From: Halomicroarcula saliterrae
Lineage (GTDB): Archaea > Halobacteriota > Halobacteria > Halobacteriales > Haloarculaceae
Length of the DNA stretch: 64,000 bases
Assembly: GCF_031624395.1 (NCBI RefSeq)
Contig: NZ_JAMQON010000006.1
Location: 1-64,000 of the forward strand
Direction: 5' to 3'
Numbering within the stretch: position 1 is the first letter of the stretch; each line of letters begins with the position of its first letter. The position numbers and the translations under genes were made by a program. The notes under the pieces are model-generated. The model saw only the letters and a list, made by a program, of their open reading frames with translations. It was not told the DNA's origin and did not search any database. Positions 1 to 64,000 of this stretch are shown here, one piece after another.

Positions 1-632
1 ACCGACTGACTCAGGTCCGATTGCGCCGAGTCGGCGTATATCAACAACGCCAGCTCGACGAACACGTCGATGTCCAATGCCCTGTACTGGTATATCTCTG
101 TGGCGACAGTAATCTGGTCCGCTCGGCTGGTTTTCCGCTGCATGCTGGCGAGTAGCCGCGATTCCACTTTCGGCGTCTGGAACAACTGGGTGAAGTACCT
201 GAAGAGCTGTTCCGTCGCCTGTTTGTGCACCGAGGCGGGCAAGCTACTGTGGAGCAACGTCGTCGCGAAGGCCGCGTTCGCGGTGTAACCGACCTTATCG
301 GCCTTCGATGGAGATGCGTGGTCGATAATATCGTCGAGGACGTTTATCGTCGCATCGAGACTCACCAGTACGTCCACGCAGACAGTCGGGACATCACCGT
401 CGGCGGCGTGTTCCAGAGCGTTCACGACCGCGACAGTCCGCAGCGACTTTCGCTGGTTCTCCCAGTCGCTGATACACCCTCGAATAGCGTCGTCGATCCC
501 CTGCGGTTCATCGAGCGGGAACTGGCGGAGCAACCGCGCCTCCTCGGTCGCGACTCGCTCGGCCAGCGCCTCGTATCGGTCGTAGACCGTCTGGGGCTCT
601 ATCTTGACGTCTGTGTCATCGACCACGCCCAT
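1..632 (-). CDS. Isoprenoid-synthase-like protein (partial, 3' end outside window)
   Basis: The gene opens with ATG at 632 and runs off the left edge, giving about 210 residues without a stop. The product is mostly helical. Near residue 95 it carries LDATINVLDDIIDH, which resembles the first aspartate-rich motif of trans-prenyltransferases and polyprenyl synthases. That would mean a fold binding Mg-diphosphate substrates, but the second Asp-rich motif lies in the missing part, so catalytic competence cannot be judged. It is followed by FARM-like helices and no membrane segment. The start is supported by a TATA-like AT-rich stretch at 664-672, about 30 nt upstream. Assignment to the fold is moderately secure; the product formed is unknown. 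Confidence 0.6.
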   Translation of the reverse strand, partial: MGVVDDTDVKIEPQTVYDRYEALAERVATEEARLLRQFPLDEPQGIDDAIRGCISDWENQRKSLRTVAVVNALEHAADGDVPTVCVDVLVSLDATINVLDDIIDHASPSKADKVGYTANAAFATTLLHSSLPASVHKQATEQLFRYFTQLFQTPKVESRLLASMQRKTSRADQITVATEIYQYRALDIDVFVELALLIYADSAQSDLSQS

Positions 633-663
633 TAACTTTCACCCATATTACCATAATTAATCT

Positions 664-702
664 TTTTTATATTTTGTTATAGGCCGCCTAATACTAATTA
701 GG
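664..702 (-). promoter_or_regulatory. Promoter with adjacent 6-bp inverted repeat
   Basis: Read on the minus strand, an AT-rich TATA box (ATATAAAAA, 664-672) lies about 30 nt upstream of the ATG at 632. That predicts a very short or absent leader. Just upstream of it, CCTAAT (687-692) and ATTAGG (697-702) form a perfect inverted repeat with a 4-nt spacer. Its position beside the TATA/BRE suits a regulator site. The regulator is unknown. Confidence 0.45.
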
Positions 703-1002
703 AAGCATCTAACGTGTAAAATTTTTGGACGAGCCCGGTAGAGAAAACAGTACACAAGCCGACCCGGCTACGTCTCGACCGAGAGATCTCGTAGCGCTCG
801 GTGACAGTGTGGCCGCCGGCCAGCTCGGGCGCTACGTCCCGGGGAGAGTCGAGCCCATCGCCGGTGAACTCGGTTCGCTGTCCGGTCTGGGCCGGTGGTG
901 CCGGTTCCACGAGAGAGCGACGGGCTCTCACAGTGATTATTGTAGATTACGGACGGGAGCGCCGACCACGAGACCGGCGCACACCGGTAAATCGCTACAC
1001 TG
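703..1002. other. Intergenic stretch without supported gene
   Basis: Several short open frames cross this stretch on both strands, but they are arginine-rich, lack promoter or family signals, and look like GC-driven shadows. I see no RNA gene or repeat in it. Confidence 0.5.
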
Positions 1003-1644
1003 TCAGCGGAGCGTCGCCTCGAACCAGTCCGCTGCCACCGCGGCGACCTCGTCTAGTTCACCCGGACCCTCGAAGAGGTGGCCGGCGCCCTCTACGACGT
1101 GGAGCGAACGTTCGGCGGGCAGCTGGGCGTAGGCCTCGCGGTTGCGCGTGAGCACCTCGGTGTCCGCGCCGCCGACGATAAACAGCGTCGGCGACGTGAC
1201 CCGACCGAGGGCGTCCTCGGCCATGTCCACGCGGCCGCCCCGCGAGACGACCGCGTCGATATCGCCGCCGAGTCGCGCCGCTCCCCGGAGGGCGGCGGCT
1301 GCGCCGGTGCTCGAACCGAAGTAACCCATCGAGACCCCACTCGCCCAGTCCCGCCCCCACAGCCACTCGGTGACCGCTACGAGCCGGTCCGTCAGCAACG
1401 GGATATCGAAGCGGTTCCGGCGGGTCCGGTCCTCCCGCTCGGTGAGCAGGTCGAAAAGCAGCGTCCCGACGCCCCGGTCACGGATGACCTCGGCCACGTA
1501 GTTGTTGCGCGGGCTGTGCCGGCTGGAGCCACTGCCGTGGGCGAAGACGACGACGCCCGGCGCGCCCTCCGGGAGTTCCAGTGTCCCGTCCAGCGTGACG
1601 CCGTCGACCGGAATCCGGACGGGTTCCTCGGTGTGCTGGACCAT
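1003..1644 (-). CDS. Alpha/beta hydrolase (dienelactone hydrolase-like)
   Basis: A 213-residue single-domain cytoplasmic hydrolase. The oxyanion-loop segment FAHGSGSSR is near residue 35. The nucleophile elbow GSSTG is at 110-114 (Ser112), the acid is Asp161 in VGGAD, and the catalytic His is His189 in GAGHLF. This complete Ser-Asp-His triad and the short length match the dienelactone-hydrolase-like group often annotated simply as alpha/beta hydrolase or phosphoribosyltransferase-fused hydrolase. The substrate cannot be deduced. It stands alone, downstream of the cobalamin block on the same strand with a 122-nt gap, so read-through is possible but a functional link is not indicated. Confidence 0.85.
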   Translation of the reverse strand: MVQHTEEPVRIPVDGVTLDGTLELPEGAPGVVVFAHGSGSSRHSPRNNYVAEVIRDRGVGTLLFDLLTEREDRTRRNRFDIPLLTDRLVAVTEWLWGRDWASGVSMGYFGSSTGAAAALRGAARLGGDIDAVVSRGGRVDMAEDALGRVTSPTLFIVGGADTEVLTRNREAYAQLPAERSLHVVEGAGHLFEGPGELDEVAAVAADWFEATLR

Positions 1645-1766
1645 GGTGAAAGGTAGGACTGGTGACGTATTACTCTCCGCCCCACGCGGTGTGACAGTGG
1701 GAGAGAGGTCGTGGCTGGCAGGTAGTCAGAACCCCGAAACGTCGGAGAACGGGGACGCCCGGTCGG

Positions 1767-3005
1767 TCACTCGCTCGCGTCGAACCGGTGTAGCCGGTAG
1801 GCGCCGCGCTCGCGGCCTTCGTCGTGGTAGACGACGGGTTCTTCGACGGCGACGACGGTCCCGTCGTCGGCCGCTGCGGCGGTGACGATACCGTCCGCGT
1901 CGACCGTGTCGGTGTGGCCGTCGGCGACATCGAACAGCCGGAGCCAGTGGGTCGCGGCGTCGCGGTCGCGGAAGTGCTGGGCGGCGGGGACGGCGAGCAG
2001 GTCGCCGTCGGCGCCGAGCCCGCTCGCGAAGCCCCCGACGGTGGCACGCCACCGGCGCTTTCCCGCGAGTGAGACGCCGACAGCCGTGTGTTCTTCGGGA
2101 TGGCGTGCATCGGTCTCCCGACCGTCTTCGGGATACGTGTTGCCGGTGACGAACACCGCCCCCGAATCCGTGGCGTGGACGTGGTTGGGATAGGCGTAGA
2201 CGCGCTCGCCCTCGACTGCCCGGGGCGTCGCCAGCGGGACCCGCCACTCGGGGGCGCCGTCGCCGTCGAGCCGGTAGCCACAGTAGTCGCCGTGGCTCGT
2301 ACAGACCGCGCCGTCGGCGAGCAGCGCCACGTCGCCGACCCGTCGCTGCCCATCAGTTCCGGGGTCCCACGTCCAGCACCGCGACCCGTCGGCCGTATCG
2401 AGGACGACGAGGCCGTGCTGATGGTCGCCGGGACAGCGGTTGTACGCGACCGCCAGCCGGCCGTCCCGGACCGACAGCGAAATCGGTGACGCGTCTGTCC
2501 GGGCGGACCACTCGACGCTGCCGTCCGGGCGGAACGCGTAGACGACGCTCTCGAAGTGGCGTTCGGTGGCGCGCTCGGGGCGGCGTTCGTACCGCCGAGC
2601 GGCGGCGTAGAGCCGGTCGCCGTCGGCGGCGAGACTCGCCACGAACGGGAGCAGAAATCTCGTCTCCGCCTGTGGCTCGCCCACGTCCGCAGCGCTGTCG
2701 TACCGCCAGCGGACGGAGCCGTCGCGCTCGTGACAGCGAATCGCCCCGAGCGGGCCGCGTTCGCCGGCGACCACACAGTCGCCGAACGGAACCGCGGCGA
2801 CGACGCTGTGTTCGCCGTCCGTCTCGTAGTGCCAGCGGGTCGAGGGCGGCCCCGACCCGGAGCTATCGACCCCGAGCAGGTCGCCGTCGGCCGTGCCGAC
2901 CACGGCCAGCCCGTCTGTCAGTGTCACCGCCGACCGCCGGCCCTGCTGTCTGGAGCGGGCCGGCGGAACGTCGCCCAGCGAAGCCGTCGGCGCCGGCTCA
3001 CTCAT
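1767..3005 (-). CDS. PQQ-like beta-propeller protein of the cobalamin cluster
   Basis: A 412-residue protein built from repeated WD/PQQ-type blades such as GTADGDLLGVD, SVRWRYDS, GSVEWSAR and GKRRWRATVGG. It has no signal peptide or lipobox, so it is probably cytoplasmic. The ATG at 3005 is preferred over longer frames because it overlaps the end of the upstream DUF3209 gene by 8 nt, as expected in this tightly packed operon. Homologous propeller genes sit at the end of haloarchaeal cobalamin clusters, but no reaction is known. A scaffold or ligand-sensing role is only inference. It differs from the secreted PQQ lipoprotein at 26180-27373. Confidence 0.75.
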   Translation of the reverse strand: MSEPAPTASLGDVPPARSRQQGRRSAVTLTDGLAVVGTADGDLLGVDSSGSGPPSTRWHYETDGEHSVVAAVPFGDCVVAGERGPLGAIRCHERDGSVRWRYDSAADVGEPQAETRFLLPFVASLAADGDRLYAAARRYERRPERATERHFESVVYAFRPDGSVEWSARTDASPISLSVRDGRLAVAYNRCPGDHQHGLVVLDTADGSRCWTWDPGTDGQRRVGDVALLADGAVCTSHGDYCGYRLDGDGAPEWRVPLATPRAVEGERVYAYPNHVHATDSGAVFVTGNTYPEDGRETDARHPEEHTAVGVSLAGKRRWRATVGGFASGLGADGDLLAVPAAQHFRDRDAATHWLRLFDVADGHTDTVDADGIVTAAAADDGTVVAVEEPVVYHDEGRERGAYRLHRFDASE

Positions 3006-3369
3006 CGACCGGGAACGCCTCGTGGAGCACGTCGTGGGCCTCGCCCAGCCCCGAGAGGACGTCCTCGCCCTGCGTCGTGATGCGGCCGACCGCACGCTCC
3101 GCGTCCCGAACAGCGACCAGTCGGCCGCGCATGTAGTCGTACTCGGGGGCGTCTTCGTCGGTCTGTGCGATGTCCGCTTCGAGGTCGACGAGCGCCGCGT
3201 CGAGGTGGCGCTCGATGGCCGCCAGCGTCTCCGCGCTGGCCAGGGCCTCGATAGGGCCGGTCATGTGGCCCTCCAGCTCCTTTTCCGCGTGCTGGCGCGC
3301 GTGGTCGTCTTCGGTACCGAGAACGTTCATGAGGCCCAGTCGAAGCGCCTCGATTTCGTAGCAGCTCAT
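2998..3369 (-). CDS. DUF3209 family protein
   Basis: A 123-residue, highly acidic helical protein beginning MSCYEIEALRLGLMNVLG, the conserved opening of the DUF3209 family as I recall it. That motif fixes the start at 3369, 20 nt after the cbiX stop; longer frames would run into cbiX. The family is found beside cbiX in haloarchaeal cobalamin clusters. The histidine-containing segment DDHARQHAEKELEGHM could bind a metal, perhaps delivering cobalt to the chelatase, but this is inference from context. No enzymatic motif is visible. Confidence 0.75.
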   Translation of the reverse strand: MSCYEIEALRLGLMNVLGTEDDHARQHAEKELEGHMTGPIEALASAETLAAIERHLDAALVDLEADIAQTDEDAPEYDYMRGRLVAVRDAERAVGRITTQGEDVLSGLGEAHDVLHEAFPVDE

Positions 3370-3389
3370 GGGTTGTGTGGTGGTATCGG

Positions 3390-4613
3390 TTACAGCGTCT
3401 GGTCGACGAGTTCGCTCACGATCCGGTCGCGGTCCAGGTGCGAGGAGACTATCTCCTCGGCGTCTTCCGCCGCGACGCCGCCGTACCAGACGCCGTCGGG
3501 GTAGACCGCGACCATCGGGCCTTCGCCACAGCGGCCGAGACACGAGGAGCGGGTGATGCGGGCGTCACAGGCCTCGCTGTCGCGGGCAGCCTGTCGGAGC
3601 CGTTCGAGGACGGCCGGCGCGCCGTCGGCGGCGCAGGTCTGGTTCGTGCAGACGGCGACGTGTTTCTCGGGGGCGTCGTGGACGTGCGGGTCGTCGGCCA
3701 CGTCCTCGCGGTCGGCGTGTTCGGCCTGGTGGGTCAGCGCCCGCAACATCGCGCGGGCGCCGCCCTGGTCGTCCTCGTAGCCGTCGAGTTCGACCTTGTA
3801 CTTGCAGGTGTCACAGGACATCTCGACGCTCCCCGTGCGGGCCTCCTGCCAGCGGTCGCCCAGCACGTCGAGCAGGCGGCTGTCGGTGCCCAGCGGCTCG
3901 CCGAAGCCGGCGTCGACGTAGGGGTACTCCGCGTCGAACTCGCGGGCGCCGTCCTTGATGCGGCCCGTCAACACGCCGTCGCCGAGCATGTACGGCAGGA
4001 CGACGACGGCGTCCGGGCGGCTCTTGGCGACGTCGTGGAGCGTCTCGGAAAGCAGCGGTTCCGTGACGCCGATGAACGACGCCTCACAGCGGTCGAACTC
4101 GCGGCCCTCGTAGAGCAGTCGGGCGAGCTTGTGCACGTCGGCGTTCGCGTCGGGGTCAGACGACCCCCGGGCACAGACCACGACCGCGACATCGTCGTCC
4201 GCCCGGTCGACGCCCAGCTCGGTCTCGACGGCGGCGGCCCGGTCGTCGAGCAGGTCCAGGAGAGCCGGGTGGACGCCCAGATGGGCGCCGTTGTTGATAG
4301 TCAACTCGGGGTGGCGTTCGCGGGCCTGCGTGACCGCGAGCGGCACGTCGTTTTTGACGTGGCTGGCCGCAAACAGCGAGAGGTGGACGACCGACACCTG
4401 CGAGACAGTCGCCGCCAGCCCCGAAATCGCGTCGTCGATGGCCGGCTCGGCCAGTTCGAGGAACGCGGCGTCGACCGGGATGCCGAGTCGCCCCTCCAGC
4501 TCGGCCGCCAGCTCGCGGACCTGCTCGTTCGACTTCTCGCGCCGGGAGCCGTGGCCCGCGAGCAGGATGGCCTCGTCGTCGAGCCCCTCGGGGGCAGTGG
4601 TTGCCTCGCTCAT
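3390..4613 (-). CDS. cbiX: Sirohydrochlorin cobaltochelatase CbiX with C-terminal 2Fe-2S ferredoxin domain
   Basis: A 407-residue protein that inserts Co2+ into the tetrapyrrole early in the anaerobic B12 route. The first CbiX domain begins LLAGHGSRREKSN (His21 is the likely metal ligand). A second related domain follows from about residue 145 (VVVCARGSSDPDAN). A bridging CDTCKYK motif leads to a thioredoxin-like 2Fe-2S domain with CTNQTC and CLGRCGEGP near the C-terminus. The ATG at 4613 overlaps the preceding stop as ATGA, so translation is probably coupled. Longer upstream frames run antisense or out of frame through neighbours. CbiX with a fused ferredoxin is a known haloarchaeal arrangement. 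Confidence in function is high. Confidence 0.92.
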   Translation of the reverse strand: MSEATTAPEGLDDEAILLAGHGSRREKSNEQVRELAAELEGRLGIPVDAAFLELAEPAIDDAISGLAATVSQVSVVHLSLFAASHVKNDVPLAVTQARERHPELTINNGAHLGVHPALLDLLDDRAAAVETELGVDRADDDVAVVVCARGSSDPDANADVHKLARLLYEGREFDRCEASFIGVTEPLLSETLHDVAKSRPDAVVVLPYMLGDGVLTGRIKDGAREFDAEYPYVDAGFGEPLGTDSRLLDVLGDRWQEARTGSVEMSCDTCKYKVELDGYEDDQGGARAMLRALTHQAEHADREDVADDPHVHDAPEKHVAVCTNQTCAADGAPAVLERLRQAARDSEACDARITRSSCLGRCGEGPMVAVYPDGVWYGGVAAEDAEEIVSSHLDRDRIVSELVDQTL

Positions 4614-5269
4614 CTGACTCGCTCGATACTCTTGCGGAGCTTCCGCCGTCGGCTCGGGGCGAAGAGCCCGGTCGATTCGCTGCCCTCGTAGAGCCACTCG
4701 CCGACGGTCGGCACCGCGTCGTCGTCGACGCCGAACCAGTAGCCGGAGGAGGCCTCGCTGGGCTCGTCGTACGGTGCCGCGACCGGCAGGTCGTCGAGCA
4801 GCGACTGGACCGTCCCCAGCAGGCCGCGGTCCGCGTGGACGAAGGAGAGTCCCACCGCGTCGTCGTCCGACTTGAAACAGACCGTCGCACAGCCCTCGAC
4901 GAGCCCGCGGAGCAGCTGTCGGTCGTGGTCGGCCAGCGGGTCGAGCCGGTAGCCGCCCGACTCGCCGTCGAAGGGGAGCCCGAGCGCCCCGCTCGCTCGC
5001 TCTGCCAGAGGGCCGACGACCTGGACGGTGTACTGCTCTTCCTGGCGGGTAATCGAGGTGTCGTGAGCGTAGGGCCGCTCGATGATGCGGCGGTCCGTCG
5101 CGTCCGCGCCGGCGATGGTCGCGAGCCGGCGGGCGGCCGTCTCGTCGCTCGTCCGGACGGTCACGCAGCCGTCGTCGCACTCCCCGTCGGCCGCGACACG
5201 GCCCCAGAAGTACGCCGTCTCCGGGTGCGCGGCGAGCATGTCGCCCGGCGGGCCGGTCTCGATGCTCAC
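4610..5269 (-). CDS. LAGLIDADG-like protein in cobalamin operon
   Basis: A 219-residue protein starting at GTG 5269, which overlaps the ferredoxin stop (GTGA); its own stop overlaps the cbiX start. Such homologues are usually labelled only cobalamin biosynthesis protein. The sequence shows two halves resembling LAGLIDADG helices: AYFWGRVAADGE near residue 18 and LLRGLVEGCATV near residue 120, each followed by beta-rich segments. This recalls homing-endonuclease or WhiA-type folds. If correct, it is a domesticated DNA-binding fold in a B12 operon, possibly regulatory. Catalytic acidic residues are not certain. Function is unknown; operon membership is firm. Confidence 0.6.
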   Translation of the reverse strand: MSIETGPPGDMLAAHPETAYFWGRVAADGECDDGCVTVRTSDETAARRLATIAGADATDRRIIERPYAHDTSITRQEEQYTVQVVGPLAERASGALGLPFDGESGGYRLDPLADHDRQLLRGLVEGCATVCFKSDDDAVGLSFVHADRGLLGTVQSLLDDLPVAAPYDEPSEASSGYWFGVDDDAVPTVGEWLYEGSESTGLFAPSRRRKLRKSIERVR

Positions 5270-5526
5270 GGCTGACCCTCCCCGGCGTCGGTGACGGCGT
5301 CGCTCTCGGCGTCGGCGTCTGTGACGGTGATAGCGTCCAACGGACACGCGGCGGCTGCCCCCTCGGCGTCCGCTCGCCGGTCGTCGTCGAACGTCGCCGA
5401 GACGGCCGCGGCGTCGTCGACCTCGATAGCCGCCAGTCCGTCGGCGTCTTCGACGAACCGGTCGTCCCGCACCAGACAGGCGAAGACGCCGTCGCAGGCG
5501 TCGCGGTCGATACTGATTGTATACAT
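5266..5526 (-). CDS. Small ferredoxin (3Fe-4S type)
   Basis: An 86-residue ferredoxin. Cys11 and Cys17 in CDGVFAC and Cys61 in AAAACPLDAITV give three ligands spaced as in single-cluster 3Fe-4S ferredoxins. The usual fourth cysteine is absent. The C-terminus is an acidic tail. It lies 2 nt downstream of cbiH2 and overlaps the next gene by GTGA, so it is co-transcribed with the corrin methyltransferases. It probably supplies electrons to a redox step of cobalt-corrin synthesis or works with the ferredoxin domain of CbiX. That partner assignment is inference from position. Confidence 0.8.
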   Translation of the reverse strand: MYTISIDRDACDGVFACLVRDDRFVEDADGLAAIEVDDAAAVSATFDDDRRADAEGAAAACPLDAITVTDADAESDAVTDAGEGQP

Positions 5527-5528
5527 TG

Positions 5529-6509
5529 TCAGTAATCGTATTTCGTCTCGTAGCCTCGCGGCGTGACCATCCGGTCGTCCCAGACGTAGGTGTCCTCGTT
5601 GCCGACCAGCAGCGTCGTCGTCATGTCCACGAGGTCTGTCTCCCCGAGGTCGGGGAGTTCCCGCAGTTCGACGATCTCTACTCGCTCGTCGTCCCGCCCG
5701 GCGGCGTGGACCACGCCCACCGGCGTCTCGGGGTCCCGGTGTTCGAGCAGAATCTCACAGCACTTCCGGTAGTTCTCACGGCGCTTGCGGCTCCAGGGGT
5801 TGTAGATACTGATGGTGAACCCCTCCTTCGCGGCGGCGTGGAGCCGGGACTCGATGGTCGGCATGTCGGTGAGGTGGTCCGACAGCGAGATTGAGACGGT
5901 GTCGTTGACCAGCGGCGCGCCGACGCGGGCGGCACAGGACTGGGCCGCCGGGACGCCCGGCACCACGTCGAAGCCGAGCATCGAGGCGGTGGCGCCCTTC
6001 GACTCGATGATTTCCAGCGCGAGGCCCGCGAGCGCGTAGACGTTCGGGTCGCCGCTGCCGATGATGGCCACGTCGTTGCCCGAGAGCGCCCGGTCGATGG
6101 CCTCCTCGGTCCGGGAGACCTCGCCACACATCGGCGTGTTGTAGACGTCCTCGGCCCCCTCGACGACCTCGTCGGGGAGCAGTTCCACGTACGTCGTGTA
6201 CCCGACGATGTGCTCGGCGTCGAGCAGTGCCGACCGCGCTCTGGCCGTCATCCCCTCCGGCTGGCCGGGGCCGAGGCCGACGGCGACGAGCCGGCCCGGG
6301 TCGGCGTCGAAGTCGTCGACGGTGGCGCCGACTTCTTCCTCGCTCCCGTCGGTCGATGCGCCACAGGAGCTGCTACGTGAAGACGACGAGGACGCGCCAC
6401 AGTTCGAGGCGCTGTCGGTGGTCGTCTCCGCCGCGGTGCTCTCGGCCTCGCTGGCGCCACAGTTCGATTCGGTGTCCGTGCTCGCGTCGGTGGTATCGTC
6501 AGTGCTCAT
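5529..6509 (-). CDS. cbiH2: Cobalt-precorrin-3B C17-methyltransferase CbiH (second copy) with Cys-rich N-terminal extension
   Basis: A 326-residue SAM-dependent corrin methyltransferase for ring contraction at C17. The tetrapyrrole methylase domain starts near residue 72 (LVAVGLGPGQPEGMT) and includes GSGDPNVY, VVPGVPAAQS and the C-terminal VTPRGY. The first ~70 residues are low-complexity Ser/Thr/Glu with CGAS three times (Cys17, Cys37, Cys49), an unusual extension that might bind iron-sulfur or cobalt. The ATG at 6509 lies 3 nt after cbiH1. Two adjacent cbiH paralogues are typical of haloarchaea; how the work is divided between them is not known to me. Confidence 0.9.
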   Translation of the reverse strand: MSTDDTTDASTDTESNCGASEAESTAAETTTDSASNCGASSSSSRSSSCGASTDGSEEEVGATVDDFDADPGRLVAVGLGPGQPEGMTARARSALLDAEHIVGYTTYVELLPDEVVEGAEDVYNTPMCGEVSRTEEAIDRALSGNDVAIIGSGDPNVYALAGLALEIIESKGATASMLGFDVVPGVPAAQSCAARVGAPLVNDTVSISLSDHLTDMPTIESRLHAAAKEGFTISIYNPWSRKRRENYRKCCEILLEHRDPETPVGVVHAAGRDDERVEIVELRELPDLGETDLVDMTTTLLVGNEDTYVWDDRMVTPRGYETKYDY

Positions 6510-6512
6510 AGG

Positions 6513-7445
6513 TCAGAAGTCCTCCACGTCACGCCCGCCCCGCGGGGTGACGAGATAGTCGCGAAAGTCGTTGCTCCACAGTTCGGTCTCGTGGGTGCCG
6601 ACGACGATGGACGACCCCATGCCGCCGACCTCCTCGCTGTGGTCGGGCAGTGCGCCCAGCGTCGTGATGGTCTCCGTCTCGTCGTCCAGATTCCGGCCCG
6701 CCGTGCCCCGGCCCGAATCGTTGACGATAGCGGCGGGGGCGTCGTCGGCCCGCTCCTCGCGGAGCACGTCGACGGCCCGCTCGTAGTCGCGCCAGCAGTT
6801 GTAGAGGACGACGACGAAGCCGCTGATTGCGGCCGCCCGGAGCTTCTCCTCGATTTCCTCCCAGCCGCGCCACTTGTCCGAGAGCGAAATCGTACAGAAA
6901 TCGTTCGAGAGCGGCGCGCCGAGGTTGGCGGCGCCCGACAGCGCCGCGGTGACGCCGGGGACGATTTCGATCGGCACGTCGTCGGCGTCGTCGGCGTCGG
7001 CCATCGTGAACAGGAGGTCGGACTTCCCGTAGACGTTCGGGTCGCCCCCGGAGACGTGGGCCACGTCCTCGCCCGCTCGAACGCGCTCGAAGGCCTCCCG
7101 AGCCAGTTCGACCTGCTTGCCCATCGAGGAGCGGATCAGCGTCTGCCGGCGGCCGTCGGGCCGTTCCAGCACGGTGCCCGCCTCGTCGGCCACGTCGCTG
7201 TCGTCAGAGACGTCCTCGACGGCGGCGGACTGTGGCGGGAGTGTCCCGTCCTTGCGGAGGAACTCCTGATACAGGTTCGAGGCGATGATACAGTCGGCCG
7301 TCCGGACGATATCGCTCGCCCGCTGGGTCATGTCGTGGGGGAGTCCGGGACCGATGCCGACGACGTACAGGGTGCCGTAGCCGTCCGGCCGCTCGGTGCA
7401 CCCGTCGACGGTCGGTCCGTCGACACCGCGGTCCTCACTGCTCAT
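6513..7445 (-). CDS. cbiH1: Cobalt-precorrin-3B C17-methyltransferase CbiH (first copy)
   Basis: A 310-residue tetrapyrrole methylase. Motifs in order are VVGIGPGLPHDMT near residue 30, VSGGDPNVYG near 135, IVPGVTAALSGAANLGAPL near 170, and the C-terminal VTPRGG. An acidic insertion (DADDADD) sits before the PGV motif. It would methylate C17 and contract the corrin ring in the anaerobic B12 pathway. It is the first recognised gene of the downstream cobalamin block. Its ATG overlaps the stop of a 17-codon upstream frame, and the block's promoter element is about 75 nt upstream. Confidence 0.92.
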   Translation of the reverse strand: MSSEDRGVDGPTVDGCTERPDGYGTLYVVGIGPGLPHDMTQRASDIVRTADCIIASNLYQEFLRKDGTLPPQSAAVEDVSDDSDVADEAGTVLERPDGRRQTLIRSSMGKQVELAREAFERVRAGEDVAHVSGGDPNVYGKSDLLFTMADADDADDVPIEIVPGVTAALSGAANLGAPLSNDFCTISLSDKWRGWEEIEEKLRAAAISGFVVVLYNCWRDYERAVDVLREERADDAPAAIVNDSGRGTAGRNLDDETETITTLGALPDHSEEVGGMGSSIVVGTHETELWSNDFRDYLVTPRGGRDVEDF

Positions 7446-7495
7446 CCGTCACCGCCGTGTCGGGGTGTCAGTCCAGCCGCAGTGCTGAGAGACAT
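7442..7495 (-). CDS. Possible leaderless 17-codon upstream ORF of cbiH1
   Basis: The frame reads MSLSTAAGLTPRHGGDG followed by TGA, which overlaps the cbiH1 start as ATGA. Its ATG at 7495 is 24-29 nt from the TATA box at 7519-7524, where transcription should begin. Ribosomes would therefore meet it first on a leaderless transcript and could reinitiate at cbiH1. In the sister promoter at 13572-13596 the same distance leads to the cbiT ATG. It may be a translational-coupling leader peptide, or a chance frame. No family is recognisable. Confidence 0.4.
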   Translation of the reverse strand: MSLSTAAGLTPRHGGDG

Positions 7496-7517
7496 AGCTA
7501 CTACAACACAGCTTTCG

Positions 7518-7542
7518 CATAAAACAATTTTGCTTGTATTAG
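7518..7542 (-). promoter_or_regulatory. Cobalamin promoter element, copy 1
   Basis: On the minus strand this 25-bp element reads CTAATACAAGC, two variable positions, then AATTGTTTTATG. It matches the element at 13572-13596 at 24 of 25 positions. The right part contains a TATA-like TTTTAT (7519-7524). The left part, CTAATACAAGC, is a candidate operator. The flanks of the two copies are unrelated, so the match is limited to the promoter. It drives the cbiH1-to-PQQ block. Confidence 0.7.
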
Positions 7543-7585
7543 CTGTCCGCGGAGCTCTATCCGCGACTCCGGCGGGAGCTTTCGA

Positions 7586-7726
7586 CTACAGTAACAGTTC
7601 TCCGTTAGTTTGTTTTTCCGACGGTCGCGTCCGGAACGTCTCGGCGAGCTCGACTGCCCGACAGACGTATCGGTCAGTAGCCACCAACTGCCGTACTACG
7701 GCGTCAGAAACCGGCCAGAGCGACAT
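7586..7726 (-). CDS. Doubtful 46-residue open frame in divergent intergenic region
   Basis: Between the cbiH1 promoter and the next plus-strand gene lies a minus-strand frame beginning MSLWPVSDAVVRQLVATDRY and ending NGELLL. It has no recognisable family, no obvious promoter, and ends just upstream of the cobalamin promoter. The composition is plausible for a small protein, but nothing else supports it. The rest of 7543-7810 holds no clear feature. Confidence 0.2.
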   Translation of the reverse strand: MSLWPVSDAVVRQLVATDRYVCRAVELAETFRTRPSEKQTNGELLL

Positions 7727-7810
7727 GCTATCGGCCGGTCGTTGCAGGAGAGTTCGAAGTAGAAGCCGGTAATTAACAGCTCGTCGGTAACGTCGAAACT
7801 GTGAGGTGGT

Positions 7811-7816
7811 TTTATA
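7811..7816 (+). promoter_or_regulatory. TATA box of the GMC-dehydrogenase pair
   Basis: TTTATA in GGTTTTATACGAG lies 30-35 nt upstream of the ATG at 7846, predicting a leader of only a few nucleotides. This is normal for haloarchaeal mRNAs. Confidence 0.55.
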
Positions 7817-7845
7817 CGAGTGGCCGCTGTTAGCACCCGGTAGGA

Positions 7846-8373
7846 ATGCAACTCTCACAGCCAGACGCGGTGTCGGCGCTGGGAGCCGCCGGCATCGACC
7901 CGGCGACAGAGGCCTCCTGGGACGGGGCGGAGTCGAGGGAGGACCCGTCGACGACGCGGACGCTGCTCGCCCTCGCGGAGGTGCTCTATCCGTCGGTCGT
8001 CGAGGTGACACTGGAGTTCGTAGAGACGTATCTCGTCGGGCGGAGCAGCGACCACCAACGGTTCCGGACCGAACTCGAACGGGGAGCCGAGACACTCGAC
8101 GACTGGGCCAGAGACGCGTTCGGCGACGCCTTCGCACGCCTCGACGTGGAGCAGCGGGACTCGCTACTGCGGCACATGGGCGTCCGACTGGTCGACGCAG
8201 TGCCGGACGGGACCGAGCTAGAGCGGCTGCACTACCACGTCGTCGAGGAGCTGCTGGTCGCCTTCTACACGTCGCCGACGGGAGCGGAGCTCGCCGGCGC
8301 GAAATCGGCGTGGGTCTACGACGCCGCCGCGGAGACCCCGGGCGTGGGCTACGGGATGGGACAGCGCCGATGA
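7846..8373 (+). CDS. Gluconate 2-dehydrogenase subunit 3 family protein
   Basis: A 175-residue helical protein resembling the small subunit of membrane-associated GMC dehydrogenases. The conserved part runs from LLALAEVLYPS (residue ~40) through LEFVETYLVG to the C-terminal HVVEELLVAFYTSPTGAEL. It lacks the Tat signal often present in bacterial subunit 3 proteins. Its stop overlaps the start of the GMC oxidoreductase (ATGA), so the two are an operon and probably one complex oxidising a polyol or sugar acid. No cytochrome c subunit gene is adjacent; the electron acceptor is unknown. Confidence 0.8.
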   Translation: MQLSQPDAVSALGAAGIDPATEASWDGAESREDPSTTRTLLALAEVLYPSVVEVTLEFVETYLVGRSSDHQRFRTELERGAETLDDWARDAFGDAFARLDVEQRDSLLRHMGVRLVDAVPDGTELERLHYHVVEELLVAFYTSPTGAELAGAKSAWVYDAAAETPGVGYGMGQRR

Positions 8374-9989
8374 GCGCGCCCGACGACCGGACGCCGGCCG
8401 ACAGCCCGACCGTCTGTGTCGTCGGTGCCGGGCTGGCAGGGGCGCTCGTAGCGGACGCGCTCGCGGGGCGTGGCCGCGAGGTCGCGCTGCTCGACGCCGG
8501 GCCGACGGTCGACCGCGACTCGCGGTACGAACGGATGCAGCGCCAGCTTCGCCCTGGGACGACGGCGGCCGAGATCTGGGGGATGGACGGGGAGCGCGAC
8601 GCCTACACGGCCGCCGGGGCGGGAGCGTGGCCGGTCAACGAGCGCCGCGTCAAGGGCGTCGGCGGGACGACGCTGAACTGGCTGGGCGTCACCCCGCGGT
8701 TCCGCCCGTCGACCTTCGAGACGGCGACCCGGCACGGCGTCGGGCGTGACTGGCCCATCAGTTACGCCGACCTCAGGCCCTACTACGCCGAGGCGGAACA
8801 GGAGCTGTGCGTCGCCGGCAACGCGGACGCCCCCTTCCAGCCGCCACGCGAGACCGCCTACCCGCAGCCACCCCTGGAACGGAGCCACTCGGACGAGCTG
8901 TTCGCCGCGGCCGGCGAGGAACTGGCCGTGCCCGTCCACTCGCTGCCCGTCGCTCGCGGGCCGGACAGCGAGCGCCGCGACCGCCGGCCCGACGGTGGGG
9001 CGCCGAGCCGACGGGTCCGGCCGCCCGAGGCGACCTACAGCGCGGACACCCACGTCGAGCGGGCCGTCGCGTCCGGGGCACGGCTCATCGACCGGGCGGC
9101 AGTCGAGCGGCTCGAACACGGCCCCGACGGCGAGCGGGTGACAGCGGCCGTCTACCGGACTCCCGACGGAGCGCGCCACCGGCAGGACGCCGACGTGTTC
9201 GTCGCCGCCTGCGGGACTATCGAGACACCGAGGCTCCTCCTGCTCTCGGACTCCCCCCAGTATCCCGACGGTCTGGGTAACTCCAGTGGCGTAGTGGGCC
9301 GGTATCTCATGGGGCAACCGCCGGCGACCGTCCTCGGTGTGCTGGACGAGCCGACGAAACAGCGCGAGGTGGGGTCGCCGACCACGGGCAGCTACCAGTT
9401 CGCCGCCCCGGAGGCCGACCGCGCCGGCTTCGCGCTCACCTGCCTGAACAACGCCGGGGAGACGCCCGCCGAACTCGCCCTCCGGGAGGAGAGCTGGGGC
9501 GACCGGCTGCTGGAGGAGGTCCAGTTCCACCACGGCAACACGGTCGGACTCTCCATCCGCGTCGGCTCGCTCCCGCGGGCGGCCAACCGCGTCACACTCG
9601 ACGAGACGACGACGGACGACCGCGGGGACCCGGTGCCCGACGTGCAGTTCTCTCCGGGCCCCTTCGCCGCCCGCGCCCAGGAGGCCGCCATCGCGCTCGG
9701 CACCGACCTCGTCGAGGCCCTCGACGGCGCAGTCGTGTACGCCGACGGGACGACGACGACCGACGAGCTGCCGCCGGCGGCCCGGGGCGGTCACTACGCC
9801 GTCGGCGGCACGCGAATGGGGACCGACCCCGAGACGAGCGTCGTGGACCCTACCTGCCGGAGCCACGACCTGAAGAACCTCTATGTCGCCGGCGGGAGCC
9901 CCTTCGTCACCTCGGGCGCGGTGCCGCCGGCGCTGACTATCGCGGCGCTCGCGCTCCGGACAGCCGACCACGTCGACGGCCGGCTGTAG
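8370..9989 (+). CDS. GMC family FAD-dependent oxidoreductase
   Basis: A 539-residue flavoprotein dehydrogenase, large subunit of the pair with the preceding gene. The N-terminal Rossmann motif is VVGAGLAGALVADAL, residues ~14-28. The segment GVGGTTLNWLGVTPR is the GMC signature near residue 95. At the C-terminus GGTRMGTD and NLYVAGGSPFVTSGAVPPALT carry the conserved flavin-pocket residues. The ATG at 8370 overlaps the upstream TGA, which fixes the start against a much longer open frame. Gluconate, 2-ketogluconate or sugar-alcohol substrates are typical; the sequence does not decide. The pair splits the cobalamin cluster in two. Confidence 0.85.
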   Translation: MSAPDDRTPADSPTVCVVGAGLAGALVADALAGRGREVALLDAGPTVDRDSRYERMQRQLRPGTTAAEIWGMDGERDAYTAAGAGAWPVNERRVKGVGGTTLNWLGVTPRFRPSTFETATRHGVGRDWPISYADLRPYYAEAEQELCVAGNADAPFQPPRETAYPQPPLERSHSDELFAAAGEELAVPVHSLPVARGPDSERRDRRPDGGAPSRRVRPPEATYSADTHVERAVASGARLIDRAAVERLEHGPDGERVTAAVYRTPDGARHRQDADVFVAACGTIETPRLLLLSDSPQYPDGLGNSSGVVGRYLMGQPPATVLGVLDEPTKQREVGSPTTGSYQFAAPEADRAGFALTCLNNAGETPAELALREESWGDRLLEEVQFHHGNTVGLSIRVGSLPRAANRVTLDETTTDDRGDPVPDVQFSPGPFAARAQEAAIALGTDLVEALDGAVVYADGTTTTDELPPAARGGHYAVGGTRMGTDPETSVVDPTCRSHDLKNLYVAGGSPFVTSGAVPPALTIAALALRTADHVDGRL

Positions 9990-10013
9990 GTATCGAAGGC
10001 AGTTCCGGGGCCG

Positions 10014-10985
10014 TCAGTTCCCGATAGCCACCGTCACGGCCTCGTCGTAGCGGGTCTTCTCGGCCAGCAGGTCGTGGTCGCGCCCACCGGCGATGGCCGA
10101 CGCTTCCGCGATGCCCGGCCAGCCGATGAGTTCCTTCGACCGGGACGGTGTCGGCCCCTCGAACCCCTCCAGGGTCTCCTTCTCGAAGGCGACGACGCCG
10201 AGTCCCCACGCTTCGGCCGCGGCGAGCATCCCCTCTTCGTCGGCCTTCCGGGTCCCCGTGGCGACGAACTCCACGTCGTCGCGGTCGAGGCCCACCTCTG
10301 CCAGTGCGGCGTCCCAGGCGGCGTGGAACTGCTCGACGTCGGCGCCGGCGACCGAGCCACACCCCAGCACGACGCCGTCGTCGCTGTTGCGTTTGAGGAC
10401 GCTCACGGTGTCGTCGACCAGCACCGCCTTCGGGCCGTCGAGGCGCTCGATGGGGCCGAGTTCGTCGTCCAGCACGGCGAGGTTCGTCGCCACCGTCGAG
10501 TCGCCGTTGACGACGTGGGCGTCGAGTGCTTTCGCCTGCTTCTCGACGCCCTGCTTGCCGGCCGCCTCGCTGGCGGTGGTCATCGCCGGCACCGCGCCCA
10601 TGCTCGCGAGGTCGTCAGCCACCTGGTTCGCGCCGTGGTGGCCGCCGGTGATGGGGATGGCCCACGTCAGCTCCTCGTCGACGACACAGATTGCCGGGTC
10701 GTCCCACTTGTCGTCGAGCAGGTGGGCCGTCTTGCGCATCGCGATACCGCTGGCCATCAGGCCGATAAAGCAGTCGTACTCGCCCCAGTGCTCGTCGAAG
10801 ACGGTGCCGTGGTACTCGATGACGTCGATGTTCTCGTATCGGTCACCGATGCCGTCGACGATGTCTTCGGCGGTGTCCAGCTTTCGCTCGAAGGCGATGA
10901 TGGCGATCTCTTCCGCGACTTCCCCGTCGGAGTCGGGCGCTTTGCAGCTGTTCGAACCGGATTCGTTGTCGCTGTCGGTGCTCAT
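10014..10985 (-). CDS. cbiG: Cobalt-precorrin-5A hydrolase CbiG
   Basis: A 323-residue protein opening the lactone ring of cobalt-precorrin-5A. An acidic N-terminal leader with one Cys (SNSCKAPDS) precedes the N-terminal domain (IAIIAFERKLDTAEDI). The conserved LMASGIAMRKTAHLL, PITGGHHGANQVADDLA and the C-terminal GCGSVAGADVEQF and VATGTRKADEEGMLAAA follow. The ATG at 10985 fits the family start; the longer frame reaching 11273 would read through a hairpin-rich spacer. It is the last gene of the cbiT-cbiL-cbiF-cbiG block, separated from cbiF by 294 nt with no clear promoter of its own. Confidence 0.92.
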   Translation of the reverse strand: MSTDSDNESGSNSCKAPDSDGEVAEEIAIIAFERKLDTAEDIVDGIGDRYENIDVIEYHGTVFDEHWGEYDCFIGLMASGIAMRKTAHLLDDKWDDPAICVVDEELTWAIPITGGHHGANQVADDLASMGAVPAMTTASEAAGKQGVEKQAKALDAHVVNGDSTVATNLAVLDDELGPIERLDGPKAVLVDDTVSVLKRNSDDGVVLGCGSVAGADVEQFHAAWDAALAEVGLDRDDVEFVATGTRKADEEGMLAAAEAWGLGVVAFEKETLEGFEGPTPSRSKELIGWPGIAEASAIAGGRDHDLLAEKTRYDEAVTVAIGN

Positions 10986-11086
10986 AGTCGAAAATCGGCC
11001 GGTGAACTGTCTGTCCGCGACTGCCGGCCGGTCAGTCGGGCGGATGTCGTCTGGCTCCCGATGCGACACTGCTGTCGGCGCGCGCT

Positions 11087-11175
11087 GGCGCACCCCCGTG
11101 GTGCGCCGACACCGTGCGAGGTCTTCGGGAGCAGCGCGACCGAAGGCTCGAAAGACGAGCGAAACGAGTCTTTCG
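11087..11175 (-). promoter_or_regulatory. Two perfect hairpins in the cbiF-cbiG spacer
   Basis: GGCGCACC (11087-11094) pairs with GGTGCGCC (11100-11107) across a 5-nt loop, and CGAAAGAC (11149-11156) pairs with GTCTTTCG (11168-11175) across 11 nt. They lie in the 294-nt gap between cbiF and cbiG, while the other junctions in this block overlap. They could mark RNA processing, partial termination or stabilisation of the cbiG message. No T-run follows, so a classical terminator is unlikely. Confidence 0.45.
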
Positions 11176-11279
11176 GCGGATGACGGAGCGACCGGGGGCT
11201 TTCTGTCGGTCGGGAGCAACTGCCGTCTCGGTGGGTTGCACCGTAGCTTTCTGACTGTCCTCGAAAACGGCACAGCATC

Positions 11280-12164
11280 CTAGTCGTCCGCCTCCCCCGA
11301 GGACTCGGACGAGTCGTCGCCCCGGTTCGCCCACCCACCGTACAGGAAGCTCCGCTCGTACTCCTCGCCACCCACGGCGTCGCCGATAATCACCATCGCG
11401 GACGCCCGATACCCCGCCGCTTCGACTCGCTCGCCAATCGTCCCGATAGTCCCCTCGATGACGTCCTCGTCGGGCCAGGAAGCGTGATACACCGCCGCGA
11501 CGGGCGTCTCGGGGTCGTGCCCGTCCGCGAGCAGCCGGTCCATGGTCTCGCCGACGGCGTGGGTCCCGAGATAGATACACGTCGTCACGTCGCCCATGCC
11601 GACGAACTCGGAGATGTGGTCCTCCTCCTCGGTCAGGGTCTTGCCCTGTGGCCGGGTGAAGGCGACGTGGTTGGCGACCTCGTTCAGCGTGAGCTGAGTG
11701 CGCATCGTCGCGCTGGCGGCGAACGCCGACGTGACGCCGGGGACGATGTAGGTCGGGACGCCCTCGTGTTCCAGCGCGTCCATCTGCTCCAGGGCGGCCC
11801 CGTAGATAGCGGGGTCGCCGCTGTGGAGCCGGACCACCGTTCTCCCGCTCTGGTAGGCGTCCCGCATCAGCGGAATCAGCTCTTCCAGGTCCTTCCCGAT
11901 GGAGGAGACGGTCTCGGCGTCGGCGCAGTACTCCGCCAGCAGTTCGCTGTTGACGAGCGACCCCGCGTGGACGACGAGGTCGGCCTCGGCGAGCAGGTCG
12001 CGGCCCGCCACCGTGAGGAGCCGCGGGTCGCCGGGGCCGGCGCCGACGAAGGGGATGCCGTCCTGCTCGTCCCCGGCGCTGTGGTCGTAGACGCGGTCGT
12101 CGCGGTCGGTCGCGACGGCGTCGATGGCGGCTTGCGGGTCGGTCTCGGCGCTCTCGTCGCTCAC
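11280..12164 (-). CDS. cbiF: Cobalt-precorrin-4 C11-methyltransferase CbiF
   Basis: A 294-residue SAM-dependent corrin methylase. After an acidic leader the domain starts near residue 37 with IPFVGAGPGDPRLLTV. VHAGSLVN, VVRLHSGDPAIYGA, YIVPGVTSAFAASA and TRPQGKTL follow, all hallmarks of CbiF. It methylates C11 of cobalt-precorrin-4. The C-terminus is an acidic Ser/Glu tail. The start overlaps the cbiL stop by 4 nt, indicating translational coupling. Confidence 0.94.
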   Translation of the reverse strand: MSDESAETDPQAAIDAVATDRDDRVYDHSAGDEQDGIPFVGAGPGDPRLLTVAGRDLLAEADLVVHAGSLVNSELLAEYCADAETVSSIGKDLEELIPLMRDAYQSGRTVVRLHSGDPAIYGAALEQMDALEHEGVPTYIVPGVTSAFAASATMRTQLTLNEVANHVAFTRPQGKTLTEEEDHISEFVGMGDVTTCIYLGTHAVGETMDRLLADGHDPETPVAAVYHASWPDEDVIEGTIGTIGERVEAAGYRASAMVIIGDAVGGEEYERSFLYGGWANRGDDSSESSGEADD

Positions 12165-12955
12165 TGTCGGCCACCCCCGAGCTCGTCGCCGGAGAGCGCG
12201 CCCTCGGAGCGCTCCTGTCGGGCGATACTCATCTCCCCGCCGTCTGAAACCGCCCCGCTCTCGTCCGCCCCTTCGAGGAACGCGTCGGTGGCTTGCTCGA
12301 CCCGGGCCTCGGGGCGTTCGGCGTAGGCGAGCGTGTAGTAGTCCCGCTCGTCGATCTCTGTCGGGTCGTCGGTCACCGTCGTCTCGCCCTGTTCCATGAA
12401 CAGCCGGCGGCCGTAGGTCACGTCGTAGCCGGCCTCGACGAGCCCCTCGTGGGTGGCCGGCGCGTCGGTCACTTTGAACAGAATCAGCCGGTCAGGGCCG
12501 GTCGGCGAGACGCCGCCGTCGGCCTCCCGAAGCGCCAGACTCGACCCGGCCGTGATCTCGACGCCGAGCGCCGTCGCGAAGGCCGTGACCGCGCTGACGC
12601 CGGGGACGACTTCGAGCTCGACCGCGGGGTGGAACGCGGCCAGCGTCCGGCGGAGGTGGCCGAAGGTGGAGTAGACGTTCGGGTCCCCGAGCGTGACGAA
12701 GGCGACGTCGCCGTCGCGGGCGGCCGGCGCGATCTCCGCGGCGGCGTCCTTCCAGGCGTCGCGGAGCCGCTGTTCGTCCCGGGTCATCGGGAAGTCGAGG
12801 TCGCCGATGCGGGAGTCGGGGACGTGTTTCGTCGCCACCGTTCGGGAGAGTCGACCCGGCGAGTAGACCACGTCGGCCGATTCGAGGGCGCGCTTGCCAC
12901 GCACCGTCACGAGGTCCGCCTGTCCGGGGCCGAGACCGACGCCGTAGAGCGTCAT
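12161..12955 (-). CDS. cbiL: Cobalt-precorrin-2 C20-methyltransferase CbiL
   Basis: A 264-residue tetrapyrrole methylase that adds the C20 methyl group. Motifs are LYGVGLGPGQADLVTVRG at the N-terminus, VAFVTLGDPNVYSTFGHL near residue 85, and VVPGVSAVTAFATALG near 120. The last ~40 residues are a hydrophilic tail without counterpart in the core family. It overlaps both cbiT and cbiF by 4 nt. Function is confident from motif and context. Confidence 0.94.
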   Translation of the reverse strand: MTLYGVGLGPGQADLVTVRGKRALESADVVYSPGRLSRTVATKHVPDSRIGDLDFPMTRDEQRLRDAWKDAAAEIAPAARDGDVAFVTLGDPNVYSTFGHLRRTLAAFHPAVELEVVPGVSAVTAFATALGVEITAGSSLALREADGGVSPTGPDRLILFKVTDAPATHEGLVEAGYDVTYGRRLFMEQGETTVTDDPTEIDERDYYTLAYAERPEARVEQATDAFLEGADESGAVSDGGEMSIARQERSEGALSGDELGGGRQ

Positions 12956-13548
12956 CGGGTCGCCCCCGACCCGCCGGCAGTGGTCCCGCCGTCCGCGGCG
13001 ACGGCGTCGCCCGCGCCGCCGACGAGCATGTAGACGGGGTTCTGGGAGTCGAAGCTGGTCGCGCCGGCCAGCTCGTACCCGTGGCTTACCTGGAACTGGA
13101 CGACTTCCGCCAGCAGGTCCCGGGCGCGGAACGCCTCGGTCGCCGCGCCGGCGACCTCGAGTCTGGAGACGTTCATCACCACGCGGTCGACACCGGTCTC
13201 GACGGCGTGGTCGAGGACGGCCTCGTAGTTCCGGCTGCCGCCCAGAAAGAGCGCGTCGGCGTCGTCGGGCAGCCCTTCGGGGGCTTCGGCCTCCCGGAGG
13301 TCCACCTCGGCGTCCGTGTCGTTCGCGGCGAGATTCCGCTCGGTGACCGCCAGCCGCTCGGGCTTGCGTTCCAGTGCGGTCACGCGACCGGCGCGCCGGG
13401 CCGCCTCGATGGTGACGGCGCCGGTACAGGAGCCGACCTCGACGAAGTGGTCGGTCGGCCCGAGGTCGAGCTTGCTCGCGAGGACGGCCCTGACCTCCGA
13501 CTTCGTCGGCCCGGCCTTCGCGTCGTGGGGGAGCGAGACGTGTGCCAT
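12952..13548 (-). CDS. cbiT: Cobalt-precorrin-6B C15-methyltransferase/decarboxylase CbiT
   Basis: A 198-residue class I methyltransferase. The SAM site is FVEVGSCTGAVTIEAARR near residue 38; ALERKPERLAVTERNL and DALFLGGSRN follow. A Gly/Ala/Thr-rich tail ends the protein. The ATG at 13548 is chosen because it starts MAHVSLPHDAKAGPTKSEVR, the usual beginning, and lies 25-30 nt from the TATA box at 13573-13578, implying a leaderless mRNA. It is the first gene of the cbiT-L-F-G block. CbiE is not fused to it and is not in the window. Confidence 0.92.
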   Translation of the reverse strand: MAHVSLPHDAKAGPTKSEVRAVLASKLDLGPTDHFVEVGSCTGAVTIEAARRAGRVTALERKPERLAVTERNLAANDTDAEVDLREAEAPEGLPDDADALFLGGSRNYEAVLDHAVETGVDRVVMNVSRLEVAGAATEAFRARDLLAEVVQFQVSHGYELAGATSFDSQNPVYMLVGGAGDAVAADGGTTAGGSGATR

Positions 13549-13571
13549 CGCCCGTACCAACTCAACTGGGC

Positions 13572-13596
13572 CATAAAACAATTGTGCTTGTATTAG
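13572..13596 (-). promoter_or_regulatory. Cobalamin promoter element, copy 2
   Basis: This is the second copy of the 25-bp element at 7518-7542, differing at one position. Its TTTTAT box (13573-13578) is at the leaderless distance from the cbiT ATG. The upstream half CTAATACAAGC (13586-13596) extends into the intergenic space shared with the divergent regulator gene at 13696, so one bound protein could control both directions. Confidence 0.7.
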
Positions 13597-13695
13597 ACCA
13601 ATCTGCGTTGTTCAAACGCCGAGCGAGCCCGGATTACTCCAATCGAAGCTTCGGTAACGAAAAACTACTTGACTGACAGTCCCGGACGGGGAGAC

Positions 13696-14508
13696 ATGGC
13701 ACAGCGAACAGACGGGAGCGAGGAGTTCGGCGTCCTCCGGAGCAAGCGGACCGCCACGCGCTACCAGATCATGGTCGAGGTCGCGGAGCGCCAGCCGGCG
13801 GTGAGCCAGCAGGAGATCGCGGACGCGATCGGCATCACCTCCCAGGCCGTCAGCGACTACCTGCAGGACCTCTCGGCACAGGGCCACGTCACCAAACACG
13901 GCCGCGGCCGGTACGAGGTGACCAAGGAGGGCGTCGACTGGCTCATCTCCCAGACCGACGCGCTCCGGAGCTTCGTCGGCCACGTCTCCGAGGACATCAT
14001 CGGGCAGGTGGAGATAGAGACCGTGCTCGCGACGGCGGACGTGAGCGAGGGCGAGACCGTCTCCGTGACCATGCGCGACGGCGTCCTGCGCGCCGTCGCG
14101 GGCGGGGCGGGCAACGCAACCGCAGTTGCGGTCACCGACGCGGCCGCGGGGACCGACCTCGGCATCACCAACGTCGAGGGCGTCGTCGAGTACGAGCTGG
14201 GCGACGTGACCGCCGTCTCGATTCCGCGGGTCCAGAACGGCGGGAGCGGGGCCGTAGACGGGGGACGAATCGAGGAGCTGGCCGCCGAACACGACCTCGT
14301 GGCCGTCGCCGGCGTCGAGGCCCTGGCCGCGGCGCGGGCCGCCGAGGTCGCGGTGGATATCCGCTACGGGAGCGCCGCCGCCGTCGAGGAGGCGGCCACG
14401 AAGGGACAGGACGTCCTCCTGCTCTCGGGCGCCAACCAGCTGTCGCGCCACACCGACGCCCTCGCGCAGGCGAACATCAGCTACGAGGTGCTCGACGCCG
14501 CCGAGTGA
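13696..14508 (+). CDS. Winged-helix transcriptional regulator (COG1497-like), candidate cobalamin regulator
   Basis: A 270-residue regulator. The N-terminal winged helix-turn-helix (residues ~20-85) has a recognition region QQEIADAIGITSQAVSDYLQDL and wing HGRGRYEVTKEGVDWL. A ~180-residue C-terminal domain rich in Val/Ala/Gly follows, with repeated VAVAGVEALAAARAAEVAVDIRYG-type beta-alpha units that could bind a ligand. The ATG at 13696 is preferred over a TTG at 13669. It is divergent from cbiT and shares its promoter region. Control of B12 genes is inference from this position; no B12-binding motif (DxHxxG) is present. Confidence 0.75.
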   Translation: MAQRTDGSEEFGVLRSKRTATRYQIMVEVAERQPAVSQQEIADAIGITSQAVSDYLQDLSAQGHVTKHGRGRYEVTKEGVDWLISQTDALRSFVGHVSEDIIGQVEIETVLATADVSEGETVSVTMRDGVLRAVAGGAGNATAVAVTDAAAGTDLGITNVEGVVEYELGDVTAVSIPRVQNGGSGAVDGGRIEELAAEHDLVAVAGVEALAAARAAEVAVDIRYGSAAAVEEAATKGQDVLLLSGANQLSRHTDALAQANISYEVLDAAE

Positions 14509-14640
14509 ATCGAGTCGGCGCCCGCCGTCGCTCTCGCCGGTCAGCGGGTCCCTTGTCGCGCCGTCGGCGACCAGTGTCCCCGCCCGTCGCTCGACCGACA
14601 GGCCGGCGTGCCATCGGTGGGCGGCGGGACCGCCGAAGCC

Positions 14641-15828
14641 CTACGCCGGCGTCACCCGGAGAACCGCGGTGTCGCGCGGGTCGACAGCTGCCCGGAGGTC
14701 GCCGGCCGTCTCCCACGTCTCACCCGTCCAGCAGTCACACACCGCGTACCGGTCGGCGGCCGACGGCAGAGCGGTCTCGTCGACGTGGGCGCGAAGGTCT
14801 CGGGGCTCGGAGCCGCGGTTCCACAGCGCCACGGCGGCCCCGCCGTCATGCAGCGGTTTGCTCCAGACCTCCGCGTCGGCCGTCCGCCGGTCGGGCGTCC
14901 CCTGGGCGCCCAGCGGGTCCTGGTCGACGGCGACGAGGCGGTCGGTAGTCAGGATATCCAGAACGCCCTCGTCGATATCGGTCAGGTCGGTGCCGACGAA
15001 CAGCGGCGCGCCGAGCAGACACCAGAACGCGAAGTGGGTGCGGTTCTCGGCCGGTGTCAGCGGCCGCACGACGTCGGTCGGTTCGTGCCGTGACTGGCCC
15101 GAGTCGGGCCCGTTGCCGACCTGGAGCATGTCCGGGTCCGACCAGCCGCCGGGGCCGTGCGAAGAGGCGGTGTCGAGGTCCGCCACGCGGTCGATGATGT
15201 CGGCGATACCGAGGCCGAACGCGTCGCCGTCGACCCGCCACTTCGCGACGGCGTCGTCCGTGACCCGCCACATGTGTCCCCCGGCCTCGCGCGCCCACAG
15301 CCAGGGGTCGTGCCGGCCCCACTCGCAGATGCTGTAGAGGATGTCCCGGTCGACACTCCGGAGCGCCTCGCCCATCGCTCCGTAGCGGTCCCGTGGCTCG
15401 CGCCCGCGGTGGTCCCCGCAGTTATCGTACTTCAGGAAGTCGACACCCCAGTCCGCGAACTGCTCGGCGTGGACCCGCTCGCGGCCCAGGCTCGCCGGAT
15501 ACCCCTGACAGGTGTGGCTCCCGGCCGAGGAGTAGAGGCCGAATTTCAGTCCCCGGTCGTGGACGTAGTCGGCCAGCGCCGCCATCCCGCCCGGGAACGC
15601 CTCGGGGTCGGCCCGCAGGCGGCCCTCGGCGGCGGTCTCGTCGGCGGTCTCGTCGGCCATCCAGCAGTCGTCGACGACGACGTACTCGTAGCCGGCGTCC
15701 CGGAGGCCGGTCGAGACCACGGCGTCGGCGGCGGCGCGGATGTCGGCCTCGGTGACCGCACAGGAGTGGGCGTTCCATGAGTTCCACCCCATCGGTGGAG
15801 TGGCTGCGAGGTCGGTGTCGTCGGGCAT
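14641..15828 (-). CDS. Alpha-galactosidase (glycoside hydrolase family 27)
   Basis: A 395-residue GH27/melibiase enzyme. It begins PPMGWNSWNAHSCAVTE, has YVVVDDCWM, the catalytic nucleophile Asp in FLKYDNCGD (residue ~135) and the acid/base Asp in GGWSDPDMLQVG (residue ~210). C-terminally it has the beta-sandwich domain starting near VALWNRGS. There is no signal peptide, so it is probably cytoplasmic and splits imported alpha-galactosides. The ATG at 15828 lies directly before the conserved domain; longer frames enter unrelated sequence. It stands alone between a regulator and the RdfA gene, with no sugar transporter beside it. Confidence 0.9.
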   Translation of the reverse strand: MPDDTDLAATPPMGWNSWNAHSCAVTEADIRAAADAVVSTGLRDAGYEYVVVDDCWMADETADETAAEGRLRADPEAFPGGMAALADYVHDRGLKFGLYSSAGSHTCQGYPASLGRERVHAEQFADWGVDFLKYDNCGDHRGREPRDRYGAMGEALRSVDRDILYSICEWGRHDPWLWAREAGGHMWRVTDDAVAKWRVDGDAFGLGIADIIDRVADLDTASSHGPGGWSDPDMLQVGNGPDSGQSRHEPTDVVRPLTPAENRTHFAFWCLLGAPLFVGTDLTDIDEGVLDILTTDRLVAVDQDPLGAQGTPDRRTADAEVWSKPLHDGGAAVALWNRGSEPRDLRAHVDETALPSAADRYAVCDCWTGETWETAGDLRAAVDPRDTAVLRVTPA

Positions 15829-16106
15829 ACACACGGGTGCGAGCGAGGGGAGAAAAACGGTAGCATCTGCGGACCGAGCGCGGCTATTTATCCAGGACGC
15901 GCTTTTGTATATAAACTTTATATGCTGGTGAGCCGGAAGACGGTGGACGAGCCAGCAGACGGAACCCGGACCGAGAGCTACTACGGCGGCGACAGACCGA
16001 CGAACAGACGGCTGCGATGGTCGAGCCGGCAGTACGAGCGCGTGTCTCGACTGTGGCAATCGTCGCCGACACAACGCCTTTGGGCGGCGCTATCGTCCAC
16101 AGACCA

Positions 16107-16718
16107 ATGAGTTCCGACAGCGCCGGGCCGCGGTCGAAAGTGGCACGGCTCATCGACGCGTACGACCTCGCCCCCATCGGGGCGGACCTCGAAGCGGCGT
16201 GGCTGGGCGAGGACGGCGAGCGCCGGAGCCTGCGCGACCTCGCGGACCGCTTCAACCGGGCGCTCCTCCTCGCCGCCATCCGGGACGCGGGCATGGACAT
16301 CGTCGACGGTGAGGCCCGGAACTACTACCGGCTGCTGACAGCCGACGACGTGAGCGCGGGCACCCGCGTCGAGGCGCGCAACCGACTGGCGGGGGCCGGC
16401 GTCGACGTCGACGCGCTCCGGGAGGATTTCGTCACTTACCAGGCGGTTCGCCACTACCTCACCGAGGTCCGCGGGGCCAGCTACGAGCCCGAGGGGACGA
16501 ACACGGTCGACAGCGAGCGGACGGTCCTCGAACGGCTCCAGAGCCGGGTCGAGACGGTCGTCCGGGACACGGTCGACCGGCTGGGGACCGCCGGCAAGCT
16601 CTCAGTCGGGGAGTATCGAGTGTTCGTCAGCGTCGACGTGCTGTGTCAGGACTGTGGCGGCCAGTACAGCGTCGGGGCACTGCTGGACCGCGGTCACTGC
16701 GACTGCGACTCGCCCTGA
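16107..16718 (+). CDS. rdfA: RdfA-like rod-determining factor, copy 1
   Basis: A 203-residue haloarchaeal protein of the RdfA family, implicated in rod shape of Haloferax cells. The N-terminal helical part (SKVARLIDAYDL) corresponds to the family's C-K-x-G-R segment, but the cysteine is replaced by Ser. The middle contains SLRDLADRFNRALL and LTADDVSAGTRVEARNRLAGAGVD. The C-terminus ends in a putative zinc site CQDCGGQYSVGALLDRGHCDC. The ATG at 16107 fits the paralogue at 32882-33502. It converges with the SMC-like gene, and the two coding sequences overlap by 25 nt at their 3' ends. Confidence 0.82.
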   Translation: MSSDSAGPRSKVARLIDAYDLAPIGADLEAAWLGEDGERRSLRDLADRFNRALLLAAIRDAGMDIVDGEARNYYRLLTADDVSAGTRVEARNRLAGAGVDVDALREDFVTYQAVRHYLTEVRGASYEPEGTNTVDSERTVLERLQSRVETVVRDTVDRLGTAGKLSVGEYRVFVSVDVLCQDCGGQYSVGALLDRGHCDCDSP

Positions 16719-18682
16719 CCGATGCCGGTGACGCGGTCGTAGGCGTCGGGGAGCGCCCGGGCGTCCTCGGGCAGGAGCGCGACGACGAGATACGGGGCGT
16801 AAGAGGCGAAATACTCGACCAGGGCGGCGATGCGGTCGGCGTCGATGGCCTCCAGCGAGTCCAGCAGCATGAACGGCACCGTCTCGTGGACGTCGTGGAC
16901 GAGATAGCCCGCCAGCGCGAACACGAGGCCGGTCACCTCCCGCTCGGACTCGGAGAGGTGGTCGACGCTGTCCTCGTAGACGGTCCCGCCCTCGGAGCTG
17001 CGGACGATGTGGAGCTCGAAAGTCGACCCCTCGATGACCGAGTCGGTGTCGACGGTGGCCACGGAGTCGGCCGGACCGTCCATCCGTTCGAGCCAGATGC
17101 GCTCGACGTTCTCGTATTCGAGCAGGGAGAGCAGGTCCGACATCCGCTCGTTGAACTGCCGCGTCGCCTCGGCCTCCAGCGTGTCGATGCGGGTCCGGAG
17201 GTCGATGAGCTCCTCGACGACGGCCTCCCGCCGGTCGACGAGCGCCTCGTCGCGGCGGATTTCGGACTCGATGTCGGCGATCTCCTCGTCGAGTTCGTCC
17301 AGGGCCGACTCGAGCTCGTCGAGCTCGAACTCCAGTCCGTTGGCCTCCGAGTGCAGGTCGAGCACCTCGTCGACCTCCGCGGAGCGCAGCTCGCTCACCT
17401 TGTCTTCCAGCTCGCCGACCCGCGCCGAGAGGTTGTCCCGTCGCTCGCGGCGGTCGGCGAGCGTCGACTGGCGGCGCTCTATCTCCGCGTCGACCTCCTC
17501 GATGGTGGCTTCGAGTTCGGCCCGCCGGTCGACCGTCTCGGTGATGCGGTCGCGCTCCTCTGTCAGCTCCGCCAGCTCGGTCTCGATGTCGTCGACCGCC
17601 GCGAGCGTCTCCGTGCGGTGCTCGCGCATTCGGTCGAGGGTTGACTCGATGCGGTCGAGTTTCACCTTCGAGCCGCAGGTCCAGCAGGTCGTCTTCGAGC
17701 CCCGATAGAGCTGGTCGGTGATGTCGCCGACGGTCTCCGGGCGGGCCCCGATAGCGTCGGTTATCTGTGCGTGTTCCCCGTCGAGTAGGTCTTCGTTGAA
17801 CCCGATGACGGTCTGGAGCCGGGAGGCGTACGTCGAGAGCTCGCGCTTGCGCTCCCGGCGGTCGCCGATGCGTGACTCGATATCGTCGAGGCGGTCGGAC
17901 GGGGCGTCCGGGAGGCCGGCGCGTTCGGCCGCGAGACGCCCCCGTTCGTCCCGCAGCGCCGAGAGGCTCTCCTGCTCGGAGGCGATGTCTTCGCGGACGC
18001 GTCGGAGCTCCTCGCGCGTCGCCCGGAGCTCGTCGAGTCGTGTCTCCAGGGCGTCCGTGTTCGCCCGCGTCAGGTCGACGTTCAGGTCCCGCTGGTCGAT
18101 GCGTGCCTCGACTGTCGCCAGCTCCTCGCGCGTTTCCTCGATTGCCGCTCGCTTGCGCTCTCGCCGGCCTTCCAGCTCCGGGAGGCGCTGTTTGAGCGAC
18201 GCGACGTGGTCGAGCTGGTCGTCGATGGCGTCCTTTCGCTCCTCGGCGTCGCGTATTTCGTCGCGTATCTCGGTGATGTCGACCGGACGCATGATGATGT
18301 CGCGCAGGTCGTCCCCGCGGACCACGGCCTGTCTGGCCTCGTTGTCTTCGAGCAGGAACGCAAAGAGGTTCGCGAGGGCCGGGTCCGCGAGGACGGCCGA
18401 GCCCGACCCGACGACGCCGTCCTCGGTCCGTGTGACTGTCCGCGAGTACGTCGCCTCCCCCATCGAGAGCGTCACCGAGCCGCGAGCGGCGTCGGCCTTG
18501 ACGCTCGTCCACTCGCTGCCGTGGGCGGCCATTATCGCCTGCAAGAAGGAGGTCCGGTTGGTGGCGTTCCGACCGGCGAGCACCGTCACGCCCGGCTCCA
18601 GTTCCACGGTGGCCGACGCGATACCGCCGATATCCTCGACGGTGAACGTCGCGTCCTCGTCGAGGGCCGTCGCGGAGTCCAT
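16694..18682 (-). CDS. Archaea-specific SMC-related ATPase, copy 1
   Basis: About 662 residues with the SMC/Rad50 layout. A head half carries GRNATNRTSFLQA (residues ~37-49), a P-loop in which the usual GKS/T Lys is Arg. A long Glu/Arg-rich coiled coil is interrupted near residue 300 by a CWTCGSK zinc-hook-like turn. The second head half has signature HLSESEREVTGLVFALAGYL and Walker B PFMLLDSLEAIDAD. Such proteins are partners of RdfA. Starts at 18709 (ATG) or 18713 (GTG) are possible; 18682 best matches the paralogue. Part of the 3' region is nearly identical to the second copy. Confidence 0.85.
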   Translation of the reverse strand: MDSATALDEDATFTVEDIGGIASATVELEPGVTVLAGRNATNRTSFLQAIMAAHGSEWTSVKADAARGSVTLSMGEATYSRTVTRTEDGVVGSGSAVLADPALANLFAFLLEDNEARQAVVRGDDLRDIIMRPVDITEIRDEIRDAEERKDAIDDQLDHVASLKQRLPELEGRRERKRAAIEETREELATVEARIDQRDLNVDLTRANTDALETRLDELRATREELRRVREDIASEQESLSALRDERGRLAAERAGLPDAPSDRLDDIESRIGDRRERKRELSTYASRLQTVIGFNEDLLDGEHAQITDAIGARPETVGDITDQLYRGSKTTCWTCGSKVKLDRIESTLDRMREHRTETLAAVDDIETELAELTEERDRITETVDRRAELEATIEEVDAEIERRQSTLADRRERRDNLSARVGELEDKVSELRSAEVDEVLDLHSEANGLEFELDELESALDELDEEIADIESEIRRDEALVDRREAVVEELIDLRTRIDTLEAEATRQFNERMSDLLSLLEYENVERIWLERMDGPADSVATVDTDSVIEGSTFELHIVRSSEGGTVYEDSVDHLSESEREVTGLVFALAGYLVHDVHETVPFMLLDSLEAIDADRIAALVEYFASYAPYLVVALLPEDARALPDAYDRVTGIGQGESQSQ
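16807..16916. repeat. 110-bp tract shared with 31020-31129 (SMC-like genes)
   Basis: Positions 16807-16916 and 31020-31129 match at 109 of 110 bases, including one run of 92 identical bases (16825-16916). It encodes the Walker B region of the two SMC-like genes. The paralogues are far less alike elsewhere, so synonymous identity here suggests recent gene conversion. Confidence 0.85.
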
Positions 18683-18820
18683 GGCCCTATCTCTGACAGT
18701 GGTACCCATAAACACTGTGGCGCGGGCAGGAGCGGCGCGGAGCTATTCAGTCGTTTCTATAAGAACAGAATAACAGACCTATGTTTGTTAGGACAGATGC
18801 CGGTCGACCGGGAGAGCAGT

Positions 18821-18890
18821 CAATAACAATCAAGTAGTACCCGTTATTGCTCAAGAAAAATCGAAATCGTTCACAAACGCGTACCTATAT
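18821..18890 (+). promoter_or_regulatory. Promoter and candidate operator of the fructose operon
   Basis: A TATA box CCTATAT (18884-18890) is 25-31 nt before the ptfC ATG, so the transcript is leaderless. Upstream, CAATAAC (18821-18827) and GTTATTG (18843-18849) form a perfect inverted repeat with centres two helical turns apart. This is a plausible site for a fructose-responsive regulator. No glpR-like gene is adjacent here. Confidence 0.55.
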
Positions 18891-18914
18891 GGTAGATGAT
18901 GGACGTAGCTGCTG

Positions 18915-20072
18915 ATGTCGCAAACAATGTCAGAGAGCAATAGAATCGAGGGCGCGCTTCGCGCTCACGTCACCTCCGTCAAGGAGGACCTGATGACCGG
19001 CGTGTCGTTCATGATCCCGTTCGTCACTATCGGCGGTATCTTCCTCGCCCTCGCGTACGCGGTGGGGGATACTCAGTCAGTCTTCGACAACACCGGCTCG
19101 GCCGGCTGGTTCCTGGCCCAGGTCGGTACCGCCGGCCTCACCATCATGGTCCCCATCCTGGGGGCCTATATCGCCTACGCCATCGCCGACCGACCCGGCC
19201 TCGCGCCGGGGTTCCTCCTGTCGTACATCATCCAGCAGGGTAACGTCGTCTCCGAGGCCGCCACCGTCATCGGCGTCTCGGGCGGCGAGGCCGGCGCCGG
19301 CTACCTGGGCGCCATCGTCGCCGGGTTGCTGGCCGGCTACGTCGCGCGCTGGTTCAAGGGCCTGGACGTGCCGGAGTTCCTGGCCCCGATGATGCCGGTG
19401 CTCATCATCCCCATCGCCACGATGGCGGTCCTGACGCCCATCATGCTGTTCGTGCTGGGCGTGCCCGTCGCGCTCGCCAACGCGGCGCTGACCGGGTTCC
19501 TGCAGTCGATGCAGGGCGGCCAGGCGATTCTCGTCGGCACGATTCTGGGCGGGATGATGGCCTTCGACATGGGCGGTCCGGTGAACAAGGTGGCCTACGT
19601 CTTCTCGACGGGGCTCATCACCGAGGGCATCTACGCGCCGATGGCGGCCGTGATGATCGGCGGGATGGTCCCGCCCATCGGGCTGGCGCTGTCGAACTTC
19701 ATCTCCCCGCACAAGTACGCGGCCGAGATGTACGAGAACGCAAAGAGCGGCGTCGTGCTGGGCTTTTCCTTCATCACGGAGGGCGCGATTCCCTACGCCG
19801 CGGCCGACCCGCTCCGCGTCATCCCCGCCGTGGTGGCCGGCAGCGCCGTCGGCGGGGCCGCCTCGATGGCGATGAACATCACGATGCCCGCCCCCCACGG
19901 CGGTGTCTTCGTGATTCCGCTGTCGAACAAGCCGTTCATGTTCCTGGGCTGTATCGTCCTCGGGTCGTTCGTCACCGCCGCGGTCGCGTTGCTCCTGAAA
20001 CCCGACTTCGAGGACCGCGTCGAGGCCGGCACCGAATCGAGCGCTGGAACCGCACAGCCGAGCGACGACTAA
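18915..20072 (+). CDS. ptfC: PTS fructose transporter subunit IIC
   Basis: A 385-residue integral membrane permease with about nine hydrophobic segments beginning at residue ~25 (LMTGVSFMIPFVTIGGIFLALAY is the first). Characteristic IIC motifs are MAFDMGGPVNKVAY, near residue 215, and FITEGAIPYAAADP, near 285. The latter is the substrate-binding GA(I/V)P region of fructose IIC. There is no fused IIB. It is the first gene of a tightly spaced operon with ptfA 6 nt downstream. It moves fructose across the membrane, phosphorylating it to fructose-1-phosphate via PtfB. Confidence 0.95.
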   Translation: MSQTMSESNRIEGALRAHVTSVKEDLMTGVSFMIPFVTIGGIFLALAYAVGDTQSVFDNTGSAGWFLAQVGTAGLTIMVPILGAYIAYAIADRPGLAPGFLLSYIIQQGNVVSEAATVIGVSGGEAGAGYLGAIVAGLLAGYVARWFKGLDVPEFLAPMMPVLIIPIATMAVLTPIMLFVLGVPVALANAALTGFLQSMQGGQAILVGTILGGMMAFDMGGPVNKVAYVFSTGLITEGIYAPMAAVMIGGMVPPIGLALSNFISPHKYAAEMYENAKSGVVLGFSFITEGAIPYAAADPLRVIPAVVAGSAVGGAASMAMNITMPAPHGGVFVIPLSNKPFMFLGCIVLGSFVTAAVALLLKPDFEDRVEAGTESSAGTAQPSDD

Positions 20073-20078
20073 CACACA

Positions 20079-20552
20079 ATGACAGACCAGATACCCGACG
20101 ACATCGACGAACTGATTCCGGCGAGCCACATCTCGCTGTCCGAACCACCCGCACAGAAGGAGGCCTGTATCGAGTCCCTGCTCGACCTGCTGGTCGAATC
20201 GGGCCGCGTCGAGGACCGACAGGGAGCCCTCGACGCCTTGCTCGCCCGCGAGGCAGAGACGACGACCGGCGTCGGCATGGGCATCGGTATCCCCCACGCC
20301 AAGACAGAGGCGGTCAGCCGGCCGTCGCTGGCGTTTGCGCGCTCGGAGTCGGGCGTCGACTTCGGCTCGATGGACGACCAGCCCGCGACGCTCATCTTCA
20401 TGATACTCGTCCCGAAGGAGGGCGGGGAAGACCACCTCACGATACTCAGTTCGCTCTCGCGGGCCCTGATGCACGACGACGTGCGCGAGCGGCTGCACGC
20501 CGCCGACGACGAGAGCGAGGTGCAGGACACGCTCAGGGAGGCGATTCGATGA
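20079..20552 (+). CDS. ptfA: PTS fructose subunit IIA
   Basis: A 157-residue cytoplasmic phosphocarrier. The phospho-accepting histidine is His73 in MGIGIPHAKTEAV. The fold continues with FMILVPKEGGEDHLTILSSLSRAL, typical of the fructose/mannitol IIA family. It accepts phosphate from HPr and passes it to PtfB. The stop overlaps the HPr start by 4 nt. Identification is secure. Confidence 0.95.
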   Translation: MTDQIPDDIDELIPASHISLSEPPAQKEACIESLLDLLVESGRVEDRQGALDALLAREAETTTGVGMGIGIPHAKTEAVSRPSLAFARSESGVDFGSMDDQPATLIFMILVPKEGGEDHLTILSSLSRALMHDDVRERLHAADDESEVQDTLREAIR

Positions 20553-20827
20553 GCAAAGAACGCACCGTCGAAATCGTCCCCGAGGCGGGGCTGCACGCCC
20601 GCCCCGCGGCGCTGTTCGTCGAGGCCGTCAACGACCACGAGGCCGAAGTCGAGGCCGGACCGCCCGACGGCGACCTCGTCCCCGCCCGGAGCATGATAGC
20701 CGTCACGAGCCTCGGGGTCGGACAGGGCGACGAACTCCGGCTCGTCGCCGACGGTCCGGACGCCGGGAGCGTGCTCGACGAACTAGAGCGAATACTCACG
20801 ACCCCAGAGGACGAACTAGAGGCGTAA
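20549..20827 (+). CDS. ptsH: HPr phosphocarrier protein
   Basis: A 92-residue HPr with the active-site motif GLHARPAA (His16), and Ala-Arg-Ser-Met-Ile in the region of the regulatory serine. An acidic Glu/Asp tail fits a halophile. It shuttles phosphate from EI to PtfA. It overlaps ptfA by 4 nt and is 2 nt from ptsI. A second HPr elsewhere in the genome is possible, as in other haloarchaea, but not visible here. Confidence 0.95.
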   Translation: MSKERTVEIVPEAGLHARPAALFVEAVNDHEAEVEAGPPDGDLVPARSMIAVTSLGVGQGDELRLVADGPDAGSVLDELERILTTPEDELEA

Positions 20828-20829
20828 CC

Positions 20830-22509
20830 ATGGCATCTCGTACACTCCGCGGCACCGGCGCGACGCCCCGCTCTGGACTCGGCACGGTCGTCTGGTACGA
20901 CCCCGAAATCACGCTGCCCGACGCGGGGGAGTCGGTCGACGTCGACGCCGAACGCGACCGCTTCGCCGACGCCGTCGAGACCGCCCGCGCCGAACTGGAA
21001 CGCGAGCGCGACGCCACCGCCGAGCGCGTGGGCGAGGACGAGGCCGCCATCTTCGACGCACACATCCAGTTCCTGAAAGACCCGACCATCAAAGACGCCG
21101 TCGAGGCGAGCATCGAGGACGGTCGGCCCGCGGCGCTGGCCGTGGACGACGCCTTCGGCGGCCACATCGAGCAGTTCGAGGGGATGGAGGGCCGGATGGC
21201 CGAACGCGCCGACGATCTGCGGGACGTGCGTGACCGCCTGCTGCGGCTGCTGACCGGCGGCGAGCGCGTCGACCTCGCCGACCTGCCCGAGGGCAGCGTC
21301 GTCCTCGCCGAGCGGCTCACCCCCAGCGACACGGCCCAGCTGGACCCGGAGACGGTTGCCGGCTTCGCGACGGTGACCGGGGGGCGCACCTCGCACGCGG
21401 CCATCTTCGCCCGGTCGCTCGCGCTGCCGGCGGTCGTCGGACTGGGCGAGGCCCTGAACGACGTGGAGAAGGGCACCGAAGTCGTCGTCGACGGCGACGC
21501 GGGCGAGCTGCTGGTCGACCCCGACGAGGCCGAGCGCGAGGCCGCGCGGGCCGACGACGGTGCCGACGTGGTCGAGGAGTCCGTCGCGACGAGCGACGGC
21601 CGGGAGATAGAGGTCGCCGCGAACGTCGGCCGGCCCGAGGAGCTGGAGCCGGCGGCGGCCCGGGGCGCGGACGGCGTCGGGCTCTACCGGACCGAGTTCC
21701 TCTTTCTCGACCGACAGTCACCGCCTGAGGAGGACGAACAGTACGAGGCCGTCCGCGACGCGCTGGATACGTTCCCCGAGGGCCGTGTCGTCGTCCGCAC
21801 GCTCGACATCGGCGGCGACAAGCGGATACCGTATCTGAACCTCCCCGACGAGGAGAACCCGTTCCTCGGCGAGCGGGGCATCCGCCGGTCGCTCGACCCC
21901 GACTCGGACCTGTTTGCCACGCAGCTCCGGGCGCTGCTGCGAGCCGCCGCCGACGGCGCGGGCGAGCTCGACGTGATGTTCCCGCTGGTCGCCACGGTCG
22001 ACGAGCTGGAGGCCGCCATCGCCGCCGTCGACGACGCCGAGGCCGACCTCGACGAGCGGGGCGTCGACTACGAGCGCCCGTCGCTGGGCGTGATGGTCGA
22101 GACGCCGAGCGCCGTCTTCATGGCCGACGAGTTCGCAAAGCGGGTCGACTTCCTCTCGATCGGCACGAACGACCTCACGCAGTACGTGATGGCCGCCGAC
22201 CGGGAGAACGAGCGCGTGGGCCACCTCCACGACCCGACACACCCCGGCGTGGTGCGGGCCATCGCCCGGACCGTCGAGCAGGCCCACGAGCACGACGCCT
22301 GGGTCGGGATGTGCGGCGAGATGGCCGGCAACCCCGACGTGACCGAGCTGCTCGTCGGCCTCGGGCTGGACGAGCTCAGCATGAGCGCCGTCACCATCCC
22401 CGACGTGAAAGTCGCCGTGAGCGAGACCGAGCACAGCGCCGCACGCGAGCGCGCCGAGAGCGCGCTCCGTGTCGCAACGCGCAGCGAACTACACGAGACA
22501 ATCCAATGA
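20830..22509 (+). CDS. ptsI: PTS phosphoenolpyruvate-protein phosphotransferase (EI)
   Basis: A 559-residue enzyme I. The N-terminal HPr-binding helical domain is followed by the phosphohistidine motif GGRTSHAAIFARS (His189). The PEP-binding TIM barrel has GVGLYRTEFLFLDR, VVRTLDIGGDKRIPYL, SIGTNDLTQYVMAADREN and the catalytic Cys in WVGMCGEMAGN. It starts the PTS cascade by taking phosphate from PEP. Its TGA overlaps the ptfB start as ATGA. Confidence 0.96.
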   Translation: MASRTLRGTGATPRSGLGTVVWYDPEITLPDAGESVDVDAERDRFADAVETARAELERERDATAERVGEDEAAIFDAHIQFLKDPTIKDAVEASIEDGRPAALAVDDAFGGHIEQFEGMEGRMAERADDLRDVRDRLLRLLTGGERVDLADLPEGSVVLAERLTPSDTAQLDPETVAGFATVTGGRTSHAAIFARSLALPAVVGLGEALNDVEKGTEVVVDGDAGELLVDPDEAEREAARADDGADVVEESVATSDGREIEVAANVGRPEELEPAAARGADGVGLYRTEFLFLDRQSPPEEDEQYEAVRDALDTFPEGRVVVRTLDIGGDKRIPYLNLPDEENPFLGERGIRRSLDPDSDLFATQLRALLRAAADGAGELDVMFPLVATVDELEAAIAAVDDAEADLDERGVDYERPSLGVMVETPSAVFMADEFAKRVDFLSIGTNDLTQYVMAADRENERVGHLHDPTHPGVVRAIARTVEQAHEHDAWVGMCGEMAGNPDVTELLVGLGLDELSMSAVTIPDVKVAVSETEHSAARERAESALRVATRSELHETIQ

Positions 22510-22946
22510 AATTCGTCGCAGTCACCGCCTGTCCGACCGGTATCGCACACAGTCAGATGGGCGCCGAAAACCTAGAACAGGAAGCCGAAAAACGCGGCCA
22601 CGACATCGAAGTCGAGATTCAGGGCGCGATGGGCGCTGAGAACGAGCTCACCGCCGACGATATCGCGGCCGCCGACGCCGCCATCATCGCGGCCGACACC
22701 TCGGTCAACCGCGACCGCTTCGAGGATACCCCGCTCGTCAAGGGGACTATCAAGGACGCCGTCAACGACGTCGAGGCCCTCATGGACGAGGCCGAGGGCG
22801 CCGCCGGCGGCGACGCCGACACCGAAACGACGGTCGGTACTGACGAGGCCGACGACGCGGACCACGACAGCGGCTCTCCGGACGCGCGCCGCGGCGGCGA
22901 CCGCTCGAAGAGCCTCGTCGCCCGACTGAAGCGCCTGCTGAGCTGA
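22506..22946 (+). CDS. ptfB: PTS fructose subunit IIB
   Basis: A 146-residue IIB with the phosphocysteine at Cys9 in AVTACPTGIAHSQMGAENL, followed by VEIQGAMGAENELTADDI and AADTSVNRDRF, all typical of fructose IIB. After residue ~105 comes a ~40-residue acidic linker ending in a basic helix (SKSLVARLKRLLS) that is not part of the core domain. It might attach IIB to the membrane or to PtfC. The start is fixed by the ATGA overlap with ptsI. Confidence 0.93.
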   Translation: MKFVAVTACPTGIAHSQMGAENLEQEAEKRGHDIEVEIQGAMGAENELTADDIAAADAAIIAADTSVNRDRFEDTPLVKGTIKDAVNDVEALMDEAEGAAGGDADTETTVGTDEADDADHDSGSPDARRGGDRSKSLVARLKRLLS

Positions 22947-22977
22947 GTTCGCCGCCGAACTTGACGCCCGGTCGTCG

Positions 22978-23028
22978 CCCGACACGCACAGCCCGCCGAC
23001 CGCACCCGACAGGCACAGCCCGCTGACC
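22978..23028. repeat. Two 24-nt direct repeats upstream of fba
   Basis: CCCGACACGCACAGCCCGCC at 22978 recurs at 23005 with few changes, each unit being 24 nt (22978-23001 and 23005-23028) at a 27-nt period. They fill most of the 107-nt gap between ptfB and fba and could be a regulator site or a slippage product. Confidence 0.6.
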
Positions 23029-23053
23029 ACGCAGACACTCAACACAGACACTA

Positions 23054-23842
23054 ATGCACGATTTCACCGACTCACCGCTCGTTCGCAACGACAAGACGCT
23101 GGTACTCGCTCACGACCACGGGCTCGAACACGGGCCGAAACAGTTCGCGGGCGTCGAGGAGCGCCTCGACCCCCGAGAAGTGTTCGAGATGGCGACCCAC
23201 GACGCCGTCACGGCGCTCGCGGTCGGGAAGGGGCTCGCCGAGACCTACTACCCGAGCTACGAGGACGACGTGAATCTCCTCGCCAAGCTCAACGGCAGCT
23301 CCGACCTCTGGATGGGCGACCCCTACTCCCCGAAGAACTGGACAGTCGACTACGCCGCCGAACTGGGCGCCGACGCCATCGGCTACACCATCTACCCGGG
23401 CGTCAACCGCGAGACGGACATGTTCGAGGACTTCCGGCCGGTCCAGGAGGCCGCCCGCGACCACGACCTGCCCATCGCGATGTGGTCGTACCCGCGCGGG
23501 CAGGCCGTCAAGTCCCACCGCAGCGAGTCCATCATCGCCTACGCCGCCCGGCTCGGCCTCGAACTGGGCGCGGACTTCACGAAGGTCAAGTACCCCCGCA
23601 GCAAGGACGCGATGGCCCACGCCGTCGACGCGGCCGCGGACAACCGCGTGCTGCTGTCGGGCGGCTCGAAGACCTCCGACCGCGACTTTCTCGAACTCGT
23701 CGCGGACTGTATGGACGTGGGCGTCTCGGGCCTCGCCGTCGGCCGGAACGTCTGGCAGCGCGAGGACCCCGTCGACATCCTCGATAAGCTAGAGGACGTC
23801 GTCTTCGAGGAGGCCGCAGTCGACGCGGTGCTGGAGGAGTAA
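23054..23842 (+). CDS. fba: Class I fructose-bisphosphate aldolase (archaeal DhnA type)
   Basis: A 262-residue aldolase of the archaeal class I family. The sequence LVLAHDHGLEHGPKQF near residue 17 and the Schiff-base lysine region ADFTKVKYPRSK (around residue 177) are diagnostic. LLSGGSKTSDRDF and GLAVGRNVWQRE form the phosphate pocket. It cleaves fructose-1,6-bisphosphate made from fructose-1-phosphate by the kinase encoded two genes downstream. It follows ptfB after a 107-nt gap containing a direct repeat. Confidence 0.92.
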   Translation: MHDFTDSPLVRNDKTLVLAHDHGLEHGPKQFAGVEERLDPREVFEMATHDAVTALAVGKGLAETYYPSYEDDVNLLAKLNGSSDLWMGDPYSPKNWTVDYAAELGADAIGYTIYPGVNRETDMFEDFRPVQEAARDHDLPIAMWSYPRGQAVKSHRSESIIAYAARLGLELGADFTKVKYPRSKDAMAHAVDAAADNRVLLSGGSKTSDRDFLELVADCMDVGVSGLAVGRNVWQREDPVDILDKLEDVVFEEAAVDAVLEE

Positions 23843-23846
23843 CGCC

Positions 23847-25268
23847 ATGGTCTCCGAGCAGACGGGCGCCCACGTCAGCCCGTCCGTGGCCGGCGAGTCC
23901 CGGGCCACCGGTGAGGGCGTCGAGGTGACCGACCGCGCCACCGGCGACGTCCTGGCGACGGTCGAGACGGCCGACGACGGGACGCTCTCGGACGCGGTCG
24001 AGTCCGCCTCGGCGGTGATGCCGACGCTCCGGGAGACGCCGGCGCTCAGACGGGCGGAGTGGTGTGAAGCTATCGCGACCGGTGTCCGGGAGCGCAGGGC
24101 CGAACTCGCTGAGAGCGTCGTCCGCGAATCGGGGACGCCGATAGCGAGCGCGCGGACCGAGGTGGAGAGCGCGGCCGAGCAGTTCGACCGGGTCGCCGGT
24201 GAGCTGCGGTCGCTGACCGGCGAGTACCGGACCTGGACGACGGTCGAGCGGACCGGCGACAACTCGCTCGTCAGGGCGGCGCCGCTGGGCGTCGTCCGCT
24301 GTCGCCCGGCGGCCCGTGCGCCCCTCGCCACCGCGGCCCTGCAGGTCGCCCCCGCCATCGCGGCCGGCAACAGCGTGCTGTTGAACCCGCCGACCACGGC
24401 GTCGGTCACCGTTTCGAAACTCGCCGAGATAGTCGACCCCCACCTCCCGGCGGGGGCGTGCAGCTTCGTCCCCAGCGTCTACGTCGTCGCGAAGGGCAGC
24501 GAGACCGCCACAAACGACGTGGCCGCGGTCATCGACTCCCGGTCGACCGCCGCGCCGGGCGCGACCGGCCACCCCGGCGTCACGCGGTTCGATCTGCAGC
24601 TGGGCGGGACGGCGACGGCGCTCGTGTTCCCGGACGCCGACCTCGACGCGGCCGCGGCGACCATCGCTGGCGACGGCCCGAGCGGCGTCGACCGGCGACT
24701 CGCCGGTGCCAGCCACGTTCTCGTCCACGACTCCGTCCGGGCCGAGCTCGTCGACCGCATCGCCGAGGAGCTGGCGAGCTGGACCGCCGGCGACCTGTTC
24801 GACGAGGCCACGTCGGTCGCACCGCTGCGCGACGAGGAGCACGTCCAGCGCCTGACGAGTCGGCTCCGGGACGCCGTGGCGAGGGGCGCGGAGCTGGTCC
24901 GGGGCGGCGAGGCCGACGGGCTGACCGTCGAGCCGACGCTGGTCTCGGACGTACCCGCCGACGCGGCGCTGCGCCGCGAGGAACAGCTCGGTCCCGTGGT
25001 TCCGGTCACCGCCTTCGGCTCCCAGTCGGACGCCCTGCGTATCGCGGACAGCACCGGCCCCGCACTCGCAGCGACCGTCTTCACCGACAGCCACAGCCGG
25101 GCGATGGACGTCGCCGCGGCCATCGACGCCGGGACGGTCCGTGTGCACGGCCCCGACGCGGCCGGCGCGGTCAGCGTCGAGCGCGACCGGCTCGGCGGTA
25201 TCGGTGGACAGGGCGTCCAGGAGTCAATCACGCGGCTCACGCGGACCAAGCGGGTGGTCCAGCGGTGA
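23847..25268 (+). CDS. ALDH-superfamily protein lacking catalytic residues (probable pseudoenzyme)
   Basis: A 473-residue protein with the full aldehyde dehydrogenase fold: APAIAAGNSVLLNPP near 168, VFPDADLDAAA near 260, EEQLGPVVPV near 395 and ATVFTDSHSRAMDVA near 415. By my alignment the residues needed for catalysis are replaced. The oxyanion Asn is Arg157, the cofactor Lys is Asn180, the general-base Glu is Gln251, and the nucleophile Cys is about Leu285. It sits between fba and pfkB with 4-nt spacing and a GTGA overlap, so it is made with fructose enzymes. A regulatory or structural role is inference; no dehydrogenase activity should be assumed. Confidence 0.8.
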   Translation: MVSEQTGAHVSPSVAGESRATGEGVEVTDRATGDVLATVETADDGTLSDAVESASAVMPTLRETPALRRAEWCEAIATGVRERRAELAESVVRESGTPIASARTEVESAAEQFDRVAGELRSLTGEYRTWTTVERTGDNSLVRAAPLGVVRCRPAARAPLATAALQVAPAIAAGNSVLLNPPTTASVTVSKLAEIVDPHLPAGACSFVPSVYVVAKGSETATNDVAAVIDSRSTAAPGATGHPGVTRFDLQLGGTATALVFPDADLDAAAATIAGDGPSGVDRRLAGASHVLVHDSVRAELVDRIAEELASWTAGDLFDEATSVAPLRDEEHVQRLTSRLRDAVARGAELVRGGEADGLTVEPTLVSDVPADAALRREEQLGPVVPVTAFGSQSDALRIADSTGPALAATVFTDSHSRAMDVAAAIDAGTVRVHGPDAAGAVSVERDRLGGIGGQGVQESITRLTRTKRVVQR

Positions 25269-26155
25269 TTGGGACCGTCACGCTGAACCCAGCGGTCGAC
25301 CAGACCATGCGGGTCGACGGCCCGCTCGCGCCGGACGAGGTCATCCGCGTCGAGGACGCGCGGTTCGACCCCGGCGGGAAGGGTATCAACGTCTCGAAGT
25401 ATCTCACCGCGATGGGGACCGAGACCGTGGCGACCGGGGTCCTCGGCGGGTTCGTCGGCCGCCACGTCGCCGAGCGGCTCGAATCGGCCGGTATCGCGAC
25501 GGCGTTCGTCGACATCGAGGGGGTGACCCGAATGAACACCACCGTCCTCGCGGCGGACGACGAGTACAAGCTCAACCAGGCCGGGCCGCAGGTGTCCCCG
25601 GCCGACGTCGACGCCGTCGTCGAGAAGCTCCGGACGCGCTCGCCCGGGACGGTCGTCGTCGCCGGCAGCCTCCCGCCCGGCCTCGACAGCGACGCCATCG
25701 ACCGGCTCGCGCGGGCCGGCCCGTGGGAGACCGTCGTCGACGTCGACGGCCCCCTCCTCCGGGAGTTAGACGCCGAGTTCGAGCTCTGTAAACCGAACGT
25801 CACGGAGCTCGAAGCGGCCACGGGGCGGGAGATAACCGGCGTCGAGTCCGCCATCGAGGCGGCGCGGGAACTCCGCGGTGACCGGTTCGACCGAGTCCTC
25901 GCGTCGCTCGGCCCCGAGGGAGCCGTCCTCGTCTCGGCCGACGGGGTCGTCCACGAGCCCGCAATCGACTGTGAGGTCGTCGACACCGTCGGGGCCGGCG
26001 ACGCCCTGCTCGCCGGGGTGCTGGCGGCCACCGACGCGGGCGCTGACGACGCGGACGCGCTCCACGCCGGCGTCGTCAGCGCCACAGCGGCGGTGTCGAC
26101 CCAGGGAACGACGCTGCCGAGTCTGCCGGAGCCGACCGCGAGCGGCGTGGACTGA
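25265..26155 (+). CDS. pfkB: 1-phosphofructokinase (PfkB family)
   Basis: A 296-residue ribokinase-family sugar kinase starting at GTG 25265, overlapping the upstream TGA. N-terminal VTLNPAVDQTMRV and DPGGKGINVSKYLTAMG, middle VVAGSLPPGLD, and C-terminal DTVGAGDALLAG with catalytic Asp246 identify the 1-phosphofructokinase/tagatose-6-phosphate kinase group. With a fructose PTS upstream, the substrate is almost certainly fructose-1-phosphate. It ends the operon; the next gene is convergent after 24 nt. Confidence 0.94.
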   Translation: MIGTVTLNPAVDQTMRVDGPLAPDEVIRVEDARFDPGGKGINVSKYLTAMGTETVATGVLGGFVGRHVAERLESAGIATAFVDIEGVTRMNTTVLAADDEYKLNQAGPQVSPADVDAVVEKLRTRSPGTVVVAGSLPPGLDSDAIDRLARAGPWETVVDVDGPLLRELDAEFELCKPNVTELEAATGREITGVESAIEAARELRGDRFDRVLASLGPEGAVLVSADGVVHEPAIDCEVVDTVGAGDALLAGVLAATDAGADDADALHAGVVSATAAVSTQGTTLPSLPEPTASGVD

Positions 26156-26179
26156 GAACCGGCGGTGTCGAGGGCGACA

Positions 26180-27373
26180 CTACGGCGAGGTCAGCCCGTA
26201 GACGCTGCCGTCCGCGCTGGCGGTGAAGACGACGCCGTCCGCGATCGCGGGCGAGGCCTCGACCGACCCGTCGGTCGCGAGCTCCCACTGGACGAGCCCG
26301 TCGCCGGTCGAGAGGATGTACAGCGTGTTGTCGTCGCTGCCGACGTAGACGTTGCCGCCGGCGACCGACGGCGGCGACCGGACGGCGCCGTCAGTCTCGA
26401 ACGTCCACTGCTCGCCGCCGTCGGCCGTCGACAGCGCGCTGACGCTGCCGTCCGTGTTCCCGACGAAGACGGCCTCCTCGGCCACCGCGGGCGAGGCGAC
26501 GACCTCGCCGCCGCGCTCGCTTCGCCACTGGACGCTCCCGTCGGCCGCCGACAGGGAGAGCACGTCCCCGCCGCTGGTGCCGACGTAGACGGAGCCGCCG
26601 GACGCCGCCGGCGAGGCGTCGACCGAGTTCCCGGTGTCGAAGGCCCACTGCTCGGCCCCGTCGGCCGCCGACAGGGCGTACACCGTGTCGTCACCGCTGC
26701 CGACGTAGACGGTCCCGTCGGCCACCGCCGGCGTCGTCCGGACCTGCCCGCCGGTCTCGAAGGACCACTGTTCGTCGCCGTTCTCCGCGTCGAGCGCGTA
26801 CACGCTGTCGTCGCTGCTCCCGACGTACACGGTGTCGTCGACGACCGTCGGGGCGGCGGCGAACGGGTAGCCGCTCACCAGCGGGTTCCCCGACGCGCCG
26901 GCCTCGAACTTCCACTCCAGCTCGCCGCTGCCGGTCGAGAGCGCGTAGAGGTAGCCGTCGTAGCTCCCGACGTAGACGGTCCCGTCGGCCACCGTCGGCG
27001 AGGACCGGACGAGGTCGTCGGTCGTGAAGCGCCACTGTTCGGCGCCCGTGACGGCCGAGAGGCAGTAGACGTTCGCGTCGTTGCTGCCGACGTAGAGGCT
27101 CCCGTCGACGACCGTCGGGGAGCTAAACACCTGTTTCCCGGTGGGGAACTGCCACTGGACGATGACGTTCGTCGTCGGCCCCGTCTCCTGGGGCGCCGAG
27201 CCGGTGTTTGCGGCGTCGTATCCGAACGTCGCCCAGCGACCGATATCGGCGGGGATGGAGGGGTCACCGGTGGGGGTTCGGTTGTCTGAGTCGTTGGAAC
27301 AGCCGGCTATCCCGACCGCTCCAGCCACCCCCAGCGTCGCGAGATACCGTCGCCGCGTCTGTCGCCCGGACAT
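26180..27373 (-). CDS. Secreted PQQ-repeat beta-propeller lipoprotein
   Basis: A 397-residue exported protein. The N-terminus has twin arginines (QTRRRYLATLG) and a lipobox GIAGC with Cys25, so it is a Tat-exported, lipid-anchored protein. The body is seven or eight near-identical PQQ blades of the type DGTVYVGSGDDTVYALSAADG-EQW, giving an eight-bladed propeller on the cell surface. The DNA is correspondingly repetitive. The ATG at 27373 starts the signal; longer frames only add non-signal residues. Ligand and role are unknown. Bacterial BamB is the nearest named relative by fold, not by function. Confidence 0.85.
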   Translation of the reverse strand: MSGRQTRRRYLATLGVAGAVGIAGCSNDSDNRTPTGDPSIPADIGRWATFGYDAANTGSAPQETGPTTNVIVQWQFPTGKQVFSSPTVVDGSLYVGSNDANVYCLSAVTGAEQWRFTTDDLVRSSPTVADGTVYVGSYDGYLYALSTGSGELEWKFEAGASGNPLVSGYPFAAAPTVVDDTVYVGSSDDSVYALDAENGDEQWSFETGGQVRTTPAVADGTVYVGSGDDTVYALSAADGAEQWAFDTGNSVDASPAASGGSVYVGTSGGDVLSLSAADGSVQWRSERGGEVVASPAVAEEAVFVGNTDGSVSALSTADGGEQWTFETDGAVRSPPSVAGGNVYVGSDDNTLYILSTGDGLVQWELATDGSVEASPAIADGVVFTASADGSVYGLTSP

Positions 27374-27458
27374 GGGGCCCTCTTCCGAGTGGGCCGAAAT
27401 AAATCCATCCAATACGGTGCGAGAGGCCACCGCAGCGGCGCAGAACTCCCACAGCTCG

Positions 27459-27602
27459 TTATTCCACCGCGTAGCTCGCGATGTTGCGAGCCCCACAGGC
27501 CGGGCAGCTGTCGGTGCTCTCCTCGACGGTCCGCCCGCATTGCCGGCACTCGTGGACGACAGTCGGTGTGCGGGGCAACAGCGAGCGGAGCCGCTCAATC
27601 AT
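27459..27602 (-). CDS. Small zinc-ribbon protein
   Basis: A 47-residue protein starting at ATG 27602, opening MIERLRSLLPRTPTVVHECR. Two CxxC knuckles (CRQC at 19-22 and CPAC at 33-36) followed by Gly-Ala-Arg form a rubredoxin-like zinc ribbon. Small proteins of this build are abundant in haloarchaea and mostly uncharacterised. It is upstream of, and in the same direction as, the PQQ lipoprotein. Confidence 0.7.
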   Translation of the reverse strand: MIERLRSLLPRTPTVVHECRQCGRTVEESTDSCPACGARNIASYAVE

Positions 27603-28173
27603 CGGCACTGTCGAGGGCTGTCAGGTGGACAGGTCGGTTTGTTCGGGACATTGTCGGGCGTGTTACGTACCGTAGGCTCGTCCCCATCTATAATAGTTAG
27701 TCGGTAGTACAAGGAACGTATTCGACTGTAGTAACTGCATACTCTAAAGTTAACCTCTACGTAGTTGGAATGTAGACGGTCGCAAATTGGTTTTACGATT
27801 GAATGGAAGCGGAGCCTGTCTGACTGGTTCTCGTGTGGGACGTGGCTCCACAACCCGTGCCGTTGTCGGCTCGGAGGCCGGCATTTCTCGTCAGTTAGTC
27901 GTCGTGCTGGCGGTCGTCCTGCGCCGGGGCGACGGGAACCGCCTCGGTGACGCGGACGCAAAACCGCATGTCGTTGACCGTTAGGGAGTGGAAGTTACGG
28001 CCTCAGAGACGGTTTTAAAATTTCTCGACGGTTCTCGAAGAGTTTCAGCGCGCGAAAAGTTGCAGTAAAATGGGGTGAAAGACGCTGTATCGGGTGAACA
28101 AACGCGAATCCGTGCTAGGGGTCTGCCGTTTATATGGGGGTGGGGGAACATGGGTAGAACAAGCGATCCACCC
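27603..28173. other. Intergenic region with one promoter
   Basis: No convincing gene is visible. It is AT-richer than its surroundings around 27690-27780 and 28010-28060. A TATA box TTTATAT at 28129-28135 lies 39-45 nt before the ATG at 28174 and is the likely promoter of the two small plus-strand genes. Confidence 0.5.
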
Positions 28174-28419
28174 ATGTCCACGCTCGACCCCTCCAACCCC
28201 CGATTGCCCGCCCGCAAGAGCCACGTCACGGCAGTGATCGACCGCTGCCGGACGGCGCTCTGTGGCGCGGCCTTCTGGGCGAGTATCCCGCTTCCCCTGG
28301 TCATCGCCGCCGCGCTGGTGTCCGGTGCGGTCACCGCAGCGCCGCTGCTGGTCGTCGGACTCGTCCTCCTGAACGTCTGCTGTGCCGCCCTCGGCCACAC
28401 CTACTCCCCCAAGAGATGA
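28174..28419 (+). CDS. Small two-helix membrane protein
   Basis: An 81-residue protein. After a basic N-terminal stretch two hydrophobic helices follow: WASIPLPLVIAAALVSGAV and APLLVVGLVLLNVCCAALG. The start at 28174 follows the TATA box; a longer frame from 28075 is less likely. Its stop overlaps the start of a zinc-finger gene (ATGA), so the two are co-expressed. No named family is recognised. Confidence 0.65.
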   Translation: MSTLDPSNPRLPARKSHVTAVIDRCRTALCGAAFWASIPLPLVIAAALVSGAVTAAPLLVVGLVLLNVCCAALGHTYSPKR

Positions 28420-28595
28420 CCCTCAAACACCCGCCCACGTCCGAGCAACGCCCCGCCAAGGCCCGGCTGTTCTGCCCGACCTGTGACCACGAGAGCCCCC
28501 TCGACGGCGACTGGATCGGCGACGACACCACCCCGCGCCGCCGGCTGCTCTGTCCCCGATGTGGGGACTGCGTCGTCGACCAGCCGCGCGTCTGA
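28416..28595 (+). CDS. Small zinc-finger protein (two CPxC motifs)
   Basis: A 59-residue protein coupled by ATGA to the preceding membrane protein gene. CPTCDHESPL (residues ~20-29) and CPRCGDCVV (~48-56) can coordinate one zinc. It probably binds nucleic acid or protein at the membrane with its partner, but no function is known. It converges with the ABC permease gene after 8 nt. Confidence 0.7.
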   Translation: MTLKHPPTSEQRPAKARLFCPTCDHESPLDGDWIGDDTTPRRRLLCPRCGDCVVDQPRV

Positions 28596-28603
28596 GCCGG
28601 CCG

Positions 28604-29413
28604 TCACTCCAGTGGGTTCGTCCCCAGCGCGTTGAGCACGACGAGCGTCGCCACGGCGACGCCGACGAGGATGACCGCCACCGTGAACGCGTTCTCCACC
28701 CCGAGCGACTGGAAGGAGACCCATATCTGGACCGGCAGCGTCCGCGGGTAGAACGCGAGCATGATCGTCGCACCGAACTCCCCGATGGCGCGGGCGAACG
28801 CGAGCGTGATGCCGGCCAGGATGCCCGGCCAGGCCAGCGGCAGCGTCACCCGCCGGAAGGTCGCGAGTCGGTCCTGTCCGAGCGTGCGCGCGGCGTCTTC
28901 GAGGCTGCGGTCGACGCTCTCGAAGGCCGCTTTGGCCGTGATAACGACGAACGGTGAGGCGACAAACGTCTGCGCGAGGACGACGCCGACGAGCGAGCCG
29001 GTCAACCGAAGGCCGTTCGCGGCCGCGAGCTGACCGAGCAGTGTCCCCCGCCCGACGACCGTCAGCAACAGCATCCCGCTGACGACCGGTGGCAGGACGA
29101 GCGGGAGGACGACCAGCGAGGTCAGGACTGTCTGCAGCAGGCCCTCCGTGCGGGCCAGCCAGTACGCGAGTCCGAGCCCGAAGACGGTGGCTAACGCCGT
29201 GCTGAGCAGCGAGGTAGTCAGCGACGTCGCCGCCGCGGAGCGGACGGTCGGTGACCCCAGCCGCCGGACGACGGTTCCCGGTGGCTGGCTGAGGACCAGC
29301 GAGAGCAGCGGCACGAGGTAGTAACACAGGAGCAAGCCGCCGAGGACGAACGACACGGAGAGCCAGTCGAACCGCCCGACGACCGCCTCAGTTCGTGATC
29401 GATTCCGGGACAT
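28604..29413 (-). CDS. Molybdate/tungstate-type ABC transporter permease
   Basis: A 269-residue permease with six predicted membrane helices and the EAA loop EDAARTLGQDRLATFRRVTLPLAWPGILAG near residue 175, followed by AFARAIGEFGATIML, the typical ModB/WtpB/CysT signature. The ATG at 29413 overlaps the binding-protein gene by 26 nt. It would import an oxyanion such as tungstate or molybdate. The ATPase subunit normally next in the operon is missing; the following genes are on the other strand. Confidence 0.87.
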   Translation of the reverse strand: MSRNRSRTEAVVGRFDWLSVSFVLGGLLLCYYLVPLLSLVLSQPPGTVVRRLGSPTVRSAAATSLTTSLLSTALATVFGLGLAYWLARTEGLLQTVLTSLVVLPLVLPPVVSGMLLLTVVGRGTLLGQLAAANGLRLTGSLVGVVLAQTFVASPFVVITAKAAFESVDRSLEDAARTLGQDRLATFRRVTLPLAWPGILAGITLAFARAIGEFGATIMLAFYPRTLPVQIWVSFQSLGVENAFTVAVILVGVAVATLVVLNALGTNPLE

Positions 29414-30290
29414 TGCCAGTGTAGCGGGGGTAGTCGTCGGGGACGGTAAAGCCGAACTCGGTCAGGTACTCGCCCGTGATGTGCGCCTCGAAGACCTCGC
29501 GGGTCCGCTGTGACTCGTGTCGCAGCGTCGAGCCGTAGCTGATGACGTCGCCCGAGACGACGGTCCCGTCGGGCAGTTCGTAGCTGGTCGCCCCGTAACG
29601 TTCGGTCAGTGTGGGGTCGCTCAGGTCGATTTCGGCCGGGAGGTCCACGTAGTCGTAGCCCCGTTCCGTGGCCATGTTGCGGTACACGACGGCGGCGTCG
29701 ATAGCGCCGGTCTCGAACTGGCTGACGAGCTGGGTCTCCGGGTAGCGCTGGTCGGGCCCCGGGATGGCCTCCCTGAGGTCCAAGTCCGTTCCGTAGTAGT
29801 CGGTCGCCAGGTCGAGACAGAACAGCGTCCGGTAGCCAAGCGGGTCCAGGTCCGGGTCGGTCCGGCCCAGCGAGGTGTCGTCCTCCAGCAGCACGTCGTA
29901 CCACGGCGCACCGTTCGCGAGTCGCTCCCCGGCCGCAGTCTCGGGGTTGTAGACGACGACCAACGCGTTCGTGGCGAACTCGGCGACCCACTCGGCCGAG
30001 AGCAGCGCGTCGAACAGGGCAACGTCCGCGAGGGAGACGATGTCGGGGTCTTTCCGCCCGTCGGCGACCAGTCGGGCCACCACGGCGGAGCCGTACGCCT
30101 CCGGCTGGAGGCGCGCGTCGACCGCCGACCGGAGGCCGTTTTCGACGGCGTTGTTCAGACTCCCCGCGACGAGCAGCGAAACTGACGGGGAGCCTCCGAG
30201 AACGCCCGCACAGCCGCTCAGGCCACAGAGAGCAGTGGGCACCGCGGCGAGGAGCGCGCGGCGGCCGGTCGGCGAGTCACCCACAGTCAT
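29388..30290 (-). CDS. Extracellular oxyanion-binding lipoprotein (WtpA-like)
   Basis: A 300-residue substrate-binding protein. The signal has paired arginines (TGRRALLAAV) and lipobox GLSGC with Cys27. The mature part begins VSLLVAGSLNNAVE, as in WtpA/ModA proteins. ALVVVYNPETAAGERL, ETQLVSQFETGAIDAAVVYRNMA and the C-terminal TGEYLTEFGF follow. It captures tungstate or molybdate for the overlapping permease. A TATA-like TTATAG on the minus strand near 30315-30322 predicts a leaderless mRNA. Confidence 0.87.
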   Translation of the reverse strand: MTVGDSPTGRRALLAAVPTALCGLSGCAGVLGGSPSVSLLVAGSLNNAVENGLRSAVDARLQPEAYGSAVVARLVADGRKDPDIVSLADVALFDALLSAEWVAEFATNALVVVYNPETAAGERLANGAPWYDVLLEDDTSLGRTDPDLDPLGYRTLFCLDLATDYYGTDLDLREAIPGPDQRYPETQLVSQFETGAIDAAVVYRNMATERGYDYVDLPAEIDLSDPTLTERYGATSYELPDGTVVSGDVISYGSTLRHESQRTREVFEAHITGEYLTEFGFTVPDDYPRYTGNVPESITN

Positions 30291-30446
30291 GCACGTAATT
30301 TTCTATCTTTGACCTATAAGCCTGTCTCAAATAACGTACTGTGGTCGTGTGCCGGGCGAACACGACCACGTCACCGGACGGTGGGCGGGCGACAGGTGCT
30401 CCGCCCGGCCGACCCGTCGGTGGAGAGGCGCGATAAGAGTGGTTAG

Positions 30447-30680
30447 CCAGCGGTGACGACAGCCCAAATATATATATTCTAATATTTCAACTGAGTCCTG
30501 AACGTACCGGAGCGTACGCTTCGAGCGACTGTACTCGTCCGCACCGAGTTCGGGCACACGCTCGTTCCGAGCGCCGAGGTCCGGCCGAGACACTAGCTCG
30601 CGTCGCTCGAACGAACGGGACAGCTCCCCGAGCGAATCCCAGTTGATGACGTCGGCAGCAGTTATCTGCTCGGAAGTCAC
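30447..30680 (-). pseudogene. Remnant resembling the N-terminus of an Eco57I-like restriction-modification protein
   Basis: The stretch encodes TSEQITAADVINWDSLGELS followed by SFERRELVSRPDLG and ends without the rest of a domain. From memory, large haloarchaeal Eco57I-type methylase/restriction proteins begin with a very similar segment. Here the continuation degrades after about 80 residues and the frame has no convincing start. I read it as a decayed gene fragment. The surrounding 30291-30919 holds nothing else I can support. Confidence 0.4.
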
Positions 30681-30919
30681 ACCCGTCTTTGCGCTGCCAC
30701 CTATTTGAATCGGGGGTACACCGTTCCCTGGGTTACGGTGGCACAAGCGACGACCTGTTGGCGAGTCCGACCGCCGTCTCGGTTCGAATCGACCGGGCGG
30801 ATTGCAGCGAAGGACAGATTCTCTAGATATACGTTAGTCTGATATCTCTCCCGATAGGCCGAGCGTACCGTCGCGTTCGACGGATGCCAGAGTGCGTCTC
30901 ACGGGGCGTCGGCTGCCGG

Positions 30920-32827
30920 TCAGGCGGGAGCCTGACCCATCCGGATGCGCTCGTACTCGCCCGGGAGCGCCTGCGCGTCTTCCGGCAGGAGCGCAACGAC
31001 GAGATGTGGGACGAACGCCGCGAAATACTCGACCAGAGCGGCGATGCGGTCGGCGTCGATGGCCTCCAGCGAGTCCAGCAGCATGAACGGCACCGTCTCG
31101 TGGACGTCGTGGACGAGATAGCCCGCCAGAGCGACGACCAGCCCGATGACTTCGCGCTCGGACTCGGAGAGGTGGTCGACGGTGTCCTCGTAGACGACCT
31201 CCGCCTCGGTCGCTCTGACGACGTGGAGGCGGAACTCGCTGTCAGCGTCGTCGTCGTCCCGGACCGCCCGCTCGATCCACACCCGTTCGACGTTCTCGTA
31301 CCCCAACGTGGCCCGCACCGTCTCCATGTGGTCGTTGAACGTCTCGACGGCCGACCGTTCCAGTTCCTCGATGCGGGTGCGGGCGGCCGCCAGCTCCGCC
31401 TCGCGCTCGTCGAGGCGCGATTCGATCTCCTCGATTCGGGATTCGGCCTCGCGCACGTCGTCGAGTTCGGCCTCGACTGACTCGATCTGCTCTTCGAGCT
31501 GGCCCCGTTCGTAGGCCAGTTCCGAGCGGCGCTGGTACTGCTCCAGCAGGTCGCTGTCGCGGAGTTCGTCGGACGCCTCCGCCTCGGCTTCGAGCTCGTC
31601 GATGCGGGACTGGAGCGTCTCGGTGCGGGCCTCTAGCTCCTCGACAGTCGCCTCGCGCTCCTCGATTTCCGCCTCGATGTCGCCCACCTCGGCTTCCAGC
31701 GCCTGCCGCCGGTCGACTACCTCTCGGACGTCGGCCAGGTCCGCTCGCCGGTCCTCCCGCTTCGAGCGGAGTTCGTTCCGTTCGGTCCGCTTCTCGTCGA
31801 TGACGTCTCTGAGGTCGTCGAGGCGCTCGTCGATGGCCCCCCGCTCGACAGTCGTCCCACAGGTCCAGCACTCGACGGTCTCCCCCGTCGGGTCGAGCGC
31901 GTCGGTGACCTCGCCGTCGCCACCGGCCGGTAGCTCCCCCCGGTCGGTCAGTCGCTCGTTGAACTCGACGATGGAGAGGAGGCTGTTGACCGTGGTCTCT
32001 ATGTCGCGTTCGCGCCGCTTCAGGCGCTCTATCTCGGCTTCGAGGCGACTCCGGTCGACGTCGGGGACCGCGAGGTCGTCCAGTTCGGCCCGCACCTCGT
32101 CGCGTTCCGCACGCAGGGAGGCGAGCGCGTCCCGCTGTGTCTCCAGCTGGTTGCGGACGCGCTCGTACGTCTCGCGGGCGTCTCGCAAGTCGTCGACAAC
32201 CGCCTGGGCCGCCTCCGCGTCGTCGACGTCCGCCTCGAAGGCGGCGACCGACCCGCGGACGGCCTCCAGTGACTCGCGCACCTCGGCGAGTGCCGCCCGG
32301 TGGTCGGCCAGCCGGGCTTCGAGCTCCGGCTTCCGCTCGCGCTGGCGCTCGGCGGCCGCACGCTCCTCCCGGAGCGACTCGATGGTCGCCCGGGTCCGCC
32401 GAATCCTCGCCTCCAGCGCGTCGGTGTCGACGGGCGCCATGATGTACGAGCGAAGCGCCTCGGCGTCGCCCCGCGCGACCGCCCGCCGGGCGGGGTTGTT
32501 AGCCAGCAGGCAGGCGTACTGGTCGACGAGCGTCGACGACGTCGTGTAGGGGTCGCCGTCGACGCGGACCCGCCCGCCGTCGCGCTCGAAGGTGCGCGTG
32601 TACCGCGACCCGTCGACCGAGAGCGTCACCGACCCCGCGTCGGCGTCGGCTTTGAGCGCACCCGTCGACCCTCCGAGGGCGGCGCCGATGGCCCGTAGCA
32701 GAGACGTTCGGTTGGTGGCGTTCCGGCCCGTCAGCACGGAGACGCCGTCGGCCAGCGACACCGTCGAAGAGTCGATACCGCCGAGATTCTCGACGGCGAC
32801 CGTCATGGTTCCGTCTCGCTCCGTCAT
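30920..32827 (-). CDS. Archaea-specific SMC-related ATPase, copy 2
   Basis: A 635-residue SMC/Rad50-like protein. The head starts MTVAVENLGGIDSSTVSL and has the Arg-type P-loop GRNATNRTS (34-42). The long Glu/Arg-rich coiled coil carries a CWTCGTT zinc-hook turn near residue 315. The C-terminal head has HLSESEREVIGLVVALAGYL and the Walker B PFMLLDSLEAIDAD. It is downstream of rdfA copy 2 in the same direction, 54 nt apart, suggesting a joint transcript. It is diverged from copy 1 except for near-identical stretches in the C-terminal head. Confidence 0.87.
   Translation of the reverse strand: MTERDGTMTVAVENLGGIDSSTVSLADGVSVLTGRNATNRTSLLRAIGAALGGSTGALKADADAGSVTLSVDGSRYTRTFERDGGRVRVDGDPYTTSSTLVDQYACLLANNPARRAVARGDAEALRSYIMAPVDTDALEARIRRTRATIESLREERAAAERQRERKPELEARLADHRAALAEVRESLEAVRGSVAAFEADVDDAEAAQAVVDDLRDARETYERVRNQLETQRDALASLRAERDEVRAELDDLAVPDVDRSRLEAEIERLKRRERDIETTVNSLLSIVEFNERLTDRGELPAGGDGEVTDALDPTGETVECWTCGTTVERGAIDERLDDLRDVIDEKRTERNELRSKREDRRADLADVREVVDRRQALEAEVGDIEAEIEEREATVEELEARTETLQSRIDELEAEAEASDELRDSDLLEQYQRRSELAYERGQLEEQIESVEAELDDVREAESRIEEIESRLDEREAELAAARTRIEELERSAVETFNDHMETVRATLGYENVERVWIERAVRDDDDADSEFRLHVVRATEAEVVYEDTVDHLSESEREVIGLVVALAGYLVHDVHETVPFMLLDSLEAIDADRIAALVEYFAAFVPHLVVALLPEDAQALPGEYERIRMGQAPA
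31020..31129. repeat. 110-bp tract shared with 16807-16916 (SMC-like genes)
   Basis: This is the partner of the tract at 16807-16916, with one mismatch and the same orientation relative to the gene. A further ~40-nt block encoding the LSESERE signature is also nearly identical in both genes. Confidence 0.85.
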
Positions 32828-32881
32828 TATTCAACCCGTTCCCCGCGAGGACGTAACTCGGTATCGGTCCCGCAGCCGGTC

Positions 32882-33502
32882 TCAACCATCGGTGTCACAG
32901 TCGCAGCCGCCACGTTCGAGAAACGTCTCGACGGGGTAGCTGGCCCCGCAGTCGGCACAGGAGACCCGGATGACGTGGGTCACGTCGACGGAGCCGCTGT
33001 GGAACCCGTCGGTGTCACGGAGCCGTTCGATGGTCCGCTCGACGATGCCGCTGCTCCGGGACCGGGCCCACTCGATGGTCCCTTCGGCGTCCTCGACGGA
33101 GAGCGAGCGCTCCCGGGTGGTGTCGACGTCGAGACAGCTTCGGAGGTGCGTGCGGACTGTCTGGTAGGAGACGAAGTCCCCGCGGAGTTCGTCGGGGTCG
33201 ACGCCGGTCCGCGACAGCCAGGCCTCCGTCTCCGTCCGGACGCCCGCGCTCGTGTCGTCGTCGGTGAGTTTCCGGTAGATGGCCGACACGTCACGCACGT
33301 AGTCGATGTCGGCCCCTCGCAGCGCCGCCCGCAGAACGGCCTCGTTGACGACGGTTTCGAGACGGCGGAGGCTCGCGCCGTCCTCGCGGTCCGTCAGCAG
33401 CCGGTCGTCGAGTCCCTCGATGCCGTACGTCTCCGCCGTCCGGCCGATTTTACAGGAACAGGCCGACTGCCGAGGGACCGCCACCCGGTCCGCGTCGCTC
33501 AT
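32882..33502 (-). CDS. rdfA: RdfA-like rod-determining factor, copy 2
   Basis: A 206-residue RdfA-family protein that keeps the classical N-terminal cysteine motif CSCKIGRTAETYGIEGLDDRLL. It has the shared SLRRLETVVNEAVLRAALR helix, LTDDDTSAGVRTETEAWLSRTGVD, and the C-terminal zinc site CADCGASYPVETFLERGGCDC. It differs from copy 1 by this intact N-terminal CxC and by lying upstream of, and in line with, its SMC-like partner. A role in cell shape is known for the family in Haloferax; for two copies it is inference. Confidence 0.85.
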   Translation of the reverse strand: MSDADRVAVPRQSACSCKIGRTAETYGIEGLDDRLLTDREDGASLRRLETVVNEAVLRAALRGADIDYVRDVSAIYRKLTDDDTSAGVRTETEAWLSRTGVDPDELRGDFVSYQTVRTHLRSCLDVDTTRERSLSVEDAEGTIEWARSRSSGIVERTIERLRDTDGFHSGSVDVTHVIRVSCADCGASYPVETFLERGGCDCDTDG

Positions 33503-33752
33503 CGGCGGCCGGGAGCGGTCGCGTACTCGTGGTCCACGCTATATTGCATCACGCCAACACGTTACTGCTAATGCCTACTTATGTGTTGTGCTGCCCGCAA
33601 CTGGCCGCCTGACGGGTTCACGGCCGGCGGTAGGAAACGCCTACTCGGTTTCCGGCCGACATCGAGGCGGCTCGGTCGGCCGCCGAGGGCGTTCGCCGCC
33701 TTGTAAATACAGGCCAAATCGCTTCGGGCGTCGCTCGCCTCTGGCCGACTGT

Positions 33753-34115
33753 ATGAACGCATCACTGCGGACGGATTCGGCGGTCGAGCGCGGCCAGTGG
33801 CTCGTGAGGGAGCTGCTGCAGGAACCGGTCAGGGAGGCCGTCCGCGAGGCCCTCGAAGCGGAGTCTGCTTCCGTCGCGCGCGAGGAGACGGAGGACGACC
33901 ACGGCGAGGAGCGGCGACAGACAGACGACGGCGGCCGGTCGAAACTGTGGCTGTTCGTCGGCCTGCTCGCGGCGGTCGCCGTCGCGTACGCGCTCCAGCG
34001 ACGCTGGGGTGAGGAGGCCGGCAGCGACTCCGTGAGGCGGCCGAGCGACGTGGACGAGCAGACTGCAGCGGGCGACCGGGTCGAGGAAGAGGCCCCGGTA
34101 CGGGGCGAGAACTGA
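33753..34115 (+). CDS. Single-pass membrane protein, acidic
   Basis: A 120-residue protein beginning MNASLRTDSAVERGQWLVRE. The N-terminal amphipathic helix region (LLQEPVREAVREALEAE) and an acidic linker precede one membrane helix (KLWLFVGLLAAVAVAYAL, residues ~68-85), then an acidic tail. The ATG at 33753 is chosen because the longer frame reads through non-coding sequence. No named family or function. Confidence 0.6.
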   Translation: MNASLRTDSAVERGQWLVRELLQEPVREAVREALEAESASVAREETEDDHGEERRQTDDGGRSKLWLFVGLLAAVAVAYALQRRWGEEAGSDSVRRPSDVDEQTAAGDRVEEEAPVRGEN

Positions 34116-34161
34116 GTGTGCCTGCACAACACCCATTGGGCTGGTGACAGTACTGCGCCGT

Positions 34162-34512
34162 ATGACGAACGACCAGACAGGCGGCGACTCGCGTGAACAG
34201 GGCGTCGAGTTCGGCGGGCTGATGGACCAGCTACGTGACCACGACTATCCGACGACGCTGGAGCAGTTGCTCGAAGAGTACGGCCAGGCGGAGCTGGAGC
34301 TGGCCGACGGCTCCGAGACGCTCGATAGCGTCCTCTCCGAACAGTCCGAGAGCAGCGGCGAAGTCCGGTACGAATCGGCCGAGGAGGTCCACCAGTCCGT
34401 TCTCAATATGGTCGGTGACCGAGCCGTCGGCCGCGCCGACTACAGCGACCGCGGGGGGTCGCTGCAGGACGAGGTCGAGGAGGGCGAGACTGACGGCGAC
34501 CAGTCGCTGTAG
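34162..34512 (+). CDS. DUF5789 family protein, copy 1
   Basis: A 116-residue acidic protein. The segment DQLRDHDYPTTLEQLLEEYG near residue 25 is the family core (related to DUF2795), followed by LADGSETLDSVL and a conserved SAEEVHQSVLNMVG helix. It shares this layout with the protein at 51371-51733. Function unknown; the small helical domain may bind nucleic acid or protein. ATG 34162 is preferred over 34144. Confidence 0.75.
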   Translation: MTNDQTGGDSREQGVEFGGLMDQLRDHDYPTTLEQLLEEYGQAELELADGSETLDSVLSEQSESSGEVRYESAEEVHQSVLNMVGDRAVGRADYSDRGGSLQDEVEEGETDGDQSL

Positions 34513-34521
34513 GGGGCCACG

Positions 34522-34677
34522 TCACGGCGCGGCGAGCCAGATGAGCCGAGTCGGGTCCGGGAGATAGCCCAGAATGGCGAAGACGAGGTAGACGCCCGAG
34601 ACGAGCGCCAGCACGAGGATGAGGGTGATGAGATACCAGTACGCGCCCTCGACGCTCGCCAGTGGGGGAACCTCCAT
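34522..34677 (-). CDS. Small single-helix membrane protein
   Basis: A 51-residue product starting MEVPPLASVEGAYWYLITLI at 34677. One membrane helix (LITLILVLALVSGVYLVFAIL) is followed by GYLPDPTRLIWLAAP. Similar mini-proteins accompany terminal oxidases in haloarchaea, but no such genes are here. It converges with the DUF5789 gene (9-nt gap). Confidence 0.6.
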   Translation of the reverse strand: MEVPPLASVEGAYWYLITLILVLALVSGVYLVFAILGYLPDPTRLIWLAAP

Positions 34678-34778
34678 ATCGGAGCATCGACCGGCCCCCC
34701 GAAAAGCGTTCGGCAGATGCGTCCCCGGCGGAGCTATCAGTGAAGAAGACTTTTCGCCGGGGGACCCGTAGAATCTGT

Positions 34779-35042
34779 ATGGCCGACGAACCCGTCACTG
34801 CCGAGAGCTCCGACCAGCGGGACTGGGCCACGTTCGACACCTTACTCGACGTGACTGTCAACATCATCCCGATGGGGATACTGCTGTTTTTCGTCGGGCT
34901 GTACGCCGTGATTCGCCCCTGGAACTGGGACCCCGGGATGTTCGTGTTGATGCACTTCCTGACGCTGTTTCCGCTGCTCTTGCTCGCCGTGTTGACCTAC
35001 GTCTCGGCGCGGGCGATCGCGAGCGACGAGCGAGGTATCTGA
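34779..35042 (+). CDS. Two-helix membrane protein (DUF6684-like)
   Basis: An 87-residue protein. After a hydrophilic N-terminus come LLDVTVNIIPMGILLFFVGLY, the loop VIRPWNWDPG and a second helix MHFLTLFPLLLLAVLTYVSARAI. The order LLDxTVNxIPxGIL-PW-W is what I recall for the haloarchaeal DUF6684 family. Start at 34779 follows a purine-rich leader. Function unknown. Confidence 0.65.
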   Translation: MADEPVTAESSDQRDWATFDTLLDVTVNIIPMGILLFFVGLYAVIRPWNWDPGMFVLMHFLTLFPLLLLAVLTYVSARAIASDERGI

Positions 35043-35133
35043 CCCCCACCGCAGCGACAACTGCGGTGTCACCGTCTGCCTTGCGTCTGCAAACTCACCC
35101 GTTTAGCCGCCGGCGCGACAACGTCCATCGCAG

Positions 35134-35934
35134 ATGACAGTATCAACGTCACAGGTACTCCAGTTAGAGATACCAGAGTTCCTCGAACAGACGGTCGCAC
35201 AGTTCGTCGGCTTCCTCCCGCGGCTCGCCGCGGCGGTGGTCATCCTCCTCATCGGGTGGGTGCTCGGCGTCGCAGCGGCGAAGCTCGTGAGCGGACTCAC
35301 GGACAGAATCGAACTCGACAGAATGGTCCTCGAAACACCTCTCGGCCGGCTGATGGGCGGCTCCGAGAGCGCGGTCTCGCGGACCTTCGGCGTGATAACC
35401 AAGTGGTTCGTCTACGCCATCGCCATCCTCGCGGCCGCCAACGTCCTGGCCATCCAGACGCTCTCGGCGTGGATTCAGACGGTCGTCTCCTACATCCCGG
35501 CCTTCATCGCCGGTCTGGCGGTCATCATCGGCGGCTTCGTCGTCGCGGATTTCATCGGCGACGCCATCATGCGGACCCGGGCGGCCACCCAGACGGACTA
35601 CACGACGTGGTTCGCGACCGGGACCCGGATGTTCCTCTACTTTACGGCCATCGTCATCGGCCTCGACACGATGGGCATCGACGTGGCTATCCTCTACCTG
35701 TTCGCCCGGGCGCTGGCCTGGGGGCTCGCCGCGGCCATCGCGCTCGGCGTCGGTATCGCCGTCGGCTGGGGCGCGCACAACTACGTCTCCAACAACATCG
35801 ACCAGTGGATGGGGAACGTCTCCTCGGCGGCCCCGGAGCCACAGCAACAGCAGACCGACGGCGGTGAGCCGGCCAGCGGACGGCGAGCCTCGTCGAACCA
35901 GCAGTCCGACGGTGGCACGGGGACCGACGACTGA
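35134..35934 (+). CDS. Mechanosensitive-channel-like membrane protein
   Basis: A 266-residue protein with about five membrane helices. The first block (LPRLAAAVVILLIGWVLGVAAAKLV) and the repeated glycine-rich helices (VGIAVGWGAHNYV) resemble the conserved TM helix of MscS-related proteins. The cytoplasmic MscS beta-domain is absent. The C-terminus after residue ~230 is Gln/Ser/Gly-rich and disordered. It could be a channel-like subunit in osmotic adaptation; this is inference. Confidence 0.7.
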   Translation: MTVSTSQVLQLEIPEFLEQTVAQFVGFLPRLAAAVVILLIGWVLGVAAAKLVSGLTDRIELDRMVLETPLGRLMGGSESAVSRTFGVITKWFVYAIAILAAANVLAIQTLSAWIQTVVSYIPAFIAGLAVIIGGFVVADFIGDAIMRTRAATQTDYTTWFATGTRMFLYFTAIVIGLDTMGIDVAILYLFARALAWGLAAAIALGVGIAVGWGAHNYVSNNIDQWMGNVSSAAPEPQQQQTDGGEPASGRRASSNQQSDGGTGTDD

Positions 35935-35996
35935 GAGGTCTCGGCGGCGGGCTGTGAGAGCCCGTCGAAAACCGCGACTGTTGCGAGGAGCGAGGG

Positions 35997-36323
35997 TTAC
36001 CAGGACTCTGCCAGGGCCGTCGCGGTGCCCCGAGCGCCGAGCCTGATCTGTTTCGTCCGGGAATCGTAGTCGATGACTCCCGCGTCGTCCAGCATCGGGA
36101 GGTGGACGTGGTGGAGGCGACAGCGGAGGTTCTGTCGGTAGCCGGCGTCCGGCACAGCCTCCCGCTGCGCCATCCCGTCGAGGGTAGTCGCCAGTTCGTC
36201 CAGTGTCGTCTCGTTCCCGCAGGGGACCACCCGCAGCGACGCGATGACGAACCGACGCTGGTCGTCGGCCAGGAGTCTGTGGCGTGCCGTCTCGTCGAGG
36301 TGGGAAATGTCTGGTGAGTTCAT
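35997..36323 (-). CDS. DUF7344-type small regulator-like protein, copy 1
   Basis: A 108-residue protein beginning MNSPDISHLDETARHRLLAD. The order QRRFVIASLR, TTLDELATTLDG, LHHVHLPMLDDAGVIDYDSRTKQIRLG matches the haloarchaeal DUF7344 winged-helix-like domain, which resembles MarR/ArsR folds. It probably binds DNA. It is divergent from the BAT-type regulator at 36525. Start at ATG 36323 rather than TTG 36353. Confidence 0.75.
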   Translation of the reverse strand: MNSPDISHLDETARHRLLADDQRRFVIASLRVVPCGNETTLDELATTLDGMAQREAVPDAGYRQNLRCRLHHVHLPMLDDAGVIDYDSRTKQIRLGARGTATALAESW

Positions 36324-36524
36324 AGGTTCTGTCGGGCCGTCCCGATTGGACAAGAGCAGGACAGTGCGGTAAGGCGCTTGCCCTAAACCAATAGGTTCGA
36401 CACCGTCGAGAGCGGCCAGCGCGCGTGCACGAAACGGCCGAAAAGCCCATACGGAGCGCAGTTGCCGGGCAGCGACCCTCCGACAACGGAACGTTCATAG
36501 CTGCAGACAGGATACGGTACTGAT

Positions 36525-38483
36525 ATGAGTGCAGGGAGAGTGACCGATGGGCTACGGGAGACACTCGCCGTCATCGAGGGGGGCGAGCCGTACACGACGA
36601 ACGAAATCGCGGCCGAGCTGTCGGTCTCACGGCGGAGCACGTACGAGCGGCTCACGAAACTCACAGACAACGGCCTGCTCGAGACGAAGAAAGTCGGGGC
36701 GAGAGGCCGCGTCTGGTGGCGCCCGAACACGGCGAACGGGGACGAGTCGACCGACGGTGCCCTCCAGCAGCGCATCCGCCAGCAGGGGGTCATCACCGAA
36801 CTCGGCCAGAGCGCGCTCGAAGACCGGGGAGTCGAGGCGCTGATGCGGACGACCTGTTCACAGGTCGCCGAGACCCTGGGTAACGAGTACTGCAAAGTCC
36901 TCGACCTCGGTGAAGACGGCGAGGAGCTGTTACTCCGGGAGGGCGTCGGCTGGGACGACGGGCTCGTCGGCACCGCGACGGTGTCGGCGACCGACAACGA
37001 CTCGCAGGCGGCCTACACGCTGTCGACCGACGAACCGGTCGTAGTGCGAGACCTCGCCGCCGAGACGCGATTCAGTGGCCCCGACTTGCTCACGGACCAC
37101 GACGTGTACAGCGGCATCAGCGTCATCATCGGGACGGCGGCGGAGCCGTGGGGTATTCTGGGCACCCACGATACCGAGGCGAAGCCCTTTAGCGAACAGG
37201 ACGTGAACTTCGTCCAGTCCGCCGCGAACATCCTGGCCTCGGCCATCGCGCGCCGGACCGACGAGCAGATACTGGTCCGCCAGCGCAAGCTACTGGCCGC
37301 GCTTATCAACCTCCAGGAGGTCGTCCGCGAGATAACCGACGCGGTCATCGACCAGTCCACCCGAGAGGAGATCGAGTCGGTGGTCTGTGAGCGCCTGGCC
37401 GCGAGTGATTCCTACGAGTTCGCCTGGATCGGCGACACCGACCATCGGACCCAGACGGTGCAGGTCCGCACAGAGGCGGGCGTCGAGAACTACCTCGAGG
37501 ACATCAGTATCTCAGTGGACCCCGAGAGCGAACACAGCGAGGGACCGACCGGCCGCGCGTTCCGGACGGGCGAGACACAGACCAGCCAGCACATCCGGAC
37601 GGACCCGCGGTACAGCCCCTGGTGTGACCACGCCGAGTCGTACGGCTACCGGTCATCGGCCGCGATTCCGATAGCCCACGAGGGGACCGTCTACGGCGTT
37701 TTGAACGTCTATTCGGACCGTCCGAACGGCATCAGTGGCCGCGAGCAGACCGTTATCACGCAACTGGGAGAGGTCGTCGGCCACGCCATCGCCGCGGTCG
37801 AGCGCAAGCGCGCGCTGATGAGCGACACGGTCGTCAGACTCGGCTTCCACATCGGGGATATCGACTCGATGCTCGGGCTCGACGCGGTCGAGGGGACGGT
37901 GTCTTTCGACCAGGCGATTCCGGTCACGGACGGCGAGTACCTCGTCTACGGGACGGTGACGCGGGACGGCGTCGAACTGCTCGAAACCGTCGTCGACCGG
38001 CTGGCCTACTGGGACGAGTTCGCGATACGCGACTGGGAGGACACCGACGTGACGACCTTCGAGGCTCGGCTGGAGGACCCGCCGGTCCTCACGGCGCTCG
38101 CGAACGCCGGTGGCGCGCTCGCAGAGGCCGGTATCGACGACGGCACGTACCACATGACGCTGGAGCTCCCCCCCAGCGCAGACATCCGGGGCATCATCGA
38201 GACCGTCCAGTGTGTCTACCCCAGCGCAGAGATGCTCACCCGACAACAGACCACGCGGGCGACCCAGTCCACGTCGCCCATCTTCGAGCTCAGCGACCAG
38301 TTGACCGACCGCCAGTCGGCCGTCCTGCGGGCGGCGTACTACGCGGGCTTTTTCGAGTGGCCCCGAGAGCTGTCCGGCGGGGAAGTGGCCAGCTCACTGG
38401 ACATCGCGGCGCCGACGTTCCACCAGCACCTACGGAAGGCCGAGAAGCACGTCTTCGACTCGCTCGTTCCGACACTGGTGTGA
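36525..38483 (+). CDS. Bacterio-opsin-activator-type regulator with two GAF domains
   Basis: A 652-residue sensor-regulator. An N-terminal winged HTH (YTTNEIAAELSVSRRSTYERL, residues ~22-45) is followed by two GAF domains, roughly 85-245 and 275-430. A BAT domain (~440-575) and a C-terminal HTH-10 domain (LTDRQSAVLRAAYYAGFFEWPRELSGGEVA, ~590-640) complete it. Two DNA-binding domains flanking ligand or redox sensors suggest control of stress or phototrophy genes. No rhodopsin gene is in the window. Start ATG 36525. Confidence 0.9.
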   Translation: MSAGRVTDGLRETLAVIEGGEPYTTNEIAAELSVSRRSTYERLTKLTDNGLLETKKVGARGRVWWRPNTANGDESTDGALQQRIRQQGVITELGQSALEDRGVEALMRTTCSQVAETLGNEYCKVLDLGEDGEELLLREGVGWDDGLVGTATVSATDNDSQAAYTLSTDEPVVVRDLAAETRFSGPDLLTDHDVYSGISVIIGTAAEPWGILGTHDTEAKPFSEQDVNFVQSAANILASAIARRTDEQILVRQRKLLAALINLQEVVREITDAVIDQSTREEIESVVCERLAASDSYEFAWIGDTDHRTQTVQVRTEAGVENYLEDISISVDPESEHSEGPTGRAFRTGETQTSQHIRTDPRYSPWCDHAESYGYRSSAAIPIAHEGTVYGVLNVYSDRPNGISGREQTVITQLGEVVGHAIAAVERKRALMSDTVVRLGFHIGDIDSMLGLDAVEGTVSFDQAIPVTDGEYLVYGTVTRDGVELLETVVDRLAYWDEFAIRDWEDTDVTTFEARLEDPPVLTALANAGGALAEAGIDDGTYHMTLELPPSADIRGIIETVQCVYPSAEMLTRQQTTRATQSTSPIFELSDQLTDRQSAVLRAAYYAGFFEWPRELSGGEVASSLDIAAPTFHQHLRKAEKHVFDSLVPTLV

Positions 38484-38675
38484 CCACGCCGGACCCGCGC
38501 TCGGCGACGGATGACCGCCGGAACGAGCGGCGAGTACCACCCCCGAGCGACGCGGTGGCTGTTAAATATAGAGTGCCTTGTGCCAGCCAGCCGGGCGTTA
38601 TCGCCGGTAGTACCACTGTACGGCGACGAACAATCGGCCGCCTATATTCGTTACATCGGTGAACGAGCGACTGCG

Positions 38676-39164
38676 ATGTCCCAGACACAGTACAGCGGTA
38701 GTTCGACAGCACAACAGGGGTACCAGAGTCAGTCACAGCAGCAGGACGCCGGTCAGCTCCCACAGCAGTACCGCCAGAGCCTCTCGGGGGTCGCACAGGC
38801 CATCGAGGTGTGTGGCTGGTGTGCCGACAAGTGTATCGAGGAGGCGAACCCGAACATGGTCGAGTGTATCAAGCTCTGCGAAGACGTCGTCGAGATCGGT
38901 GAGACCCTGCTCGCGGTCGCTCCGCGGTCCTCTCGCTTCACCTCGGATCTCGTACAGACGTTCGAGCGGGCTGCACAGGCCTGTGCACAGGAGTGTGGCC
39001 AGCACGCCCATTCGCACTGCCAGGAGTGTGCCGCGGTGCTTCCGCAGGCATCCCAGATGGCGCGACAGCTCTCCGGACAGAGTCGCGGCATGAGCCAGCA
39101 ACAGGGCGGCCAGCAGACCCAGCAGTTCGCCGGCGGGCAGACGGCCCAGCAGTTCTCGCAGTAA
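38676..39164 (+). CDS. Cys-rich four-helix (DUF326-like) protein with Gln-rich tails
   Basis: A 162-residue protein. A Gln/Ser-rich N-terminus (~30 residues) precedes a four-helix core with paired cysteines (CGWCADKC, CIKLC, CAQEC, CQECAAVLP), as in DUF326/copper-storage proteins. A Gln-rich C-terminal tail follows (QQQGGQQTQQFAGGQTAQQF). The core may bind Cu(I) in the cytosol. The Gln tails match those of several neighbours. A perfect terminator hairpin follows at 39205. Confidence 0.8.
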   Translation: MSQTQYSGSSTAQQGYQSQSQQQDAGQLPQQYRQSLSGVAQAIEVCGWCADKCIEEANPNMVECIKLCEDVVEIGETLLAVAPRSSRFTSDLVQTFERAAQACAQECGQHAHSHCQECAAVLPQASQMARQLSGQSRGMSQQQGGQQTQQFAGGQTAQQFSQ

Positions 39165-39204
39165 GCCGCCCTACCGACGACCCCGACCGCCAGTCCCAGC
39201 TCGG

Positions 39205-39228
39205 TAGCGGCTCCGGCCGCTATTTTTT
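39205..39228 (+). terminator. Hairpin-plus-T-run terminator
   Basis: TAGCGGC (39205-39211) and GCCGCTA (39216-39222) form a perfect 7-bp stem with a 4-nt loop, directly followed by TTTTTT (39223-39228). It lies 41 nt after the stop of the Cys-rich protein gene. Confidence 0.75.
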
Positions 39229-39563
39229 GCCCGGACAGCGGTGTTCTGCGGTATCCAGCGCACCCGGCCGCGTTCGCGACGGTCCGCTCGGAGTTGTAGG
39301 TGACGACGACCGGTACGAGGGCACGGACACCGCGACGCCTCGATTCGAAAACAGCCGAGTAGCACCTTCTTGACGGCGGTAGTTGGCGTATATACCCGTG
39401 AACTGTCGCAACGGGTTTATCAAGGCCAATCGTTGCCCCGAACGGGATTAGCGGTGAGCGCCCGGAGTCGACCCCACCGCACAGTGCGTGGCACCGCGTT
39501 ATCTGTGGGCCACCCCGGAGCGACACCTACCGGGCTGCATCGCCGCAACCCACCACTCGAACC
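39229..39563. other. Intergenic region before the Q-rich gene
   Basis: No gene is supported. A weak TATA-like GTTTATC near 39415 is too far from the ATG at 39564 for a leaderless start; a leader of about 120 nt would result. Nothing else stands out. Confidence 0.4.
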
Positions 39564-40436
39564 ATGAGCTACCAAGGAAATCAGCAGCAAGGGCAGCAAC
39601 AGCAAGGCCAGCAGCGACAACAGACACAGCAGTTCGGTCAGCAGGGCCAGGGCGTCACACAGGGCCCGGACCAGCGCCAGAGCGAGGCCTTCCGAGAGGA
39701 CAAGGCCATCCAGGCCGAGCTCCAGCCGCGTGACCCGCAGACTGGACAGTTCGTGCAGGAGGCGCCACAGCACGAACAGCAGCGCGAGCAACAGGAGAGC
39801 CAGATTCACCAGCAGATCGGGCTCCCACAGCAGCAGCCGACACAGGCCGGCCCGCAGGGCGCACCGAGCGTGACGCCGGAGCAGATATCGAGCCAGCTCC
39901 AGCCGACGTACGGGCAGCCCCAGCAGCCACACCAGATGCCCCAGCGTGACCCGCAGACGGGGCAGTTCCAGCCGTCCCAGCAGGGCCAGCAGACCCAACA
40001 GCCCCAGCAGCAGATGGGGCAACAGCAGCCACAGCAGCAGATGGGGCAACAGCAGCCACAGCAGCAGATGGGGCAACAGCAGCCACAGCAGCAGATGGGG
40101 CAACAGCAGCCACAGCAGCAGATGGGCCAGCAGACCCAACAGCCCCAGCAGCAGATGGGCCAGCAGACCCAACAGCCACAGCAGCAGATGGGGCAACAGC
40201 AGCCACAGCAGTTCCAGCAGCAACCGCAGCAGCAGCTCCAGCAGCAGCCACAGCAACAGCTTCAGCAGCCACAGGGTCAGCAGTTCGGGCAGCAACAGCC
40301 CCAGCAGCAGCTCCAGCAACAGCCCCAGCAGCAGCCCCAGACCAGCCAGCAGAGTAAGCAACAGTCCCAGCAGCAGGGCGGGCTCCAGCTCCAGCAGCGA
40401 CCGGAGCAGCAGTCCGAGCAGTCCCAGCAGTACTGA
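39564..40436 (+). CDS. Extremely glutamine-rich low-complexity protein
   Basis: A 290-residue protein, nearly half Gln, with Pro, Gly and Met. It begins MSYQGNQQQGQQQQGQQRQQ. Residues ~30-135 contain a more mixed segment with two copies of RDPQTGQF and a PSVTPEQISSQLQP helix. Residues ~150-220 are tandem QQQMGQQQP units. No signal peptide, no membrane segment, few charges, which is unusual for a halophile. It resembles prion-like, phase-separating sequences; function is unknown. Confidence 0.75.
   Translation: MSYQGNQQQGQQQQGQQRQQTQQFGQQGQGVTQGPDQRQSEAFREDKAIQAELQPRDPQTGQFVQEAPQHEQQREQQESQIHQQIGLPQQQPTQAGPQGAPSVTPEQISSQLQPTYGQPQQPHQMPQRDPQTGQFQPSQQGQQTQQPQQQMGQQQPQQQMGQQQPQQQMGQQQPQQQMGQQQPQQQMGQQTQQPQQQMGQQTQQPQQQMGQQQPQQFQQQPQQQLQQQPQQQLQQPQGQQFGQQQPQQQLQQQPQQQPQTSQQSKQQSQQQGGLQLQQRPEQQSEQSQQY
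40003..40210 (+). repeat. Tandem 27/30-nt repeats inside the Q-rich gene
   Basis: Four near-perfect 27-nt units (CAGCAGATGGGGCAACAGCA plus seven more bases) are followed by two 30-nt variants encoding QQQMGQQTQQ and a last 27-nt unit. The array is CAG/CAA-rich and prone to copy-number change. Confidence 0.8.
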
Positions 40437-40612
40437 GCGGGTCACTTCCACGGCCAGAGTCACTCCCAGCGTCTGCGATGCCGGGGGGCTAGGAGCCGTG
40501 GATTCCGAGTAGCACACCGACGGGCACCCGAACACGCGGGCCCTGCGAAACGCGGTCGACGCCCACTACTTTTCCGTTAATCGAGGGGCCCAGCGTTCTG
40601 TCTCGACGGCCG

Positions 40613-42154
40613 TCAGTCCTCGCCGGGAAGGGAGACCTCGTCGAGGCCGTCCACGGCCGGCGTATCGAGCACGTCGCCGTCGACGTCGAAGCGTGAGCCG
40701 TGGCACGGACAGTCCCAGGAGCGCTCGCCGTCGTTCCACGAGACCAGACAGCCCATGTGCGGACAGACCGCCGAGCGGGCGTGTAGCTCGCCGTCGTCGT
40801 CACGGTAGAGAGCCACCGGGTCGTCGTCGGACTCGAAGACGCCGGCCTCGCCCGGGTCGAGGGCGACGCGGTCGAGGGCCTGCTGGCTGTCCAGATAGGT
40901 GGAGAAGAAGTGTTTCATCGCGTGTCTGTTGTGCGAGAGGAACTCCGACTTCGACGCCCGCGCCTTGAACCGGTTCGGTTTGAACACGTCGCTCCACGGC
41001 GAGTCGCGCCCCAGAATCTCGTCGGCCAGCAGACGCCCGGCAGCGGTGCCGTTGGTCATCCCCCAGCCGCCAAAGCCCGTGGCGACGTAGACGTTCGAGA
41101 CCTGTGGCGCCGCCCGGCCGACGAAGGGCACCTTGTCGACCGAGCGGTAGTCCTGCGTGGCCCAGCGGTACTCGACGGACTCGATGTCGAAGTGGTCCCG
41201 GGCCTGCTGTTCGAGGTCCCGGTAGCGCTGCTCGGTGCTGTCAGCGTGGCCGGTCCGGTGGTTCTGTCCGCCGAGCAGAACGAGCGAGTCCGTCGCGTGC
41301 GGTCGGACGGAGAAGTAGGGCTCGTTCGGGTCGTAGTAGAGTCCCTCGGGCGGGTCGGTGGCGAGTTCGACCGCGAGGACGTAGGAGCGCTTGGGCCGCA
41401 TCCGCGCGAAGTACAGCGCGTCGTCCTCGACGGGGAAGTGCGACGCCACGACGACGTCGTCGGCTCGAACGGTCCCGCGGTCCGTCGAGACCTGACACGG
41501 CGAGCCGTCCTCGACGTCGTCGACGGTCGTCTCCTCGAAGACGTGGCCGTCGCCGTCGGCGACACCTCGCGCCAGTTCGAGCAGGTATTTCCGCGGGTGG
41601 AAATACGCCTGGTCGTCGAACCGGACGGCTGCGTTGACCTCGTACGGGAGTTCCGTCTCCTCGACGTAGGAGACCGGCAGGTCCAACTGACGGGCGGCGT
41701 CGACCTCGGCGCGGACCTGTCGGCGGTCCGCGTCGGCCGTGACGTAGGTGTACGCCGGGGCCCGGCCGAACCCGCAGTCGATGTCGCGGGCCTCGACGGT
41801 GTCGGCCACGTCCTCGATGGCCGCCTGATTGGCCTCGGCGTACTGCCGGGCCTGTGCTTCGCCGAACCCGTCGATGAGGTGGTCGTAGACGAGGCCGTGG
41901 AGCGAGGTCAGCTTCGCGGTCGTGTGGCCGGTGACGCCGTTCAGGACGCGGTCCCGTTCGAGGAGGGCGACGGTCTGTCCGGCGGCGTCGAGTTTCGCCG
42001 CGGTCGTGACGCCGGCGATACCGCCGCCGACGACGGCGGTGTCGACCCGCAGTCCGCCGTCGAGGGCGTCGTAGTCGGTCGTCTCGGCCGTCGCTAGCCA
42101 CAGGGAGTCGTGTCTCCCCGCCGGTCGGTCAGGTGGTGAGTCAGGTCCGTTCAT
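40613..42154 (-). CDS. FAD-dependent oxidoreductase with C-terminal Rieske domain
   Basis: A 513-residue two-domain protein. Residues ~1-390 are a DadA/glycine-oxidase-type flavoprotein (VVGGGIAGVTTAAKLDAAG, near 42; VATGFGGWGMTNGTAAGRLLAD, near 365). Residues ~420-513 are a Rieske 2Fe-2S domain with CPHMGCLVSW and CPCHGSRFD giving the 2 Cys/2 His ligands. Such fusions in haloarchaea are orphan redox enzymes; the substrate may be an amine or sulfur compound but is not known. ATG 42154 is chosen; GTG 42169 is possible. Confidence 0.87.
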   Translation of the reverse strand: MNGPDSPPDRPAGRHDSLWLATAETTDYDALDGGLRVDTAVVGGGIAGVTTAAKLDAAGQTVALLERDRVLNGVTGHTTAKLTSLHGLVYDHLIDGFGEAQARQYAEANQAAIEDVADTVEARDIDCGFGRAPAYTYVTADADRRQVRAEVDAARQLDLPVSYVEETELPYEVNAAVRFDDQAYFHPRKYLLELARGVADGDGHVFEETTVDDVEDGSPCQVSTDRGTVRADDVVVASHFPVEDDALYFARMRPKRSYVLAVELATDPPEGLYYDPNEPYFSVRPHATDSLVLLGGQNHRTGHADSTEQRYRDLEQQARDHFDIESVEYRWATQDYRSVDKVPFVGRAAPQVSNVYVATGFGGWGMTNGTAAGRLLADEILGRDSPWSDVFKPNRFKARASKSEFLSHNRHAMKHFFSTYLDSQQALDRVALDPGEAGVFESDDDPVALYRDDDGELHARSAVCPHMGCLVSWNDGERSWDCPCHGSRFDVDGDVLDTPAVDGLDEVSLPGED

Positions 42155-42311
42155 AACTGCGGAAGGCACGGGTCAATCGTCCGGACGGGGGTTCAAGCTG
42201 CTGCCGGCAACAGCCGGGTTAGTGCGGGGCGGTGGCCACGGGCCGACCGGGCGACGCTTGCGATTGCCACCCGTCCCTTCTCCAGACTGCTCCCCCAAGA
42301 ACCAGTCAACG

Positions 42312-42863
42312 ATGAGCGAACAAGCCCGCAAAGAGACGAGCGAGGAGTTCGACGAGCGCCAGAAGGAGCTGGCCGCCGCCGAGGGGGAGGCCTACCAGCG
42401 CTCGCTGCGACACATGATAGAGGTGGTCGCACACACCGGCGAGATGGTCACAGCGGGGGAGTACATCGTCGGCTTCGCACAGGAGGAAGCCGAGGGGCTC
42501 TACCACCTGACCGACGACGGCGAGTTCGAGTGGACGGAGCCGAGCGGCGAGGAGAACTGCCACCTCGAAGTGGCCGTCGCCGACGCGGCCGACGGTCGGT
42601 TCGTCCCCGAGGCGTCCGTCACGGCGACGCTCGCGGCCCACGACGACGGGGAGGTCGGACCCGTCGACATGGACCTGCTCTGGCATCCGGGCCTGTACCA
42701 CTACGGCGAGAACATCCACCTGCCCGGGGACGGCACCTACGACATCGAGATAACCGTCGACCCGCCGACGTTCCGGCGACACGACGAGACGAACGGCGAC
42801 CGATACGGCGAGTCGGTCACCGTCCGCTTCGAGGACGTGGACGTAAAGACCGGCCAGTCCTGA
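42312..42863 (+). CDS. P19/Tp34-like metal-binding protein
   Basis: A 183-residue protein starting at ATG 42312. The C-terminal ~130 residues form a beta-sandwich: CHLEVAVADAADGRFVPEASVTATL, then MDLLWHPGLYHYGENIHLPGDGTYDIEI with His and Met residues. This recalls the iron/copper-binding P19/Tp34 family. The N-terminal helical part (~50 residues) is acidic. No signal peptide is visible, so it may act inside the cell. Link to iron uptake is inference. Confidence 0.65.
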   Translation: MSEQARKETSEEFDERQKELAAAEGEAYQRSLRHMIEVVAHTGEMVTAGEYIVGFAQEEAEGLYHLTDDGEFEWTEPSGEENCHLEVAVADAADGRFVPEASVTATLAAHDDGEVGPVDMDLLWHPGLYHYGENIHLPGDGTYDIEITVDPPTFRRHDETNGDRYGESVTVRFEDVDVKTGQS

Positions 42864-43127
42864 GCGAGTGACTCCGGACTGGGCACTCCAGAAACGGCGA
42901 CCGCGTGCCGAATTTCGGCGTCGGATTGCTCTCGGCCCCGGCTCTCGGTATCCTGTTTGCGTACACCGTACCGCTGCGCCCTGCGTCGTCCTTACGTCCT
43001 CCGTGTCGCCGCTATCACGGTCCAGACGCTGGCGGTCGGCCCGTTCACGATTCAGCCCGAGAAGGAGACGACATCGTCGACACCGGTCGACGCGGACATG
43101 CGCGGCTCGCAGTAGCAGGCTGGGTTC

Positions 43128-43149
43128 ACACTGATGTCGGTGTTATAAT
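43128..43149. promoter_or_regulatory. Palindrome followed by TATA-like sequence, copy 1
   Basis: ACACTGATGTCGGTGT (43128-43143) is a near-perfect 16-nt palindrome followed by TATAAT. A perfect version with the same flanks occurs at 51822. It lies in the 320-nt gap 42864-43183, between two converging genes. No other feature is seen in that gap. Confidence 0.5.
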
Positions 43150-43183
43150 TTCGGAGCGATGCTCGCGCCGTCCGGCGTAGTCG

Positions 43184-43882
43184 TTATCCGTGCCGCGAAG
43201 TGTGGTGTGAGCGGTCGGTCCGTTGGTCGCGCTCCCGGAGCTGGGACTGGCCGGGCTGGTGCTGTTCGTACTCCTGTCGGGACTCGCCGTATCCGTGTTG
43301 GCTCTGCTGGCTCTGGTGCTGTTGCCCCTGCTGGTGGCCCAGCTGCTGTTGATGACTCTGGGACTGCTGGTGCTGTTGGTGAGCCTGGGGCTGTTGCCCC
43401 CGTAGCTGGTGAGTCTGCTGGTGCTGGGGCTGCTGGCCCTGCTGGTGCTGGGGCTGCTGGCCCTGCTGGTGCTGGGGCTGCTGGCCCTGCTGGTTACCCC
43501 GTAGGTGGTGGGTCTGCTGGTGCTGGCCCTGACCCTGCCGATGCTGTTGGTACTGTCCACTCTGCTGCAGGTGCTGCCCACCCTGCTGTTGGTGCCCCTG
43601 GTGTCGGTTGCCCTGTCCACCCTGCTGGTGGCGCTGCTGTTGCTGGCTCTGCTGTCTGACCCGGTTGAACCCTCGGTCCTGCTGTCCCTGGTTGAAAGGT
43701 GGGCCCTGTTGCTGCTGTCCCTGGTTGAAAGGTCGACCCTGTTGTTGCGGTCCCTGGTTGAAAGGTTGGCCCTGTTGCTGCTGTCCCTGCTTGAAAGGTC
43801 GGCCCTGTTGCTGCCGCCCTTGGTTGAAACGTCGGCCCTGTTGCTGCTCGTCGTCGGACTGCTGTGTTGAATGATGGTTCAT
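43184..43882 (-). CDS. Glutamine-rich protein with FNQG repeats
   Basis: A 232-residue protein beginning MNHHSTQQSDDEQQQG. Residues ~15-90 are repeats of QQQGRPFNQG and QQQQGPPFNQG, with Phe, Arg and Gly spaced regularly. After a His/Gln-rich stretch come three QQPQHQQG units, and the end is Gln/Ser/His-rich with some charge. No folded domain is evident. The Phe/Arg/Gln/Gly pattern is like phase-separating eukaryotic proteins. It is the minus-strand member of the Gln-rich island. Confidence 0.7.
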   Translation of the reverse strand: MNHHSTQQSDDEQQQGRRFNQGRQQQGRPFKQGQQQQGQPFNQGPQQQGRPFNQGQQQQGPPFNQGQQDRGFNRVRQQSQQQQRHQQGGQGNRHQGHQQQGGQHLQQSGQYQQHRQGQGQHQQTHHLRGNQQGQQPQHQQGQQPQHQQGQQPQHQQTHQLRGQQPQAHQQHQQSQSHQQQLGHQQGQQHQSQQSQHGYGESRQEYEQHQPGQSQLRERDQRTDRSHHTSRHG

Positions 43883-44012
43883 AGTAGACGTGGGTGACGA
43901 CGTCACCGGGTGGTCGTCCCGCCGTCGCCGCCCCGGTTCGGCGTTCACGGGACTGGGGTATAGTTACAGCCAGCTTATAAATGCCAGAGCAGGTCACAGC
44001 GACAGTCCCGGG

Positions 44013-44420
44013 TCACTGGCGACCGTACTCCGGCGATTCGTCGGGGCCCTCCGATGGCTCGTACCCCTGTGTCGCCTCGTCGTCCGCCAGCAGTAGCGGA
44101 ACCACGGTGTCGTCTGTCAGCTCCACGGTGCCCCGGTCCGCGTCGAAGACGACGAGACCGTGGGCCGCAAGCGCCGGCAGTTGCCCGTGGTGAAGCCAGG
44201 TCTGGACCCGTCGCTGGACGTTTTCGGGGACCTGCGTGGCCGACGTGCCGGTAATCTGTCCGACGATGTACCGCGACGCCGTGGCGAGTGGGACCGGTTC
44301 CTCCGTTCGCCAGAGGAACTCGAGGAGATGCTTGCAGTGCGGGTCCGACAGGAGATCGTCCAGGTTCTCGTGCGTCCTGCCGGGGGTCGTGCTGTCTGGG
44401 GTTGACGGTCGTGTGAACAT
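44013..44420 (-). CDS. DUF7344-type regulator-like protein, copy 2
   Basis: A 135-residue acidic protein with a winged-helix-like core: LLSDPHCKHLLEFLWRTEE, then VPLATASRYIVGQI, then LHHGQLPALAAHGLVVFDADRGTVEL. This order matches the domain in the protein at 35997-36323. It is probably DNA-binding. Start ATG 44420; TTG 44429 is less likely. It shares the region between the Gln-rich gene and the AI-2E-type transporter gene. Confidence 0.65.
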   Translation of the reverse strand: MFTRPSTPDSTTPGRTHENLDDLLSDPHCKHLLEFLWRTEEPVPLATASRYIVGQITGTSATQVPENVQRRVQTWLHHGQLPALAAHGLVVFDADRGTVELTDDTVVPLLLADDEATQGYEPSEGPDESPEYGRQ

Positions 44421-44551
44421 GCCACTCAATAGACCAGTTCACAATCGGCCTGTATCACTACCACGTCTAAAGAAATAGGCTCACCCCGGACCCGTGGCTC
44501 TCCGCGATGAGCGGTAGGGAGGCGGTGTGGCCCATATTCGGCCGTTTCGTC

Positions 44552-45610
44552 TCAGTCGTTCCCGGAAACGACCTCTTTCGTCCCGCTGTCGATGAGATTG
44601 GGGAACACGTCGCGCATAAAGTGCAAGAAGAGGACGAGCAGTATCGGCCCGAGGAAGACGCCGTACCAGCCGAAGACGACGGCACCGAGCGTGTAGGTCA
44701 ACAGCATGAGGCCCATGTTGAGGTCCCCCTTGGATATCTGCGCGCGGATGAAGATGTCGGGGACGGTGTCGACGACGACGAGCGTGACGAGGAAGAAGAC
44801 GATGGGGAACCAGTAGCCGCCACCGGTATTGTAGGCGACCCAGACGAGATAGCCCGTGTAGGGGAAGTAGACGAGTTTCATCCCCACGGCGGGTATCAGC
44901 GTGGCGACGCCTGTCAGTAGTCCGAGCAGGATGGGGAAGACGATGTTGGCGTTCGTCGGCGCGAGGAAGTCGAGCCCGTAGTAGACGACCACGGCGACAG
45001 CACCGGTGGCCCCGATAGTGATGAGATTGCCTGTGTATATCATGTCAAGGTCCGAATCCACGCCCTCGAGAAACGGGACGACGCCGTACTCTCGGCCCAT
45101 CGTCTCGCGGACCCAGGCGGATATCTTCCGGTCGTCGCGGAGGAGGTAGAACGCGACCGTGACGACGACGAACAGGCGGATGCCCCAGAGAAATATCGTC
45201 GACCCGAGACCGACCAGTCGCGGAGCGATAGCGCTGATTCGATTCAGAACGTTCCCCGCCTCGGTCAGTGAGGCGATGCTGATGTAGGGCTGCAGGACCG
45301 ACCGGTACTGCCCGAGGTTCACCTGCCGGAGGAACGCGTCCGCCTCGCGGATACTGACCAGTCCCGCGTAGCTCACGACCACGATGAGCGGGACACCGAC
45401 CACGAGCAGCGTGACCGTGGCGCTGACGTTGGGGTGGTCGAGGTGGTCTTCGAGCCATCTGTTCACCGGCCGCAACGCGTAGTAGAGGAAGAGCCCGGCC
45501 ACGATGGCGCCCACGAACGCGTACAGGACGAAGGCGATACTGAGAACGATGAACAGTCCGGCGGCGGCCCAGAGGACTCTGAGCCAGGAGATGTCGTACT
45601 GGTCAGCCAT
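44552..45610 (-). CDS. AI-2E family transporter
   Basis: A 352-residue membrane protein with about eight helices of the AI-2E/PerM family. Recognisable parts are LFLYYALRPVNRWLED near residue 40, LTGVATLIPAVGMKLVYFP near 240, and the C-terminal LNMGLMLLTYTLGAVVFGWYGVFLGPILL. Family members export small molecules or act as Na+/H+ antiporters in halophiles. It starts at ATG 45610; a longer frame to 45928 runs antisense to the next gene. Confidence 0.87.
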   Translation of the reverse strand: MADQYDISWLRVLWAAAGLFIVLSIAFVLYAFVGAIVAGLFLYYALRPVNRWLEDHLDHPNVSATVTLLVVGVPLIVVVSYAGLVSIREADAFLRQVNLGQYRSVLQPYISIASLTEAGNVLNRISAIAPRLVGLGSTIFLWGIRLFVVVTVAFYLLRDDRKISAWVRETMGREYGVVPFLEGVDSDLDMIYTGNLITIGATGAVAVVVYYGLDFLAPTNANIVFPILLGLLTGVATLIPAVGMKLVYFPYTGYLVWVAYNTGGGYWFPIVFFLVTLVVVDTVPDIFIRAQISKGDLNMGLMLLTYTLGAVVFGWYGVFLGPILLVLFLHFMRDVFPNLIDSGTKEVVSGND

Positions 45611-45716
45611 ATGACTTCTTTGCGGGCGACGTGGAAAAGCGACGTGCAGGGCCACACCGAGTGACTCCGTAGTCGGGAAGCCACACGGCTTTCCGTCCGA
45701 ACCGGCTACACCGCGT

Positions 45717-46007
45717 ATGGTGTCGAGCATCGCTATCGCCCGCGACGCCGTCCAGTCAGCCAGCGACCGGACCGACGACGCGACGGTGCGAGAGCAGTTA
45801 CGGTCCATCGACGAAGCGCTCGGGAGTCTGTCGGGCGATGAGACCTTGCCCGACGAAACCGAGGAGGGGGCCCGACTGGAGGAACTCGAAGCGGAGCTCG
45901 TGAAACTGGGCAACCACACGGACGGCACCGTCCAACAGCACCTCGAAGTCGCCCGTGACAGTCTGGACCGGTACCGCCGGGAGCACGCACCCGACTGGGA
46001 GTCGTGA
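45717..46007 (+). CDS. Small acidic helical protein (DUF7553-like)
   Basis: A 96-residue cytoplasmic protein made of heptad-like helices: IAIARDAVQSASDRTDDATVREQLRSIDEAL and ARLEELEAELVKLGNHTDGTVQQHLEVARDSLDRYR. It looks like a haloarchaeal family with no assigned role. It is a plausible coiled-coil dimer. Confidence 0.65.
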   Translation: MVSSIAIARDAVQSASDRTDDATVREQLRSIDEALGSLSGDETLPDETEEGARLEELEAELVKLGNHTDGTVQQHLEVARDSLDRYRREHAPDWES

Positions 46008-46115
46008 CCACAGTCGGGGTAACCGCGGCCAGACCATGACGCACGGGGAGGAACGCTACGGTTACTGATATGTCACTGCAAGAGACTTATGCGTCAGAAG
46101 GTAGAAATGTAACCG

Positions 46116-47477
46116 ATGTCACACGACAGAGAGACACATACCGAGAGTCAGGTGACTGCCGATTCCGAGACGATACGGTCGTGGTCGGAGACAGAGACGC
46201 TGGTACCGGTCCGTCACGAGCACGAGGGCGAAGAACGGCTCGAAATAGTCCCGGAGTCCGAGACGCGCTCGGCTCACGAGGAGCTGTCCTGGGAGGAGTT
46301 CGAGCGGGAGATGCGGGACCGGAACATGATTGCAGTCCGACGCGGCGGGGAGTCCGGTGAGATCGACGTCGTCGAGCGCTCGGAGGTCATCGGTCGCGCG
46401 ACGGTCGAGAGCGAGGCGGTCGAAGAGGCACTCGTCGAAGGCGAGACCGTCGAGACCGAAATCACCGAACGCCGAGTAGTCGAACACGTCGTCGTCGAGG
46501 AGGCCACCGTCCAGAGCGAAATCGCCGACCGTGAGATCATCCAGTCGGATATCGTCGACGTGGACCTGCTGACGACCGACGTGAACCAGTGTTCGGTGAC
46601 ACGAGCCGAACCGCCGGACGAGTCCACGACCGACCTGACGTGGTTCCAGCCCGGCACGCAGCTCGAAGACCCCTATGACGTCGAGATCGACGTCGACGAG
46701 GGCTGGGAGGTCACTCGCGAGGTCGTCGAGCGACTGACTATCGAGAGTCAGATCGTCGACACCGACGTCGAGGAGACCGAAACGGTCGAGTCCGATACGA
46801 TGCGCGAGACGGTGGACATCGAGGGGGTCACCGAGACCATCCTCGAAGGCGAACTCGTCGAGTCGCCCGAGACGGCCCAGGCCGCCGTCGAGCACGGCCA
46901 CGTCGAAAGCCAGTTCCGGGAGGACGATATCATCGAGACGAACCTGCTCCGTCGCCAGACCATCGAGGAGGAGATGAGCGTCAGCAAGGAGATAACCGGC
47001 GAGGTCTCCAACGCCGAGACCGTCAGTGCTGACGCTATCGCCCACACGGTCGTCGACAGCGAAATCGTCGAACAGGAGGAGTACGACGTCGACCTCGCGG
47101 CGACGGTCGCCGCGTCGGAGACGAACGAGACAATGACAGACGAGACGATGGCGGGCGAGACAGACGAACCGATGGCGGCCGAGACGGACGAGCCGACGAC
47201 CGAAGCCACAGCAGGGGAGGGTGACGTGCGGATGACGCCGAGCGAGGAAGACGAGGGCAAGACGGTCGTCAACCCGAACGGGGACGAGGTCGGGATGGTC
47301 GTCGACGTCGAGGGCGGCCAGATGTACGTCGACCCCCACCCCTCGATAACCGACCGCATTCGGACCGTGCTCGGCTGGAGCGAGCACGACGACGAGAGTT
47401 ACCTGCTGGGGACTGACCACATCGACCACATCGACGACGACCAGGTCGTCCTCAGCGTCGAACACGCGGAGGAGTAA
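46116..47477 (+). CDS. Large Glu/Val-rich repeat protein with C-terminal PRC-barrel-like domain
   Basis: A 453-residue, very acidic protein. A ~70-residue N-terminal domain (LVPVRHEHEGEERLEIVPE, then a helix) is followed from ~90 to 330 by irregular repeats of the type VES-AVEEALVEGETVETEI, suggesting a beta-solenoid. The linker (~345-385) has TDET/AGETDEP repeats. The C-terminal ~75 residues (KTVVNPNGDEVGMVVDVEGGQMYVDP) look like a PRC-barrel. It is cytoplasmic by lack of signal. TATA-like CTTATG at 46086-46091 is at leaderless distance. No known function. Confidence 0.7.
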   Translation: MSHDRETHTESQVTADSETIRSWSETETLVPVRHEHEGEERLEIVPESETRSAHEELSWEEFEREMRDRNMIAVRRGGESGEIDVVERSEVIGRATVESEAVEEALVEGETVETEITERRVVEHVVVEEATVQSEIADREIIQSDIVDVDLLTTDVNQCSVTRAEPPDESTTDLTWFQPGTQLEDPYDVEIDVDEGWEVTREVVERLTIESQIVDTDVEETETVESDTMRETVDIEGVTETILEGELVESPETAQAAVEHGHVESQFREDDIIETNLLRRQTIEEEMSVSKEITGEVSNAETVSADAIAHTVVDSEIVEQEEYDVDLAATVAASETNETMTDETMAGETDEPMAAETDEPTTEATAGEGDVRMTPSEEDEGKTVVNPNGDEVGMVVDVEGGQMYVDPHPSITDRIRTVLGWSEHDDESYLLGTDHIDHIDDDQVVLSVEHAEE

Positions 47478-47808
47478 GGCCGTCGGACCAGACGTTGCCG
47501 AACGGTCGACTACTCCTACCCGGTTCGACCACCCGATATCGGCGCCGGTAAGCCCACGAGAGCGGGGATAACCGTACGTGCCGTGACACCAGCGGGGAGA
47601 GTCAGGCAGTGGCCACTGGGCCGTCGTTTTGCGGAGGAGTAGCTTTTTGAATCGGTGTAAGCTCAGGTTACCGCGTAATCTGGTCCGCTACCCGGTGAAT
47701 CAGATGTGTCGAACCGCTCGTTGTCCCCCGTTTTTCTGCCCCAATGAACGGTTTCATCGAGGGGAAAGCTTTTATTACCCCGATGACAATGAGAGAGTGT
47801 CACAACCA
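47478..47808 (+). promoter_or_regulatory. Intergenic region with promoter for HalOD1 gene
   Basis: This holds no gene. A TATA box (CTTTTATT, 47769-47776) lies 33-40 nt before the ATG at 47809. A second AT-rich patch (GCTTTTTGAATC, near 47643) is unassigned. Confidence 0.45.
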
Positions 47809-48159
47809 ATGTATCGCAACGAGACACACGCGAAATCACACTCTCCGCAACAGCAGCAGGTGCGGGATACCCAGACGTACTTCGTCAAACACGACTTCGA
47901 CGGTCCCGCGGAGCTCACGACGACACTCGCCCACGCGCTCTCCGACGTGAGCGGTGTCGACGTCACTGATACGGGCTTTACGCTCTATGACTACATCGAC
48001 CCCGACGCGCTCGACCAGCTGTTCAAACCGAAAGACGACAGCATCCAGCGCATCAACGGTATGCTCACGTTCACCGTCTGGAGCCACCAGGTGACCGTGT
48101 ACAGCGACGGACGCATCGCCATCGTCCCGCCACGACAGACACCACACCCCACTCGCTGA
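47809..48159 (+). CDS. HalOD1 output domain protein
   Basis: A 116-residue protein. After a Gln-containing N-terminus (SPQQQQVRDTQTY) the rest is one HalOD1 domain: LTTTLAHALSDVSGVDVTDT, LYDYIDPDALDQLFK, and GMLTFTVWSHQVTVYSDGRIAI. HalOD1 is a presumed signalling output module, often at the end of HalX-type receivers, here stand-alone. It sits in the Gln-rich island between the PRC-barrel and phasin-like genes. Confidence 0.8.
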   Translation: MYRNETHAKSHSPQQQQVRDTQTYFVKHDFDGPAELTTTLAHALSDVSGVDVTDTGFTLYDYIDPDALDQLFKPKDDSIQRINGMLTFTVWSHQVTVYSDGRIAIVPPRQTPHPTR

Positions 48160-48461
48160 GCGAGCCGTAAGCGGATTCTTCCGTCGTGAGGCGTGACCGG
48201 ACCGCGACCGACAGTGGTATCGCGGTCACGGCGGCCCGAGGCCTGAGAGTCGTCCGTCCGCCGTGGTGCGAGTTTCCGCTTACTCGCTGAACAGTGCCGC
48301 CGCTTTATTAACAACACCCCCATCCGTCCCGTTGCACACGACCGAGGTGTAGCGCGTCGCCGGGTACTGGCCGGTGAAGTCCGAACAGCCCGGCCCCAGT
48401 CTGAGAAGCGCCCGAACGGTGTGTGCACCGTGTGCGCCGACTACGCCTCACTAACACAATC

Positions 48462-49334
48462 ATGAGTCAATCCGATATGAAGCAGACAGACGAGCTGATG
48501 AGCAACGCGATCCAGATGCAGCAAAACGCCCTCGACATCGGACAGGAGGCACTGGATCAAGCGGTCGAGATTCCCCTCAAACAGTCCATCGAGCTCCAGA
48601 AGAGCGCCGGGAAGCTGTTCCTCAACGGGCTGGAGATGAGCAGCTGGCTCGGCAATCGCAGTGCCGAGCTCACACGCGAAGCGATGGACACCTACTTCCA
48701 GACCGTCGACAACGCCGCGGAGAACGCCACGCAGATGACCGAGCAGGGCATCGAGCAGGCCAGTAACTTCGGTCAGCAGCAACTGCAGTCCCAGCGACAG
48801 CAGCTCCAGAGCGGGAACGGGATGTTCAGCCAGCAGGGCATCGGTACCTCCCCGGGGGAGCAGGGCCAGTCCGGACAGCAAGCACCGGCGAGCCAGCAGC
48901 CGACACCGGAGCCCCAGTCGGCCGGTCAGCAGCCGATACAACCCCCGACACAAAAGATTGAGCCCGCTGAGCAGACCCAGCAGCCCCCCGCCGAGCAGAT
49001 GCAGCAGCCGCCGGGCCAGCAGATCCAGCAGCCCCCCGCCGAGCAGATGCAGCAGCCGCCGGGCCAGCAGATCCAGCAGCCACCCGCCGAGCAGATACAG
49101 CAGCCGCCGGGCCAGCAGATACAGCAGCCACCTGCCGAGCAGATACAGCAGCCCCCCACCGAGCAGATACAGCAGCCGCCGGGCCAGCAGATACAGCAGC
49201 CGCCGGTCCAGCACCAGACCCAGCCGGCACCGGTGCAGGAGAGCCAGCAGCCACAGCAGCCCCAGCCGGCAGTCGAGGGCGGCGTGCCCGAAGAGGAGTC
49301 CGCCGCCACCGAGGTGCCGGTCGAGAACGCCTAA
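48462..49334 (+). CDS. Phasin-like helical protein with Gln/Pro-rich C-terminal repeats
   Basis: A 290-residue protein. Residues ~1-125 are amphipathic helices (MQQNALDIGQEALDQAVEIP, SIELQKSAGKLFLNGLEMS, REAMDTYFQTVDNAAENATQ) with the spacing seen in haloarchaeal PHA-granule proteins (PhaP). Residues ~165-275 are tandem PPAEQMQQ/PPGQQIQQ units, and the end is acidic. It could coat a granule or condensate with its tail exposed. No PHA synthase is in the window. A terminator hairpin follows. Start ATG 48462. Confidence 0.65.
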   Translation: MSQSDMKQTDELMSNAIQMQQNALDIGQEALDQAVEIPLKQSIELQKSAGKLFLNGLEMSSWLGNRSAELTREAMDTYFQTVDNAAENATQMTEQGIEQASNFGQQQLQSQRQQLQSGNGMFSQQGIGTSPGEQGQSGQQAPASQQPTPEPQSAGQQPIQPPTQKIEPAEQTQQPPAEQMQQPPGQQIQQPPAEQMQQPPGQQIQQPPAEQIQQPPGQQIQQPPAEQIQQPPTEQIQQPPGQQIQQPPVQHQTQPAPVQESQQPQQPQPAVEGGVPEEESAATEVPVENA

Positions 49335-49338
49335 GTCG

Positions 49339-49359
49339 GGCGTCACGCCGTTCTTTTTT
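49339..49359 (+). terminator. Short hairpin and T-run
   Basis: GGCG (49339-49342) pairs with CGCC (49346-49349), and a TTTTTT run at 49354-49359 follows, 4-25 nt after the stop of the phasin-like gene. Confidence 0.6.
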
Positions 49360-49460
49360 ATCGAGGACGCGGGAGTAGTCGGGTGATACCGCGGCGCCGA
49401 CGCGGCTAGCGCAATTGTACTTATTTATCGGCCAGCAGAAACATCGACTGGTGATTCACC

Positions 49461-49799
49461 GTGCAGATTATCTGTAAAGACGGAACCACGATTCAGTGTG
49501 ACGACTTCGAGGCGATAGATTCGGGCGTCCTGTTCTTCCAGGAGACTCCGGGCCGGCCGACAGAGGCCGGCGAAGAGGACGAAGAGGAAGAGGCGGAGGA
49601 CCGAAAGGCCGACGGCTTCGTTCCGGTCACAGAGGTCCACTTCGTGCTGCCCGACGAGATGGTACAGCAGACGCCCCAGCGCGGCATGCAGGAGCGAGGA
49701 CAGATGCCACCGGGCGCGCCGGCACAGCAGGGCGGCGGCGTCGCACAGCAACAGCAGATGCAGCAGTTCCCCGGCGGCCCCCGCCAGTCCGGTCGGTAG
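49461..49799 (+). CDS. Small beta-rich protein with acidic linker and Gln-rich tail
   Basis: A 112-residue protein starting at GTG 49461. Residues 1-27 (VQIICKDGTTIQCDDFEAID) and 50-68 (FVPVTEVHFVLPDEMVQQ) would form a small beta fold. Between lies an acidic stretch (EEDEEEEAEDRK). The last ~40 residues are Gln/Gly/Pro-rich. A TATA-like TTATTTATC (49420-49428) is upstream. No family was recognised; it belongs to the Gln-tail set. Confidence 0.65.
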   Translation: MQIICKDGTTIQCDDFEAIDSGVLFFQETPGRPTEAGEEDEEEEAEDRKADGFVPVTEVHFVLPDEMVQQTPQRGMQERGQMPPGAPAQQGGGVAQQQQMQQFPGGPRQSGR

Positions 49800-49875
49800 C
49801 GGCCCGCGTCGCGGTCCGTCGGACCGACCGCCGGTCCGAAACGCTATCCAGCACAGCGCCGTCCCGAATTCCTTC

Positions 49876-50214
49876 TCAGTCCTCGGTCCAGTACATCAGT
49901 TCCTCGCGTTCGACGCCGCAGTTCGGACAGCTCTCGGGTAACGCGTCGCCGAGGTCGCCCATCTCACCGCAGTTGAGACAGCGCCACATCAGCTCCGCCT
50001 GACCGAAGGAGTGTCCCGAGCGGACGTGTTCGACACTGAACGCTTCGACGCCGTCACGGGTGGTCAGGAAGACCCCACCGGCCTCCATGCCGCGGACGCT
50101 GCCGACGGGCCGGCCGGCGTCGTCGTATAGTGTCTGGCCGAAGGACAACGACGTCGCGTCGTCGGTGGCCTGAGCGTCCGATTCTCGCTCCGGTGTCTCG
50201 CCTCGTCCCGTCAT
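49876..50214 (-). CDS. Zinc-ribbon protein with PRC-like N-terminus (DUF7130-like)
   Basis: A 112-residue protein. The N-terminal half (LSFGQTLYDDAGRPVGSVRGMEAGGVFLTTRDGVEAF) resembles a PRC-barrel; the C-terminal half is a rubredoxin-like ribbon with WRCLNCGEMG and SCPNCGVEREELMYWTED. This combination is found in small haloarchaeal proteins near Dps-type genes. It may hold one zinc or iron. Function unknown. Confidence 0.75.
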   Translation of the reverse strand: MTGRGETPERESDAQATDDATSLSFGQTLYDDAGRPVGSVRGMEAGGVFLTTRDGVEAFSVEHVRSGHSFGQAELMWRCLNCGEMGDLGDALPESCPNCGVEREELMYWTED

Positions 50215-50298
50215 ACGCCCCCTTCGGCCCGAGAGGGCAAAACTCTGTTTCCCTGTCAGGAACGGGCGGAAGCGAAGGGTCGATCCGAGGCCGCGTCG

Positions 50299-50937
50299 TT
50301 ACTGCTGGGTGCCGACGGCGCCCTGCTGGGCGGAAGCGGCCCCAGTCCCCTGCTGTGGGGACTGAAGGTGGGCTTCGAGGAACCACAGGGCCTTCGAGAC
50401 GTCGCGGGACACCTCGTTGAGCAGGTCGGCCGTGTCGAGGTCGCCCTGCTGGCTGGCGAGCTCTATCTGGCGGTAGAGCGTGGCGTCGAGCACCGAGATG
50501 TTGTAGGCGAGTTCGTCCACCAGTGACTGCCCGTCAGCGGCGGTGTGTGACAGCCGCGGCACCGACGACTGCTGTGCGACGGCGGCCGCCGTCCCCATCG
50601 GCTGCCCGCCGAGCGCGCTCGCTCGCTCGGCGACGGCGTCGATGTGCGGCTCGAAGTCGTCGACGAGGTCCTCGAACAGTTCGTGGAGCTGGTAGAACTC
50701 GATGCCTTTCACGTTCCAGTGAGCGTGTTTCAGCTGCATGTGCACCGCCGAGAGGTCGGCGAGACACTGGTTTAGCACCCCGATACTCGTCGACCTGACG
50801 CTCTCGGGGAGATAGCTTCGCGTCGGGTACTGCGTGCCGACGGGGGCCGTAAGCGACTCGGACTGCTGGCCGGTCGAGCCCTGGCTCTCGGTGGCTGGCT
50901 GGCGCTGCTGCTGGACGGACTGCTGGCTCTGACTCAT
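50299..50937 (-). CDS. Dps-family ferritin-like protein with Gln-rich ends
   Basis: A 212-residue Dps homologue. The core (residues ~50-190) has LNQCLADLSAVHMQLKHAHWNVKG and a following HELFEDLVDDFEPHIDAVAERA, the inter-subunit ferroxidase motif with His, Asp and Glu. It would oxidise Fe2+ and protect DNA from oxidants. Both termini are Gln/Ser-rich (SQQSVQQQRQPATESQGSTG; SPQQGTGAASAQQGAVGTQQ) and unusual for the family. It matches the Gln-tail set of its neighbours. Confidence 0.87.
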   Translation of the reverse strand: MSQSQQSVQQQRQPATESQGSTGQQSESLTAPVGTQYPTRSYLPESVRSTSIGVLNQCLADLSAVHMQLKHAHWNVKGIEFYQLHELFEDLVDDFEPHIDAVAERASALGGQPMGTAAAVAQQSSVPRLSHTAADGQSLVDELAYNISVLDATLYRQIELASQQGDLDTADLLNEVSRDVSKALWFLEAHLQSPQQGTGAASAQQGAVGTQQ

Positions 50938-51051
50938 AGGTTCGCTCCACTCCGTGGTTCGGTCGCGCCCGTGTTGAAGGTTAGTGTGGCCCAATCAGGT
51001 GTCAGTAGCGCTCGTAGGTGGCCGTCACAGCGGCGACGGACCACAGCAGCG

Positions 51052-51288
51052 TCACATCGGCGCGTCGAGGCGTATCTCCTCGTCCGTCGTCTCCCTGACG
51101 ACCTCGGGCTGGAGCGGCCACAGCTCGTCGGTGTCGTCCCAGCCGAGCTTCCCCTGTATCGTCTCGTCGATATCCGGGTCGCGGTCGACGTACGCCGTCG
51201 CGTTTCGGTACTCGCCGACCCGTCCCACGGGGTCCCCGTCGTAGACGACTATCTTCCCGATGTCCGCTTCAGTTATCTGTTGGTCCAT
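51052..51288 (-). CDS. Small PRC-barrel-like protein
   Basis: A 78-residue protein beginning MDQQITEADIGKIVVYDGDP. The sequence GKIVVYDGDPVGRVGEYRNATAYVDRDP is a typical PRC-barrel start, and an EIRLDAPM end closes the fold. Such proteins are common small adaptors in haloarchaea; no partner is known. Confidence 0.7.
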   Translation of the reverse strand: MDQQITEADIGKIVVYDGDPVGRVGEYRNATAYVDRDPDIDETIQGKLGWDDTDELWPLQPEVVRETTDEEIRLDAPM

Positions 51289-51370
51289 GTTCGGACGGTG
51301 CCGCCCGAGGGGCATACGGCTGTGACCTGCGTCTGCAGGCCGCCGGCGGACAGGCACACGGGGGCCGGCA

Positions 51371-51733
51371 CTACGCCTCGTCGTCGTCGAGCGGGTCGAC
51401 CGGGCGTTGTTCGTTGTACTCCGCTGGCCCGTCGGCACGCCCGGTCAGCTCGTGGTAGACAGCTTCGCGGGCCTCGTCCGCGGACTCGAAACGCTCGTCG
51501 ACGAGGCGGTCGAACACCGACCCCAGCGACTCGGTCTCGTTGGGGAGGTCCAGCACCTCGTCGCCGTATTCGACGGACAGTTCCTCCGCGGTGACGGGGT
51601 ACTTCGCTTCCTCGAGGAGTCCGCCGACGTGGCCCAGCGCGTCTTCGACGGTCTCGGTCCGCGCCCGACGGCGGTCGACTGCATCCTCCTGGACACGCTC
51701 GTGGTCCGGGTCGTACGAATCGTCGTCGCGCAT
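51371..51733 (-). CDS. DUF5789 family protein, copy 2
   Basis: A 120-residue acidic protein with the family core EDALGHVGGLLEEAKYPVTAEELSVEYGDEVLDL and a final SADEAREAVYHELTG helix. It resembles the protein at 34162-34512. Start ATG 51733. Unknown function. The upstream region carries the 16-bp palindrome at 51822. Confidence 0.75.
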   Translation of the reverse strand: MRDDDSYDPDHERVQEDAVDRRRARTETVEDALGHVGGLLEEAKYPVTAEELSVEYGDEVLDLPNETESLGSVFDRLVDERFESADEAREAVYHELTGRADGPAEYNEQRPVDPLDDDEA

Positions 51734-51821
51734 GGCGAAACGTAGGCCGGCGTGACGCAAAGTTCTGTCCCATCAACTGACACGCCCGGGCGACAGCGCG
51801 CGACTGGGAGGGGGTTACTTC

Positions 51822-51843
51822 ACACTGATATCAGTGTTATAGT
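51822..51843. promoter_or_regulatory. Perfect 16-bp palindrome followed by TATA-like sequence, copy 2
   Basis: ACACTGATATCAGTGT (51822-51837) is perfectly self-complementary and followed by TATAGT. The flank TTCACACTGAT-TC-GTGTTATA is shared with 43128. It is 13 nt beyond the stop of the minus-strand gene at 51850 and 89 nt upstream of the DUF5789 start. Confidence 0.6.
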
Positions 51844-51849
51844 AAACGG

Positions 51850-52218
51850 TTACTGTGTCAGTCGAACCGTCCTGTGGGTCGGGGGTCGGGACGGCAACCG
51901 AAGCCACGGGAGCGCGGGCAGATACAGCGCGCTCGGTCGCGGATACCCGCTCGGGTTCGGGACGAACACGGTGCGAGGGGGCGCGGCTGCTGTGGTAGTC
52001 GTCCGGGGGCGAGCGCGGGACTGGGCGGAGGCCTCGGCCGCCGCGGGAGAGTCCGCCGTCGAGTCGTCCTCGGACGTCGCCGATTCGGACGGGTCTGTCC
52101 CTGCCTCGGGCCGTTCGTCTTTCGCGAGGAACCGCCCAGTCTCCGGGTCCCGCGGTTGTCCGCGGGACTGCTCGCCGTCGGCGGACTCGTCCGGTGGGTC
52201 GCTCTCGTCCGATGTCAT
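51850..52218 (-). CDS. Disordered acidic protein with DPETGRF motif
   Basis: A 122-residue protein. The first ~70 residues are acidic and disordered and contain RDPETGRFLAKDE, related to the RDPQTGQF motif in the Gln-rich protein at 39564. The last ~45 residues are Thr/Pro/Arg-rich (PRTVFVPNPSGYPRPSALYL) and atypical for a halophile, so the 3' end may be a frame artefact. No family recognised. Confidence 0.45.
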   Translation of the reverse strand: MTSDESDPPDESADGEQSRGQPRDPETGRFLAKDERPEAGTDPSESATSEDDSTADSPAAAEASAQSRARPRTTTTAAAPPRTVFVPNPSGYPRPSALYLPALPWLRLPSRPPTHRTVRLTQ

Positions 52219-52486
52219 ACTGTCCTCCGGGCCAGCGTCGGAAACTACCGACCAGAACACATAAAGACGGTCGATGATTCGACAGTTTTCGCCCCGCTTA
52301 CCGGAATAAGTAGGACTTTTCCTCGCCATCGGACAGACGAGTGTCGCGCTCGGCGGCCGGCGGCTATCGGCCCGTACAGCCCAGTTGACAGCCCTTCGAG
52401 ACCACCCGACCGCTGCCCCGGCAAGGATTTATCTGACACTGGAGCGAACGGTTGCACCGTCGGCCGCCAGCGGATAGCACATCACC

Positions 52487-53500
52487 ATGACACCCAACCA
52501 CGGATACACCCCGACAGACGACCGACGGAGCGACCAGACCGGACAGCGACCGCCGACCCAGCGCTCACAGCAGCCGTCACAGACACAGCAACCACGACAG
52601 CAGGGCATCTCACAGCCGACACAACAGTTCGGGCAACAACAGACCGGGCAGCCAACACAGCAGTTCGGGCAGCAAGCCGGACAGTCCACACAGCAAGTCG
52701 GACAGCCCACACAGCAGACACAACAGTTCGGGCAGCAAGTCGGACAGCCAACACAGCAAGCCGGACAACGGACACAACAGCCCGGGCAACAAGTCGGACA
52801 GCCGACACAGCAGGCCGGACAGCCCACACAGCAGGCCGGACAGCCCACACAGCAGGCCGGGCAGCCAACACAGCAGGCCGGGCAGCCAACACAACAGTTC
52901 GGACAGGCCGGACAACCACAGGCTCCACAGCAGGGCCAGTCGCCGCCCGGACAGCGGCTGGGCCACTCACAGTCGGTCCAACAGGCGTCCCAAGCAGGCG
53001 GCGTCCAGCAGCAGACCACACAGCCGTTCGGGATGCAACAGCCCCAGCGACAGGCGAGACAGGAGGCGATGCTCAAACCGCGACGGGTCAACGAAATCAT
53101 CACCGAGGACGTGGTCACTGCCGAGAAGGACACTCCGGTCCGAACTGTCGTCGCGAAGATGGCCGAAAGCAACGTCGGCTCGGTCGTAGTCGTGGAGGAG
53201 GACCGACCCATCGGCGTCATCACCGACCGCAAGGTGGCGCTCGCGCTCGAAGAGATGCCGGACATCGCCCAGCGGACGGCCGACGAGCTGCTCCACGGCG
53301 ACGTGTTCACGGCCGACCCGTCGATGAGCATCTTCGACGCCATCCAGGTGATGAGCGACGAGGGGATCCGCCGACTGCCGATAGTCGACGACAACGGCGC
53401 CCTCCGCGGTATCGTCACCCTCGACGACACGCTGGTTCTGCTCGGCGGCGTCGTCAGCGACGTGGCCGACACCGTCCAGTCCCAGTCGCCGCGGCTGTAG
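52487..53500 (+). CDS. CBS-domain protein with long Gln-rich N-terminal repeat region
   Basis: A 337-residue protein. Residues ~20-185 are Gln-rich with tandem GQPTQQAG and QQFGQQ units, on DNA repeats of 21 nt. Residues ~205-330 are a CBS pair: IITEDVVTAEKDTPVRTVVAKMAES, IGVITDRKVALAL, VMSDEGIRRLPIVDDNGALRGIVTLDD. CBS pairs bind adenosyl ligands and act as sensors. Here the low-complexity region may make it assemble. A TATA-like TTTATC (52427-52432) precedes it. Confidence 0.85.
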   Translation: MTPNHGYTPTDDRRSDQTGQRPPTQRSQQPSQTQQPRQQGISQPTQQFGQQQTGQPTQQFGQQAGQSTQQVGQPTQQTQQFGQQVGQPTQQAGQRTQQPGQQVGQPTQQAGQPTQQAGQPTQQAGQPTQQAGQPTQQFGQAGQPQAPQQGQSPPGQRLGHSQSVQQASQAGGVQQQTTQPFGMQQPQRQARQEAMLKPRRVNEIITEDVVTAEKDTPVRTVVAKMAESNVGSVVVVEEDRPIGVITDRKVALALEEMPDIAQRTADELLHGDVFTADPSMSIFDAIQVMSDEGIRRLPIVDDNGALRGIVTLDDTLVLLGGVVSDVADTVQSQSPRL

Positions 53501-53636
53501 CGCGGGCCGCTGTCGCTCGGCCCGATGCCCCGCGACGGGACCGAGGCGTCGGTCGCCCGGTCCCGCGACGCGTCGCGTGTGGACGGATATCCGGCCCTGG
53601 ATTTAGGGGGCCACAGCGGGTACTGTCGTACTGTCG

Positions 53637-54215
53637 ATGTCTCTCGGACTGGAAAGTGACGGCGTCGACGGCGTGCTCGGGTGGATACTCGCCGGTGCCC
53701 TCGCGCTCGCGACGGCCACACACGCGATTGCCGGCGACCTGCTCTGGGCGGGGCTCGGAGCGGCCGTGCTCGCGGTGGCGCTCCTCCCGCCCGCAGTCGC
53801 CGCGCGCCCGACCGCGATGGTCACCTGGGAGGTACTCGCCGTCGCGGCGCTGCCGGTCGGCGTGCACGCGCTGGGTCTGGCCGGCGACTGGCTCGCCTCG
53901 GTGACGGTCCCGGCGCTCGCGCTGGTGGTCGCTGTCGACCTCGACGCGCTGACTGCGGTACAGATGAGCGCCGAGTTCGCCGTCGCCTTCGTTGTCGTCG
54001 TCACCATGGCCCTGGCGGGGCTCTGGACCGTCGCCGGGTTCGTCTCCGACGCGGTCCTCGGAACGACGGTGCTCGGGGACCAGACCGAGGTCATGTGGGA
54101 CCTCGTCGCCACGACCGGCGTCGGCGTTCTCGCGGGGGGCCTCTTCGAGCTGTACGTCCGCCGTCGGGCGTCAGTCCGACACCTCACGGCGGACCCGGGG
54201 GGCGACGACCCGTGA
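53637..54215 (+). CDS. Multi-spanning membrane protein, unknown
   Basis: A 192-residue protein with six to seven hydrophobic helices (VLGWILAGALALATATHAIAG is the first, LALVVAVDLDALTAVQMSAE the middle). The end is a short charged cytosolic tail. It precedes a DUF2238-like membrane gene and shares its helix style (WDLVATTGVGVLAGGLFELYV), so the two may be a diverged pair. Function unknown. Confidence 0.65.
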   Translation: MSLGLESDGVDGVLGWILAGALALATATHAIAGDLLWAGLGAAVLAVALLPPAVAARPTAMVTWEVLAVAALPVGVHALGLAGDWLASVTVPALALVVAVDLDALTAVQMSAEFAVAFVVVVTMALAGLWTVAGFVSDAVLGTTVLGDQTEVMWDLVATTGVGVLAGGLFELYVRRRASVRHLTADPGGDDP

Positions 54216-54267
54216 ATCCGGTTCGAGGTGTGCCGCCGCTCGGGGAGCGAGAGGAGGGCGGTGCCGC

Positions 54268-54903
54268 GTGACTGACGACGGTCGTCCGTTCGCGGTCGCC
54301 GCCCGATTCGGCCAGCTCCTGCTGGTGGCCCTCGTCGGCTACGGCGCCCTCGCCGGCCGGCTCACGGTGGTCACGAACGGGCTGCTCGCCCTCGCGCTCA
54401 CCGGCGTCCCCGCGGTGGTCGACTGGTACTACGCCCACGAGACGGACCCGCGGCTCCTGCTGTGGATCGTGCTGGCCGCCCTGCTCCACGTGGCCGGGTT
54501 CCTCGGTGCCTACAGCGTCCAGACCGGCCTCCTCAGCTGGTACGACCAGGTCGCACACATGGTGTCGGCGGCCCTGGTGGCCGGCGTCGGATACGCGATA
54601 CTCGTCGCGCTCGACCGGCGCTCGCGACGGAATCGGTTCCCCGGCAGCTTCCGCTTCGTCTTCACGGTCGCGCTCGTCATGGCCGTGGGGGTGAGCTGGG
54701 AGATACTGGAGTTCGGTGCCGGGACCGTCGCCGGGCTGCTCGGCGCCGACGAGGTGCTCGTGCAGTACGGGACCGACGACATCGTCTTCGACCTGACGTT
54801 CAACACCCTGGCCGGCGTCCTCGTGGCGGTGTGGGGAACGGGGTATTTCACCGGTCTCACGTCGTTGTTCCGCCGCCACTGGCCGGGGTCCGGGAACTCG
54901 TGA
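54268..54903 (+). CDS. DUF2238/YjdF-like membrane protein
   Basis: A 211-residue protein with six helices, starting at GTG 54268. Conserved segments are WYDQVAHMVSAALVAGVGYAI near residue 90, GVSWEILEFGAG near 145 and YGTDDIVFDLTFNTLAGVLVA near 170, which match the DUF2238 family. Role unknown. It overlaps no neighbour; 52 nt separate it from the preceding gene. Confidence 0.75.
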   Translation: MTDDGRPFAVAARFGQLLLVALVGYGALAGRLTVVTNGLLALALTGVPAVVDWYYAHETDPRLLLWIVLAALLHVAGFLGAYSVQTGLLSWYDQVAHMVSAALVAGVGYAILVALDRRSRRNRFPGSFRFVFTVALVMAVGVSWEILEFGAGTVAGLLGADEVLVQYGTDDIVFDLTFNTLAGVLVAVWGTGYFTGLTSLFRRHWPGSGNS

Positions 54904-54936
54904 GGCCACGGAGACAGCGGGCGGTTGCGCGCGGCG

Positions 54937-55677
54937 TCAGAGATACGCCCCGTCCCACTCGTCGGCCAGGTGGACGTTCCCACAGGAGCCACATTCGAGC
55001 CTGTCAAGCCCGTCCGCGGAGACGTCGGTGCTGCCACACTGCGAACAGAAGTAGCCGTACGCCGACTCTCGCTGTTCGGAGACGAACAGGTGGAAAAACG
55101 GCGCCTCACGGCCGGGAATCGGCTCGTCGCTGTCGAGGGGGCGCTCCTCGTCACCCGCGCGGACGGTGTCGGGAACGGGGACGGCCGGCTCGTTCGGTTC
55201 CTCTGCCCGCTCGCCCTCGGCGTACACCGTCACACCGAACTCGTGGCCGCCGATTTCGAGCCAGTCGCGGCCCTGCTCCGTGAGTCCGAATCTGGTGCAG
55301 AACGCCCCGCCCTCGACGGCGTCGTCGAGGACCTCCCACGCGAGCGGTGCGTCGTCACTGTGGTCGTCGACGAGGTGCTCGACCAGCGCCGACCCGATCC
55401 CCCGGCCCCGAGCCTCCGGGTCGACGTGGAGCCACCGGATTCGGCCCGCGGCCGTGCCGTCGAGAAAGCCACTGACAACCACGTCGTCGTCGACCTCGGC
55501 CTCGGCGACGAGGAACCACCCGTCGTCGAGCCGCTCGTCGACGGCGTCCGCGGAGAAACACTCCTCGACCACCGTCGCTATCTCCTCGGGACTGAGTGCG
55601 AACGACGACTGAAAGGAGCTCTCGGCGATACGCCTGATGCGGTCGCTGTCCGCGGTCGTGGCTTGCCGGATGTCCAT
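54937..55677 (-). CDS. GNAT acetyltransferase with C-terminal zinc ribbon
   Basis: A 246-residue protein. Residues 1-140 are a GNAT domain (MDIRQATTADSDRIRRIAES; acetyl-CoA loop WLHVDPEARGRGIGSALVEHL). The middle ~60 residues are acidic. The C-terminus has a zinc ribbon (CSQCGSTDVSADGLDRLECGSCGNVH). The ribbon suggests a nucleic-acid or protein substrate. Start ATG 55677. Confidence 0.85.
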   Translation of the reverse strand: MDIRQATTADSDRIRRIAESSFQSSFALSPEEIATVVEECFSADAVDERLDDGWFLVAEAEVDDDVVVSGFLDGTAAGRIRWLHVDPEARGRGIGSALVEHLVDDHSDDAPLAWEVLDDAVEGGAFCTRFGLTEQGRDWLEIGGHEFGVTVYAEGERAEEPNEPAVPVPDTVRAGDEERPLDSDEPIPGREAPFFHLFVSEQRESAYGYFCSQCGSTDVSADGLDRLECGSCGNVHLADEWDGAYL

Positions 55678-55840
55678 ACGTGGCGTTCTCGCTCCGTGTG
55701 CAAAAGTGGTGGTCCGCGCCTCTCCGTGACCCACGTCGTAACCGAGAGGGCAGGGTTCGTGCAGGCTGCTTCGACGGTGGCCGAGCGTGTCTCGTCGGCT
55801 TAACTGTCGAGTCTGGCGGCCGAATTACGAGCGGCCGGCG

Positions 55841-56401
55841 CTACTCCGCCCGCTGGATGCCCCACCGATGGGAGTACGAGAACCCGGTCGCCGCGACGAG
55901 CGCGTGGAGGATGACCGCGACGAGGAGGAGTCCGGCGTTCCACAGCCTGGCGTTGTACCAGATGAGGTCGACGGACCATGGTTTCTCGAAGAAGGGCCAG
56001 AACGGCTGGACCGGCGGGGCGATGTCCGGTGCCGAGAGCATATCGGCGAACAGGTGACTGTAGCCCCCCAGCAGAAGTCCGCCGGTAACGAAGACGAACA
56101 GCGTCCCCGCGGCGAGTGTGTACCCTCGCTCTTTGAGCCACTGCCGTTCGAGCTGTGATTCGAGGGCGTACTCGGCGACGACACCGGCGACGATGGCCAC
56201 GAGCGTAACGAACAGAACGGTGTGCGTGATACCGTGGTGGGTGATCGGCAGGACCGTCCGCAAGACCAGGTCGGCATCCGGAAGCATCGCTGTCGTGAGC
56301 GTGAACCCGATAAACAGGAGTGCCACCCGACCGTCCCAGAGAGCCCACGCCGGAAGCGCCCACAACAGGGCCATCGCGAAGTGCCCCATGACGTCAACCA
56401 T
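55841..56401 (-). CDS. Membrane-bound metal-dependent hydrolase (YdjM/DUF457 family)
   Basis: A 186-residue integral membrane protein. MGHFAMALLWALPAW at the start, LPDADLVLRTVLPITHHGITHT near residue 40 and GGYSHLFADMLSAP near 105 carry the conserved His/Asp residues of the DUF457 family. It has four to five helices. The hydrolase name is by family only. Confidence 0.85.
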   Translation of the reverse strand: MVDVMGHFAMALLWALPAWALWDGRVALLFIGFTLTTAMLPDADLVLRTVLPITHHGITHTVLFVTLVAIVAGVVAEYALESQLERQWLKERGYTLAAGTLFVFVTGGLLLGGYSHLFADMLSAPDIAPPVQPFWPFFEKPWSVDLIWYNARLWNAGLLLVAVILHALVAATGFSYSHRWGIQRAE

Positions 56402-56549
56402 CCGTGCCACCCCAGGCGGTGCACATAGACACAGATTGTCATACTGACATTTAACAGTTATGTGGCGTGCGAACGCGCTCGGAGCCGCGGGCCACTGTCC
56501 CCCGAATAGCCCCGTCATAACTACCCGGAAACCGGCCTTCGCGCCCAGT

Positions 56550-56909
56550 ATGGCAGTCGTCGATACGCTCATCGTCTTCGTCGTGAACCTCCTCATCGGC
56601 GCGCTCGGAATATACGTCGGTGCCCGCGTGATCGCCGACTACGACGATTACACCTACGCCATCGTGACGGCCCTCATCGGTGGATTCGTCTGGGCTCTGG
56701 TGGCGTTCTTCCTGGGCTGGATTCCGCTCCTCGGCCCGTTGCTCGCGCTCGCGGCCTACATCGCCGTCATCAACGCCCGCTATCCCGGCGGCTGGCTCGA
56801 AGCGATCGGAATCGCCGCCATCGCCTGGCTCGCGTCGGTCGTGGTCCTGTTCCTCCTGGGAGTGCTGGGGCTCGTCGCGTTCGAGGCTATCGGTGTCCCC
56901 GGCGTGTGA
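56550..56909 (+). CDS. Four-helix membrane protein, unknown
   Basis: A 119-residue protein with four hydrophobic segments (VVDTLIVFVVNLLIGALGIYV; AIVTALIGGFVWALVAFFLG; LLGPLLALAAYIAVIN; AIAWLASVVVLFLLGVLGLV). No charged catalytic residues stand out. It is the last gene before the origin region. Confidence 0.7.
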   Translation: MAVVDTLIVFVVNLLIGALGIYVGARVIADYDDYTYAIVTALIGGFVWALVAFFLGWIPLLGPLLALAAYIAVINARYPGGWLEAIGIAAIAWLASVVVLFLLGVLGLVAFEAIGVPGV

Positions 56910-57389
56910 GAGCGTACTCCACGACGGGCCGACAGAGCGGAGCGTTGATTCGGAGCGACGTGACGACCTCGACCGAAGTGGCGAGGCGGCAAGGGCGAGA
57001 GACACATAGATATCCGTAGCTACGTTTCGATTCGTCGTTTCTGGATGAGGAAATCCAGCAGTTTTCCGTTTCCGGGTAGGGTTTTGGACAAAGAAAGAGA
57101 GTACACGTGAGAGTGAAAACTGAAAGAGCAATTGTAACACTGAATGGTACGCTTTTGGGAGTGTTACTCCGATATCGGGATAACGCGTTCGAGAACTGCG
57201 TTGTCTGGATCTCGACACCGCGCTACTGGAAACAGCTACCGCTGTCTCGACACCCGCCCGAATCGCGATGGTGCCGACGGGGATGCCAGACGGCACGTCG
57301 GTGAGTTGCCCACGCCGGGGGGCTGTCCACGTCCGCGAGCTGGCGGCGAAGTCACCGGACGTCAGTCAGCCAGTGGACGGACGGGCGCT

Positions 57390-58178
57390 AACAGCGGAAC
57401 CGGTGGGGTCCAGTCCCTCGTTAGCTGTCCGTCGGGCTGACCCCCATGGTCAGGAGTAGGGAACGAGGCGGGGGACGCATTAACCAACAGTCCGCCGGTG
57501 GAGCCGGTTATGTTGGTTAACCGCTCAGCCGAATCGAGACGCGTGTCGCGGGACTGTGAATGGCCCGGCTATTCGCGAACTCGACCGTCGCCCGAGAACT
57601 GGCTCTGTCGTGCTGGGCGCTCGCCTAACAGCGGAACCGGTGGGGTGTGCGGCGCGCTGCGGGTCGTGTAACAGCGGAACCGGTGGGGTCGGGCGGACGT
57701 CCTCACCCTCGACAACAGCGGAAGTAGTGGTGTGCGTCCTTCGGGACAGCGGGCGGTAACAGCGGAAGTAGTAGGGGTGTAATACTGACGGAAAGAACGG
57801 TCGGTTGCTCGAAATAACAGTTAAAGGGTAGCTAAAATGGTAACAGATAGAGACAAACGACAGCAGTGGAACTCACGGGACCCCGTACTGTCGACAGGAC
57901 CCCGGAGAGCGCGCTAACAGCGGAACTAGTGGTGTTCGCCCGGAGCGTCAGCGGTAACAGCGGAACCGGTGGGGTCGGTCGGTAGTGTCGGTTATCAGAG
58001 AGAGTGAGCGGCCGGAGAATACGGAGGCTACTCGCGTCGTCACGAAGAGCTTCGGCGACAGCGGGCCGCGAGAGCGGCGTAGCCGATGGATAACAGCGGA
58101 ACCAGTGGGGTCGCAGACAGAGGGTCGGTGGTGGTGCCGTTCCGGGCGGGCGGCAGTAACAGCGGAACCGGCGGGGTC
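57390..58178 (+). repeat. Nine origin-recognition-box-like repeats on the 3' side of orc1
   Basis: The motif AACAGCGGAACCGGTGGGGT and variants start at 57390, 57627, 57670, 57714, 57758, 57916, 57956, 58092 and 58158, all in the same direction. Those at 57627-57758 are spaced 43-44 nt apart. The G-run matches the GGGG end of archaeal ORBs. The last copy overlaps the orc1 stop codon. An AT-richer stretch (57781-57870) separates copies 5 and 6. No gene is seen in 56910-58176. Confidence 0.85.
57480..57520. repeat. 10-bp inverted repeat in the origin flank
   Basis: TTAACCAACA (57480-57489) and TGTTGGTTAA (57511-57520) are a perfect inverted pair with a 21-nt spacer. It lies between the first and second ORB copies and may bind a dimeric regulator or form a cruciform. 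Confidence 0.65.
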
Positions 58179-59364
58179 AGGGCGTGGCGTCGAGAATCTC
58201 GGAGAGGCCGGTCTTGACCGACGAGACGGACTGTTCGAGTTCGTGTTCCTTGTACTTGCCACCGCCCTTGCCGCGGTTGAACTCCGTCGAGGAGATGATT
58301 CCCAGCTGGTCGAGTTCGCCGAGATAGTCCCGCACCGAGCGCAGCGAGACGGGGTCCATGCCGTTCTCGTTTGCGACCTGCTGGTACGCAGCGAGGATGT
58401 CCTTGGTCCGGGCCGGCGTCTCGTCGCGCTCGGCGAGGAGCGTGAGCGCATAGAGGACGAGCTGGCCGTGGTCGGAGTAGTTTCTGATCCCCTCGACGAC
58501 CTGGTCGGTCTGGAGGCGCTGTCGCGCCTCGCGGACGTGGGCCTCCGTGACGAGGGTATCGTTGTACTCCCTGGCGAGGTCCCCGGCTTCCAGCAGCAGG
58601 TCGAGCGCCTGTCGCGCGTCACCGGAGTCTTTCGCACCGTAGGCGGCACACATCTGGACGACGCCGTCGTCGAGGACGCCGTCCTTGAACGCCACGGAGT
58701 CGCGCTGCTGGAGGACGAGCTGGAGCTCTTGAGCGTCGTACGCCGAGAACGACACCTCCTTCTCGCAGAGGCTGGAGCGCACTTTCGAGGAGAGCTGGTT
58801 TCTGAAGTCGAGGTCGTTCGAGATACCGATGACGCCCAGCTTCGCCTCGGTGACGTCGCCGTTGGACCGAGCGCGCGGGAGCTTGTACAGCAGCGAGTCG
58901 TCCTGAATGTGGTCGACCTCGTCAAGCACGATGAGAACGGTGCCACCGACCTCGTTGAGTTCCTCGAACAGGAACTGGTAGACCGAGGCCTGTGGATAGC
59001 CGGTGTTGGATATCTGCTTGGCCGGGTCCCGGAGCTCGTTGACGAGTGCCACGGCGGCCTGGTAACTGGAGTTGAGACCGTCGCAGTTGATCTCGATGGT
59101 GTGTAAGTCGAGTTCGTGGACGTCGGCGGCGTCCCGTTTGAGCGCGTTGAGAAGATATCGCGTCGCGGCGGTCTTTCCGACGCCGCTTTTGCCATAGAGG
59201 AAGATGTTGGATGGACTCTCGTTGTTGATGACCGGCTGCAGGGCGGCGTGATACCGTTGTAACTCGTTGTCACGTCCGACCAGCTCCTCCGGTGTCCACT
59301 CCTCCAGAAGCGCCTCACGTTTCTCGAATATCGACGATGTCGGCGTAAACGAGAGTTCAGTCAT
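58177..59364 (-). CDS. orc1/cdc6: Orc1/Cdc6 replication initiator
   Basis: A 395-residue AAA+ initiator that binds origin boxes and loads the MCM helicase. Walker A is YGKSGVGKTAATRYLL (Lys64), Walker B is VLIVLDEVDHI (Asp148, Glu149), and sensor 1 follows in VIGISNDLDF. The lid domain contains GDARQALDLLLEAG. A C-terminal winged helix spans ~300-395 and ends with FNRGKGGGKYKEHELEQ. Start ATG 59364. The gene is flanked on both sides by its probable binding boxes. It may be one of several Orc genes in the genome. Confidence 0.95.
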   Translation of the reverse strand: MTELSFTPTSSIFEKREALLEEWTPEELVGRDNELQRYHAALQPVINNESPSNIFLYGKSGVGKTAATRYLLNALKRDAADVHELDLHTIEINCDGLNSSYQAAVALVNELRDPAKQISNTGYPQASVYQFLFEELNEVGGTVLIVLDEVDHIQDDSLLYKLPRARSNGDVTEAKLGVIGISNDLDFRNQLSSKVRSSLCEKEVSFSAYDAQELQLVLQQRDSVAFKDGVLDDGVVQMCAAYGAKDSGDARQALDLLLEAGDLAREYNDTLVTEAHVREARQRLQTDQVVEGIRNYSDHGQLVLYALTLLAERDETPARTKDILAAYQQVANENGMDPVSLRSVRDYLGELDQLGIISSTEFNRGKGGGKYKEHELEQSVSSVKTGLSEILDATP

Positions 59365-59436
59365 TCATCAATGAGTGTGCGGGGGAGGGACTTAACCTTT
59401 GGTTCCTTTGCTTCCGTTGCTTCCGCTGTTGGCGTT

Positions 59437-59448
59437 CTTTTATATAGT
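59437..59448 (-). promoter_or_regulatory. TATA box of orc1
   Basis: On the minus strand ACTATATAAAAG (59437-59448) lies about 75 nt upstream of the ATG at 59364, between a partial box (CTTCCGCTGTT, 59421-59431) and the first upstream ORB. Binding of Orc1 at the boxes could repress its own promoter. Confidence 0.6.
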
Positions 59449-59455
59449 GAGGACT

Positions 59456-59770
59456 CCACTAGTTCCGCTGTTAGCGGTAGACGGCCCGTTTCGTGGAAGT
59501 GGGGTGGGAGACACCCACCCCACTGGTTCCGCTGTTAGGAGAGGAGAAGGGAGGGGAGGGTGGAAGAACTGTGGAGGTGGTTGTAGCAGTCGGAGCGGTA
59601 TCGTCGTCTCTAGGGCTACGCCACCGCGTACATTTCTAGATCTAGTGAATAAGTTTAAATATTCTCCCTGTAAACCAAACCCGTACGCCGTTTTCCACGA
59701 GATGACAACCCACCCCCTCCCATGGGGGTGGGGCCGTCTATCTCTCCGCTAACAGCGGAACCAGTGGGGT
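59456..59770. other. Replication origin core: inverted ORBs flanking AT-rich DNA
   Basis: Two ORB-like boxes in minus orientation (59456-59472 and 59517-59536) face one in plus orientation (59751-59770). Between them, 59628-59690 is the most AT-rich part (GTGAATAAGTTTAAATATTC) and is the likely unwinding element. CCCACCCCC (59709-59717) and GGGGGTGGG (59724-59732) form a perfect 9-bp hairpin beside it. This inverted-box layout around an AT tract upstream of orc1 is the normal haloarchaeal origin design. The remaining 59771-59909 holds nothing clear. Confidence 0.85.
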
Positions 59771-59909
59771 GGGTGTGGTCCCTCATCACTCAGGGTTTCT
59801 TGTCATTTCGGTCCTGATCATCTCCTCTCACACCTCCGGCACAGTAATCACAGTCGTTGTCCTCCTCTCGTCCCGACGTAACTCACTCTACCCGGCAGTC
59901 GGAAGCCAC

Positions 59910-60287
59910 TCAGATGACACGCAAAACGACGACCGAGAAGCTGACGAACAGGCCGATTCCGACGAAGACGTATATCCGGTCGGCATCGGCGTCGAGTCCC
60001 CGCGAGAGCTCGTGAATCATGATTCCCAGCGCGAGGAAGAAAATCACCACCACAGACACCATGAGGAATCGGTAGGCGACGATTATCTGCAGTTCGAGAA
60101 AGCCACCGATAAACAGTAACGTCGCGGCCACCATCGCCGTGAGCAGCCCCAGAATCCCCATTCCCCCGACGAAAATCCGATACCGCCTGTCGTCCTCGTC
60201 CGTGACGGAGTTGATCGCGAAGTTCGTGATAAGGACGATAATCGGAAAGACGATCGCGGCTATCTGTATCTGTGTCGTATCTATCAT
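59910..60287 (-). CDS. Four-helix membrane protein, unknown
   Basis: A 125-residue protein with four membrane segments: IAAIVFPIIVLITNFAINSV, FVGGMGILGLLTAMVAATLL, FLMVSVVVIFFLALGIMI and IYVFVGIGLFVSFSVVVL. It has less acidic, more AT-rich coding than its neighbours (Ile/Phe-rich), which may hint at a separate origin. No family recognised. Confidence 0.65.
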   Translation of the reverse strand: MIDTTQIQIAAIVFPIIVLITNFAINSVTDEDDRRYRIFVGGMGILGLLTAMVAATLLFIGGFLELQIIVAYRFLMVSVVVIFFLALGIMIHELSRGLDADADRIYVFVGIGLFVSFSVVVLRVI

Positions 60288-60627
60288 GTGTACTCCATTA
60301 TGCGAACCCGGTACCCTTTCACGCTACTCTGCTCGTGTCACAGTGATATCCTTAGTCGTTTCAGATGGTCCCAGCCCGTTCCTCACGTAGTTGCCATCGC
60401 GTCCTCTGACCGATGAATCGGTCCGGACATACACACACGAGACTGGCTGTAGCATCGGCTTACCCGGCGGCTACGAACTCGGTTCGCCGCGGAGCAGCCG
60501 GACCCGGTGACGCCCGTCCGGCGCGGTTCACTCGAATCCAGGGACACCGACCTGCCCGGCTCACTCGTCTCTGGGGACTCGTTGCCTGTGGCGAAGGACT
60601 AAGTAAACGGTCCTACAATCTCCCGCT
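60288..60627. other. Intergenic, no supported feature
   Basis: A short plus-strand frame from 60413 is arginine-rich and lacks support. I see no RNA gene or repeat. A purine-rich tract before 60628 may be the next gene's leader. Confidence 0.4.
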
Positions 60628-60975
60628 ATGAGTGAGAGTTCGGGAAGCGACGATACGTCGCTCGAATCAGTCGATTTCGACATGGAGATCGGGAACGGCC
60701 GGACCGAAATCCGCGTCACGGGCGACCGCGACACGGCGGTCATCGTCCGCTCGGAGTCCGGCGAAAAGATATACCTCCCACCCGAGGACTTCGACCGCGA
60801 GGCCGAACCGGGCGCCAGCGCTTACGACAGCCCGTACGAACCGCGCAGCGGCGCTCAGGAGAGCCCGTACTCCACCCACCCTGACGCGTCCTCGGTGACC
60901 GGTATGGAACCGACGGCCGGCGGCTACTTCATCGTCCATCCGGAACCGATAACGGACATCCGCTTTCTCAGATAA
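60628..60975 (+). CDS. Small acidic protein, unknown
   Basis: A 115-residue cytoplasmic protein. A compact beta segment (VDFDMEIGNGRTEIRVTGDRDTAVIVRSESGEKIYLPPEDF) is followed by a disordered Pro/Ser/Tyr-rich linker and the end YFIVHPEPITDIRFLR. The linker has repeated SPYEP and SPYST motifs. Seems a haloarchaeal conserved hypothetical; no function known. Confidence 0.65.
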   Translation: MSESSGSDDTSLESVDFDMEIGNGRTEIRVTGDRDTAVIVRSESGEKIYLPPEDFDREAEPGASAYDSPYEPRSGAQESPYSTHPDASSVTGMEPTAGGYFIVHPEPITDIRFLR

Positions 60976-60997
60976 CTCCGGCGCCTCTCGCCCGTCG

Positions 60998-62047
60998 CTA
61001 CTCCAGAATCTCGTTGTAGAACTCGACGTGTTCGTCGGCCACGTCCTCCCAGGTCCGTTCCTCGTACTCGATCGGCGTATCGAGGGCGAGTGCGTGCTCG
61101 ATGCCGCTGGCTATCGAATCCGAGTCGGGAGTGACCTCGATGACGCAGTCCTCGGGTAACAGCTCCGCGGCCCCGCTCTCGCAGGCGACGACGCGGGTCC
61201 CGACCGAGAGCGACTCGACGATGGTAATCCCGAACGGTTCGGCGAGCGACGGGGAGACGAACAGGTCGGCACTGGCGTAGTAGTCCCCGAGTTCCTCCTG
61301 GGCGAGGAAGCCGGCGAACACGACCTGGTCTTCGATGCCCAGCAGCTCGACGAACCGCTTGAGCTGGTCGGTGAGATGGCCGGTTCCGCCGAGCACCAGG
61401 GTCAGGTCGTCGCGACGGAGCTTCGAGAGCGCGTAGATGAGGTAGGAAAGGCCCTTCTGGTCGGTGTGTCGGCCGACGAAAAACAGCATCTTCCCGTCGA
61501 TATCGTACTTCGCCTTGATGTCCTCGCCCGCGGGTTCGACCGAGGAGAAGCCGTTGTAGATGACCCTGGAGTCGGCGTCGTACTGCTCTTTGATGCGTCG
61601 CTGCGTGAACTCGCTGACTGCGACGAGGTGGTCCGACCGGTTCGCGACGCGCTGTTCGGTCTGGACCTCCCGCTCGGGCGGGTTGACGTTGCGGTCGACC
61701 GACAGCGAATGAAACGACGTGACCCACTCGATGTCGGCGGTCGACGCGGCCCGCGTCCCGGGGTTGTACCCGAACCAGTCGTTGGTGTGGATGATGTCGA
61801 AATCCGCAGCGATATCGGCGAAATCGCCGGCCAAACGGCCGATTCGGGTGATGATGTCACCCTGTCCGGTGGGGACACCGTGGATACCGTCCCTGTCCTC
61901 CGGGGCGTACTCCGCCGGCAACACCAGCTCGAACTGGATGTCGTCGCGTGGTTCGAGCTGCTCGAACAGTTCCCCGACGACAGTGTCGAGACCGCCAGTG
62001 ATGTTCGGTGGGAACCCCCAGCCAAGCATCAAAACTTTCGGTGGCAT
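60998..62047 (-). CDS. Glycosyltransferase family 4
   Basis: A 349-residue GT-B enzyme beginning VLMLGWGFPPNITGGLDTVVGEL, the donor-side Gly-rich loop of GT4. HTNDWFGYNP and YNGFSSVEPAG follow. The C-terminal domain has LFFVGRHTDQKGLSYLI, LVLGGTGHL and the EX7E motif in VSPSLAEPFGITIVESLSVG. It would transfer a sugar from an NDP-sugar, perhaps for glycogen-like or cell-surface glycans. The 4-alpha-glucanotransferase nearby makes an alpha-glucan synthase role worth testing. Confidence 0.88.
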   Translation of the reverse strand: MPPKVLMLGWGFPPNITGGLDTVVGELFEQLEPRDDIQFELVLPAEYAPEDRDGIHGVPTGQGDIITRIGRLAGDFADIAADFDIIHTNDWFGYNPGTRAASTADIEWVTSFHSLSVDRNVNPPEREVQTEQRVANRSDHLVAVSEFTQRRIKEQYDADSRVIYNGFSSVEPAGEDIKAKYDIDGKMLFFVGRHTDQKGLSYLIYALSKLRRDDLTLVLGGTGHLTDQLKRFVELLGIEDQVVFAGFLAQEELGDYYASADLFVSPSLAEPFGITIVESLSVGTRVVACESGAAELLPEDCVIEVTPDSDSIASGIEHALALDTPIEYEERTWEDVADEHVEFYNEILE

Positions 62048-62254
62048 ATCAGTAACCCGTACTGGTAAATCAAGTCAATACGGTAAATACGTTTGTGATA
62101 GTCAGGGGCCACTCGTCGGGATATCGCCGTCGTATCGCTCCCCGCCAGATGTCGTCACTCGCGAAATTCACTGTGGCCGTTTCGATAGCTTCCCGGACGA
62201 GCGAACTACCTTCCCGGAGAACACACCTATTCCTCTGGAGCGCCTCACGTCGCT

Positions 62255-62641
62255 ATGGAACCGGACCCGATAGCACCGGAAACGCAGCTGACCGAGCGGG
62301 AGACGGCCGCCCTGAACCGTGTTCGCGTGGTCACGTACGCGCTCGACGATGCGGTCCGAATCCCGGGAACTGATTTCCGCTTCGGTCTCGACCCCGTGTT
62401 GAGCCTCCTTCCGATTGCGGGTGACGCCGCCGCCGCGGTCATCTCGCTGTATCCCGTGGCCGAAGCGTACCGGCTCGGAGTACCGCGGCGGACGCTCGCG
62501 GGGATGGTGCTGCTCGTCGCTGTCGACGCGGTCGCGGGCTCCGTCCCGCTGCTGGGGTCGGTGTTCGACGCCCTCTGGAGAGCCAACAGGTGGAATTATC
62601 GGCTGCTCGAACGGCAGCTCACCGACCCATCCCGGGGGTAA
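62255..62641 (+). CDS. DUF4112 membrane protein
   Basis: A 128-residue protein with two membrane segments. The family core LDDAVRIPGTDFRFGLDPVLSLLPIAGD is followed by VISLYPVAEAYRLGVPRRTLAGMVLLVAVDAVAGSVPLLGSVFDALWRANRWN. DUF4112 proteins are small membrane proteins of unknown role. Confidence 0.85.
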   Translation: MEPDPIAPETQLTERETAALNRVRVVTYALDDAVRIPGTDFRFGLDPVLSLLPIAGDAAAAVISLYPVAEAYRLGVPRRTLAGMVLLVAVDAVAGSVPLLGSVFDALWRANRWNYRLLERQLTDPSRG

Positions 62642-62654
62642 TCTCGAACCTCAT

Positions 62655-62716
62655 GCACTCGCGCTCCTCCCGTACCCCTCAGCACTCGCGCCCTTCACGC
62701 ACTCGCGCTCCTCACG
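62655..62716. repeat. Three GCACTCGCGC direct repeats
   Basis: GCACTCGCGCTCCTC-like units start at 62655, 62682 and 62699 in the gap between the DUF4112 gene and the glucanotransferase gene. They may be a slippage product or a protein site. Confidence 0.5.
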
Positions 62717-62775
62717 GGGCCGTCGAAACCGCTCCGGTCAATACCTTGAAATAGCTGTGTCGGGAACCGGGTCGT

Positions 62776-64000
62776 ATGCGTTTTGAACGACAAAGTGGTG
62801 TCTTTCTCCATCTCACGTCGCTCCCCGGCCCCCACGGCGTCGGTGACCTCGGCGCCGGGGCCCGGGAGTTTATCGACTTCCTCGCACAGGCCGACCAGTC
62901 GCTGTGGCAGTTCTGCCCGCTGGGGCCGACCTCCAGCGCCCACGGGAACTCCCCGTATCAGGCCTACTCGGCCTTCGCCGGAAACCCGCTGCTCGTCGAC
63001 CTCCGTGACCTCGCCGACCGCGGCTATCTCGACGGCGCCGCGCTCGACGCGCCGGACGCGGCCTCCCCGCACGAGGTCCGGTACGAGGAGATAACCGCGT
63101 TCAAGGAGTCCCACCTCCGCGACGCACACGAGCGGTTCGTGGCCGACCCAAACGACGGCGACGAGCGGGCGTTCGAGGCGTTCTGCGAGACCGAGGCGGC
63201 GTGGCTCGACGACTACGCGCTGTTTATCGCGCTGAAAGCGGAGTTCGACGGGCAGCTCTGGACGGAGTGGCCCCACGAGATAGTGACGCGGGACCCGGAC
63301 GCCCTCGACGAGCGTCGCGAACAGCTCGCCGACGAGATACAGTACCACAAGTTCGTCCAGTGGGTCTTCGACGAGCAGTGGCAGGCGATGGCCGACTACG
63401 CGGCCGAACGGGGCGTCAAACTGGTCGGCGACCTGCCCATCTACGTCGCGCTGGACTCGGCGGACGTCTGGTCCGCTCCGGACGTGTTCCGGCTCGACGA
63501 GAACAACCAGCCCTCCGAGGTCGCCGGTGTGCCGCCAAACCCCGGTGACGACGGTCAGCGGTGGGGGAACCCGGTGTACGACTGGGACACCATCAGAGCG
63601 AACGATTTCGGGTGGTGGATACAGCGCTTCGAGCGCCTCTTCGACCAGGTCGACATCGCTCGTATCGACCACTTCAAAGGGTTCGACGAGTTCTGGGCTA
63701 TCCCGGCCGAGGCCGACAGCCCGGCGGCCGGTCAGTGGCGCGAAGGGCCGGGCCGGGAGTTCTTCGACCGAATCCGGGCCGAACTCGGCGAGCTCCCGTT
63801 CCTCGTCGAGGACCTCGGCTTTCTGGACGAGCGCATGGCCTCGCTGCGGGACCACTACGACTTCCCGGGGATGCGCGTCCCGCAGTACGCAGACTGGTGT
63901 GAACAGGGACACATGTACCAGCCGATGCACTACCCCGAACAGTCGGTGGGCTACACCAGCACCCACGACACCGACACCATCGTCGGCTACTGGCGCGAGC
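62776..64000 (+). CDS. malQ: 4-alpha-glucanotransferase (GH77), 3' end outside window
   Basis: About 408 residues are present. The start MRFERQSGVFLHLTSLPGPH and the motif GVGDLGAGAREFIDFLAQADQSLWQFCPLGPT are typical of GH77. VKLVGDLPIYVALDSADVW and IARIDHFKGFDEFWAIP (with the catalytic nucleophile Asp) follow, then FLVEDLGFLDERM with the acid/base Glu, and GYTSTHDTDTIVGYW. It disproportionates maltodextrins in the cytosol. The reading frame is open to the window edge. Confidence 0.95.
   Translation, partial: MRFERQSGVFLHLTSLPGPHGVGDLGAGAREFIDFLAQADQSLWQFCPLGPTSSAHGNSPYQAYSAFAGNPLLVDLRDLADRGYLDGAALDAPDAASPHEVRYEEITAFKESHLRDAHERFVADPNDGDERAFEAFCETEAAWLDDYALFIALKAEFDGQLWTEWPHEIVTRDPDALDERREQLADEIQYHKFVQWVFDEQWQAMADYAAERGVKLVGDLPIYVALDSADVWSAPDVFRLDENNQPSEVAGVPPNPGDDGQRWGNPVYDWDTIRANDFGWWIQRFERLFDQVDIARIDHFKGFDEFWAIPAEADSPAAGQWREGPGREFFDRIRAELGELPFLVEDLGFLDERMASLRDHYDFPGMRVPQYADWCEQGHMYQPMHYPEQSVGYTSTHDTDTIVGYWRE

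Follow-up and report, generated by a model that had tools for sequence, protein, structure and literature searches.

The two Sph genes of the window (the whole 64,000-nucleotide stretch of Halomicroarcula saliterrae DNA analyzed here) are nearly identical in DNA sequence over one segment of the C-terminal ATPase lobe, whereas the two copies are strongly diverged elsewhere. This shared tract is best explained by recent non-allelic gene conversion between the ancient paralogs, referred to as A and B, an interpretation that we regard as very probable. The comparisons described below establish that the tract is shared, sharply bounded, and recent, and that such tracts recur in other members of the family.

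Both genes encode archaea-specific SMC-related proteins (ASRPs; Sph in haloarchaea). They score above the curated cut-off of the NCBIfam model NF045487 (300 bits, whole-protein match), with 635.9 bits for sphA and 618 bits for sphB, and the genome that contains the window, placed here in Haloarcula, possesses five ASRP genes. The coordinates of sphA are those of the longest ORF; the real start is probably located further downstream. Each of the two genes adjoins an rdfA gene, an adjacency that is usual, but not universal, for ASRPs and haloarchaeal Sph proteins. The relevant features of the window are the following.

16017-16718, plus strand: rdfA1, RdfA-family partner, convergent with sphA (Pfam PF21811, E 2.7e-75)
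16694-18715, minus strand: sphA, ASRP copy A (NF045487, E 6.8e-191)
16806-16915, minus strand: putatively converted tract, copy A, 109/110 identical to 31020-31129
16941-16982, minus strand: second near-identical block, copy A, ABC signature LSESERE, 41/42 identical, possibly a separate patch
18915-20072, plus strand: fructose PTS EIIC, divergent from sphA (PF02378)
20079-20552, plus strand: PTS EIIA (PF00359)
20830-22509, plus strand: PTS enzyme I, PEP-protein phosphotransferase (PF02896, PF05524, PF00391)
23054-25268, plus strand: DeoC/LacD-family aldolase and aldehyde dehydrogenase genes of the interval (PF01791, PF00171)
30920-32827, minus strand: sphB, ASRP copy B (NF045487, E 1.7e-185)
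31020-31129, minus strand: putatively converted tract, copy B, the probable recipient, with TTC (Phe) at the VPF codon, as in A-type copies
31155-31196, minus strand: second near-identical block, copy B, matching 16941-16982 at 41/42 bases
32882-33502, minus strand: rdfA2, RdfA-family partner, directly upstream of sphB (PF21811, E 2.6e-58)

The tract comprises codons ∼610–645, which encode Walker B, the D-loop, and the helix that follows in the C-terminal ATPase lobe. Positions 16806–16915 and 31020–31129 (offset 14214) match at 109 of 110 bases in exact register. The single mismatch is found at 16823/31037, which leaves a perfect run of 92 nt (16824–16915 in copy A). The original prediction had reported the same match and the same run, but the interval that it gave for copy A, 16807–16916, is one base off with respect to 31020–31129. 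It had also described a second near-identical block of ∼40 nt over LSESERE and a clear divergence of the two proteins. Both descriptions are confirmed: the block matches at 41 of 42 bases, and 280 of 615 residues are identical over the whole alignment, with a DNA identity of ∼55% outside the C-terminal lobe. The second block features a rare serine codon (TCC) that is common to both copies and present in only 3 of 76 other ASRPs. Codons 601–609, located between the blocks, are unlike in A and B, several of them being A- or B-specific, indicating that the blocks are either separate patches or one discontinuous tract.

Identity alone proves little, because the tract lies in the most strongly conserved part of the protein, and in 101 of the 146 family genomes its DNA is 80–94% identical. 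Part of it is expected, and only the excess above 80–94% counts as evidence. This excess is most apparent at silent sites. Within the tract, A and B show one synonymous difference in 27.3 synonymous sites (0.037) and no nonsynonymous difference, compared with a synonymous difference of 0.48 in the remainder of the pair, which supports the predicted recent recombination between the loci. The 89 other A × B pairs have a mean of 0.43 in the tract, with a minimum of 0.13. When calculated in sliding windows (NG86), pS amounts to 0.45–0.63 over the N-terminal head versus 0.04 in codons 610–645; a low Ks along the whole head regions, which would speak against conversion, is absent. A permutation of the same-codon positions gave p = 2e-4. 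In a gene-tree simulation scaled to the tract's own rate, the number of third-position differences never fell to the observed 1 in 5000 replicates (minimum 5), and the longest run of 92 nt compares with a maximum of 53 nt among between-genome ASRP pairs from the same background-identity bin.

Comparison with orthologs leads to the same picture. In the tract, the two window copies (A0 and B0) have an identity of 0.98, whereas A0 reaches at most 0.91 with other A copies and B0 at most 0.94 with other B copies. Outside the tract, the identity of A0 and B0 is 0.55, whereas orthologs reach up to 0.78. The tract data reject the topology of the gene remainder (AU p = 0.013). Trees constrained to place A and B in distinct groups are not rejected on the tract (AU p 0.36–0.40), because it is short (108 nt). 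In addition, a TAT codon in VEYF is common to both copies and is found in none of the 19 other aligned sequences. The gene order at both loci is the same as in three relatives, and the flanks are unexchanged. The neighboring rdfA1 and rdfA2 were likewise compared, and no conversion tract was found between them (55% nucleotide identity, longest run 12).

A survey of 154 ASRP genes from 65 genomes identified three within-genome pairs whose identical runs exceed those of all between-genome pairs with a similar background; each of the three runs lies in the C-terminal lobe. These are the window pair (92 nt), a pair from Halomarina sp. PSR21 (G050; 178 nt), the most clear-cut of the three, which a background cut-off of 0.62 leaves out, and a pair from G066 (58 nt). 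The Halomarina paralogs (L169 and L170) are 62% identical in the remainder, and their perfect run covers the same lobe, in which they are 98% identical. In contrast, the ortholog pair L170–L205 drops from 88% identity in the remainder to 86% in the lobe, which directly indicates overwriting. On these comparisons, the same lobe is overwritten independently in another genus.

The linked A/B pairs of sister Haloarcula genomes (linked pairs occur in G000, G022, G009, and G017) show a same-codon fraction of 0.85 in the tract versus 0.57 in the remainder. The value for the tract equals that of orthologs (0.86 for A–A and 0.88 for B–B) and points to an older round of homogenization. The linked genomes share ancestry and thus count as about one observation. 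No such homogenization was detected in G013, whose A and B copies lie on different replicons (A13–B13, pS 0.51 in the tract).

Constraint at the level of DNA or codons, exerted by a regulatory element, an RNA structure, an overlapping gene, or codon optimization, might also hold the tract identical in both genes. The conservation across the family described above is in line with such constraint, as is a between-genome same-codon fraction that is slightly higher in the tract (median 0.59) than elsewhere (0.50). However, the silent sites of the tract vary between species, which argues against constraint as the cause: for A0 and ten A orthologs, the same-codon fractions are 0.61 (tract) and 0.57 (remainder). 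The same identity was looked for in other genomes and is absent, the ten more distant A orthologs standing at 0.61 compared with 0.97 for A and B of the window. Moreover, A0–B0 lies far above all cross-genome pairs, and the copies on different replicons in G013 have a pS of 0.51 in the tract. The same-codon fractions across species rule out constraint as the sole cause, and we consider this explanation very unlikely.

Just as improbable is an outside origin of the tract: one or both genes would have received it through mating or DNA uptake, followed by homologous recombination with DNA of another strain or species, and the neighboring paralog would not be the source. Haloarchaea are described as highly recombinogenic (PMC3988388), and an ASRP of a third type from G019 has a 53-nt run in common with both copies. 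However, the best match outside the genome amounts to 94%, so that no closer donor than the paralog is known, and the presence of one paralog's segment inside the other would still require a non-allelic step.

Least probable of all is an artefact of assembly or polishing in which one repeat replaced the other. The genome is a draft of 20 contigs, but one base differs between the copies inside the tract, ordinary sequencing reads exceed a tract of ∼100 bp in length, the surrounding gene order is that of the three relatives, and similar cases were found in other genomes.

In the conversion that we favor, ∼60–110 bp would have been copied between A and B, both ancient members of the Sph (ASRP) family, after this lineage had separated from the relatives examined. 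The copied segment would encode the part of the C-terminal ATPase lobe with Walker B and the D-loop, without exchange of the flanks. A break or gap in one gene would be repaired by strand invasion of the RadA type into the other gene. Such an invasion would be feasible only in the one stretch in which protein conservation keeps the two DNAs sufficiently alike, and the tract would stop where the flanks diverge. Because the lobe is the only long similar stretch and flanks of ∼55% identity should block extension, the pattern suggests homology-limited, RadA-dependent conversion without crossover; the enzymes involved are presumably of the RadA type.

The VPF codon reads TTC (Phe) in the A copies and in the B copy of the window, whereas it reads GTG (Val) in the other Haloarcula B copies. 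This two-base change in B, common with A, favors A as the donor. Judging from this single codon change and from codon patterns, transfer from A to B seems moderately more probable than the reverse. In ADR, copy A has a B-like Asp codon, as is also seen in G009, and an older exchange in the opposite direction is therefore possible. Rather unlikely, although clearly less so than the alternatives above, is the idea that repeated conversion keeps the C-terminal ATPase lobe of Sph paralogs interchangeable since paralog heads pair. If true, selection would favor matched lobes on divergent coiled coils, and proteins implicated in gene conversion would themselves evolve by it.

Ectopic gene conversion and long-lasting, recurrent concerted evolution are known for prokaryotic paralogs (PMC6053082). 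As in those cases, the paralogs described here are closer to each other than to orthologs at silent sites, probably through gene conversion that recurs over time. None of the 26 genes in that survey is SMC-like, and its seven archaeal genes all come from methanogens. In contrast to them, only one lobe (∼100–180 bp) is homogenized here in genes that are otherwise 55–62% identical. In the polyploid Haloferax volcanii, intermolecular gene conversion occurs, its efficiency requires Sph1–4, and deletion of any of the four lowered survival in the assay (PMC11276520). That work also concerns haloarchaeal gene conversion and the same protein family, but it deals with alleles of a single locus carried by sister chromosomes, whereas our case concerns diverged paralogs.

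The rod shape of H. volcanii requires RdfA and Sph3, and 84% of SMC-like genes adjoin an RdfA gene (PMC10869688). The two Sph genes of the window resemble this module in their adjacency to rdfA. In contrast to it, the window has two such modules, one on each side of a fructose PTS locus, and sphA and its rdfA gene are convergently oriented.

Among open-access papers, we found no report on conversion of Sph genes. The mechanism is already known; what appears new is this instance and the fact that it recurs at a single lobe. These findings indicate that haloarchaeal paralogs of ∼55% identity can trade pieces of ∼100 bp where a conserved lobe provides enough similarity, and that this exchange happens repeatedly and at the same place. 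Protein trees of Sph and SMC-like proteins that are built on the C-terminal head can consequently mislead, and the tracts may serve as natural substrates to measure the homology needed for recombination in a polyploid archaeon.

It had further been proposed that recombination between the two genes could delete the fructose operon that lies between them. Loss of this interval is possible but unobserved: all four genomes with a linked A/B pair keep both genes and the operon, and no deletion was seen in these relatives.

The heads of the two proteins are unusual. The signature LSESERE and the Walker B/D-loop LLDSLEAID show a weak alignment to the corresponding motifs of Rad50 (3aux). With the sequences GRNATNRTS and LLDSLEAID, both copies lack the Walker A lysine and the Walker B glutamate, which are replaced by Arg and Ser, respectively, in 138 of the 154 ASRPs. 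All 154 ASRPs feature a CxxC motif midway along the coiled coil that resembles the zinc hook of Rad50, here combined with an unusual ATPase head.

The third ASRP type of G019 (contig C31, L085), which is ∼55% identical apart from its 53-nt cross-species run, perhaps reflects an older transfer. In G017 (Haloarcula rara), a sphA duplicate on the contig C2 plasmid (L064/L065) looks like the terminal redundancy of a circular record rather than a biological duplication. The duplication takes in sphA and its neighbors near both ends of the record, and similar end-placed duplicates are present in G011, G015, and G080. Among the plasmids searched for closely related strains, none covers the region.

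A link of the Sph–RdfA module to fructose use is possible. sphA is located directly beside the EIIC gene, in divergent orientation, in 23 of 23 Haloarcula genomes with this EIIC; in the 9 Haloarcula genomes that lack it, no A-type copy was seen. A second EIIC of 63% identity lies within ∼8–11 kb of another ASRP gene in G002 (C29:174148-175263) and G016 (C3:475178-476266). Within the window, positions 26180–27598 encode a protein with PQQ-type β-propeller repeats, and the corresponding DNA shows direct repeats at a spacing of 120 bases.
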